Assembly (NCBI GenBank): GCA_016932095.1
Contig: JAFGDN010000039.1
Location: 1-37,656 of the forward strand
Source of the DNA: Sedimentisphaerales bacterium
GTDB lineage: Bacteria > Planctomycetota > Phycisphaerae > Sedimentisphaerales > Anaerobacaceae
Reading direction: 5' to 3'
DNA: 37,656 nucleotides
Below are positions 1 through 37,656 of the stretch, piece by piece. Position 1 is the first letter of the stretch. The number at the start of each line of letters is the position of its first letter. The translations under genes and the position numbers were made by a program. A model generated the notes under the pieces. That model did no database searches, had not been told where the DNA came from, and saw only the letters and a program-made list of their open reading frames with translations.

Positions 1-45
1 ATAATAACCGAGGCGGAGGAGATTGCAAGAAAAATAATGACATAA
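1..45 (+). CDS. C-terminal tail of an unknown protein (partial)
   Basis: The first frame is open from the window edge to a TAA at 43-45 and encodes IITEAEEIARKIMT, an amphipathic, charged helix-like tail typical of a protein C-terminus. Only 14 residues are visible, so the family cannot be named. It may instead be chance open sequence. It lies upstream of, and on the same strand as, the small gene at 118. Confidence 0.3.
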   Translation: MITEAEEIARKIMT

Positions 46-117
46 GTCGTTATTTAATAAATAGTTACGAATTTCACAGAAGGCTTAGAAGTAATTTTTG
101 TAAAGGAGATAAATAAA

Positions 118-303
118 ATGGCAAAGACAAGTATGCCCCATTCGGGCCACAATAGGCACCTTTGCTACCTCAACAACCTCGGCTTTCAAATCAGCAATCC
201 AAAACAGTACAAGGACCTTGTCAGGAACGCCAGATTCCTCTGCAAAATTTGTGGCAGGGTCGCCGCAAGCCCGCGAAATCTTTGTAAGCCGGTTGCACTT
301 TAA
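118..303 (+). CDS. Small conserved-looking protein with a CxxC motif (61 aa)
   Basis: The ATG has a strong ribosome binding site (AAAGGAG about 8 bases upstream), which marks this as a genuine small gene. The 61-residue product is basic. Its C-terminal third carries CKICGRVAASPRNLC, a CxxC pair with a third cysteine 12 residues further on, resembling a small zinc-binding knuckle. The N-terminal part contains MPHSGHNRHLCYL, with three His and one Cys that could also bind metal. No function can be assigned. Its length and basicity would suit a ribosome- or nucleic-acid-associated protein, but that is inference. Confidence 0.6.
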   Translation: MAKTSMPHSGHNRHLCYLNNLGFQISNPKQYKDLVRNARFLCKICGRVAASPRNLCKPVAL

Positions 304-503
304 CCGTTGTAGCGGGTATTTTGCGTTTGAAACCGGCAACCTTTGGTGCTGCTGAAAACTCGATTGGCAAATCCCTTCGTGTTGGGCGTTCGTAATATAT
401 TATAAATTTTTTCGCCGGACGCCGTTACGCTTAAATCGTAACTCCCGTAAAAACAAGCGCTTATGTTACTTTATACATTTTTTTAAAAAATGTTACTTTT
501 TTA

Positions 504-531
504 TTGACATCGCATTATTATTTGTTATAAT
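504..531 (+). promoter_or_regulatory. Sigma70-type promoter of the AP2/HNH gene
   Basis: A perfect TTGACA (504-509) and a perfect TATAAT (526-531) are separated by 16 bases within an AT-rich stretch. Transcription would start near 538, leaving a leader of about 170 nt before the start codon at 709. Confidence 0.8.
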
Positions 532-537
532 TCATAC

Positions 538-690
538 TCGCTGGTCTCGGCAGCATTACCGGGCCCGGCAAGGTAGCAGCCCAAGACAGGGCAGGTAGTT
601 GGCACAGTTGTGTAAGAGGTTGGCCCGGAAGGTTGGGGCAAGGGAAAAAAACTAAAAACGCAACTTCTGTGTTTTTACTGCTTTGTTTTG
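538..690 (+). other. Long G-rich 5' leader, possibly structured RNA
   Basis: The stretch between the promoter and the AP2/HNH start codon is unusually GC-rich for this part of the window. CCGGGCC at 559-565 can pair with GGCCCGG at 622-628, closing a roughly 56-nt internal region. No known riboswitch consensus was recognised. Endonuclease-linked RNAs such as HEARO were considered, but nothing diagnostic could be matched. Confidence 0.3.
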
Positions 691-708
691 GAAAAAGGAG
701 TGAGAAAA

Positions 709-1323
709 ATGGCTGCTGCACTTACAATACCGATACCGAATTGGCTCGACCGTATCTGTGCTTGTCCAATTCTGCTCTTCCGCCGTTGCCGATATGATTA
801 TCCTTTCCGAAAAATTCCCCTCGGAAACGGCCTTTTCGCGATTGTTGACCCCGACGATTTCTACTGGCTGAATCAATACCGTTGGATTGCAAAGGGAAAA
901 GATGATTGTCTGTATGCCGTTCGTTTCGACCGTAACGCCGATGGTAAATACACATCCTTTTCGATGCACAGGCAAATTATGAATCCACCTGAGGCGCTTC
1001 TCGTTGACCACGAAAATAACAAAACCCTTGATAATCGCAGGGACAACCTCCGCCTCGCAACCCACTGGCAGAATACCTGCAACAGGCGAAAAACCAGGTC
1101 CAAAACCTCGTCCAGATACATCGGCGTATATTTCGATAAAAGAGCACAAAAATGGGCCGCCAAAATCAAGTATAAGGGCAAAATTATCTGGCTTGGACGT
1201 TTCGCCACTGAAATCGAAGCCGCTCGCGCCTACGACCGCGCCGCGCTCAAATACCGCGGCCAATTCGCACGTCTCAACTTCCCTCGCGAGGATTATATTA
1301 ACGATTCACGCCTCTCAAACTAA
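709..1323 (+). CDS. HNH endonuclease with AP2 DNA-binding domain
   Basis: The 204-aa product joins an HNH homing-endonuclease-type nuclease to an AP2 domain, as in freestanding or intron-borne phage and bacterial homing endonucleases. The HNH region (about residues 87-125) shows [26 protein letters not shown] and an N-rich QNTCNRR, i.e. the His, DH and Asn positions of the fold. The AP2 domain (about 136-191) shows [41 protein letters not shown] and LNFP, the last part matching the usual AP2 end. The ATG at 709 is chosen because AAAGGAG lies 8 bases upstream; a TTG at 688 in the same frame has no site. A strong promoter precedes it and a clear terminator follows. No intron was recognised around it. 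It probably cuts or nicks DNA at a specific site to spread itself. Confidence 0.85.
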
Positions 1324-1332
1324 AACCCCAAA

Positions 1333-1365
1333 TCCCCGAACCCCCGGCGGTTCGGGGGTTTTTCT
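1333..1365 (+). terminator. Rho-independent terminator after the AP2/HNH gene
   Basis: CCCCGAAC (1334-1341) pairs with GTTCGGGG (1350-1357) around an 8-nt loop, followed by a T-rich run. It starts 10 bases after the stop codon. Confidence 0.85.
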
Positions 1366-1840
1366 TTAATTATGGACATGCCCGCGAAAAGAAAAAAAAC
1401 GAAAAAAGCTCCATTAACCTGAGCTTTGGCGTTTAATCCCCTGTCGCTGTCCGATAATCAACTCACAGATGCTTCCTGGCGATAGGACCGATAACGTCTT
1501 TTACCGTTTTCCCTTTTCGGAAGTAATCCTTATCCTGATTAAAAATCAGGGGTTTTTCTGCTAAAATCACATCATATTAGTGACGATATTGTCTTACCAT
1601 TGTCTTTAATTGTTGATATGCTTTATTGGGGTAAAGACATGGTGCGTGTGCCGAATCGAAGAAGTGGGGGACTTGACAAATTCATAAAAGCCGCATCCTT
1701 ATGATGCAAATACATTTTGATATGGCGCGGAAAATATTTAAATGGTCTTCCTGTCATAAATCAGGACCGGCTTTTATGTCTCCCGGCTTTCTTGATATGT
1801 TGCTCTTCCATCTGATTCTGAATGAGTTAGGGGGTTAAAA
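1366..1840. other. Intergenic region with two hairpins, no gene seen
   Basis: No convincing gene lies in this 475-bp gap. AAAGCTC (1405-1411) and GAGCTTT (1421-1427) form an inverted repeat preceded by A runs, so it reads as a terminator on the minus strand. CCTGATT (1534-1540) and AATCAGG (1544-1550) followed by GGTTTTT form a terminator-like hairpin on the plus strand. With no gene before the second hairpin, a small RNA ending near 1557 is possible but unsupported otherwise. A TTGACA at 1673 lacks a well-spaced -10 box. Confidence 0.4.
1534..1557 (+). terminator. Terminator-like hairpin
   Basis: A 7-bp stem (CCTGATT / AATCAGG) with a 3-nt loop is followed by GGTTTTTC. What transcript it ends is unknown, as the AP2/HNH gene already has its own terminator. 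Confidence 0.5.
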
Positions 1841-2302
1841 ATGCGCACCTTACAGCCGATTCTTCTTCTTGAAGATGATACCGTCGATGCTATGACCGTT
1901 AAAAGGGCCTTGAAGGACCTTAACGTAGCCAATGCGGTGGTGCGCCTTATCAATGGCGAAGAGGGCGTTAAGTATCTCAGAAAAAATTCGAATGTCAGGC
2001 CCTGCGTGATTATTCTCGACCTGAATATGCCCAAAATGAATGGCATCGAATTCCTCAAATATGTAAAAGAAGACCCTGAGTTAAGAGCCATTCCCGTTGT
2101 GGTCTTGACGACCTCAAGGGCCGACCAGGATAAATTTGAATGTTTCAACAACAGCGTTGCCGGCTATCTCATCAAACCCTCCGATTATCAAGATTTCGTC
2201 AGGACGATACAAATCCTCGACCTCTACTGGTCTATCAGCGAGATGCCCGGCTGCCACCTGGACAAAACCGATGCACGCATCGAAAAAGTCCTCGCCAGCT
2301 GA
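1841..2302 (+). CDS. Single-domain response regulator (CheY/Rcp1-like)
   Basis: The 153-aa protein is a lone receiver domain that would accept phosphate from a histidine kinase and act through protein contacts, as it has no output domain. Key residues are visible: the acidic pocket E11-D12-D13 (LLLEDDTVDA), phospho-acceptor D60 in ILDLNMPKMNG, T90 in VVVLTTS and K112 in YLIKPSD. The LNMPKMNG loop and the DYQDF segment after the lysine are typical of the Rcp1-like group, often paired with PAS- or phytochrome-type hybrid kinases. A G-rich site (AGGGGG) lies about 7 bases before ATG. No kinase is adjacent; the nearest in the window is the receiver-PAS-PAS kinase at 35.4-37.3 kb, and pairing with it is only a guess. 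A relic gene tail abuts its stop codon. Confidence 0.9.
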   Translation: MRTLQPILLLEDDTVDAMTVKRALKDLNVANAVVRLINGEEGVKYLRKNSNVRPCVIILDLNMPKMNGIEFLKYVKEDPELRAIPVVVLTTSRADQDKFECFNNSVAGYLIKPSDYQDFVRTIQILDLYWSISEMPGCHLDKTDARIEKVLAS

Positions 2303-2485
2303 CCTCCCGCCGCCAGAATTTTATAAAACCTTATTATCCCCCTTTCCCAGCCCGCCGTTGAATTAGGCGAACAGCAAACCTTCGCCCTTATGGCCAAACC
2401 CGGCCAATACAAAGGCAGAACATACGCGGATTTTGCAAAAGAGATTCGCGCAAAGACCGAACTCGATGCAAAATTCGTGATTTAA
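2301..2485 (+). pseudogene. Relic gene tail A (aldolase-end plus VELG...FVI segment)
   Basis: Directly after the regulator stop, this stretch matches about 80 bases around the end of the class II aldolase gene at 22.5 kb. It can be read as LTSRRQNFIKPYY against the aldolase end LTPRRQNFIKRYY. A second coding remnant follows: in another frame it reads VELGEQQTFALMAKPGQY, continues for about 25 residues and ends ...DAKFVI and a stop. This matches relic B at 17.4-17.5 kb residue by residue, including a shared 25-nt identity (2386-2410). Relative to the aldolase copy, one base is missing near 2335. The parent protein of the VELG...FVI segment is not recognised. Confidence 0.6.
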
Positions 2486-2529
2486 TCCTAATTTGCCTGC
2501 CTGCTTTTGGCTGAATTATTGTTAAGGGG

Positions 2530-4548
2530 TTAAATATGTAGAGCAGCAAGGATTGGTCTGATACGTGCTTTTACTAATTCTGGAGCAAATTTTTGTGTCT
2601 CTTTTAATCTTTGACTCCAATATTCGGCTTCCTTTTCATAATCTTGCTTGTGATCGCCTTTAAGCAACCTTTGTATTGCACTAACCGTATCTCCACATAA
2701 TGAAGAATAAATAACACAACCAAAAAGGTGTTTTTTCTTTTCTGGTTCCGTTGCTTTCTCTAATTCAAGAGCATAAAAATGTGGTAAGTTATAAGCCCAT
2801 TTTTCCTGATATCTGCTTTCTATTTCATTTAAAGCATCGAATATAAGCTGCAATACATAAGGTTGTGATTTGCTTAGTGCTGCTTCTCGCCAGTTAGAAT
2901 CATTGATTGCTTTCCATATTACATCCAGACTAATTTCTTCTATATAGGTCATATTCTTAAGATAACTCGCGATTAACAATTGATCTCCATAATGCGAATT
3001 TGTGAATTTCATTACCATATTTTCGAAATCAGCAGGAATAATGAGTTTTTCTATACCAGCGACAAAAACATTAATCATTTCCTTAGTTTTGTCGTCTTCT
3101 ACGTAAGGAAGCCATTTTTTAGCAGTATCTATAATAGAATTTTCAAAAGAATATACTTTCTTAGAATCATCTATGACTTTCGGAGGAAATACATTCAGGA
3201 TTGTGCCGCTTAACGCATGTTCAATTTTTATATGGTCTTCTTTAGTCATAGAACTTGGTTTTAATAAATCCAAATTATTTCCGAGCATAGCTTGAAGAGA
3301 TATAGAAAACATTGAATTTGTATTGAGCGTTAATAATCTTAACGATGATGGTTTCATCGCCGGAGATGCAATTTGCCAAATTCTTGAAGATAATGTCAAT
3401 TCTGGAAGAAACGTTTGATTTCTTAATCGTTTGACTTCTGCTTTTTTAGAAGTAAAGAGATTGCATATCTGAACAGCAAGCCACCAAGCTTGTGAGGCGA
3501 TTATTTCACCATTCTTAAATGGCAATCGAGCTTCTAAATGGCAACAGTAATGCCTCGCTATTTCACAAAATATTCTCCATGCCTGAGTCCATTCAAGGTC
3601 TTCCTCTTCATTGTTAGGTATATGTATTACTTCTACGATCTCATGCCATAATTTTGCGTGATTATCTTCCGGCACTAAATCTGGTTTGGATATAAAGTAT
3701 GCACAGACATGATATCTCGGCAGTGGAATCGAGAATGAATCTGCCCAGGCCCAGAGAATTTTCCAGATATCATCGAGTGTGCTATGTTTGGCTTGCCATT
3801 TATCAATTAAATTAATAATAGATAATTCCCCCCTCAAGGGCAAATGGCCTAATCTTAAAAAATACTTATTTAAGGCGGCTTCTATATCGATAGATTCATC
3901 AATGATTTTATCTATAACACTTAAGATATTTTCCTTCTGTTCCGATGCTTCCCATACTCCGGGTGTTACAGAATCTACGGAGGGAATTGTTGGCCTTATA
4001 ATTTTTGTAAGATATTCACTAACCCCGTCAACATAATTTCCATGAAGACATTGCTTTACAGCCGCATAATTACAATACCAATCTTCATTTAATGCATCAT
4101 ATATTGCCACTGCTGCCTCTCTCCATTTCTTATCATGTGTTGAAAGTAGTGGCTCTCCTAAAGCTTTAAGTATAGTCCTGCTATTTGGCGTTAAGATAGG
4201 TATTTCTTTATCTTCCAGATTAGAGAAATAGTCAAAAGACGCTTTTCTTATGTCAATATTTGTTGCGAAAAACAATTCTGTCAAGTTCACTATATTCCCT
4301 TTAGGAGGTGTTCTTTGTGTCAAATAAAAAAACAAAGGACCTGCGGGGCCGGAAATTCTATTGGGATGATTTTTGTTATTTAAAATCGGCGGCACTTCTT
4401 CGAAAGTTTTATCAGGGTTTAACGATTCATATATTTTGTTCTTCTGTAGAATTGTAAGAGTTCTACCATCTACTATTTTTGAGTGTTTAGTAGCAATGGT
4501 CATCAGATATTTTTGGGCTTGCTTGATTTCTTCTTTAGTATGCGACAT
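2530..4548 (-). CDS. Unknown helical protein of the PIN/phosphoesterase operon (672 aa)
   Basis: No family was recognised. The product is predicted to be mostly alpha-helical, with no signal peptide, no clear membrane segment and no obvious nucleotide-binding motif. It is rich in Trp, Leu and charged residues (for example DDIWKILWAWADSF and WREAAVAIYDALNEDWY), giving the look of a helical-repeat scaffold. It is the last of three genes transcribed leftwards. Its start overlaps the end of the TPR-PIN gene by 14 bases (4535-4548), so translation is probably coupled and the proteins probably act together. The coding sequence is AT-rich like the rest of the operon and unlike the secretion genes further right, which suggests horizontal arrival. 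A role as regulator or adaptor for the PIN effector is inference only. Confidence 0.85.
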   Translation of the reverse strand: MSHTKEEIKQAQKYLMTIATKHSKIVDGRTLTILQKNKIYESLNPDKTFEEVPPILNNKNHPNRISGPAGPLFFYLTQRTPPKGNIVNLTELFFATNIDIRKASFDYFSNLEDKEIPILTPNSRTILKALGEPLLSTHDKKWREAAVAIYDALNEDWYCNYAAVKQCLHGNYVDGVSEYLTKIIRPTIPSVDSVTPGVWEASEQKENILSVIDKIIDESIDIEAALNKYFLRLGHLPLRGELSIINLIDKWQAKHSTLDDIWKILWAWADSFSIPLPRYHVCAYFISKPDLVPEDNHAKLWHEIVEVIHIPNNEEEDLEWTQAWRIFCEIARHYCCHLEARLPFKNGEIIASQAWWLAVQICNLFTSKKAEVKRLRNQTFLPELTLSSRIWQIASPAMKPSSLRLLTLNTNSMFSISLQAMLGNNLDLLKPSSMTKEDHIKIEHALSGTILNVFPPKVIDDSKKVYSFENSIIDTAKKWLPYVEDDKTKEMINVFVAGIEKLIIPADFENMVMKFTNSHYGDQLLIASYLKNMTYIEEISLDVIWKAINDSNWREAALSKSQPYVLQLIFDALNEIESRYQEKWAYNLPHFYALELEKATEPEKKKHLFGCVIYSSLCGDTVSAIQRLLKGDHKQDYEKEAEYWSQRLKETQKFAPELVKARIRPILAALHI

Positions 4549-7500
4549 ATCTATCTATTACCTCTGCAACAGTTTTAAAGTATTCTTTTTCATTCATGTT
4601 TAAATTCTCTGCGATTATCTGCAATGCCTTATTGGCCCGAGAAGTATCTTTGATATTGAAAATAAGAATCAAAAAATAATCGATTATTACTCTGGACAGA
4701 AATTCAGGCAGTATAACGCCTTGATTTCTATTCTTTGGCATTGATGGATAAAATTCTTCGATAACCCATTCTGTTAATTTTTTTGCATTATCCTCAGTAA
4801 ATTCCATATCCGCCCAGACGCCGACCAAAAATTCTGTGACTATATTAGTCCATTTAGAATAAAGTCTGATTGACATAGATTCTTTTTGAGTTGTATTTTC
4901 AGGCCCTCCAAAAAGGCCGGGGTCTCTCATGCAATCATGTAAATATAATGCTACTTCTCGTAAATCTTGTCCGGGAGGATTAACTGAATATTCTTTTGCA
5001 AGGCATAAGAGCATATCTACACTTGGAATAAAAAACCGATATCGCCATCGCATCAACTTCAAAAAAGCTTCAGTAATCATAGTTTCATTCAAAAACTTTT
5101 CTTTTTCAAATGCCTTCAAAAGACAATCGGTACTAAATATTTCGCCTTTAAATTTATCATCGTTCAATGCAATTGTTTGCATTACCCTTTCATCAATTAA
5201 TAGATTTAAGTTTTTAATTTTAGCCAAATGATAAGAATCCATTGAAATATCTAACTCATATTTTTTATTTCCATAAGCTGGTGCAAGTTTCTTAAAATCA
5301 TTTATCTTGTTCCTGAGTTCATCGTTCCAGCTTTGGATTTGTTCTTGATGATCTATAGTTGTGAGGTCAGCATCAAGAGCCCTTTTTGATTCACGATTAA
5401 TGCTAACTTTAAATGAATCCTTTAAAGCATCATAAATATTAAAGTTTATCAACGTTTTAAGCGTAGAGAGTTCGATGAGTATTTGTTGAGAATATTGTAA
5501 TGATGGATGTTTATCATCAACACCGCTTCCTTTGGCTGCGATCCTAAGGAGTTCGGCATTCTTCGACTTAGTTATTTTTCCATTATCAGACAATACCTTA
5601 CAAACATCTATAAGCCGGTAATAATGTTCTTTCGTATCGTCAGTATATTCATGTACGTACGGATATGATTTGTTGCCAGTCGTATCCGACTTCTCCAATA
5701 CTGAAATGCTTCCTGAATCTATATCATGCTTTATTAATTTAGTGGACTTTATATGTGAAAGCTGATGAAATTCCAGACTGCTTGCATCGGCGATTAGATG
5801 AGGGACATATCTGGTAGAAATGTAGATTTTGCCAAAATAGTCATTTGTCTTTTCCAACAAATTTAGGCGATATAAAGTTATTATTGAAGACAAATCAATT
5901 ACTACTTCACTTCCCTTTGTTGGTATTTCTAATGGCTCCAAACTCCGCCTACCATTTATTTCTCTCGGATGAAATCCATTAGTTGAATATATTGTATAGG
6001 ATGCACGAGAAACGATATCATCGAACAATATAATGGGCTGAGTCCGTATGGCCCAGCCCATAAGTGTTGCATGATTAAGTAGATTGTCTGCTGTCAGCCA
6101 TGGGAATTTGCCTTGTAAGATATTCTTGCATATCATCTCCGTTCTTTCAGTCCATTGTTTATGATGTTGAAGCAGGTCATCTAAGGTCTTTGTTTGAATT
6201 ATTTCAGCGGGCGCTTTCCCTGCGGCTTGTAATTCTAATGCTCTGACAAAAGCTTCATGTGCTGCCGTTTCCTGATTGGCTGCATAGCCAAGATTCATAT
6301 AAATCATCAGAAATCCAGGATTATCCCAAAAAGCATCTTTGTAATTATTAATAAATTTAAATCCTTCCTGAGGCTGATGCTTTATTTGATATAGTTGGGC
6401 AACTGCAACGATTGCTTCTACAGGCGGCTTATCTCGATTGCACAAGGATTTGTATATCTCAATTGCATCATCTACTCTACCTTGTTTTGCCACGCAGACG
6501 GCATAGTTTATCCCATAGGGCATATTACCTTTGTCAATTTCCCAAAGTTTTTTTAAATGTGGTTCCGCACCCTTATAGTCGTTTGCCTTAAGATAAAGCT
6601 GGGCCACCTTTACTCTCGTAATTTTATCTGAAGGTGTAGCGTCAAGAATTGTCTCAAAAGCTAAGATTGCCTTATCGATAAAGCCAGCTCTAAATGCTGC
6701 CTCACCGAGAACTTTATACATTTCATAACTAGGAAACTTATCGATCGCCTTTGAAAAATACGTCAGTCCATCCTTATAATTATTTTCTGAAAATAGACAA
6801 TATGAGTATACCTGTAACCATTGTGGATTATCTTCATTTCTGTGCTTCTCTAAAATATCCTTTGCTGATGGGATATTTCCTTGTCTTAATTGAATTGCCG
6901 CTGCAATAACGTTAGTTAGCGTATCATTCTTTCCAAGCAACTCTTCGGTTATCACATTGGCATCCTTCATCGCAACAGCATCGATTTGTTGCGAAATCTG
7001 AAAAAGCATACCACATAATTCTATTTTTTCCGAAGGGGAACGAACTTTTATTTTTAGTTGCTTACCTTTTTCGAATGCTTCTTTTGCATTGTCGCAGAGT
7101 TCCGCCTCTACAACTAACGCTAGCATATCTGCTTCAAGATTGTTTTTGTATTCCTCATAGATGCGACGTGTAATATCTGTATCAGGTGGTAGCAGTTTGC
7201 TAAGAACTAATCTAATATATTCCAAAGAAATGGGCCTGTATTTCCTAAGGATTGATGCGAGTGTCTTCAGAGATTCTGCTTCACCAAGAATGGTAATGGC
7301 AGTAATCGTCTTAAGTAATGCTTTATACTCAATAGGATTTGATATTCTATCATCAGCTTTAATATGTTCAACTATCGGCGAAAGCGATTCTACAACTTCT
7401 TTCAGGATATTACGGTCTGATGGAGTAGCTTGACCAAAAGAAATGAACTTTTGTTTATTGGTATCAAGATATTTTTTTAATAGCGCACTGGCATATTCTA

Positions 7501-7726
7501 AAAGGCAGTTGTGCCACGTTACAACATCTGCATTTATTTTGGCCCATTCGATTATCTCACGGGCTTTGTCTTTTTTATCACATAGCGAATAAATAGCCAC
7601 AGCTTTATCACACCATATTTCGTGAAATGCCTTTTCTGCGAGCAAAGGCAGAGCTTCATCTACATCTTTTTTCTTCAGAATGCCTATGAGTTGGATTCTG
7701 AATTCCTGTTCAGCTATGTCTATCAT
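4535..7726 (-). CDS. TPR protein with C-terminal PIN-like nuclease domain (1063 aa)
   Basis: The N-terminal half is helical with TPR-like repeats, clearest at about residues 300-500 (YKVLGEAAFRAGFIDKAILA, VKVAQLYLKANDYKGAEPHL). From about 605 to 910 the sequence resembles a PIN-like ribonuclease: VVIDLSSIITLYRL provides the first acidic residue (D611), and IFSTDCLLKAFEKEK (D867) followed by LMRWRYRFFIPSVDMLLCLA matches the distal acidic motif and closing helices. A further helical region reaches the C-terminus. This order fits the TPR-GreAB-C-PIN type of conflict-system protein (Pfam PIN-TPR-GreABC); I did not clearly see the GreA/B-C module. It is the middle gene of the operon, overlapping the phosphoesterase gene by ATGA (7723-7726) and the downstream gene by 14 bases. 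Likely role: RNA cleavage on sensing infection or stress, inferred from the family. Confidence 0.8.
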   Translation of the reverse strand: MIDIAEQEFRIQLIGILKKKDVDEALPLLAEKAFHEIWCDKAVAIYSLCDKKDKAREIIEWAKINADVVTWHNCLLEYASALLKKYLDTNKQKFISFGQATPSDRNILKEVVESLSPIVEHIKADDRISNPIEYKALLKTITAITILGEAESLKTLASILRKYRPISLEYIRLVLSKLLPPDTDITRRIYEEYKNNLEADMLALVVEAELCDNAKEAFEKGKQLKIKVRSPSEKIELCGMLFQISQQIDAVAMKDANVITEELLGKNDTLTNVIAAAIQLRQGNIPSAKDILEKHRNEDNPQWLQVYSYCLFSENNYKDGLTYFSKAIDKFPSYEMYKVLGEAAFRAGFIDKAILAFETILDATPSDKITRVKVAQLYLKANDYKGAEPHLKKLWEIDKGNMPYGINYAVCVAKQGRVDDAIEIYKSLCNRDKPPVEAIVAVAQLYQIKHQPQEGFKFINNYKDAFWDNPGFLMIYMNLGYAANQETAAHEAFVRALELQAAGKAPAEIIQTKTLDDLLQHHKQWTERTEMICKNILQGKFPWLTADNLLNHATLMGWAIRTQPIILFDDIVSRASYTIYSTNGFHPREINGRRSLEPLEIPTKGSEVVIDLSSIITLYRLNLLEKTNDYFGKIYISTRYVPHLIADASSLEFHQLSHIKSTKLIKHDIDSGSISVLEKSDTTGNKSYPYVHEYTDDTKEHYYRLIDVCKVLSDNGKITKSKNAELLRIAAKGSGVDDKHPSLQYSQQILIELSTLKTLINFNIYDALKDSFKVSINRESKRALDADLTTIDHQEQIQSWNDELRNKINDFKKLAPAYGNKKYELDISMDSYHLAKIKNLNLLIDERVMQTIALNDDKFKGEIFSTDCLLKAFEKEKFLNETMITEAFLKLMRWRYRFFIPSVDMLLCLAKEYSVNPPGQDLREVALYLHDCMRDPGLFGGPENTTQKESMSIRLYSKWTNIVTEFLVGVWADMEFTEDNAKKLTEWVIEEFYPSMPKNRNQGVILPEFLSRVIIDYFLILIFNIKDTSRANKALQIIAENLNMNEKEYFKTVAEVIDRYVAY

Positions 7727-8994
7727 GGATTATCTCTCATTAAATTAATTTCCAGAACACATTGATCAATTTGCTTGCTCCATCTATGATGAATTTTATC
7801 TTTTGTTGCTAAATACCAATTCTTATCTTTATTCCATAAAATTTCAGCACCATTATAATCTCTCTTACGGATACATTCCCAAAGATGGTCTGCCAGATTT
7901 TTAGCCCGCTCACCTGATGATTCATCTTGTGCGCTTGTATTGATAAATTCAGACTCTTCCTTTTCTCTTTTAAAAGGCCATTTCTTTTGAAAACCTTCTG
8001 ATTCTATCCATGAAAGAGAACCTTCACTCCAGTAAAAAGGTTTCTGTTCAAAACATTGCTCCATTCGATTTATCTTTATTAATTGAAAACTATTGCCATA
8101 TTTTATCCCATTAAAAATTGTTCCAATGCCTGAAGTATAAGCCCACCATCCCGTTGAATCAAAAGGTTCGGGTTTTTGGTGATCGTGACCTGTTAAAATA
8201 AGATGCGACATCGTTGCTATACGATGCCACGTGGCTGGTTGTAGGGAATTATAGGAATGGCGTTCAGTATCAGCCATACGTTCCCGCGGGCAATGCATTA
8301 ATACTACGCACACTTCTTCATAATTTGGTCTTCGTGAAATTAATCTCTCTCCCTCCATCCAATCGAGCGGTTTATTTCCTATTATAACTACTTGTTTTGA
8401 TTTATCGTCCCAATCATGAAAGTAGGGACTATAGCAAACAAAACGCATTAAACCGGATGTTAATCGCATGCCAAATAAAAATGATGTTTGTAAATTGTTT
8501 TCTGTGTAATGGTATTTGCTTACACCGATATTTTCAAGAAACTCAATATATTTCTGAAATGGTTTTTCGAATTCAACCTGTCTCTTAATAGTAATCAGAT
8601 GATCAATTTCTGCTTCCGTTTTTGGCTGTTGAATTGTTGCTGCACAATCACGGTCAAGGTCATGATTTCCAGGACATATGAATAAGTTGTTTTTATCGAT
8701 TGACAACAAATCCATCAAATCGACAAGCCATTTAGCTCCTTCAATATAACCAGCAGTCTCATTTTTATGAGAAATATCTCCTGTTATACACAAACAAGTT
8801 GGCCACCAATCTTTTGATAGATTACTTAATGTTTTATTAAATTGATCAAAAACAATCTTTTTGTCTCGAAGTTCGCTATCTGAAATTGGTTTGCCAAAAT
8901 GCAAATCACTGATATGAAGAATAACATTACCAGCATGATTAGCTTTAGGAGGTCCTTTTGCTTTTCTTTTCGGCTTTGACTCCTTCTTAGCCAT
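7723..8994 (-). CDS. Calcineurin-like metallophosphoesterase (423 aa)
   Basis: This cytoplasmic two-metal phosphoesterase keeps all the family motifs: D30-x-H32 (ISDLHFG), GD72-73 (ITGDIS), GNHD109-112 (CPGNHDLDRD), H234 (LMHCP) and GHDH269-272. The catalytic domain covers about residues 22-310. A C-terminal extension of about 110 residues with a helical segment (AKNLADHLWECIRKRDYNGA) may bind the partner proteins. The first 20 residues are very Lys-rich. It is the first gene of the minus-strand operon; ATG at 8994 has AGGA about 9 bases upstream and a plausible promoter 50-80 bases away. The substrate cannot be read from sequence: nucleic acid, cyclic nucleotide or nucleotide are all possible. 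The operon context argues for a conflict-system effector or regulator rather than a housekeeping role. Confidence 0.9.
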   Translation of the reverse strand: MAKKESKPKRKAKGPPKANHAGNVILHISDLHFGKPISDSELRDKKIVFDQFNKTLSNLSKDWWPTCLCITGDISHKNETAGYIEGAKWLVDLMDLLSIDKNNLFICPGNHDLDRDCAATIQQPKTEAEIDHLITIKRQVEFEKPFQKYIEFLENIGVSKYHYTENNLQTSFLFGMRLTSGLMRFVCYSPYFHDWDDKSKQVVIIGNKPLDWMEGERLISRRPNYEEVCVVLMHCPRERMADTERHSYNSLQPATWHRIATMSHLILTGHDHQKPEPFDSTGWWAYTSGIGTIFNGIKYGNSFQLIKINRMEQCFEQKPFYWSEGSLSWIESEGFQKKWPFKREKEESEFINTSAQDESSGERAKNLADHLWECIRKRDYNGAEILWNKDKNWYLATKDKIHHRWSKQIDQCVLEINLMRDNP

Positions 8995-9044
8995 TTTATT
9001 TCCTAATACTGATAATGTCCAAATCCTACCCCTCCATTTTCTCC

Positions 9045-9073
9045 ATTTTCCCCCAACCGCCCTTAAGTGTCAA
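9045..9073 (-). promoter_or_regulatory. Candidate promoter of the phosphoesterase/TPR-PIN operon
   Basis: On the minus strand a perfect TTGACA (9068-9073) is followed after 17 bases by GAAAAT (9045-9050), four of six matches to TATAAT. It sits 50 bases upstream of the first start codon. Confidence 0.5.
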
Positions 9074-9170
9074 GCAAAGATAGCAGACAGCGATCGGTTA
9101 GTGAAAAAAACGTGAAATACGCACAAAAAATCCGAATTTGACCCAAAACTTGCGATTTTGGTCACTTTTC

Positions 9171-9273
9171 GTTAAAAACGCGCTCCTTTTCTCTCATTTT
9201 GTGTCATTTCTCGTTAAAATCATACCCGTAGCCAACTTTAACCGCCTTCTTTGTGGCGGGCGATTATCTCGGC
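9171..9273 (+). repeat. Left arm of 103-bp inverted repeat
   Basis: This arm is the reverse complement of 10043-10145 with a single mismatch in 103 bases. Weaker similarity continues outward for about 10-20 bases (GTCACTTTTCG against GCGACTTTTTG). The arms enclose 769 bp with a palindrome, tRNA-Arg and the 20-bp repeat array. Short open frames that run through both arms give nearly the same peptide only because of the repeat and are not believed to be genes. Confidence 0.95.
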
Positions 9274-9293
9274 TGCGTTGCGCAACGCAGCCG
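9270..9293. repeat. Perfect 24-bp palindrome
   Basis: CGGCTGCGTTGC is immediately followed by its reverse complement GCAACGCAGCCG. It lies exactly at the inner end of the left 103-bp arm and is absent from the right arm, where the sequence diverges. It could be a protein binding site or the scar of an insertion. No T run follows on either side, so it is not a typical terminator. Confidence 0.9.
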
Positions 9294-9462
9294 GAACCCC
9301 TTTTTTCAATCAGCCGGCGGCAAAAAGTCGCCTGCCGCTGGCACTGCTGGTTGGAATTTCTTGCCGGTATCCTTGACTCGGCACTGCTTAGAATTGTGCC
9401 CTTCAATGCTAAGCGTTGCGCTGCAAATCACCTCTAACAGGGGCTGAGTTTCAGGTTATGAA

Positions 9463-9536
9463 TACGCCCGGGCGGATTCGAACCGTCGACCCCCGGTTTA
9501 GGAAACCGGTGCTCTATCCTTCTGAGCTACGGGCGC
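9463..9536 (-). tRNA. tRNA-Arg (anticodon CCT)
   Basis: Read on the minus strand, the 74-nt sequence begins GCGCCCGTAGCTCAG and ends with the T-arm GGTTCGAATCC and acceptor strand CGGGCGT plus discriminator A. The acceptor stem pairs over 7 bp with one terminal G-U. The anticodon stem CCGGT/ACCGG encloses the loop TTCCTAA, giving anticodon CCT (complement at 9500-9502) and therefore Arg codon AGG. CCA is not encoded. It lies inside the inverted-repeat element between the palindrome and the tandem array. tRNA genes are common integration sites, but no duplicated tRNA 3' end was seen in this window. Confidence 0.95.
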
Positions 9537-9552
9537 GAAAGTGAGTTTGTAC

Positions 9553-9565
9553 GGTGTTGAGACAA
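9553..9565 (+). repeat. Inverted 13-mer bounding the tandem array (left)
   Basis: GGTGTTGAGACAA is the exact reverse complement of TTGTCTCAACACC at 9782-9794, near the far end of the 20-bp array. The pair brackets ten of the twelve array units, so the whole array could form the loop of a hairpin in single-stranded DNA or RNA. Confidence 0.7.
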
Positions 9566-9580
9566 GGAGCTAACCTGATG

Positions 9581-9820
9581 TTTTTCCCAATGGCTAACTA
9601 TTTTTCCCAATGGCTAACTGTTTATCTCAACGGCTAACTGTTTATGTCAACGGCTAACTGTTTATGTCAACGGCTAACTGTTTATCTCAACGGCTAACTA
9701 TTTTTCCCAATGGCTAACTGTTTATCTCAACGGCTAACTGTTTATGTCAACGGCTAACTGTTTATCTCAACGGCTAACTATTTGTCTCAACACCTAGCTA
9801 TTTGTCCCAACGGCTTCAAA
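9581..9820 (+). repeat. Tandem array of twelve 20-bp units
   Basis: Twelve head-to-tail units of exactly 20 bp follow the pattern TTTATCTCAACGGCTAACTG; the last two are degenerate. Three main variants can be named by their first half: TTTTTCCCAA (a), TTTATCTCAA (b) and TTTATGTCAA (c). The order is a-a-b-c-c-b-a-b-c-b and then two divergent units. The block a-b-c-c-b is followed by a-b-c-b, so a multi-unit segment was duplicated and one unit gained or lost. There are no spacers, so this is not a CRISPR. A 20-bp period is close to two helical turns and would suit iteron-like protein binding, which is inference. Confidence 0.95.
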
Positions 9821-10042
9821 CAACCAACGAGGCATTATACGCAGGTCCGAACAGGACGACAAGAACGAAATCAGTGAGCCGGCATACACACCAAACGCAC
9901 CCTCAAAAACAGTCAAAAAATGAAGGATTTTAAATGGTTTGTAAGTTATTGCCCAATAAGGATTTAAGAAGACCTCGCAAAAAAAACCAATTTTTGGAAA
10001 AATCTCCATTGCAAGAAGACGGAAGATAGAACATTCGACACG

Positions 10043-10145
10043 GCCGAGATAATCGCCCGCCACAAAGAAGTCGGTTAAAGTTGGCTACGGGTATGATTTT
10101 AACGAGAAATGACACAAAATGAGAGAAAAGGAGCGCGTTTTTAAC
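10043..10145 (-). repeat. Right arm of 103-bp inverted repeat
   Basis: Reverse complement of the arm at 9171-9273 with one mismatch. Between the array and this arm (9821-10042) no gene was recognised. Confidence 0.95.
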
Positions 10146-10241
10146 AAAAAGTCGCTAAAAACGCGCAGTTTTTGACTACTTTTGATACTTTTTTTGAATT
10201 CGATATATCAGCGGAATAGAAGGGTTGTTTTTTAAGCTAAG

Positions 10242-10296
10242 TGGGTCCCCTGTTGCAAAACCAATGGAGTAACTTCCCGGGGAGCTGCGCTACGCT
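10242..10296 (+). repeat. 55-bp direct repeat, copy 1
   Basis: The unit beginning TGGGTCCCCTGTTGC recurs at 10355-10409 with one difference in 55 bases, 113 bp further on. It contains the self-complementary core TCCCGGGGA and the GC-rich tail GAGCTGCGCTACGCT. It encodes nothing convincing. Confidence 0.9.
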
Positions 10297-10354
10297 ACGA
10301 AAGGCGGGCAAGTTTCGAATTAAGAAAACGGGGCTTGTTTTTGGGGAAAATAAA

Positions 10355-10409
10355 TGGGTCCCCTGTTGCAAAAGCAATGGAGTAACTTCCCGGGGAGCTG
10401 CGCTACGCT
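10355..10409 (+). repeat. 55-bp direct repeat, copy 2
   Basis: Second copy of the 55-bp unit. It ends 13 bases before the stop codon of the Res remnant (10423), so it may mark the edge of the restriction-modification locus. Confidence 0.9.
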
Positions 10410-10422
10410 CCGAGGGGAGATT

Positions 10423-11098
10423 TTAATCGCGGATTATAACTTTTTCGAGATTGCTTACAGGAGCGACAAATTTGACATCGGGGAAATTCTCAAAGTGTTT
10501 CCTGCCACAGAGGATTTTATGCCGTTCCTCCGGCGAAAGGGACGGGTCATTGATATTGTCCGTTCCCTTGGTTTCCGCAACGAAATAAACCTTCTTATCA
10601 TTCTCATAAACTAATGCCCAGTCGGGATGATATTTCCCGATGGGCGTATCAATAAAAAACCACCCCGGCAGCTTGAAATAAAACTTTATATCGTCCCTCT
10701 GATCGCACGCCTCGGCAAACTCCCTTTCGACGATGCTATCAACCTCTATATAGTCATAGACCGTCTTTTCCGGCTTCTTTACTTCATACAGGTCATTGAG
10801 ATAGCTATAAAGTTCTTCATCTTTGAAAAGCATCTGGTCATAAAATGCACCGGCGATTTTCTCGTATTTAACGCCATCGACAATCATTTCATTCAAAACG
10901 GTATTTATCTCCGAGCAAACCTTATCCATAAACTGCTGCGGATTAACGAAGACATCATCTACTTTGCCCGATTCGATTAAAATCCGGCAAATCGTATCTC
11001 GTGTCAGGCGTGTCTTGCTCTGTATATAGGAAAGAACGTCGGGGATTATATTAAATTCCCACTCAGTCGCCGCGGTGGCTGGATTGAGGTTTGCCGAT
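10423..11098 (-). pseudogene. C-terminal remnant of type III restriction endonuclease (Res)
   Basis: About 220 residues in one frame correspond to the C-terminal endonuclease part of a type III Res subunit. Seen on the minus strand: NLNPATAATEWEFNIIPDVL, SYIQSKTRLTRDTICRILIE, a helical middle, and then the PD-(D/E)XK core GKYHPDWALVYE...VYFVAETKG, followed by EERHKILCGRKHFE and VKFVAPVSNLEKVIIRD at the natural stop. An in-frame stop lies just upstream, and the whole N-terminal helicase/translocase part (usually about 750 residues) is missing. An internal ATG at 10929 could give a 168-aa peptide, but it has no clear start signal. The missing part is replaced by the five-gene cassette whose last gene ends at 11102. 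The Mod start survives on the far side of the cassette. Confidence 0.85.
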
Positions 11099-11101
11099 GC
11101 T

Positions 11102-12175
11102 CTACTTTATCAATGCGTGACGTATTATTAATACAGGGTCAACGATAAAGACATCTGTTTCGTCGAAATAACCGCATATCATCTTTTTTATACATATGCC
11201 TGTTCTTATAGATAACATAAGAGCATAAAGAGACACTTGAATCAATGCGTCTGTTTCTGTTATGGCTTCTGGTTTATAATCCCAAATTCCTATTTTCTCA
11301 TCTTCCTCATATCTGATTAAATCTATATGCCCGGTCAAAGTATTATCAGTATTGAAAAATGCTTTATAACCGTTTAGTTCATAAGCTTCTAACCACAAAG
11401 GAACTTCACAAGCTATCGTGCAAGGATCATTTAATAAAAAGTATTTTTGTAAATTTTCATGTCTCGCACTGAATTCCTTAAATGATTTACTTTTTTTTGC
11501 GAGATGAATTAGGTCATGTTCCTTTCGATGTTCTATCGAATTATTTATACTAAAACAATTCGATGTTATTGATGAAGCTCGAAAAATATTTTTAAATAAA
11601 TGGTTAGGACAATCGGTGAACAATAGCTGAAGGTACGATGACAGTTTTATAGGGATTCGTTGGATTTTATCTAAAGCTACGCGGTATCTATAAAAAAAGG
11701 GCTTATGACTAAATGTATGTGTTCTGATAGTATCATATTTCAGCGTTTTATAAGGGATAAATGCACCGTATTCTGACAAAGTAAAAAATTCGCGTTCTAT
11801 GTTTTCGCTCAAGGAAAGAACATAATTTAAATCCCGTGAATCAGTGTTATTAGAATGTATTGGCCATAAACTTTCTTTGATAGTATCTCTTGCGCCCTCA
11901 ATTTTGCTTGAGTCAATAACAATACATTTGAAAAGAAAGTCATTCGGAAATTCATTGCAATTTAATAAATCACATGCTCTTGGAGATAATTCATAAACTG
12001 CAATATCGAAATTTTCTTTCAGGCAGGAAACAACCTTTGCAAATTGATTCAAATCTTGTTCGCTGTTTAAATCATAAGGCATAATGAACATATTCGGTTT
12101 GTCCATCGTGCCTTTAAGCAGCATTTTAAACGACTCGATAACTTTCGGTAATTCAGCGTAAACACTTATTTTCAT
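11102..12175 (-). CDS. PD-(D/E)XK nuclease, Cas4/RecB-like (357 aa)
   Basis: The C-terminal third carries the nuclease core: E257 (IACEVPLWLEA), D285 in TGHIDLIRY, D299-Y-K301 in IGIWDYKP, and the RecB-family motif QVSLYALML starting at Q313. This order is typical of Cas4/RecB/PDDEXK_1-type nucleases acting on DNA ends or single strands. The first 240 residues are unrecognised. They begin MKISVYAELPKVIESFKMLL and may be a recognition or adaptor region; no cysteine cluster like that of iron-sulfur Cas4 enzymes is obvious. It is the last gene of the cassette, starting 8 bases after the deoxyribosyltransferase stop and abutting the broken Res gene. A role as DNA-degrading effector or as a processing enzyme is inferred from domain and place. 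Confidence 0.8.
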   Translation of the reverse strand: MKISVYAELPKVIESFKMLLKGTMDKPNMFIMPYDLNSEQDLNQFAKVVSCLKENFDIAVYELSPRACDLLNCNEFPNDFLFKCIVIDSSKIEGARDTIKESLWPIHSNNTDSRDLNYVLSLSENIEREFFTLSEYGAFIPYKTLKYDTIRTHTFSHKPFFYRYRVALDKIQRIPIKLSSYLQLLFTDCPNHLFKNIFRASSITSNCFSINNSIEHRKEHDLIHLAKKSKSFKEFSARHENLQKYFLLNDPCTIACEVPLWLEAYELNGYKAFFNTDNTLTGHIDLIRYEEDEKIGIWDYKPEAITETDALIQVSLYALMLSIRTGICIKKMICGYFDETDVFIVDPVLIIRHALIK

Positions 12176-12183
12176 AACAGAAA

Positions 12184-12696
12184 CTATACTGTTTCTGTTC
12201 TTATCACACCAGATTTCTTTTCTTCATTATCATCTTTACAAGTATCTTGTCCGCTGTATGACTTAGCCCAATCAATTAATTCTTCGATACTTACAAAAAT
12301 CCTTTCGAGTGGAATATCTATCATTGGGTTATTACCAATAGCCAAGAGTTGCCTTGGGCCAGTTTTAAGCCCATAACATTGTTTGCCTTTTGCGTATGCA
12401 AAACCAAGTTCAAAAGCAGCTCCTTCATCCACAGTTCTACCATCAAGAATAATTAATACCAAATCGCATTCATTCATAGCTCGCACATCAACATCAAATA
12501 CTTTTTCTTTTGCAAGTTCAGCAGGCATTCCTGCCTTAATCATATATACTAAAAGCCCTCCATCTTCCTGAGGCAGATAAACTTCAAAAAAAGGATTGAG
12601 TAACTGTTTAAGGTTATGGTTAAAAGTCCTCTCGGCTAAACTGAATAAAGGGCCTGCGAGATACATTCTGTTTTTTTTGTGATTATCTTTTAGCAT
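12184..12696 (-). CDS. Nucleoside 2-deoxyribosyltransferase family protein (170 aa)
   Basis: The family swaps the base on a 2'-deoxyribonucleoside through a covalent deoxyribosyl-enzyme intermediate; some relatives only hydrolyse the bond. Signatures are the N-terminal MYLAGPLFSLAERTF (residues 11-25) and the central VDVRAMNECDLVLIILDG followed by RTVDEGAAFELGFAYAKGK, where E96 matches the nucleophile. The length fits a single-domain member plus a short charged tail. The ATG at 12696 lies 2 bases after the SIR2-kinase stop without its own ribosome site, so coupled translation is likely. An internal ATG at 12666 would start right at the conserved MYLAGP. In this cassette its neighbours make a 7-deazaguanine base and carry a deoxynucleoside-kinase-like domain, so it may attach deoxyribose to that base. 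That is inference. Confidence 0.88.
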   Translation of the reverse strand: MLKDNHKKNRMYLAGPLFSLAERTFNHNLKQLLNPFFEVYLPQEDGGLLVYMIKAGMPAELAKEKVFDVDVRAMNECDLVLIILDGRTVDEGAAFELGFAYAKGKQCYGLKTGPRQLLAIGNNPMIDIPLERIFVSIEELIDWAKSYSGQDTCKDDNEEKKSGVIRTETV

Positions 12697-12698
12697 TG

Positions 12699-14429
12699 TT
12701 ATTTTAATCCATTATTTTGAATAAACTTTAATCGATCGTGAATTTTGGCCGGATTATATGGTTCCATATGGATGATCCGTGAAATTCTTTTCATGATTTC
12801 GTAAAATGATTGAAACCTACAGTCGATTTTTGTCATACCTGGCATTTTATATACGAGGTCTAACATATCTTGCAACTCAGCCAATCCATTTTTGTCATAT
12901 TTCTTTGCTGAACGTTTCACTCTAATCTCGAGATGCTCTGGATCGTCCCACAAATATATAACATGCCCCTCTTTTATTTGCTCCTTATCGTTGGGAGAAA
13001 TTGTATCCAATAGATACTGCGCTTTCTCCTGCCACCTACTCTCAGGCGTGAAGCAAATCGGATCCAAAGGGCATCGGTCAGAAATTGATATGCCAAGCTT
13101 CGTGTCGATTAGATCTTGATTTTTTTGCTTAAATTGTGTTGCGATCCATTTATCAACTCTTTTCCTTCGTTCTTCTTCGGTTTCTAATGTTTTCCAGTTG
13201 TTAGCTAAGTCAGTCAATCTATCCTCATGCCATTCATCATGTGTAATCAAGTTTCTAAGATGAGATACACATGTGCTTTTACCAACTCCAATGGAACCAA
13301 CAATATAGAAATAGAAACTAATATCAATTTTATTCTCTGTTGCAAAATGAATAAGGGGATTATTATTCAATTGTTTCTTAGTGCTATCGTACCCGTCGTG
13401 GATTAGTTTCGCTATAGAATTCAACTCTGCATTATTGAGAAAAAGGGTCCTCAGATTATAGGTTTCAAAATTGGCTGCCTCTATGGACTTTATGTCCGCA
13501 ACACTTGGTTTATTTTTGTCCTGTTCATAATAACTAATGTAATAATGATAATTACCGGGCGCAACCATAGCGCTTTGCTTTAGTAAATTCTTCAGAATGC
13601 TATCTTTTAATGACAACCCTATGAATAAGCATGTATTTGAGGATAAAACATGCAATAATGAATTGTATTGACCACTGGTTAATTCTAACATTCTATTTGC
13701 AAATTCACTCTCAGAGAGTACCATTTCTTGGCCTTTTTCCTCCATTGGATTACGAGGTATATATCCATTAGGATGATATATCACAGCCGATTTTCTACGA
13801 GGTAATGTTTGAAGGGTTGTTACAGTCTCGGACTGACGATAATCCAACCCTTTGTTCTGAGAGTCACAGGAAATCGCATTTTCAATTACATCGTCGAAAT
13901 TATAAGTAACTGTCAAAGGCATATATTGAATAATTGGCAGAAAGCTATTTAGATAAGTGTGATTACTTAATATTTGATCTGGGGGCACTGCATTGCGGTA
14001 TAATTTATCGCGTATTATTTGCCTCCATTCTCCATATATACTAGCGTCTAATTTAGGAGAATGATAATCAGAGGGAGAGGCACTGATATATTTCCTGCTT
14101 TTAAAACACTCAAATAATCTCTGTGTCGTAATTGTTTCCTCTGGTCCAGCCCCACAAAGCAATTTTGCTATTGTTTCTCGGCTTTCCTTTGCAAGAAAGT
14201 CATCGATAGTTTCTGAAAGCGGTCTTCCTAATAGTTTTATTCCTTGGACTCTATCATCTGCTGCAATTTCATCATTTAATTTGTTCCAACTAGGAATACC
14301 GACTTGTTGTGTAAGGCCTGTGCCAAATATCAGTACAAGTCTTCCAGCTTCAAGTTGCTTTCTGAGATGTACAACGGGTCGTGTATAGTTTTGTAATAAA
14401 TCTTTATCAACAGGTGTCCAGTTATTCAT
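12699..14429 (-). CDS. SIR2-like domain fused to deoxynucleoside-kinase-like P-loop domain
   Basis: With the start placed at 14429 the product has 576 residues. The N-terminal part (about 20-330) is SIR2-like: FGTGLTQQVGIPSWNKL (35-51), TYNFDDVIENAI (175-186), IYHPNGYIP with H219, and CLFIGLSLKD (267-276). Bacterial SIR2 domains of this type are NAD-consuming defence effectors. The C-terminal part (about 370-560) has a P-loop GSIGVGKST (378-386), ISDRCPLDP resembling the DRS motif of deoxynucleoside kinases, and VIYLWDDPEHLEIRVKRSAK like their lid region. The first glycine motif is GTG rather than the usual GAG. Start choice: ATG 14429 has GAGGA about 9 bases upstream and overlaps the previous gene by 8 bases (ATGAATAA); ATGs at 14435 and 14468 are alternatives. 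The fusion suggests NAD hydrolysis controlled by, or coupled to, a nucleoside or nucleotide (inference). Confidence 0.85.
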   Translation of the reverse strand: MNNWTPVDKDLLQNYTRPVVHLRKQLEAGRLVLIFGTGLTQQVGIPSWNKLNDEIAADDRVQGIKLLGRPLSETIDDFLAKESRETIAKLLCGAGPEETITTQRLFECFKSRKYISASPSDYHSPKLDASIYGEWRQIIRDKLYRNAVPPDQILSNHTYLNSFLPIIQYMPLTVTYNFDDVIENAISCDSQNKGLDYRQSETVTTLQTLPRRKSAVIYHPNGYIPRNPMEEKGQEMVLSESEFANRMLELTSGQYNSLLHVLSSNTCLFIGLSLKDSILKNLLKQSAMVAPGNYHYYISYYEQDKNKPSVADIKSIEAANFETYNLRTLFLNNAELNSIAKLIHDGYDSTKKQLNNNPLIHFATENKIDISFYFYIVGSIGVGKSTCVSHLRNLITHDEWHEDRLTDLANNWKTLETEEERRKRVDKWIATQFKQKNQDLIDTKLGISISDRCPLDPICFTPESRWQEKAQYLLDTISPNDKEQIKEGHVIYLWDDPEHLEIRVKRSAKKYDKNGLAELQDMLDLVYKMPGMTKIDCRFQSFYEIMKRISRIIHMEPYNPAKIHDRLKFIQNNGLK

Positions 14430-15645
14430 TTTCATCTTCCTCAAAAAGAAAAGTCTGTCCTCTTGCATCTTTTCCTTTATCTGCGGTATACCAATCCTTA
14501 GGAGCTATTGAATTCTTATGCATAGGAGAACGTCCTGCCATTGCATCAATATACTTGGCAAAAATGCTTAGAAATCTTTGGTCATAACTATAATCAACAT
14601 GATTGACATTCCAAAGACCACTTTTGCGTATGGCCTCATTAGGACTATAATTTCCAAGCCAGTTATCACTTTGTTTATCTACCGGACCAGTAGGGCCAGA
14701 CAATAATCCTATCGAGTTTTTTTCAATAAATGCCCTGTCGCTTGCTGGACCAGCAATATCAGGTACATTTAACCATAATATCGACATATTACCGATATAT
14801 TCAGAAACCTTTTTTTCGAGTTCTAATTCTGCTTCTTGGATTTCCTTGGAAGCCAATTCGCTCTTACCCCAACTCGGTATAGAAATCTTTCCAGCCGACT
14901 TTTTTATTATCGCATCTCCAACATGAAGACGGAAAACAGAAGCTCGATGATTACCGCCTCCATCTTCCGTTCCTCGGTGTGTTTTTAAACGATTCCATAA
15001 AGTAGCTTTAGAACCTTTGCTTACCATGTGTGTCCCAACACGAACAACACGATATTCATTTTTATTATTTGCCCTAAATTCCCCCGGCTCAAAGAAAAAA
15101 TAAACTCCTCTCTCCGGCCAAGATAGCTTCCCATTGCAATTCTTAAATAGGTGTTTGCCTCCTAATGATTTCTCCAAATCATTAAGAAGACCGTAAAACT
15201 CTTCAAGATGTCTGTTTCTTGTCGTATTGATATTATTTTGCGTCAGCCACTGTAACTGTTTACCTATTCCCAATCCTTCCATCGGGACTTGAACTTTATT
15301 TCCTCGTTTAAGTAAAAGAGGCGTTAGTCCTTGTCTATAGCGAGTACCTGCGATGAAGGTTATTTCATCATTGGCTTTTGTGTGCGTTTTTATTTCTTCG
15401 AACACTTTTTCAGTCCACTTGTGTCTATCTTCCCTCGGCATTGTATTTAGCGTTTTTTCATATGGTTCAATTAACTTGTTAGGGGCGATGAGGCCATATT
15501 TTGCGGAAAGAATATACCATCGGTCAAAATTCTTATTGGCGAATTCTTTTGCCTTTTTGAATAAAGGCGAAAGATAAATATCCCCCGCTTTCTTTTTGTG
15601 GGTATCTTTTAAACTGACACATGCTACAAGACATATCCTTGCCAT
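14422..15645 (-). CDS. DUF6884 domain fused to GIY-YIG-like nuclease domain (407 aa)
   Basis: Residues 1-135 match the DUF6884 pattern: ICLVACVSLKD, DIYLSPLFKKAKEFA, WYILSAKYGLI and a closing PMEGLGIGKQL. DUF6884 proteins are often found near queuosine/7-deazaguanine genes, which fits the QueC gene just upstream. Residues about 178-345 resemble a GIY-YIG nuclease: RGVYFFFEPGEFR, YRVVRVGTH, LWNRLKTHRG (R219), GGGNHRASVFRLHVGDA, possible metal-site E in the 271-277 helix, and later N336. The catalytic assignment is tentative because the second motif reads RVG, not YIG. It starts at ATG 15645, 49 bases after queC, and overlaps the SIR2 gene by 8 bases. Likely role: a nuclease guided by, or checking for, a deazaguanine-type base (inference). 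Confidence 0.8.
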   Translation of the reverse strand: MARICLVACVSLKDTHKKKAGDIYLSPLFKKAKEFANKNFDRWYILSAKYGLIAPNKLIEPYEKTLNTMPREDRHKWTEKVFEEIKTHTKANDEITFIAGTRYRQGLTPLLLKRGNKVQVPMEGLGIGKQLQWLTQNNINTTRNRHLEEFYGLLNDLEKSLGGKHLFKNCNGKLSWPERGVYFFFEPGEFRANNKNEYRVVRVGTHMVSKGSKATLWNRLKTHRGTEDGGGNHRASVFRLHVGDAIIKKSAGKISIPSWGKSELASKEIQEAELELEKKVSEYIGNMSILWLNVPDIAGPASDRAFIEKNSIGLLSGPTGPVDKQSDNWLGNYSPNEAIRKSGLWNVNHVDYSYDQRFLSIFAKYIDAMAGRSPMHKNSIAPKDWYTADKGKDARGQTFLFEEDENE

Positions 15646-15694
15646 TTATGGTTTCCTGCTATTTGTACTACCCAAAAGTAGCCAAAAGATTAAC

Positions 15695-16327
15695 TTATTT
15701 TGTTATATTTTCCCACGCATACTTGTGAAGAATACAGGCATCGCATTTACCGCATGGCACAAATCCGTTCTCTGTAGTTTTTGGTCTATAGCAACTCCAT
15801 GTATCACCTTGACGAATTCCTAAGCGATAGGCCTCCTTGGCAATTTCGGGTTTGGTTAGAGAAATAAGTGGTGCAATAATCTTCGGGCCTTTAGGAATTG
15901 CTAATTGCATCATCTTTTTAAACTGTTCTAAGAATTCTGGTCGGCAGTCAGGGTATCCGGAATAATCAATTGAATTTATGCCTATCCACACTTCAGAAGC
16001 ACCTATTCCGGCAGCTTCTGCACAACCTAAAACCAAAAAAAGAGCATTACGTCCTGGGAGAAAAGCAGTTGAGACATCTTTACCTATTTCATTAATTTTG
16101 CGATCTTTGGGTATTGTTCGGTTGGGCTTATCCCAAGATACGTTTAATACTTTTCGGCTTACATTAAATCTATCGCATAACTTTATAGCATATTCAAGTT
16201 CCGCTCGACTTTTTTGCCCATAGTCAATTCCAAGACTTATGATTTCCCGGCCCTTTTCTAGCGCAAGCAATAAACATGTCGTCGAATCTAAACCACCGCT
16301 ATGTAATATAACTGCTTTAGTGCTCAC
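15695..16327 (-). CDS. queC: QueC, 7-cyano-7-deazaguanine (preQ0) synthase
   Basis: QueC turns 7-carboxy-7-deazaguanine, ammonia and ATP into preQ0. The 210-aa protein looks intact: ATP-pyrophosphatase loop SGGLDSTT (10-17), FLPGRNALFL (89-98), the signature IDYSGYPDCRPEFLEQF (120-136), and the zinc site C179, C192, C195, C198 (TWSCYRP, PCGKCDAC). The GTG start at 16327 gives MSTKAVILHSGG; no strong ribosome site is seen. QueD, QueE and GTP cyclohydrolase are not in the window, so substrate would come from host genes elsewhere. QueC-like enzymes also occur in immune systems (QatC in QatABCD; Cap9 in type IV CBASS), where the product is used other than in tRNA. As first gene of this cassette, with a DUF6884 gene following on the same strand, a defence or DNA-modification role is more likely than ordinary queuosine synthesis, but the latter cannot be excluded. 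Confidence 0.9.
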   Translation of the reverse strand: MSTKAVILHSGGLDSTTCLLLALEKGREIISLGIDYGQKSRAELEYAIKLCDRFNVSRKVLNVSWDKPNRTIPKDRKINEIGKDVSTAFLPGRNALFLVLGCAEAAGIGASEVWIGINSIDYSGYPDCRPEFLEQFKKMMQLAIPKGPKIIAPLISLTKPEIAKEAYRLGIRQGDTWSCYRPKTTENGFVPCGKCDACILHKYAWENITK

Positions 16328-16492
16328 AAATCGTTTTTCTCATCATACAATAATTCCGGTTTTTTCTTATTTTTGAATTCTACTCAAATAAAGCTTTTTT
16401 TCAACGGCTAAAGTTTTCACCCTGTTTCTATCTTCAGTTCAACGTGCTTCAAATTCCGCGAGAATCTGTAAAATCTGTGGTTTCAGTAACTG

Positions 16493-16969
16493 TCATGTCA
16501 GGAGTCCTTCTTCATCTTTGATTCCTGCGCGAAGTTCGCAATCGTCTTTTTCCTCTTTGAAGCGGTCGGGATAAATGAAGGAGTCGTTGCCCGTGTTATA
16601 AGGCGGGTCGATATAAATCATCTTGATTTTATTCTGATACGTCTTTTGCAGGATTTTGAGGACTTCTAAGTTATCGCCTTCGATGAATATATTCTGCGTT
16701 TTATCGAAATCGACCGATTCTTTTCGTATGGGTTTCAGGGTTGCTGTTGTTGTTTCCTGAATATGCCTGAAGCACTCATTTTTCCCCGCCCAAGACAAGC
16801 CGTATCGTTCATTATTAGTATCGAGGTCTTCGCCTAATGCCTGTTTTAGCTTATCGGGATTGACCTTTCCTTCTGCGAATACTTGCGGGAATTGCTGTTT
16901 GAGCAGTTCCGCCAGTTCCTTTTGCGGGCTTAACGATTTCCCATCCATTTTCACAGGGTGTTTTGTCAT
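16493..16969 (-). pseudogene. N-terminal remnant of type III DNA methyltransferase (Mod)
   Basis: The first 158 residues of a type III adenine methyltransferase remain. Visible are LSWAGKNECFRHIQ, QNIFIEGDNLEVLKILQKTY and the catalytic motif MIYIDPPYNTGNDSFIYPDR (118-137), followed by AGIKDEEG, after which the frame ends in TGA. The target-recognition region and the rest of the catalytic domain (over 400 residues in full enzymes) are missing, so it should be inactive. ATG 16969 has AGGA about 8 bases upstream. The Res C-terminus at 10.4-11.1 kb is on the same strand and in the order expected for a mod-res operon, so both are best read as the ends of one operon split by the cassette. The 165 bases between this break and queC hold no gene. 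Confidence 0.88.
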
Positions 16970-17006
16970 AACAATCCTTTACTTAACGGTTAAAGATAAC
17001 CTTTAT

Positions 17007-17035
17007 ATTGTCCAACAAATGGGGTTAGGAGTCAA
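17007..17035 (-). promoter_or_regulatory. Candidate promoter of the former mod-res operon
   Basis: On the minus strand TTGACT (17030-17035) and GACAAT (17007-17012) are 17 bases apart, 38 bases before the Mod start. It may still drive transcription into the cassette. Confidence 0.4.
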
Positions 17036-17685
17036 GGGCGGTTAATTGCCGATTTGCGATTGCCAATTCCGAATGAGATTGCTTCGGCCTGCGACCTCGC
17101 AATGACGTTAAGCGAATCTCACGCGGGCAATCAGAATAACCCCCCAATAAAGTTGGAGGGCTAAACAAAATCGGACGATTCGGACGGGATGAACGGTAAC
17201 CGCAAGGCGGGGAAAAGGGTGTTCAGATAAAGGATTTGGCAAAATCGGGAAGGACATCGCATATATGGCGTTTGACGACCCCACCGCGCCGGGTGGGGGC
17301 TATATACTCCGCAAAGCGGTAAAGGGGTAAAGCAACGAATACTGGGTCCCCGCCTGCGCGGGGACAGGCGGGCGGATAAGGAAATTTCAGATTAAATTAC
17401 AAAGTCAGAATCAAATTTAGTCCTGGCGAGGATTTGGTCGGCGAATTGCTCATAAGTGAGGTCCGGCTGGTATTGGCCGGGTTTGGCCATAAGGGTGAAG
17501 GGGGCGTGTTTGCCTAATTCAACGGCGGTGAATCCATCTTAAACTCGCCTGTTTTCTGTCTTGACGACGGGCAGGGGTATAAAACCATTCAAATCACAGG
17601 TATTTCAGCAGAAATAGTCCATAAACAGATGATTTCCTGAATAATCGTTGTAACTTCACAAACCCTGCTGTTACTGATTTTCCAT
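17036..17685. other. Intergenic region with short repeat-like sequences and relic tail B
   Basis: No gene was seen. The stretch holds GAGATTGCTTCGG...CTCGCAATGAC (about 17078-17106), of a kind often dispersed in bacterial genomes. Around 17345-17373 GTCCCCGCCTGCGCGGGGAC and the overlapping CCGCCTG/CAGGCGG give two competing hairpins in the style of REP elements. Relic gene tail B lies at 17392-17530. It marks the boundary between the AT-rich accessory region and the GC-richer right half. Confidence 0.5.
17392..17530 (-). pseudogene. Relic gene tail B (VELG...FVI segment)
   Basis: On the minus strand the frame reads VELGKHAPFTLMAKPGQY, then TYEQFADQILARTKFDSDFVI and a TAA. It is homologous to relic A at 2.3-2.5 kb, ends at the equivalent stop codon, and shares a 25-nt identity (17470-17494). 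An in-frame stop lies a few codons upstream, so it cannot be expressed as it stands. The parent protein is unknown. Confidence 0.6.
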
Positions 17686-17714
17686 TTGACATTGCCTGCC
17701 TTTTGGCTTAAAAT
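17686..17714 (+). promoter_or_regulatory. Sigma70-type promoter of the subtilase gene
   Basis: TTGACA (17686-17691) and TAAAAT (17709-17714) are separated by exactly 17 bases, placing the transcription start near 17721, about 34 bases before the start codon. Confidence 0.8.
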
Positions 17715-17754
17715 TACAGATACCGGCTTATATGAGGATAACGGAGAATGATTT

Positions 17755-20700
17755 ATGAGCAGGAGAGTGATTGAATTCACGGTTTTTTGCGTTCTTGTCT
17801 TTTGTGCATCCGGTCAATCCGCCAGGAAAGAAACGCAGGTTTTGGGAATCAATGCTGCCGATGGCTCGCAGGATTACGTCCCAAATGAAATAATTGTGAA
17901 ATTTCGAGACGTGTTCGCAGGAAACATAGAAAAGCAACTCGCCAACGGCGAAACGCCGAAGGGGGATTGGCCTGGTTCTTTGCAACGATTAAATGAAAGG
18001 TACAAGCTTGCAAAAGTGAGGCAATTGGCGCCTGGATTTGCCAAAAGCAGACAGTTCGTAAAAGAGCTTGAAAAGAAGGACAAATTACAACTCAACGCGA
18101 AGGAAAAACACATTCTGCAAAGAGCAAGGCGGGCTCCTCGCGGGGCATTGGTTCCCAACCTCGGGAATATATACAAGATGCGATTCAGCATTGATGCCAA
18201 CGATTCATTGCAGGAAATCCTGGAGGCATACCGCAACGACCCTGACGTGGAATATGCCGAGCTCAACCACATTGTAAGAGGCCTTTTAACGCCGGACGAC
18301 CCTTACTATGCCGTGCAATGGGCACTGGACAATACGGGGCAACCGTATCCCGTCAGCGGCGGGGCTACCGATTCCGGGACGCCGGACGCTGATATAGACG
18401 CGCCTGATGCGTGGAACATCTATACCGGGGGTTCGGACATAATTGTCGCGGTTATAGACAGCGGCGTGGACTACACCCACAAAGACCTCGTCGGCAATAT
18501 GTGGACGGACACAAACGGCAAATACGGATATGACTATGTTAACGACGACGACGACCCAATGGATGATTTCGGGCACGGGACCCATTGCGCGGGAATAATC
18601 GCCGCCATGACCAACAATTCGCTGGATACGGCCGGTGTCTGCTGGAACGCGAGAATAATGGCGGTCAAATCCATAAGCTCAGATAATACTGGAACCGAAA
18701 GCGGCGCCGTCAGCGCAATTTACTATGCGGTGGACAACGGCGCAGACGTGCTTTCAAACAGCTGGGGAGGGCCATATTCGGAAAGCATCGGGCAAGCAGT
18801 CAACTATGCTTACAGCCAGGGCGTCATAATAGTCGCCGCAGCCGGCAATGATAATTCCAGCTCGCCTTTATATCCGGCTTATTATGAGCACGTGATATCG
18901 GTAGCAGCGACCGATTCCGACGACAACAAGGCGTCCTTTTCGAGCTACGGCGAGTGGGTCGATATAGCAGCGCCGGGCGTGGACATATTGTCATTAAGGG
19001 CGAAAAATACAGATATGTACCTGAGAGCACCCGGTTATAATCCCGGGGACAGGTTTGTTCCTTTCGGCAATCCTGGTGCCACAACGTATATCGCCTCGGG
19101 CACATCTATGGCCTGCCCATACGTTTCAGGGGCTTGCGCCCTTATGCTTTCGGCCAATCCTGCCCTGACCAGCGATGAAGCGAATGCGATTCTGGTAAAT
19201 ACAGTTGACCCGATAGCGGACGGCATCTGTTACTCTGATGGCCGATTGAATCTCTCTGGCTCGCTGACTCAAGCCATTCTATCACAATCGAAAGGGTATA
19301 TTACCTTTGACAGGAACGATTATAACTGTGACATCGAGGCGGGTATTTTTCTTAGTGACGGCGATATATCCGGCACGGGAACACACGCCGTCAGCATTAC
19401 AACAAGCGGCGGCGACTCAGAAACCGTCGTCCTGACTGAAAAGAACCCGCCGGTAGGCGCCTTTACAGGGACAATTCGCACTACCATCGGCGAACCGAAC
19501 ATCGAAGATGGTAATCTCCAGGTTGCTAATGATGATGTTATTTATGCCACTTATTACGACGCCGACGACGGCACGGGCAATCCGGCGACGGCAACAGATA
19601 CCGGCACAATCGACTGTATCCCGCCGGTCATCTCAAACGTCCAAATGAACATCACGGCGTCCAAACTGATAGTCACCTTTGACACAGATGAGCCGACGAT
19701 AGGAAAGATTTCCTGCGGCCCGGCCTGCGGCGGGCCTTACATTCTTGAAGGATTGATGTATGCTCAAACAAGCCACACTATCGAAGTGTCGCCACTTTTA
19801 CCTTTCACGACCCATTATTTTATCGTTACGGCCACAGATGGCGCAGGCAACCAGACGGTCGATTCCAATTCGGGTAATTGCTTCTCGTTTACTACCACCG
19901 GGCCGGGCAACATATATGTTCCCAGCCAGTATTCAACGATTCAGGAAGCAATCAACCAATCCTGGCCTGGTTCGGTCGTCTGGATTGCGGATGGCACCTA
20001 TATGGGAACGTGGAACCGTGATATTGACCTGCTGGGCAAGGCGTTAACGGTGAAGAGCGAGAATGGGCCGGAAAATTGTATTATTGACTGCCAAGGTGAT
20101 GTAAACGACCCACATCGCGGGTTCTCCTTTAAACACTATGAAGGCGCAGATTCCGTTGTAGATGGACTTACTATTACCAATGGTTATGGACCATTTGATT
20201 ACCGGGATTTGATGGACTTAAGATCCGCCGGAGGTGGAATCTACTGCTATTACTCAAGCCCGACGATTAAAAACTGCAAAATAACCGGAAATAAAACATC
20301 ATACGATCGCGGGCATGGAGACGGACCTGGGGGTGGCGTCTGCTTCGATTACTCAAACGCTACCATTAGGAACTGCGAAATAATCGGCAATTTCTCGGGC
20401 GATGCGAAAGGGGCGGGAGTTTTTGGTCGCAATGCAAATGTTCTCATTGCTGACTGTGTGATAAGCGGCAATGATGGCTCGAGTGGAGGCGGAGCTGCTT
20501 TTGAAGGGGGCGCTCCTGTCATAAATGGATGTATTATCATTGACAATCTTATCTATTGTGGACGCGGTGTTTTGTATTTCGAGCAACAGGCATCGCCAAA
20601 TATAACCAACTGTCTTATCACGGGGAACAGATCGACTCAATGCTCCTCCTTCGGAGGTATTTGCGCCTGGCTTACTGGAGGTCATGCGAAGATTAGCAAT

Positions 20701-22179
20701 TGCACAATTATTGAGAACACCATAAGTCCAAGGGGTGGCGCAATATATTGGGATGGCATAGGCGCTACAGTGACTAACTGTATTTGCCGCGGCAATGGAA
20801 ATGAAATCTATGGAGATGTAGCGGTTGGCTACAGTAATATTCAAGGCGGCCAGCCGGGAACAGGAAACATAGACGCCGACCCCTGTTTTGTTTCGGGGCC
20901 AATGGGCGATTATTACCTCAGTCAGGCCGGTTCAGGCCAGCCGATGGACAGTCCCTGCGTGGATACTGGAAGCGATAAGTCAGCTAATTTAGGAATGAAA
21001 ACACTTACGACGCGGACCGATGGAATCACTGATACGGGTATGGTTGATATGGGCTACCATTATCCGGGCGCCGATGCTGATTTGAATGGTGACGGATTTG
21101 TAGATTTTGTTGATTATGCGAGTATGGCTTTGAACTGGCAACAGGCGACTGACCCTTGCGAACCCAACAGCGGTGATGTTTCTAAAGACGGCTGGGTTGA
21201 TATCGATGATTTCTACTGGTTGGCGCTTCAGTGGTTAACCATTAGCGCCACAGCGGCTGATAATCTCCAGCCACCTAACAACGCTACAATCGCAATTTCG
21301 CCGGTCGTATTGAGATGGTCGCCGGGTGAGAAATACATTTCACACGACGTTTATTTCGGAAAGGACTACAATGAGGTCGAAGGCGGCGATATTTACAACC
21401 CGAACGTATATATGGGTAACCAGGATTCCAACGCCTGGGACACCAACGAATATGATGCCAATGGTCTGGAATACGAAACCGCGTATTACTGGCGCATTGA
21501 TGAGAACTACGGACGCGGCATAATCAAAGGCGATGTGTGGAGATTTACAACTTTTACAGCGGATTCCGATATCAATCTTGTCGGCTGGTGGAGGTTTGAT
21601 GAAGGAACAGGAAATATCGCTAACGATTCTTCAGGTAATAACTTTCATGGGGCAATAATCGGAGCAACATGGATAGACGACCCGAACCGAGGGTGGTGTC
21701 TTGGCTTTGACGGCAATGACGATTACGTTGATTGCGGAAACGGGCCAAGCAACAACGACGATATAACCGTCAGCGCCTGGATGAGAACCGCCACCGAGGG
21801 AATTCTGGTCTCCAATCGTTATAACGTTGATTCTTACGGCACATGGTACACCTTGTCTTCAATGGATATTGAAGTGGGCGATAACAGCCAGGGCGGTTAT
21901 CGGCATCTAAACTTTATCATGCCTACCCTCGACGGAAACTGGCACCATATTGTTTACACAAAGAATGGGACAAGCCACGCTATTTACATCGACGGTTCCC
22001 CGGACCAGGTGTTTACCTCAGATGCAGACATTAGCTGGGATGTGCCGACCTATATTGGCAAAAGGTGGACAAAAAGCACTTATGCTTCCTGGTTTAACGG
22101 TACAATTGACAACGTACGGATATATAATAAATCCCTTTCTCCTGAAGAGATTTTGCAGCTTTATCAAAGCGGACTGTAA
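17755..22179 (+). CDS. Secreted subtilase (S8) with beta-helix, dockerin-like and LamG modules
   Basis: This 1474-aa exported protease starts with a signal peptide (MSRRVIEFTVFCVLVFCASG) and a fervidolysin-like propeptide (YVPNEIIVKF). The S8 catalytic domain (about 185-505) has the full triad: D235 (VIDSGVDYTHKDL), H274 (GHGTHCAG) and S451 (GTSMACPYVSG), plus oxyanion N365 (AAAGNDN). Next come a short beta region, an FN3-like domain (about 620-715), a right-handed parallel beta-helix (about 718-1040; GGGIYCYYSSPTIKNCKITG and similar), a dockerin-like calcium pair (DLNGDGFVDFVDYASMALNW and DVSKDGWVDIDDFYWLALQW, about 1108-1162), another FN3-like domain, and a C-terminal LamG (about 1276-1474). 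Such modular exoproteins are common in Phycisphaerae. It has its own promoter and terminator. The secretion operon downstream may export it, but no linkage is shown by the sequence. Confidence 0.92.
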   Translation: MSRRVIEFTVFCVLVFCASGQSARKETQVLGINAADGSQDYVPNEIIVKFRDVFAGNIEKQLANGETPKGDWPGSLQRLNERYKLAKVRQLAPGFAKSRQFVKELEKKDKLQLNAKEKHILQRARRAPRGALVPNLGNIYKMRFSIDANDSLQEILEAYRNDPDVEYAELNHIVRGLLTPDDPYYAVQWALDNTGQPYPVSGGATDSGTPDADIDAPDAWNIYTGGSDIIVAVIDSGVDYTHKDLVGNMWTDTNGKYGYDYVNDDDDPMDDFGHGTHCAGIIAAMTNNSLDTAGVCWNARIMAVKSISSDNTGTESGAVSAIYYAVDNGADVLSNSWGGPYSESIGQAVNYAYSQGVIIVAAAGNDNSSSPLYPAYYEHVISVAATDSDDNKASFSSYGEWVDIAAPGVDILSLRAKNTDMYLRAPGYNPGDRFVPFGNPGATTYIASGTSMACPYVSGACALMLSANPALTSDEANAILVNTVDPIADGICYSDGRLNLSGSLTQAILSQSKGYITFDRNDYNCDIEAGIFLSDGDISGTGTHAVSITTSGGDSETVVLTEKNPPVGAFTGTIRTTIGEPNIEDGNLQVANDDVIYATYYDADDGTGNPATATDTGTIDCIPPVISNVQMNITASKLIVTFDTDEPTIGKISCGPACGGPYILEGLMYAQTSHTIEVSPLLPFTTHYFIVTATDGAGNQTVDSNSGNCFSFTTTGPGNIYVPSQYSTIQEAINQSWPGSVVWIADGTYMGTWNRDIDLLGKALTVKSENGPENCIIDCQGDVNDPHRGFSFKHYEGADSVVDGLTITNGYGPFDYRDLMDLRSAGGGIYCYYSSPTIKNCKITGNKTSYDRGHGDGPGGGVCFDYSNATIRNCEIIGNFSGDAKGAGVFGRNANVLIADCVISGNDGSSGGGAAFEGGAPVINGCIIIDNLIYCGRGVLYFEQQASPNITNCLITGNRSTQCSSFGGICAWLTGGHAKISNCTIIENTISPRGGAIYWDGIGATVTNCICRGNGNEIYGDVAVGYSNIQGGQPGTGNIDADPCFVSGPMGDYYLSQAGSGQPMDSPCVDTGSDKSANLGMKTLTTRTDGITDTGMVDMGYHYPGADADLNGDGFVDFVDYASMALNWQQATDPCEPNSGDVSKDGWVDIDDFYWLALQWLTISATAADNLQPPNNATIAISPVVLRWSPGEKYISHDVYFGKDYNEVEGGDIYNPNVYMGNQDSNAWDTNEYDANGLEYETAYYWRIDENYGRGIIKGDVWRFTTFTADSDINLVGWWRFDEGTGNIANDSSGNNFHGAIIGATWIDDPNRGWCLGFDGNDDYVDCGNGPSNNDDITVSAWMRTATEGILVSNRYNVDSYGTWYTLSSMDIEVGDNSQGGYRHLNFIMPTLDGNWHHIVYTKNGTSHAIYIDGSPDQVFTSDADISWDVPTYIGKRWTKSTYASWFNGTIDNVRIYNKSLSPEEILQLYQSGL

Positions 22180-22206
22180 AGGATTCTTAAAAAGTCGAAT
22201 GTAAAT

Positions 22207-22243
22207 GCCGGCTGAGAGTTCTATCGTTCTCGGCCATTTTTAT
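22207..22243 (+). terminator. Rho-independent terminator after the subtilase gene
   Basis: GGCTGAGA (22210-22217) pairs with TCTCGGCC (22228-22235) with one G-U pair, followed by ATTTTTAT. It begins about 30 bases after the stop codon. Confidence 0.8.
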
Positions 22244-22406
22244 ACAGGGAGACGATATTTGTAATTTCGCCGATAAATTGCTATCGTCAATCAGCATGGA
22301 CGGCAAGGGGCGGGGGTTTGTTATAATTCTCCCCAAAAAAACGGGCGCAAAATTGAGTTGAGATGGATTTGCCGCCTGAGACGAAAAAGTTTCAGGAGAC
22401 AGATTC

Positions 22407-22455
22407 ATGAAGAACAAGAGGCGCAATCACACGGCCCAATTCAAGGCAAAGGCGG
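22407..22455 (+). pseudogene. 5' scrap of an IS3-family transposase orfA
   Basis: After a good ribosome site (CAGGAGAC), the frame reads MKNKRRNHTAQFKAKA, the start typical of IS3-family OrfA helix-turn-helix proteins (RRxHTAxFKAKVALEA). After 16 residues the similarity stops and the sequence runs into reverse-strand relic tail C. The preceding 100 bases, including a TTATAAT at about 22319, may also belong to the element. No orfB, right end or target duplication was seen. Confidence 0.6.
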
Positions 22456-22491
22456 TTTGTTTGCCTAATTCAACGGCGGGCCGGGAAAGGG
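22441..22491 (-). pseudogene. Relic gene tail C next to the aldolase gene
   Basis: Downstream of the aldolase stop, on its strand, the sequence matches relic A (CCCGCCGTTGAATTAGGC and flanks) and can be read RPAVELGKQTAFAL before breaking off at the IS3 scrap. The match with A continues about 40 bases into the aldolase coding end. The break falls at AAGGCAAAGGC, which fits both the transposase frame and the relic. Confidence 0.5.
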
Positions 22492-23598
22492 TTAATAATA
22501 ACGTTTTATAAAATTCTGCCGGCGGGGCGTCAAGGCAAGCGGGCCGCCGAAGCGGGAGGCCCAGTTGCGGACAACGAGAGAGGCGACGGCGACATCGGCG
22601 ATAGACGAGGCGTTTTTTTTGCCGGAGGCGATAAAAAGGCCGATACCATTCACCAGGAATGCCATAGGGAGGGGGGTGCCTTTTTTTAACAGGGATTTCA
22701 GGGTAGCGGAGATTTCCTGCTCACGTGGTTTTTGAATCCACATTGGCGGGCCGTTGGCGTAAATCAGCTCGGCGGCGCTTAGGGGGCCTTTTGCGAGGAG
22801 ACGCGAAGCGTCGTTGCGGCTTAAAAATGAGGCAATATCGTTATTGAAGTAGAAACTGAGGTTCGGACGGCGGCCAGTGATATTTTTCAGGGCGTTGCCA
22901 ATAGCGATTTTTGCCGAAAGGACGTCTGTTTCGGCGGGACGCGAGAGTTTCGACAGGTTTGGCTTTGGCAGGTTTAACTTACAGCGGCTGATGACTTTAC
23001 GCAAAAGCCGAAGGGAGCCGTTTGCGGTCTTCGCGGAGACGAACAGGCCGTGTTTGGCGAGGAACAGAATCGCGGGTTTGATTCCATAGAGCTTTCGATA
23101 CGCGTCGATAAGGCGAGAAGTTTTTTTTGCGAGGATAAGACCCGGCGGTGCGCAGGGGAGCCACAAAGGGGGGTATTTTTCTTTCATAAAAAGTTTGTCG
23201 ATTTCTTCGCGGCCATTCTTTGCGCTGACAAAGGCGCAAACGACGATGGGATGCAAGTGGATTACGTATTTATCGAGCAGGGAGTGCAAGAGGGACTCAA
23301 CAGAAGGTTTTTGGGCGGTTTTGAGGTTATCGTCGCAGGCGAGCTTGAGTCGACGGGCAATTTGCAGTTCTGAGAAGGGGCGTTTAGTGTTTGTGATTTT
23401 GGGGATTTTATCGAGACGTAAGCGTCGCCAGCCGGCTTTTTCAGACATATTTTTAAGGGCTGTGCCGCTTGCTTTGATGAACATACATTTGCCGTCGTCG
23501 GTTTTGACGGAGGTATTTCCGCCCCCGGCCTGAACGAGTGCGGGGTCTTTGCCTATAAAACGCGATATTCGTATCAAGTCCGCGAGCGATTTATCCAT
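22492..23598 (-). CDS. Class II aldolase/adducin family protein (368 aa)
   Basis: The family carries out zinc-dependent aldol cleavage or epimerisation of phosphorylated sugars such as rhamnulose- or fuculose-1-phosphate. Motifs seen are QAGGGNTSVK (23-32), KASGTALK (42-49), E101 before the helix, HLHP with zinc ligands H114 and H116, and AKHGLF with H183. The C-terminal part (about 245-368; GPLSAAELIYANGPPMWI, LVNGIGLFIASG) resembles the longer rhamnulose-phosphate-aldolase-like members. The substrate cannot be specified. The ATG at 23598 lacks a clear ribosome site. The gene is transcribed divergently from gspE with 186 bp between them, and no sugar kinase or isomerase is adjacent. Its last 40 bases are shared with relic A. 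Confidence 0.85.
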   Translation of the reverse strand: MDKSLADLIRISRFIGKDPALVQAGGGNTSVKTDDGKCMFIKASGTALKNMSEKAGWRRLRLDKIPKITNTKRPFSELQIARRLKLACDDNLKTAQKPSVESLLHSLLDKYVIHLHPIVVCAFVSAKNGREEIDKLFMKEKYPPLWLPCAPPGLILAKKTSRLIDAYRKLYGIKPAILFLAKHGLFVSAKTANGSLRLLRKVISRCKLNLPKPNLSKLSRPAETDVLSAKIAIGNALKNITGRRPNLSFYFNNDIASFLSRNDASRLLAKGPLSAAELIYANGPPMWIQKPREQEISATLKSLLKKGTPLPMAFLVNGIGLFIASGKKNASSIADVAVASLVVRNWASRFGGPLALTPRRQNFIKRYY

Positions 23599-23784
23599 CG
23601 GCAGGAATGCTTATATCAGATTTGATAAGATATTCAAACAGAAAAGCGTGTTTGTATGGGACCAAGTTTCTTTTGGGGGATGATTTTATAAAGCCATCCG
23701 TCTTTGTTTTTAAGTCAACGTGAGAGGGAGTCGATAGACAGATTTGGCACAGGAGGCATTCTACCCGGATAAAGAATAGAGATT

Positions 23785-25509
23785 ATGGAAAACCAGGAAG
23801 CGGTAATAGCCCAGATAACGAAGGAAAAGGTCGTAGATGATGCGACAATGCAGACGATTCTTGCGCAGCAGAGGCAGACGGGGCAGAGTATTGTAAGCAT
23901 TTTGAAACAGAACAACCTATTAAATGAAGAACAGCTTACGAAGATTATAGCGGTATCACAGGGAATCGAATACATTGATTTATCATCGGACAAAATAGAC
24001 CCTATGACAGCTCATCTTCTTACATACGAAATGGTCAGCCGATACAACGTCATACCCGTAAGAAAAGAAGGCAAGAAGCTTATCGTGGCGATGGGCGCAC
24101 CATTGAACCTGTCGGTTCGCGACCAGATAGAGATGAAAACCGGATACGAGGTTTGTCCGGTCGCGGCGTCACCTGCGGCGATACGGCAGGCGGTCAATTT
24201 TCATTTCAGCGTTCGCGACGTGACGAAGCAGACGATAGTATCGATGCGTCTGAAACAGGAGCCGGCGGGGGGTCAGATACAGGATAACATTCTTGAAAGC
24301 AAGCTCAGCGAGGCGGAGCGAGAGTCGGCGCAGGTCGTAGAAACGCCGATAACCCGGCTGGTGACATCCATCATAAACGGCGCGATAGACGCGAGGGCCA
24401 GCGATATCCACCTGGAGCCGCGAGCAACGGATATGCAGGTGCGTTACAGAATCGACGGACTATTACACGACACGTTAAACGTACCGGCGGCGGCGCAGCT
24501 TGAGGTCATATCGCATATAAAGATTATGGCGGAGATGGATATATCCGAGAAACGAGTGCCGCAGGACGGTCACATATCGGTTCAGCACAGCGGTCGGGAT
24601 TATGATTTGCGGGTATCATCGCTGCCAGCGACGGGCGGGGAGAAAATAGTGATAAGAATCTTAGACAAGTACGCCGGTAAATGGTCGCTGGACACTGTAG
24701 TGCCAAGACAGGAAGACAACGAAAAATTCAGGCGGCTTGTGAACAATCCGTACGGGATGATTCTGCTGACGGGCCCCACGGGTTGCGGCAAGACGACCAC
24801 ATTGTATTCCGTGCTTCAACTGCTTAATAACCCGGACGTAAATATCGTAACGGTTGAGGACCCCGTAGAGTATCGGCTGGAGGGCATAACGCAGGTCCAG
24901 GTAAGGCCGGCGGCCGGTGTTACATTTGCGTCATCTTTGCGGAGTATCGTTCGTCAGGACCCCGACATAATTCTGATTGGAGAAATACGGGACGGGGAGA
25001 CCGCCGAAATCGCGGTCAGCGCGGCGTTGACGGGGCATGTGGTTTTAAGCACGCTGCATACAAACGACGCGGCCGGCGCGATATCGCGTTTGATAAACCT
25101 TAACGTGGCGCCTTTCTTAGTGGCGTCGGCCTTGCTGGGCACGGTAGCACAACGGCTTGTGCGAACGATATGCAAAAACTGCAAGCAGGGGTATAAGCCG
25201 AGTAACGAGGAATTGCGAACGATATTCGGCAAGTCGTTGCCTGACAAAGAGATACAATTTTACCGGGGGACGGGCTGCCAGGCGTGCCGAAACACGGGGT
25301 ATCTTGGCCGAAAGGGGGTATTCGAGATACTTCCGGTAAGCCAGCAGATTCACCGGATGATAACCGACATTCGAAGCGACGAGGACATAAAGCAGCAGGC
25401 CATAAAGGAGGGGATGAGAACGCTGACGAAGGCGGCTATTGACGAGGTGCTTGAGGGGAACACCACGGTTGAGGAACTAATCAGAGGCATCGATTTGAGG
25501 GCGGATTAA
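23785..25509 (+). CDS. gspE: Type II secretion / type IV pilus assembly ATPase GspE (PilB-like)
   Basis: The cytoplasmic hexameric ATPase powers pseudopilus assembly. Order of parts: N-terminal MshE-like region (about 1-140), N2 domain (185-300), Walker A GPTGCGKTT (330-338), Asp box VTVEDPVEYRLEG, Walker B DPDIILIGEIRDGE (392-405), His box LSTLHTND, and a tetracysteine zinc module C463/C466 and C498/C501. At 574 residues it has full length. It is first in a plus-strand operon that runs to the secretin at 34.8 kb. The ribosome site is weak (AGAG), with ATG at 23785. gspF starts on the base after its stop. GspE and PilB cannot be told apart with certainty here; the downstream pseudopilins and the short secretin favour a secretion role. 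Confidence 0.95.
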   Translation: MENQEAVIAQITKEKVVDDATMQTILAQQRQTGQSIVSILKQNNLLNEEQLTKIIAVSQGIEYIDLSSDKIDPMTAHLLTYEMVSRYNVIPVRKEGKKLIVAMGAPLNLSVRDQIEMKTGYEVCPVAASPAAIRQAVNFHFSVRDVTKQTIVSMRLKQEPAGGQIQDNILESKLSEAERESAQVVETPITRLVTSIINGAIDARASDIHLEPRATDMQVRYRIDGLLHDTLNVPAAAQLEVISHIKIMAEMDISEKRVPQDGHISVQHSGRDYDLRVSSLPATGGEKIVIRILDKYAGKWSLDTVVPRQEDNEKFRRLVNNPYGMILLTGPTGCGKTTTLYSVLQLLNNPDVNIVTVEDPVEYRLEGITQVQVRPAAGVTFASSLRSIVRQDPDIILIGEIRDGETAEIAVSAALTGHVVLSTLHTNDAAGAISRLINLNVAPFLVASALLGTVAQRLVRTICKNCKQGYKPSNEELRTIFGKSLPDKEIQFYRGTGCQACRNTGYLGRKGVFEILPVSQQIHRMITDIRSDEDIKQQAIKEGMRTLTKAAIDEVLEGNTTVEELIRGIDLRAD

Positions 25510-26715
25510 ATGCCTGTTTTTACATACGTGGCGAAAGATGAAAAAGGGGCAATGGTTACGGGCACTTACGCCGACGTAGGAAGCTCGTCTGAACTTCGAG
25601 ACGAGCTCGACAAGATAGGATACACCCTGGTCAGGGCGAGGAAGGGCAAACAGTCAAACAAGGAAAATCGCAGATTCGGAAGGGTGAAGCAGGCCGACGT
25701 TGCGACGTTCGCGTATAAATTTGCAGGTATGTACACGGCGGGGCTGCCTATTCTCAGATGCCTTGAGACGCTCGAGCAGCAGGCGGACAATCCCTTCTTC
25801 AGAGATATAATCACAGACGTCAGGGAAGGCGTGGCCAGTGGTTCAAGCTTGAGGGACGCATTCGGGAAGTACAGGGATATATTTTCGGATTTTTTCCTCG
25901 GGATGATAGAGGCGGGTGAAGTCGGCGGCAAGCTCGGCGATACGTTACAGATGAGCGCGGTTTACCTGGAAAAGCAGGTTCAACTCAAACAGAAACTCAT
26001 ATCGTCGTTTATTTACCCTGTTTTTGTCAGCGTGATGTGCCTGCTTGTAATTACATTTTTGCTGATTTTTGTAATACCTGTTTTTTCGAAGCTTTATGCG
26101 CAGGTGCACGCGAACATGCCCGGTCCGACGCTGGTGCTGGTGGCGGCCAGTAATTTTGTGCGCACGTGCTGGCCTGCGGCCATTATTATCGCGGGTCTGT
26201 CGATGCTGGGAATACGAAAGTTATTCAAAACCGCGAAGTTCAGGGCGGGCTGGGACGATTTCAAGCTGAATATGCCCATATTCGGGAAGCTCAACCGGAT
26301 GCTCGTTATTCTGCACTTCACGCGCACTTTTGCGATGCTCCTGTCGGTCGGGGTCTCGGTCATTAAATCGCTGGAGATGGCGTGCGTGGTTGCGCATAAC
26401 GAGACGTTCAGCGGAATCATATCGGAGATGAAAAAATCGATACAGTCGGGCGGTTCGATAGCCGGCTCATTTAAGAAATATGATATTTTTGTTCCCGTAA
26501 TCGTGCAAATGGCTTCATCGGGAGAGGAAGTTGGTATGCTGCCCGAAATGCTCGGCAAGGGTGCGGAACTGCTGGACAAGGACGTTGAGCGAGCAATAAA
26601 CTCATTGCTTGTGAAGCTCGAGCCGGCGCTGACCCTGGCGATGGGTTTAATCGTCGGCTTTATTCTCATGGGTGCGTATCTGCCGATGTTTGATTATATG
26701 GGGCATTTGAAATAA
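25510..26715 (+). CDS. gspF: Inner-membrane platform protein GspF (PilC-like)
   Basis: The 401-aa polytopic protein has two T2SSF repeats, TFAYKFAGMYTAGLPILRCL (about 66-85) and HFTRTFAMLLSVGVSVIKSL (269-288), each followed by the GEVGGKLG- or GEEVGMLPEML-type loop. Three membrane segments are visible: about 167-192, 220-235 and 373-394. It anchors the ATPase and moves pseudopilin subunits. The ATG directly follows the gspE stop codon. A 149-bp gap with a stable hairpin separates it from the major pseudopilin gene. Confidence 0.95.
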   Translation: MPVFTYVAKDEKGAMVTGTYADVGSSSELRDELDKIGYTLVRARKGKQSNKENRRFGRVKQADVATFAYKFAGMYTAGLPILRCLETLEQQADNPFFRDIITDVREGVASGSSLRDAFGKYRDIFSDFFLGMIEAGEVGGKLGDTLQMSAVYLEKQVQLKQKLISSFIYPVFVSVMCLLVITFLLIFVIPVFSKLYAQVHANMPGPTLVLVAASNFVRTCWPAAIIIAGLSMLGIRKLFKTAKFRAGWDDFKLNMPIFGKLNRMLVILHFTRTFAMLLSVGVSVIKSLEMACVVAHNETFSGIISEMKKSIQSGGSIAGSFKKYDIFVPVIVQMASSGEEVGMLPEMLGKGAELLDKDVERAINSLLVKLEPALTLAMGLIVGFILMGAYLPMFDYMGHLK

Positions 26716-26792
26716 GCGGTGAAGTCCCATAAGCGTGGTCAGGCATAGCCGATTATACTGAATTCGGAATAATTATTAAAGTTTTTCGTAAA

Positions 26793-26811
26793 GTCGGGAG
26801 TGTTTCCCGAC
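26793..26811 (+). other. Hairpin in the leader of the major pseudopilin gene
   Basis: GTCGGGA (26793-26799) and TCCCGAC (26805-26811) form a perfect 7-bp stem with a 5-nt loop. The next bases are GAAAGAGTTTTTG, so it is a poor terminator. It may stabilise the processed gspG message or act as a weak attenuator. Confidence 0.5.
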
Positions 26812-26864
26812 GAAAGAGTTTTTGTTAAGCCAAGTTTTTCGCAAACTATTTTTTAAGGAGGTAT

Positions 26865-27188
26865 ATGATGCGTAGCAGAAAGGGTTTAACGTTAATCGAA
26901 TTGTTGATTGTGGTTATAATTCTCGGCGCCTTGGCGGCGATAGCAATACCGAGAATTACGACCAGCACGACCACGGCCAAGCAGAACGCCTGCCACACCA
27001 ACGTTGACACGCTGAATACGGCCATCGAGATGTACAATATAGACACCGGCGATTATCCAGCCGCGTTGACGACGGTTACAAACGACGCCAATTATTTTCC
27101 GGATGGCGCGCCTACCTGCCCTGTAACCGGCAACGCCTACACGAGCGATTACGACGTAGCCACCCATCGCGTTATTCACAGTCATTAA
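26865..27188 (+). CDS. gspG: Major pseudopilin GspG
   Basis: This short type IV pilin-like subunit has a class III signal cleaved after RKG, giving LTLIELLIVVIILGALAAIA with the conserved Glu at position 5. The globular part ends in the GspG-like region YNIDTGDYPAALTTVTND, PTCPVTGNAYTSDY. At 107 residues it is slightly short. It has the best ribosome site of the operon (AAGGAGG) with start at 26865 or the adjacent ATG at 26868. Strong translation and flanking hairpins fit a highly expressed major subunit. Confidence 0.93.
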   Translation: MMRSRKGLTLIELLIVVIILGALAAIAIPRITTSTTTAKQNACHTNVDTLNTAIEMYNIDTGDYPAALTTVTNDANYFPDGAPTCPVTGNAYTSDYDVATHRVIHSH

Positions 27189-27190
27189 GC

Positions 27191-27305
27191 CGGCTCGTCC
27201 CGGCGAAGGCCGAGCCGCAGCCGGGCGGGAAAAACGATTTTTCCCGGAAGGGCGTTTTCAGGATGATTTATCCGGGATGGCTGCAATCAGCCGGCAGCCA
27301 TCCCG
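27191..27305 (+). other. Three hairpins between gspG and the next pseudopilin
   Basis: Right after the gspG stop come CGGCTCG...CGAGCCG (27191-27217), GGGAAAAA/TTTTTCCC with a 3-nt loop (27227-27245), and a perfect 12-bp stem CGGGATGGCTGC/GCAGCCATCCCG (27273-27305) followed by TTTGATTGTTT. The last is terminator-like with a broken T run. Together they would partly stop transcription and protect the 3' end of the gspG message, giving more GspG than minor subunits (inference). Confidence 0.6.
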
Positions 27306-27376
27306 TTTGATTGTTTGGGCAGGCCCGCCACCGGCTTTTGCCGACGACGAGGTCCGGCTAAAGGCAGGCGATTACA

Positions 27377-27820
27377 ATGACCGCGAAAAGGGCAGGGTAC
27401 AGCTTAGCAGAAATCATCATAGTGGTCCTGATATTAGGGGCGCTGGCGTTTATAGCGGCGCCCCGGCTGAATTTCGGGGCTTTGTATCGCAAGCAGGCGC
27501 ATATCGTCGCAAAACAAATTGTAACGGAGCTTCGGCGGACGCGCACAATAGCGATTTCGAATGCCGCGTCCAATCCAACCGGCTACACTTTCAGAATCAC
27601 CGGTTCGACATACCAAATCATCGACGACTCCAACAGCACGACAATAAGCGAACGAACGATTGACTCGCATATTAACTTCGGGGGCGGGACTGAATTTAGT
27701 TTCGGGCCTCTGGGCAATCTGCGGACAGGCAGCAGCCCGATGACGGTAACATACGGGAGCACGACTTATACAATAACGGTTATAACAGGGACGGGAATCG
27801 TGAAGTGCACGGGAGGTTGA
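27377..27820 (+). CDS. Minor pseudopilin, GspH-like (147 aa)
   Basis: The N-terminus MTAKRAG followed by YSLAEIIIVVLILGALAFIA is a prepilin cleavage/methylation signal with Glu5. The next region, KQIVTELRRTRTIAISNAAS, is the N-terminal helix and typical of GspH-type subunits. The remainder is a beta-rich head (YTFRITGSTYQI, MTVTYGSTTYTITV). The next gene begins just after its stop. The H assignment rests on order and the helix pattern. Confidence 0.85.
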   Translation: MTAKRAGYSLAEIIIVVLILGALAFIAAPRLNFGALYRKQAHIVAKQIVTELRRTRTIAISNAASNPTGYTFRITGSTYQIIDDSNSTTISERTIDSHINFGGGTEFSFGPLGNLRTGSSPMTVTYGSTTYTITVITGTGIVKCTGG

Positions 27821-27822
27821 GC

Positions 27823-28239
27823 GTGGAAAGACACAAGACACAAGACACAAGACGCAAGACCCGGCGGAGGGGATTAAGTATTATCGAGGTTACAATGGCG
27901 TCGGTTCTGCTGGTCGTCGGGGTCGTCCCGATTCTCAAGGCGCTTACAAAGGCGCATATGTTTTCAACCATGGTCGAGAGAAAGACACAAGGACTTGTGC
28001 TGGCCCAGGGCAAGCTCGATGAAATCAAGGCGCGTTCGATATACGGTTTTGGTTCGGCAGGCGAGTTTTCCGAGACGGATTTGTCTTTAGGCAATTCGTA
28101 TTTGTGCAACGTTGCCGACAGCGAGGTAAGCGCGGACCTGCGAACGATAACCGTCGAGGTCGGCTATGATGACGACGGCGACGGCTCACTCGAAGACGTT
28201 GACGTTATACTGACAACATACATCTCCCGAAGGTGGTAG
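27823..28239 (+). CDS. Minor pseudopilin, GspI/PilV-like, with heptamer repeat near the start
   Basis: The prepilin motif RRRG followed by LSIIEVTMASVLLVVGVVPI is cleaved to leave Glu5. KALTKAHMFSTMVERKTQGL and VLAQGKLDEIKA match the GspI/PilV helix. The GTG at 27823 is chosen because GGGAGG lies 6 bases upstream; a GTG at 27805 in the same frame overlaps the previous gene. The basic leader contains four copies of a 7-bp repeat (ACACAAG, last one ACGCAAG) at 27831-27858. Gain or loss of one copy would shift the frame ahead of the prepilin signal. Confidence 0.82.
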   Translation: MERHKTQDTRRKTRRRGLSIIEVTMASVLLVVGVVPILKALTKAHMFSTMVERKTQGLVLAQGKLDEIKARSIYGFGSAGEFSETDLSLGNSYLCNVADSEVSADLRTITVEVGYDDDGDGSLEDVDVILTTYISRRW

Positions 28240-28448
28240 GGTTATAGGACGTTATGTAGGGTTTTCGATTCGTGCATTTCTGCCGGCGTTTGTGTCCTAT
28301 AAAAACGAAGAAGGATTGCCGCGACAAGGGATTAGCCGCGGTTTTATTGTTTTATCAGGAGTGTGATTTTAATCATCAAATCCGGAAATGGTCCTCCTTT
28401 TTTATGCCGAAAAAAAGGAAGACACTTTAACCATTATGCGCACAAAAA
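28240..28448. other. Gap between minor pseudopilin genes
   Basis: This 209-bp stretch has no gene. GCCGCGACAAGGGATTAGCCGCGGTTTTATTGTTTTA around 28319-28352 offers a short CCGCG/CGCGG stem followed by a T-rich stretch and may be a weak terminator or attenuator. Confidence 0.35.
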
Positions 28449-30935
28449 ATGAGCAGGACTTGTAAAAAAATCCGTTTTCGTCGGGCCCGGCTTCGCGTGT
28501 CGGCCATGCCGAGACGAGCTGTTACCATAATGGAGCTTGTCATAGCGATGGCTATGGTTACCATAATTTTTGCGGTTGTGGTTCCTCAGTTTGTAATCAT
28601 TCGGAAAAGCTGGGACGCCAAGCAGGGCCTGGCGGAGGCGCTTCAAAACGGCAGGGTGCTGATGGAACACGTAAACCGCAACCTGTCGAAAGCAAAGCAG
28701 ATAACGGCGGTGAGCACATCTTCCATCGAGTTTACGGACTGTAACAACGTTGACTGGGGATATGGTATTGGAGGCGGCTACGTTCAGTACGGACCACCGG
28801 GCAATCTCGAAGACCTGGCAGGGCCGGTAAGCACCTTAACTTTTACCTGTTATGACGCCTGTGATTTCAGCGCTTCGATTACTGAGGTTAACGACATCAG
28901 GGTTGTTAAGGTTGACGCGACGTTTACAAATTCGGCTCCAACGGGGCAGGACAAGACATTCAGCACCTGGGCTTACCTGCGTGTAAACGCGAATACCGGG
29001 ACGGGTCTTGTGGGGTGCTGGAAACTGGATGAGACGGACGGAATAACCGCGGCTGATTCATCGGGTAACGGTCTCGACGGAACGCTTGTGTATATGAACC
29101 CGCCGGCGTGCTGGGTTACGGGGCAAAACAACGGGGCCATCGAGTTTGACGGGGCAAATGATTACGTCGATTGCGGCAATGACCCGCTATTGAACATAAC
29201 CGATGCAGTCACTATTGCCTTCTGGGTAAAAACCGACGACTCCGGCAACGGGCAGGATAATCCATATGTTGCAAAAGGCGACCACAGTTACGCGATAAAA
29301 CACAAATCCAACAATAATATAGAGTTTTTCATCTATGACGGGACATGGTACACCGTCTGGTATGCGGTGAACAGCTCCTTCAACGACGACTGGCATCATT
29401 TAGCAGGGACGTATGACGGCTCGCAATTGAAGCTGTACATTGACGGTGAGGAGGTTGATACGGCAAACCATACAGGGAGCATAGACACAACTGCTTATAG
29501 TGTCAACATAGGCAGAAACAGCGAGATTACCAGCCGGGTATATGAAGGAATGATGGATGACGTGCGAATTTACGACAGGGCGCTGACCGCGGAGGAAATA
29601 GCAGCGATGGCTGATATACTCAGATACAGGGATTTCAGAGAGACACAAGTCGCCTCTGATACAGCATCCATTACCATTACAACGCCTGATACGGACGAGG
29701 GTGATTTGCTAATTGCAGCAGTAGCTACCGACGGCGGAACTACTTTTCCCGAACCAACCGGATGGACTGAGATTAACCAGGGCAGCTATAACAGCGCTGT
29801 GACGCTTGGTGCTTGGTGGAAACTTGCAACTGCCTCGGAGCCGCTGAATCACACTTTCACCTGGACGGGAGGCAACGAGCAGGCATACGGCTGGATAATG
29901 CGTTTTACCGGCCACGATTCGACAAGTCCAAGTCCAATAAATGGTACACCGGTACCGGCAACCGACAATTCCCAGTATCCGACCAGTCCAGAGGTAAGCA
30001 CGACAGTCAATAATTGCCTGATTCTCCGGCTGGGTGCGTTTGATGACGATGATGTTACGACTCTGCCGGAACCCGGCGACCCCGGTCTTTCCGGCCATAC
30101 GCCAATTACTATGGACGAAAGCGCAGCGAGCGGCCTCGCAGCGGTTGAAATAGTCGGCTCATGGGTATCGGGAACGACCCACGCGAAGGAAACAGGCAGC
30201 AATCGCGCGCTGGTATTCTTCGCACACGCCGAAGATAACGACAACCCGGTCATTGCAATCAGTAACCCGATATATTATGGCGACCAAGCGATGACTCCGG
30301 TTATTGAACAAAGGCAGGAGGGTTCGACAGACGCATACGTAGTCGCCTATGTCCTCGACGAAGCCGGTATTGCCGCAGCAAGCGGGACAAGTTTTTCGGT
30401 TTACTGGAACCAGTCGCCCGACAGAGCGGAATATTACAGTGTATTCCTTCAAAATGTTAATCAATCGTCTCTTATCGGCGCAAGCGACGGCGCCGGCGTG
30501 ACGAACAACAATACGATAACAACCGCAGCGCTTTCGACAAGCAACGGTGATATGGTTCTCGAAGCGGCCACGAGCAGCAGCACAGGCACATTCACAGCAT
30601 ACAACGGCTTTACAAAGGACAACGATTTTTCAGTGTCCAACTTCGATGGAATGAACGGGCACAAATCGGCGACGGGCGCATCTGAAACACCAAGTGTAAG
30701 GCACTCAGACAGTACCAATGTCCGTCATGTTCTTATCGGCTTCGTAGTGCAGGGTGCAGGTGCAGTTACCGGCACGGTGTCTGGCGGGGCGGGCTACGTC
30801 AGGCAGGCAGACGCAGGCGACAGCGGGACTTCGACTTTTACGCTCGGTTCATCGAAGGATGCGAGGATGCTAACGATAGCGATAGCGCCGGCGGACAACG
30901 AATACCAGGATTGCTGCCCGGAAGTGCAGCCATAG
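28449..30935 (+). CDS. Giant minor pseudopilin (GspJ-like N-terminus) with LamG domain (828 aa)
   Basis: A prepilin signal (MPRRA then VTIMELVIAMAMVTIIFAVV, with Glu at position 5) precedes a GspJ-like head (NGRVLMEHVNRNLSKAKQIT). A typical GspJ is about 200 residues, and here about 630 follow. Residues about 185-390 form a LamG/concanavalin-like domain (GLVGCWKLDETDG, DSSGNGLDGTL, FDGANDYVDCG, DDVRIYDRALTAEEI). Residues about 395-780 contain two beta-sandwich-like repeats (ITTPDTDEGDLLIAAVAT; TTAALSTSNGDMVLEAA). The ATG at 28449 and ATG 28506, just before PRRA, are both possible starts; neither has a clear ribosome site. Its place between GspI- and GspK/PilX-like genes supports a pseudopilus-tip role, with the LamG part perhaps binding carbohydrate or substrate at the cell surface (inference). 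Confidence 0.85.
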   Translation: MSRTCKKIRFRRARLRVSAMPRRAVTIMELVIAMAMVTIIFAVVVPQFVIIRKSWDAKQGLAEALQNGRVLMEHVNRNLSKAKQITAVSTSSIEFTDCNNVDWGYGIGGGYVQYGPPGNLEDLAGPVSTLTFTCYDACDFSASITEVNDIRVVKVDATFTNSAPTGQDKTFSTWAYLRVNANTGTGLVGCWKLDETDGITAADSSGNGLDGTLVYMNPPACWVTGQNNGAIEFDGANDYVDCGNDPLLNITDAVTIAFWVKTDDSGNGQDNPYVAKGDHSYAIKHKSNNNIEFFIYDGTWYTVWYAVNSSFNDDWHHLAGTYDGSQLKLYIDGEEVDTANHTGSIDTTAYSVNIGRNSEITSRVYEGMMDDVRIYDRALTAEEIAAMADILRYRDFRETQVASDTASITITTPDTDEGDLLIAAVATDGGTTFPEPTGWTEINQGSYNSAVTLGAWWKLATASEPLNHTFTWTGGNEQAYGWIMRFTGHDSTSPSPINGTPVPATDNSQYPTSPEVSTTVNNCLILRLGAFDDDDVTTLPEPGDPGLSGHTPITMDESAASGLAAVEIVGSWVSGTTHAKETGSNRALVFFAHAEDNDNPVIAISNPIYYGDQAMTPVIEQRQEGSTDAYVVAYVLDEAGIAAASGTSFSVYWNQSPDRAEYYSVFLQNVNQSSLIGASDGAGVTNNNTITTAALSTSNGDMVLEAATSSSTGTFTAYNGFTKDNDFSVSNFDGMNGHKSATGASETPSVRHSDSTNVRHVLIGFVVQGAGAVTGTVSGGAGYVRQADAGDSGTSTFTLGSSKDARMLTIAIAPADNEYQDCCPEVQP

Positions 30936-30947
30936 AGATAAGACGAT

Positions 30948-31355
30948 ATGAGAACAAAAACTAAAAATAACGGCGCCGTGTTTTTGATAGTCGTGTTTGC
31001 GATAGCGCTTATGGCGACAATAACAGTGGGAATCCTGGTTATGACAACCGAAGAGGTTCAGCTTATGCAGAACCAGCTTTACTCGGCCCAGGCGTTGTGC
31101 ACGGCGGAGGCGGGTCTGAACGACGCCTTTGCAGAAATACGAGCAAACTCGGGCTGGACGACCGGTTTTACGGACAAGTCGTTTAACGGCGGAACATACG
31201 ACGTTACCGTTACGGGCACTCTGCCGACTCGCACGATTACTTCAATAGGGACTTCACCGCAGGGATATGACGCCAACGTTATGGCGGATGTAACAATAGG
31301 GAGCAGCTATCCACACATAATAAGAATTGACAGTATGAAGATTAACGGATTTTGA
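30948..31355 (+). CDS. Minor pseudopilin, GspK/PilX-like (135 aa)
   Basis: The start MRTKTKNNG followed by AVFLIVVFAIALMATITVGI is a pilin-like membrane helix, and TTEEVQLMQNQLYSAQALCTAEAGLNDA is the PilX/GspK N-terminal signature. The usual Glu5 is absent, as is normal for the GspK group. It is much shorter than GspK (about 300 residues) and closer to PilX in size. It lies 12 bases after the LamG pseudopilin gene and 10 before the PilM-PilN gene. Confidence 0.8.
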   Translation: MRTKTKNNGAVFLIVVFAIALMATITVGILVMTTEEVQLMQNQLYSAQALCTAEAGLNDAFAEIRANSGWTTGFTDKSFNGGTYDVTVTGTLPTRTITSIGTSPQGYDANVMADVTIGSSYPHIIRIDSMKINGF

Positions 31356-31365
31356 GGATAAACGA

Positions 31366-32895
31366 ATGAAATTCGGAGACAAACAAGCGGTTGGGATAGA
31401 TATTTCGCAGCAGCGCATCAGCATCGCTCTACTCAGGACAGGTCAGAATGGTCCTGAGCTGGTGAAATGGGCGTCGGCGCCGATGCCCGATGGGGCGGTG
31501 AAAGACGGCAACATCGAAGATTTAGCGCTGCTTGCCAACGCAATAAAGGAATTGAAACGGAGCAGTAAAATAGGGGCCAGAAGAGCGGCAGTTTCGCTAT
31601 ACGCCAGGCCGGCAGTTATCCAGATTCTGGATATGCCAAAACAAATGCCTGCGAATATCAGGCAGTATGTTTCGGGCGAGGTAAAGAACTGCGTGGTGCT
31701 GCCGAGCCGGGATGTTGTGCTTGATTTTTGCGCAATCGGCGCAGGGAGGAGGTCTGCGGACAAAAAGTTGCTCGCCGTTGCCGCTGAAGAAGCGAGGATG
31801 AACAAGCTGATTCGTGTATGCGGGACGGCCGGCCTGAGAATCGAGACGATTGAGCCGACCATCTTTGCTTACCTGAGAGCGATTTATTCAAAGAAACTGG
31901 CGGGTAAAAACGGAATAAACGTGCTTGCGGCAATTTTGCGTGATGAGACGCTGACCCTGTGCGTGCTAAAGAACAGTGCGTTGGATTTCATACGCATCAA
32001 AGACGTCCCCGCCGGCCCGAACGGCCCGGATGAGGTGAATCGCCGGCTAATTGATGAGCTGTCGGAGGTCATTAAATTTTATGACATCGAAGTACCCGAG
32101 AATACCGGCAAATGGAACATAACGGTTTTTGTGGAGGACGTTGCGCCGGCGAAAGCGTTAGAAGAGCATCTCAAGTCGAAAATTAAAACCGGACTCATAC
32201 AAATCAGGACAATTGACGACGCCTGCCAGGACGTCTCCGTTCATATTGCGGACGACCAAAAGGATGAAAAGGCAAGCCCGGTGGCCGTGGGGCTTGCGGC
32301 CCGGTTTTTTAAGGAACAGGCCAACGACGTAAGAATAAATCTCGTTCCTCAACAGGTGATAAAGGTCCGGGAAGCCAAGCGTGACGTTCTTGTCGCCGCC
32401 AACGCCGTTGCGGTGTTATGGCTGATTATGGTTCTGGCGATAAACGGTTTTTCCTTTATGATGGCGAAGATAACCCGTGCGACAATTACCGACAAAGAGG
32501 TCATGGCCAGGCACGATACCGAACTGATGATCCAGCAGCATCAGAATCTCGACAGCCGGCTCGACATTCTTTCTACTCGGCTTAAACGTCTTTCTCAAAT
32601 ATCAGCGTCATACAACGATGTCAATCTGGTTGAGCTGCTCGACGATATACGCAACGCCACTCCGGGCTCTGTAATGATTACAAGTATTTCGTACACGGAC
32701 GGCACGAGGTTGATAGTCGAGGGGCTGGCGATGTCAAACGAGGCGGTGGACCTGTTCGTCGGGCTGCTTGAGAAGTCACGGGTTATAAGCATGGTTACAC
32801 TGCTCGAAGCCCGTAAACAAGACGGCCAGAAGGGCTTAATCATATATCAGCTTGGCTGCAAGCTGAAAAACAGGAGTCCCGGCGTGCCGGGGTAG
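31366..32895 (+). CDS. PilM-PilN fusion (GspL-like assembly protein, 509 aa)
   Basis: Residues 1-310 form an actin-like PilM domain (AVGIDISQQRISIALL at the start, VSLYARPAVIQILDMP, and ETIEPTIFAYLRAIY). Residues 315-509 form a PilN-like part: the cytoplasmic signature VRINLVP (322-328), one membrane helix (about 341-362), a coiled stretch and a ferredoxin-like periplasmic domain (TPGSVMITSISYTDGTRLIV). In type IV pilus systems these are two proteins; the single chain resembles GspL of type II systems. It should link the ATPase to the periplasmic PilO/GspM partner encoded next. Confidence 0.88.
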   Translation: MKFGDKQAVGIDISQQRISIALLRTGQNGPELVKWASAPMPDGAVKDGNIEDLALLANAIKELKRSSKIGARRAAVSLYARPAVIQILDMPKQMPANIRQYVSGEVKNCVVLPSRDVVLDFCAIGAGRRSADKKLLAVAAEEARMNKLIRVCGTAGLRIETIEPTIFAYLRAIYSKKLAGKNGINVLAAILRDETLTLCVLKNSALDFIRIKDVPAGPNGPDEVNRRLIDELSEVIKFYDIEVPENTGKWNITVFVEDVAPAKALEEHLKSKIKTGLIQIRTIDDACQDVSVHIADDQKDEKASPVAVGLAARFFKEQANDVRINLVPQQVIKVREAKRDVLVAANAVAVLWLIMVLAINGFSFMMAKITRATITDKEVMARHDTELMIQQHQNLDSRLDILSTRLKRLSQISASYNDVNLVELLDDIRNATPGSVMITSISYTDGTRLIVEGLAMSNEAVDLFVGLLEKSRVISMVTLLEARKQDGQKGLIIYQLGCKLKNRSPGVPG

Positions 32896-32898
32896 AAA

Positions 32899-33498
32899 AT
32901 GACTATTGAAAGGATAATACAGGTCGAACGTTCGAAGAGGCGGGTTTTGCTGGCAGCGCTGGTGCTGATTGCCGGGATTGCCCTTTACAGGTGGATGCTG
33001 TCGCCGTACAGCGGGCAGCTCTTTGCTGCCTGTCAATACAAAACCACACTGAGCAATGCCATACACAAGGCGGGCGTTCTTGCCAAGACGATGAGAGCAA
33101 AGAGAGAAAAAGGGGAATCGCTGGCCAAGGAATTCGAGCGTCGGCAGAAGGAATTATTCACGCCATACGACGCCCAGAAGTTCTTCGGCTCACTTCAGGC
33201 AATCGCCAACACAACCGGCTGTGTGATTCAATCAGTATCTCTGGTTGGGGAAGGGCGACAGAGCGCGCAAAACCGGCAAAAAGAAGCTTCCGAGATAGTC
33301 GGGAAAAAGACGATTGTTACCGTCAGCGGCGGGTACGGCGATATCATAAAATTTATGAACCGGATACAAAGCTACGAGCAGAAAATATGGATAGATTCAT
33401 TCAGGATGGATACAGGCGGCAGAGCCGGCAAACTCAGGTGTCAGGTGGTGGTGACGCTTTATTGTTTCGAGCGCGTGGAGGCGACTATTTATGAATAA
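32899..33498 (+). CDS. PilO/GspM-like inner-membrane protein (199 aa)
   Basis: A short cytoplasmic tail, one membrane helix (RVLLAALVLIAGIALYRWML), a coiled-coil region (about 50-90) and a small periplasmic domain (FFGSLQAIANTTGCVIQSVS; GGYGDIIKFMNRIQSYEQKI) match the PilO/GspM plan. It starts 3 bases after the PilM-PilN stop and overlaps the secretin gene by 8 bases, so the proteins should be made together. Confidence 0.85.
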   Translation: MTIERIIQVERSKRRVLLAALVLIAGIALYRWMLSPYSGQLFAACQYKTTLSNAIHKAGVLAKTMRAKREKGESLAKEFERRQKELFTPYDAQKFFGSLQAIANTTGCVIQSVSLVGEGRQSAQNRQKEASEIVGKKTIVTVSGGYGDIIKFMNRIQSYEQKIWIDSFRMDTGGRAGKLRCQVVVTLYCFERVEATIYE

Positions 33499-34768
33499 AA
33501 CGGTGAAAAAATTAATGACGTGCTTAATTGTGTTTCTTACCGCGTATTTTTGCGTGAGCACGGCTGTGACCTTTGCCAAGGACGTCGAGGGGCGGGCGGA
33601 CTCGGGGCAGGGCGAGCAAGACGATACAGCGGCAGGGGATGTCGGCCGAACAGACCCCTTTGGCGGGGGCTTCGGCGAAATCCAGCAGGTAAGACAGCCG
33701 GATATTGTCGTGTCCGACCAGACCGTCATATCGAAGCCGCCGCTGTTTGTGCGGACGGTCACATTGAAGTTTCTCAGCGCGTCGAACCTGAAAAGCGCGC
33801 TCGATAAGATGTCAACCGAATACGGCAGCATAAGCGTCAACAGCAACACCAACTCATTGATTATCTGCGACACAAAGGACAATCTCGAAAGAATCATCGC
33901 CGAGATAAAAAACGCCGACAAGACGCCAAAGCAGATTATGATAGAGGTTGTTATCGTGGACGTTCAGCTCAAAGACGACACCGAAATCGGCGTTGACTGG
34001 GACTTTTTATCGACTGAAAATAAAGACGTATTTTATCGCCAGGGGATGATTTTTCCCGACCGCCTCAGCGCAGTGTCCACGGATACCGCTTTGGCGGGAG
34101 ACGGGACGGCGTTTATGACTCTCGGGCTTGGCGGCGAGCTGTCGATTGTAAAAGACGAAATACGAAACGTGGTTCATTTACTTCAGGAAAAAAGGAACGT
34201 TGACATTCTTGCAAGTCCGCGCGTGATGGTCGTGAGCGGCCAGCAGGCCGAAATCAAGACGGTGCAGGAGATTCCTTATCAGGAAAAAACCGACACGTCG
34301 GAGGGAGGCCAGCTAACATCGACGCAGTTCAAGGAAATCGGGGTAACGCTGCAGGTCAAGGCGACCATAACCGACGAGGAAAAGATATTGCTGGACATAA
34401 GGCCGGAGCAAAACGTCCGCACCGGCACTTCGGTTGGCGGCGTGCCAGTTGTGGACACTCGCAAGGCCAGCACGACGCTGCTAATGGACGACGGCCAGGT
34501 TGTCGTGATGGGGGGTCTGCGCAGGCAGGAAATAAGTCACGTCAAATACCAGGTGCCATTGCTTGGGGATTTGCCGCTGATTGGTTTTATCTTTTCGGAC
34601 GACCGGACAATCGTTGAAAATTCGGAGCTGCTGGTGCTTTTATCGCCGCACATTTACAAGGGCGAGCCGGCGCCGGCGGAGGCGATGGCAAGATACAAGC
34701 AGATTACAAAAACATCGTTAATTACGATGCCAGATGAGCCGAAACCGAAGAAATCTTCCGGGAAGTAG
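33491..34768 (+). CDS. gspD: Secretin, GspD/PilQ-like (425 aa)
   Basis: The outer-membrane channel has a signal peptide (MNKTVKKLMTCLIVFLTAYF), a linker rich in Gly/Asp, one short periplasmic N domain (VRTVTLKFLSASNLKSALDK, INTNSL-like SVNSNTNSLIICDTKDN), and the secretin domain from about residue 150: QIMIEVVIVDV, VDILASPRVMVVSGQQAEI, FKEIGVTLQVKATIT, DDGQVVVMGGLRRQE and VPLLGDLPLIGFIFS, ending in ELLVLLSPHIYKG. At 425 residues it is much shorter than GspD (about 650), because N0 and additional N domains are absent. It is the last gene of the operon. Confidence 0.92.
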   Translation: MNKTVKKLMTCLIVFLTAYFCVSTAVTFAKDVEGRADSGQGEQDDTAAGDVGRTDPFGGGFGEIQQVRQPDIVVSDQTVISKPPLFVRTVTLKFLSASNLKSALDKMSTEYGSISVNSNTNSLIICDTKDNLERIIAEIKNADKTPKQIMIEVVIVDVQLKDDTEIGVDWDFLSTENKDVFYRQGMIFPDRLSAVSTDTALAGDGTAFMTLGLGGELSIVKDEIRNVVHLLQEKRNVDILASPRVMVVSGQQAEIKTVQEIPYQEKTDTSEGGQLTSTQFKEIGVTLQVKATITDEEKILLDIRPEQNVRTGTSVGGVPVVDTRKASTTLLMDDGQVVVMGGLRRQEISHVKYQVPLLGDLPLIGFIFSDDRTIVENSELLVLLSPHIYKGEPAPAEAMARYKQITKTSLITMPDEPKPKKSSGK

Positions 34769-34890
34769 AGGGCCGGCAAGGCAATTTTCACTAACTTTGT
34801 GAAAGGTTCAGGCCGATAAGTGATGAAGAAATGTGTTAGGTAACTGGGGGACCGGTGAGCCGCCGCGGCGGATAAATAGGAGAAGTGAAG

Positions 34891-35313
34891 ATGTTCGGGT
34901 TGTTTAAGTCGGGTAAAAAAACGGGCAAAGTAAAGATACTCCTGGTTGATGATGAGCCGGATTTCGTCAGCACAATCAAGCACCATCTTGAGTGGGCCAA
35001 TTACGAGGTTGTTGTGGCCAATAATGGCCAGGAAGGGCTGGAAAAAGCCGCGAGCGACAAACCTGACCTTATACTGCTGGACACCAATATGCCCGTGATG
35101 AACGGCCACGATATGCTCGAGAGTTTGAGCAAAGACCCGCAGATGAAAAATTTGCCTGTGATAATGGTTACGGCCGCGTGCGAGGTGGACGATATAGCGA
35201 CAGCGTCGTCGTTTGGCATTGTTGATTACATCGCGAAGCCGTTTGATTTTGCCGAGCTGAAGGAAAAGATTGCAAGCTCGCTGGAAGGCAAAAAGCATTT
35301 AAGCGGCGTATAA
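34891..35313 (+). CDS. Single-domain response regulator (140 aa)
   Basis: A short basic lead (MFGLFKSGKKTGK) is followed by a receiver domain with acidic D20-D21 (LLVDDEPDF), phospho-acceptor D64 (LLDTNMPVMNG), T94 (IMVTAA) and K116 (IAKPFDF). There is no output domain. The ATG at 34891 has AGGAG 8 bases upstream; an in-frame GTG at 34885 is too close to it. It follows the secretin gene after 122 bases and is convergent with the hybrid kinase gene, which is a plausible phosphate source. Confidence 0.9.
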   Translation: MFGLFKSGKKTGKVKILLVDDEPDFVSTIKHHLEWANYEVVVANNGQEGLEKAASDKPDLILLDTNMPVMNGHDMLESLSKDPQMKNLPVIMVTAACEVDDIATASSFGIVDYIAKPFDFAELKEKIASSLEGKKHLSGV

Positions 35314-35315
35314 TT

Positions 35316-35332
35316 CAGCAATTTTATTGCTG
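35316..35332. other. Hairpin between convergent genes
   Basis: CAGCAAT/ATTGCTG with a TTT loop lies in the 64-bp gap between the two convergent signalling genes. It is a candidate bidirectional terminator, but no clear T run follows. Confidence 0.35.
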
Positions 35333-35377
35333 CTGAGCGCAGCGTATCGATATCGTAGTGAATTCAGCGGCGGTTTT

Positions 35378-37294
35378 TCATTTCTGCCCGTTCAATTGAG
35401 GAGCTTTTTCTGGTTCCGGGACGTCGGCAGATTTTATCGGCAAGAGAAAATGGAAACTCGTGCCTTTTCCGAACTCGGATTCAACCCAGATTCTTCCCCC
35501 GTGTTTTTCCACGATGTCCTTCGAAATGGCAAGGCCAAGTCCAGTTCCGCCGGTTTTACGGTTTTTGCTGCTTGCGAGCTGCTGGAACTGCTGGAAGAGC
35601 TTGGAGAGGTCCTCCTGTTTAATCCCGCAGCCGGTGTCGGCTACAGTAACGCGAATCGAATTTTCTATTCTGCGGGTTGAGATTGTTATACCGCCTTTCT
35701 CCGTAAATTTCATCGCGTTGCTGACGAGGTTTGTGAGCACCTGAATCATTTTGTCGCTGTCGAAGGTTGTTCTCGGCAGAGAACCATCGAGTGCCAGACG
35801 GAAATCGACGCCGTTTTTCTTTACCGCCTTCAACATTGTGTTATAGACGGTTTCTATGACGCCGTTTATGGAGTTGTCCTGCATATTGAATTTCGCCCTG
35901 CCGGACTGTAGTTTCTGAAAGTCGAGGACGTCGTTGATAAGGCGTGACAGTCGGTCAATGTTGCGCTGTGCAATACTCAGTATTTCTTTCTGCTTGCTTT
36001 TGACGCGGCCGGCGGCGCCATCCATAATAAGGGCAATGTCCTCTTTTATTATGGTAAGGGGCGTTCGAAGCTCGTGAGAGACGGTGGAAATAAACTGTGA
36101 TTTGAGGTCCATTGCCTCCTTGATTTTATTTTCCGCCTCTTTGCGTTCGGTGATGTCGCGGATGACGCCGATGGAGCCGATTATGCGGCTTTCGGGGTCC
36201 TTAACGACGCTTAGGGATACGTCCACATCGATTATGTCGCCGTCTTTCTTTGTCATTTTTGTTTCGAGATGGTGCTGCATTCCCTTTTGTCTGACGTCGT
36301 GGGTTCTTATCTTGTCCCATTCGCTTTCCGGGTAAAGCGACCTGACCTGCTTGTGATAGAGGTCGTCCTTTGTCATACCGAGGAGGTTTTCAGTGAACTT
36401 GTTCCAGGAAACAAGTCGTTCATTTTCATCTGCCATCATAATTGCGACCGCGGAGTTCTCGAAGATGGTACGGTATCTTTCCTCGGCGATTTGAAGCGCC
36501 CTTTCGGCCTGCAGTCGCTCGGTTATATCTTCGTATGTTCCGAGAACTCCGACGGTTTGTCCCGCGGAGTTGCAGAGCGGCACTTTATTTACCTCCACCC
36601 AGGCCTGCTTGCCGTCGGCCTGCAATTGTGATTCAATCATGTGGTATTCGCCTTTATTGCTGCTCATAATGCGCAGGTCGCTTTGACGAAAGTATTCCGC
36701 CTCTTCTTTGCGCCAGGGGAGCTGGAAATCGTTTTTGCCGATTACTTCCTGAGGCGAGGAAAATCCGGCGTGCCTTGCGAAGACGGCGTTGCAGCCGATG
36801 TAAGACAAATTGTGGTCTTTCCAGAAAATTGCCTGCGGGACGCTGTCCATCACTACCTGCAGCATTTGCTGAGATTCGCGAAGTTTTTCAGCGGCTTTTT
36901 TGCGCTCGATGGCATAGAGGACGGTTTTGACCAGCGATGATTCCATCACCGGGCCTTTGACCAGATAGTCGGAAGCGCCGTTTTGTATGGCCGATAAGCC
37001 GGTCTGTTCGTCCTCCAGACCAGTGAGAACGACGATGGGGATATTCGGATTTGCCTTGCAGACCGCTTTTACGGTTTCAATACCGTTGCTGTCAGGCAGA
37101 CCCAAATCGAGAAGAACAACGTCGTATGGCTGCGAAAGGTGATTGTTTTTGATATGACTAACGGCATCCGCGAGGGTGCCGGCTGAATCGATGTTAAATT
37201 TCGAGGGGCCGGTGTATTTGGCCAGGGCGCGTTTGGCCAGCCGGATATCGATTTCATCGTCGTCAACCTGTAGGACTTTAATTTCGCCGTTCAT
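35378..37294 (-). CDS. Receiver-PAS-PAS histidine kinase (638 aa)
   Basis: This cytoplasmic kinase begins with a receiver domain: D11-D13 (VDDDEID), phospho-acceptor D63 (LLDLGLPDSNG), T91 and K113. Two PAS domains follow (about 140-260 and 270-385, each ending in the DITER motif), then a HisKA helix with H407 (STVSHELRTP) and an HATPase domain with N-box NLVSNAMKF, G1 DTGCG (553-557) and G2 GGTGLGLAI (582-590). No membrane segments are seen, so the signal is internal, perhaps redox or a ligand bound to PAS. A leading receiver is typical of kinases that are themselves switched by another kinase. The start has only a weak GGAA site. Confidence 0.93.
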   Translation of the reverse strand: MNGEIKVLQVDDDEIDIRLAKRALAKYTGPSKFNIDSAGTLADAVSHIKNNHLSQPYDVVLLDLGLPDSNGIETVKAVCKANPNIPIVVLTGLEDEQTGLSAIQNGASDYLVKGPVMESSLVKTVLYAIERKKAAEKLRESQQMLQVVMDSVPQAIFWKDHNLSYIGCNAVFARHAGFSSPQEVIGKNDFQLPWRKEEAEYFRQSDLRIMSSNKGEYHMIESQLQADGKQAWVEVNKVPLCNSAGQTVGVLGTYEDITERLQAERALQIAEERYRTIFENSAVAIMMADENERLVSWNKFTENLLGMTKDDLYHKQVRSLYPESEWDKIRTHDVRQKGMQHHLETKMTKKDGDIIDVDVSLSVVKDPESRIIGSIGVIRDITERKEAENKIKEAMDLKSQFISTVSHELRTPLTIIKEDIALIMDGAAGRVKSKQKEILSIAQRNIDRLSRLINDVLDFQKLQSGRAKFNMQDNSINGVIETVYNTMLKAVKKNGVDFRLALDGSLPRTTFDSDKMIQVLTNLVSNAMKFTEKGGITISTRRIENSIRVTVADTGCGIKQEDLSKLFQQFQQLASSKNRKTGGTGLGLAISKDIVEKHGGRIWVESEFGKGTSFHFLLPIKSADVPEPEKAPQLNGQK

Positions 37295-37656
37295 ATATGT
37301 TCCGATAACCGATGCCGCCCGGAGATATAATCCCCGTTCAGGCGGCTTCCCCCGACCCTGCTCAGGACAGATAAATATCGGCAGATTTGAGGGGCGATTT
37401 CAGAAGAAAAAAGCGTTTTTTGGCTAAAGAAGGGCACAGATTAACGCTGAATTTTTTGACACCGATGGTCGCAGCGACCACACAGATTTACACTGTTTTT
37501 AATGAAATATTGCGGTTTTTGCGCGAAATTGAGCGGGTTTTTAATAGTTTCAGCAAGTTTTTCATTAGTTTTTGTGAGTTTTTATTGATTTTCCGGCAGG
37601 CCGTAGGAAAGAACCCCGCCTTCGCTATTCGCTACGGCGTGTAAACCTCATCCCTA
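37295..37656. other. Upstream region of the kinase gene with T-rich repeats, no gene seen
   Basis: The first part is the promoter region of the kinase. At about 37435-37490 AGGGCACAGATTAACGCTG and CACACAGATTTACACTG are two related direct repeats. From 37496 to 37595 a T-rich stretch repeats GTTTTT with surrounding GAG/AGC motifs at irregular spacing. An 85-codon open frame crosses this, but its content follows the repeats, so it was not called. Confidence 0.4.

Follow-up and report, generated by a model that had tools for sequence, protein, structure and literature searches.

A 12-unit minisatellite in the probable 5' leader of a planctomycete pre-tRNA-Arg(CCU)

The window analyzed here, meaning the whole stretch of DNA under study, comprises 37,656 nucleotides of a Sedimentisphaerales draft genome (2.95 Mb, 94 contigs; below G000). 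For the type II secretion ATPase of this planctomycete, 13 relatives were found, all in Planctomycetota MAGs (best identity 77%), including MAGs of Phycisphaerales, Phycisphaerae and Sedimentisphaerales. In a segment of about 1 kb inside the window, a tRNA gene, a lone inverted repeat unit, a tandem repeat array and a promoter-like site follow each other in this order, all on the minus strand, and are enclosed by a long inverted repeat. The features are as follows.

9145 to 9273, left arm of the long inverted repeat that encloses tRNA, array and promoter-like site (94% over 130 nt with 10043-10172)
9463 to 9536, minus strand, tRNA-Arg with anticodon CCT (ARAGORN; Rfam RF00005, 62.9 bits, gathering score 29)
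9537 to 9827, minus strand, putative pre-tRNA 5' leader of about 291 nt, with its start placed from the sequence about 7 nt past the -10 box
9553 to 9575, minus strand, inverted copy of a unit that includes the 13-mer 9553-9565 and is the proposed arm, on the tRNA side, of a closing stem (inverted-repeat search)
9580 to 9819, minus strand, repeat array of 12 units; on the tRNA strand, ten units read AGTTAGCCGTTGASATAAAC or AGTTAGCCATTGGGAAAAAY (TRF and unit table)
9782 to 9794, minus strand, outer arm of the 13-mer inverted pair, within decayed unit d (inverted-repeat search and unit table)
9834 to 9862, minus strand, promoter-like TTGTCG-17-TATAAT directed toward the array and the tRNA, -35 at 9862-9857 and -10 at 9839-9834 (consensus scan, 10 of 12)
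10043 to 10172, right arm of the long inverted repeat (repeat search), holding a terminator-like hairpin at 10166-10133 on the minus strand

The tandem array is real: TRF reported it at 9579-9815 with a period of 20, 11.9 copies, 88% matches and a score of 320, and the unit table resolved 12 head-to-tail units of 20 bp. Read in the frame that starts at 9580, their order is a' a b c c b a b c b d e, in agreement with the variant order given by the sequence-only reading. The description of the array as exact holds within variants, with four identical b units and three identical c units, but not beyond them, as a' and a have different first bases and units d (ATTTGTCTCAACACCTAGCT) and e (ATTTGTCCCAACGGCTTCAA) are decayed. 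The units can be read in blocks, a / a-b-c-c-b / a-b-c-b, a pattern that would fit block duplication. With near-identical units longer than 10 bp arranged head to tail, the array is a minisatellite in the sequence sense, the only class to which we assign it.

The array appears to be private to this genome. When the b or c unit was searched with up to three mismatches, all eight matches in the 2.95-Mb assembly fell inside the array, so that the ordinary satellite DNA scattered through the genome, which was to speak against a special array, did not turn up. Among 161 genomes of the order, only G000 carried it; a two-unit match with up to two mismatches was absent from the 160 others, the three congeners (G001, G002, and G003) were without the array, and no second strain turned up. 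No homologue was found among plasmids or phages (blastn), in viral contigs (one exact pattern) or in a genome contig collection (one exact three-unit pattern), sets that may omit records very near the window's genome. Neither did TRF detect a comparable array at 29 tRNA loci of relatives (L014 to L042) or 30 of the own genome (L074 to L103): the largest other array was three copies of 31 bp (L024), and short periods of 7-16 nt adjoin some of the own tRNAs. In Rfam, the gathering score was reached in the whole window by the tRNA alone, leaving the array with no known RNA family, and relaxing the search to E values up to 1 over 9100-10220 added only a sub-threshold match on the strand opposite the tRNA.

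The tRNA-Arg(CCT) gene starts 43 bp from the array and is the sole CCT tRNA among 43 ARAGORN tRNAs of the own-genome loci examined. Because it lies on the minus strand, its 5' side faces the array. The promoter-like site 9862-9834 sits at the array's far edge, with a score of 12.4 by a sigma70-like matrix that gives incomplete promoter calls. The sequence-only reading had missed both features, as well as the long arms. In the window, sites scoring at least 12.3, a cut-off chosen after this site had been seen, number one on the minus strand (the site itself) and three on the plus strand. None of 1,000 shuffles of the 65-nt flank reached its score; of 300 dinucleotide shuffles of the 420 nt preceding the tRNA, 3 did. 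Closer to the tRNA, the best site at 3-60 nt scored 4.4; a TACAAA 9 nt from the gene scored 3.5 and could still act as a weak promoter. The 297 nt that separate the tRNA from the promoter-like site are mostly filled by the array.

An inverted unit stands between the array and the tRNA. Its 13-mer GGTGTTGAGACAA (9553-9565) and the stretch 9782-9794 are exact reverse complements, as previously claimed, and this match forms the end of a 23-nt inverted pair (9553-9575 and 9772-9794) with 83% complementarity. Compared with the 12 registers of the array, the inverted unit matched that of unit d (9772-9794) at 19 of 23 positions and the 11 others at 10 to 16. In the same stretch, d differs from b at four positions, three of which are common to the inverted unit. 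Either the inverted unit was copied from d, or the pairing with d would have been kept by selection; both origins are compatible with the insertion of a hairpin of which one arm later multiplied. The inverted unit and unit d could thus pair as a stem that closes the leader. The notion that the array folds as a bracketed unit is only partly retained: the 13-mer belongs to a possible closing stem, but the bracket encloses 9566-9781, so that unit e and the larger part of unit d fall outside the loop.

We consider that the array is part of the transcribed 5' leader of pre-tRNA-Arg(CCU), with a probability of roughly two in three. Of the functions previously listed for the array, a transcribed repeat comes closest to the arrangement found, the array lying between the predicted promoter and the tRNA and on the tRNA strand. 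RNA polymerase would start at about 9827, from TTGTCG-17-TATAAT, and read leftward through the array into the tRNA. In the RNA, the decayed unit d would pair with the lone inverted unit beside the tRNA, and this stem would close most of the array as a separate domain, thereby leaving the tRNA free to fold. Removal of the leader by RNase P is established for pre-tRNAs generally, and the same cut would release the whole leader here. The array probably goes back to a hairpin-forming inverted repeat that inserted between promoter and tRNA, similar to the other leader extras of G000 described below; slippage or unequal exchange would then have expanded one arm of this insert into a minisatellite, as the block pattern suggests. 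Since such a leader is discarded, no selected function is needed, and the most likely role of the array is none, i.e., a minisatellite tolerated in a discarded leader.

The predicted fold of this leader was strong on one strand, with z = -5.45 against dinucleotide shuffles for the minus-strand RNA 9537-9830 and -0.77 for the plus strand. When the same column permutation was applied to all 12 units, 209 of 500 permuted arrays folded at least as well on the minus strand and 300 of 500 on the plus strand. Repetition alone thus explains the strong fold, which we rejected as a sign of a structured RNA.

To place the leader in context, we turned to the same tRNA in relatives. In G001, G002, and G003, tRNA-Arg(CCT) is preceded by TTCAAA-16/17-TATAAT ending 11, 11, and 10 nt from the tRNA, respectively. 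Among the 29 tRNA-Arg(CCT) loci compared in relatives, these three included, 21 show a site scoring 9.0 or more 10-26 nt from the gene. The long leader is not unique, given that at one locus (L023) a site of 12.1 lies 143 nt away and that seven of the 29 lack both a near site of 9.0 or more and a far site of 12 or more. As the spacer and flanks in G000 could not be aligned with those of the congeners, the comparison does not demonstrate the displacement of one same promoter.

We also compared the leaders of all tRNAs retrieved (43 in G000, 45 in G001, 46 in G003, and 13 in G002). A leader was called long when the best near site (3-35 nt) scored below 9.5 and a far site (36-330 nt) at least 12. 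This applied to 5 of 39 tRNAs in G000 (Gly-TCC, Lys-CTT, Asp-GTC, Arg-CCT, and Leu-CAG), 2 of 45 in G001 and 2 of 46 in G003; in shuffled upstream sequences of all four genomes, a far site of at least 12 appeared in 2 of 141. Lys-TTT is absent from the G000 list, yet its far site is printed as 12.0. Gly-TCC is not special to G000, as its leader is also long (61 nt) in G002, and Glu-CTC goes in the opposite direction, with a leader of 19 nt in G000 versus 49 nt in two congeners. Promoter calls by this matrix are incomplete, because 20 of 39 tRNAs in G000 lack a strong site by either the near or the far rule (24 of 45 in G001 and 20 of 46 in G003).

Four leaders were aligned with their congener counterparts, and each of them (Ser-GCT, Lys-CTT, Lys-TTT, and Asp-GTC) showed a recognizable common promoter followed by an extra segment in G000 before the tRNA. 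As evidence for long leaders, such pair alignments weigh more than counts of site scores. For Ser-GCT, G000 and G003 share CACTAAACTAACCTGCTG base for base; beyond this stretch, the leader of G000 exceeds that of G003 by 66 nt and folds as a long hairpin. Two more promoters, judged by site distances without alignment, appear displaced: Leu-CAG (44 versus 11 nt) and Gly-GCC (59 versus 12 and 14 nt), the latter having an equally good near site.

Among 11 G000 leaders picked by eye, with the lengths of Thr-TGT, Gln-TTG, and Arg-TCT set by hand, five reached a z value of -3 or below (Lys-CTT -3.16, Lys-TTT -3.45, Ser-GCT -3.04, Thr-TGT -4.72, and Gln-TTG -4.60) and six had no unusual fold. Three of the four aligned leaders with an extra segment fold well. 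None of seven congener leaders reached -3, nor did any of 11 upstream control stretches in G000, while one of seven in the congeners did. The opposite strands of the five gave -1.58, -3.04, -2.34, -5.22, and -2.80, respectively, so RNA and DNA effects are not clearly separated in these folds.

The Lys-CTT insert belongs to a dispersed family found in at least 24 places, a number merged by eye from 30 rows with 40 of 60 candidates scored. By eye, two of these places are near a tRNA, the insert itself and one upstream of the Ser-GCT promoter. As this family lies mostly away from tRNAs, the idea of tRNA-specific insertion is weakened. The Ser-CGA leader resembles the Lys-CTT insert by eye and is absent from the family's list. 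Extra hairpin segments are thus present in tRNA leaders of G000, as judged from these sequences, with no targeting of leaders demonstrated.

Other repeats were observed, some of them beside tRNAs. The tRNA-Gln TTG leaders of G000, G001, and G003 (L103, L203, and L170) carry, at the same place, an inverted-repeat element with short AT-rich repeats in its arms, the sequence of which differs by eye (ATTTTCT-like in G000, TGATTAT-like in G001 and G003). Seven G000 contigs (C2, C6, C7, C10, C35, C47, and C70) end 0-3 bases from the end of a tRNA gene and look as if the assembly broke at repeats beside tRNAs. The first 85-120 bases of the window recur in five other own contigs, at base 1 in four of them (C8, C16, C37, and C38) and at the end of C21.

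The long arms around the locus are not matched at their length anywhere else in the genome, and short partial matches (25-37 nt) were found in 2 of 60 other genomes. The segment that they enclose, with the tRNA, the array and the promoter-like site, could invert by recombination. Just past the right arm lies a 63-bp direct repeat (10238-10300 and 10351-10413, 95% identical). Farther right, a C-terminal piece of a type III restriction endonuclease (10423-10929, minus strand, 168 aa) and an N-terminal piece of a type III methyltransferase (16493-16969, minus strand, 158 aa) flank a cassette (11102-16327) coding for QueC, DUF6884, SIR2-like and nucleoside deoxyribosyltransferase-like proteins as well as unknown genes. 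From this layout, the cassette apparently replaced the middle of a type III operon. On the other side of the tRNA, a low-GC block (2530-8994, minus strand) of three overlapping genes lies between a response regulator and the tRNA; the genes code for an unknown protein, a TPR protein (sub-threshold PIN-associated matches) and a calcineurin-like phosphoesterase (sub-threshold anti-phage matches). In the three congeners, response regulator genes are directly 3' of tRNA-Arg, whereas here about 7 kb separate them, which suggests that a block was inserted 3' of the tRNA. The tRNA-Arg is not an evident special supply for the low-GC block, since its codon AGG is used 6.7 times per 1,000 in eight genes of the block versus 10.9 in six genes to the right. 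Repeats of 59-75 bp at 2300-2410, 17470-17528, and 22458-22532, mutually inverted, lie near both edges of the low-GC block, and similar stretches occur elsewhere in the genome and genus.

Several other explanations were weighed. It is doubtful, though conceivable, that hairpin repeat elements repeatedly colonize promoter-tRNA gaps as a safe harbor, RNase P discarding the leader, and that some leaders, the 12-unit array first, have become small RNAs with several sites each, produced together with the tRNA and tied to its expression. A functional leader RNA, whose excised array would titrate a regulatory RNA or RNA-binding protein through up to ten similar sites, seems unlikely. Its repeated site on the transcript strand and the identity of the b and c units would suit multivalency, but such identity is equally expected after recent duplication, the unit is private to one genome and hence not conserved, and the array folds no better than its permuted versions. 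For such titration, an excised spacer of a tRNA precursor offers a precedent (PMC7154689).

To a similar degree, we find it improbable that the units act as tandem weak promoters that multiply the start sites of the tRNA. On the tRNA strand they do offer TTGACA or TTGAGA followed after 18 nt by CATAAA or GATAAA, and minus-strand TTGACA-18-CATAAA and TTGACA-18-GATAAA score 9.2 and 9.0. However, these values fall below 9.6, the 90th percentile of the best scores in base-shuffled 400-nt upstream sequences, and well below the 12.4 of the site at the array's edge, and none was retrieved by the consensus scan, which requires T at the last -10 position.

There is a still smaller chance that the array binds a protein as DNA, be it as iterons, a partition site, or the arm sites of a transposase or integrase. 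Units of 20 bp, close to two helical turns, run head to tail without spacers beside a tRNA, in a low-GC block that also holds defence-like genes. Against this, no initiator, partition, integrase or transposase family was found by Pfam in 20 of the 50 listed ORFs (among them 14 of the 18 listed in 1-17000, the other four of which overlap scanned ones), or by PADLOC and NCBIfam in the 10 island ORFs among these 20. The plasmid, phage and viral-contig searches were likewise negative. The earlier suggestion of an iteron, replication or integration signal therefore found no support. Integration at tRNA-Arg was also considered, and none of the 13-mers in 9441-9560 has a second copy in the rest of the window that could be an attachment remnant. 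Least probable of all is a plain, untranscribed minisatellite beside a tRNA with a fortuitous promoter match: private, block-duplicated units in a genome with many other dispersed repeats would be in line with it, but not the position and orientation of a rare promoter match upstream of a tRNA-Arg that has no other good promoter by this matrix.

Returning to the transcribed leader, the locus is a curious case of genome evolution, not a new kind of system. If the reading is true, tRNA leaders are a place where bacterial repeats insert and expand, since processing discards the leader. The candidate loci are Arg-CCT, Lys-CTT, Lys-TTT, Ser-GCT, and Asp-GTC, for which the congeners carry short-leader counterparts. 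The array also illustrates that duplication alone can account for a striking 'higher-order' repeat, including its strong predicted fold. Our literature search, covering mostly the openings of abstracts, retrieved no tandem array in a bacterial tRNA leader, and such a case may exist in print.

Among known systems (rtT, ToxI, iterons, and yeast retroelements were compared at the level of general descriptions), the array resembles the bacterial intergenic minisatellites of the VNTR/MIRU kind in that its units of about 20 bp are arranged head to tail, come in few variants, show block duplications and are restricted to one genome. It is unlike them in its position between a promoter-like site and a tRNA, its one inverted unit and its possible closing stem. 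The rtT repeats of the E. coli tyrT operon are tandem and co-transcribed with a tRNA, as would be the case here, but they are downstream of it and have long units, while the array is upstream with units of 20 nt. In type III toxin-antitoxin systems, a promoter (here predicted) is also followed by a tandem-repeat RNA such as ToxI; the units of these are about 35-40 nt, whereas those of the array are 20 nt and are followed by a tRNA instead of a toxin gene, no family of the ToxN, CptN or TenpN kind being present in the 20 of 50 ORFs scanned. The iterons of plasmid origins share with the array direct repeats of about 20 bp without spacers; unlike at such origins, no initiator gene was found nearby in those 20 ORFs, and the array has a promoter-like site on one side and a tRNA on the other. 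In yeast, retroelements settle upstream of tRNA genes, which is loosely similar to repeats settling in bacterial tRNA leaders. The nearest functional precedent is 3'ETS-leuZ of E. coli, an excised 3' spacer of a tRNA precursor that acts as a sponge for RyhB (PMC7154689). The array differs from it in being on the 5' side, tandem and not conserved, a putative sponge with no assigned target; like it, the array would be a spacer discarded from a pre-tRNA.
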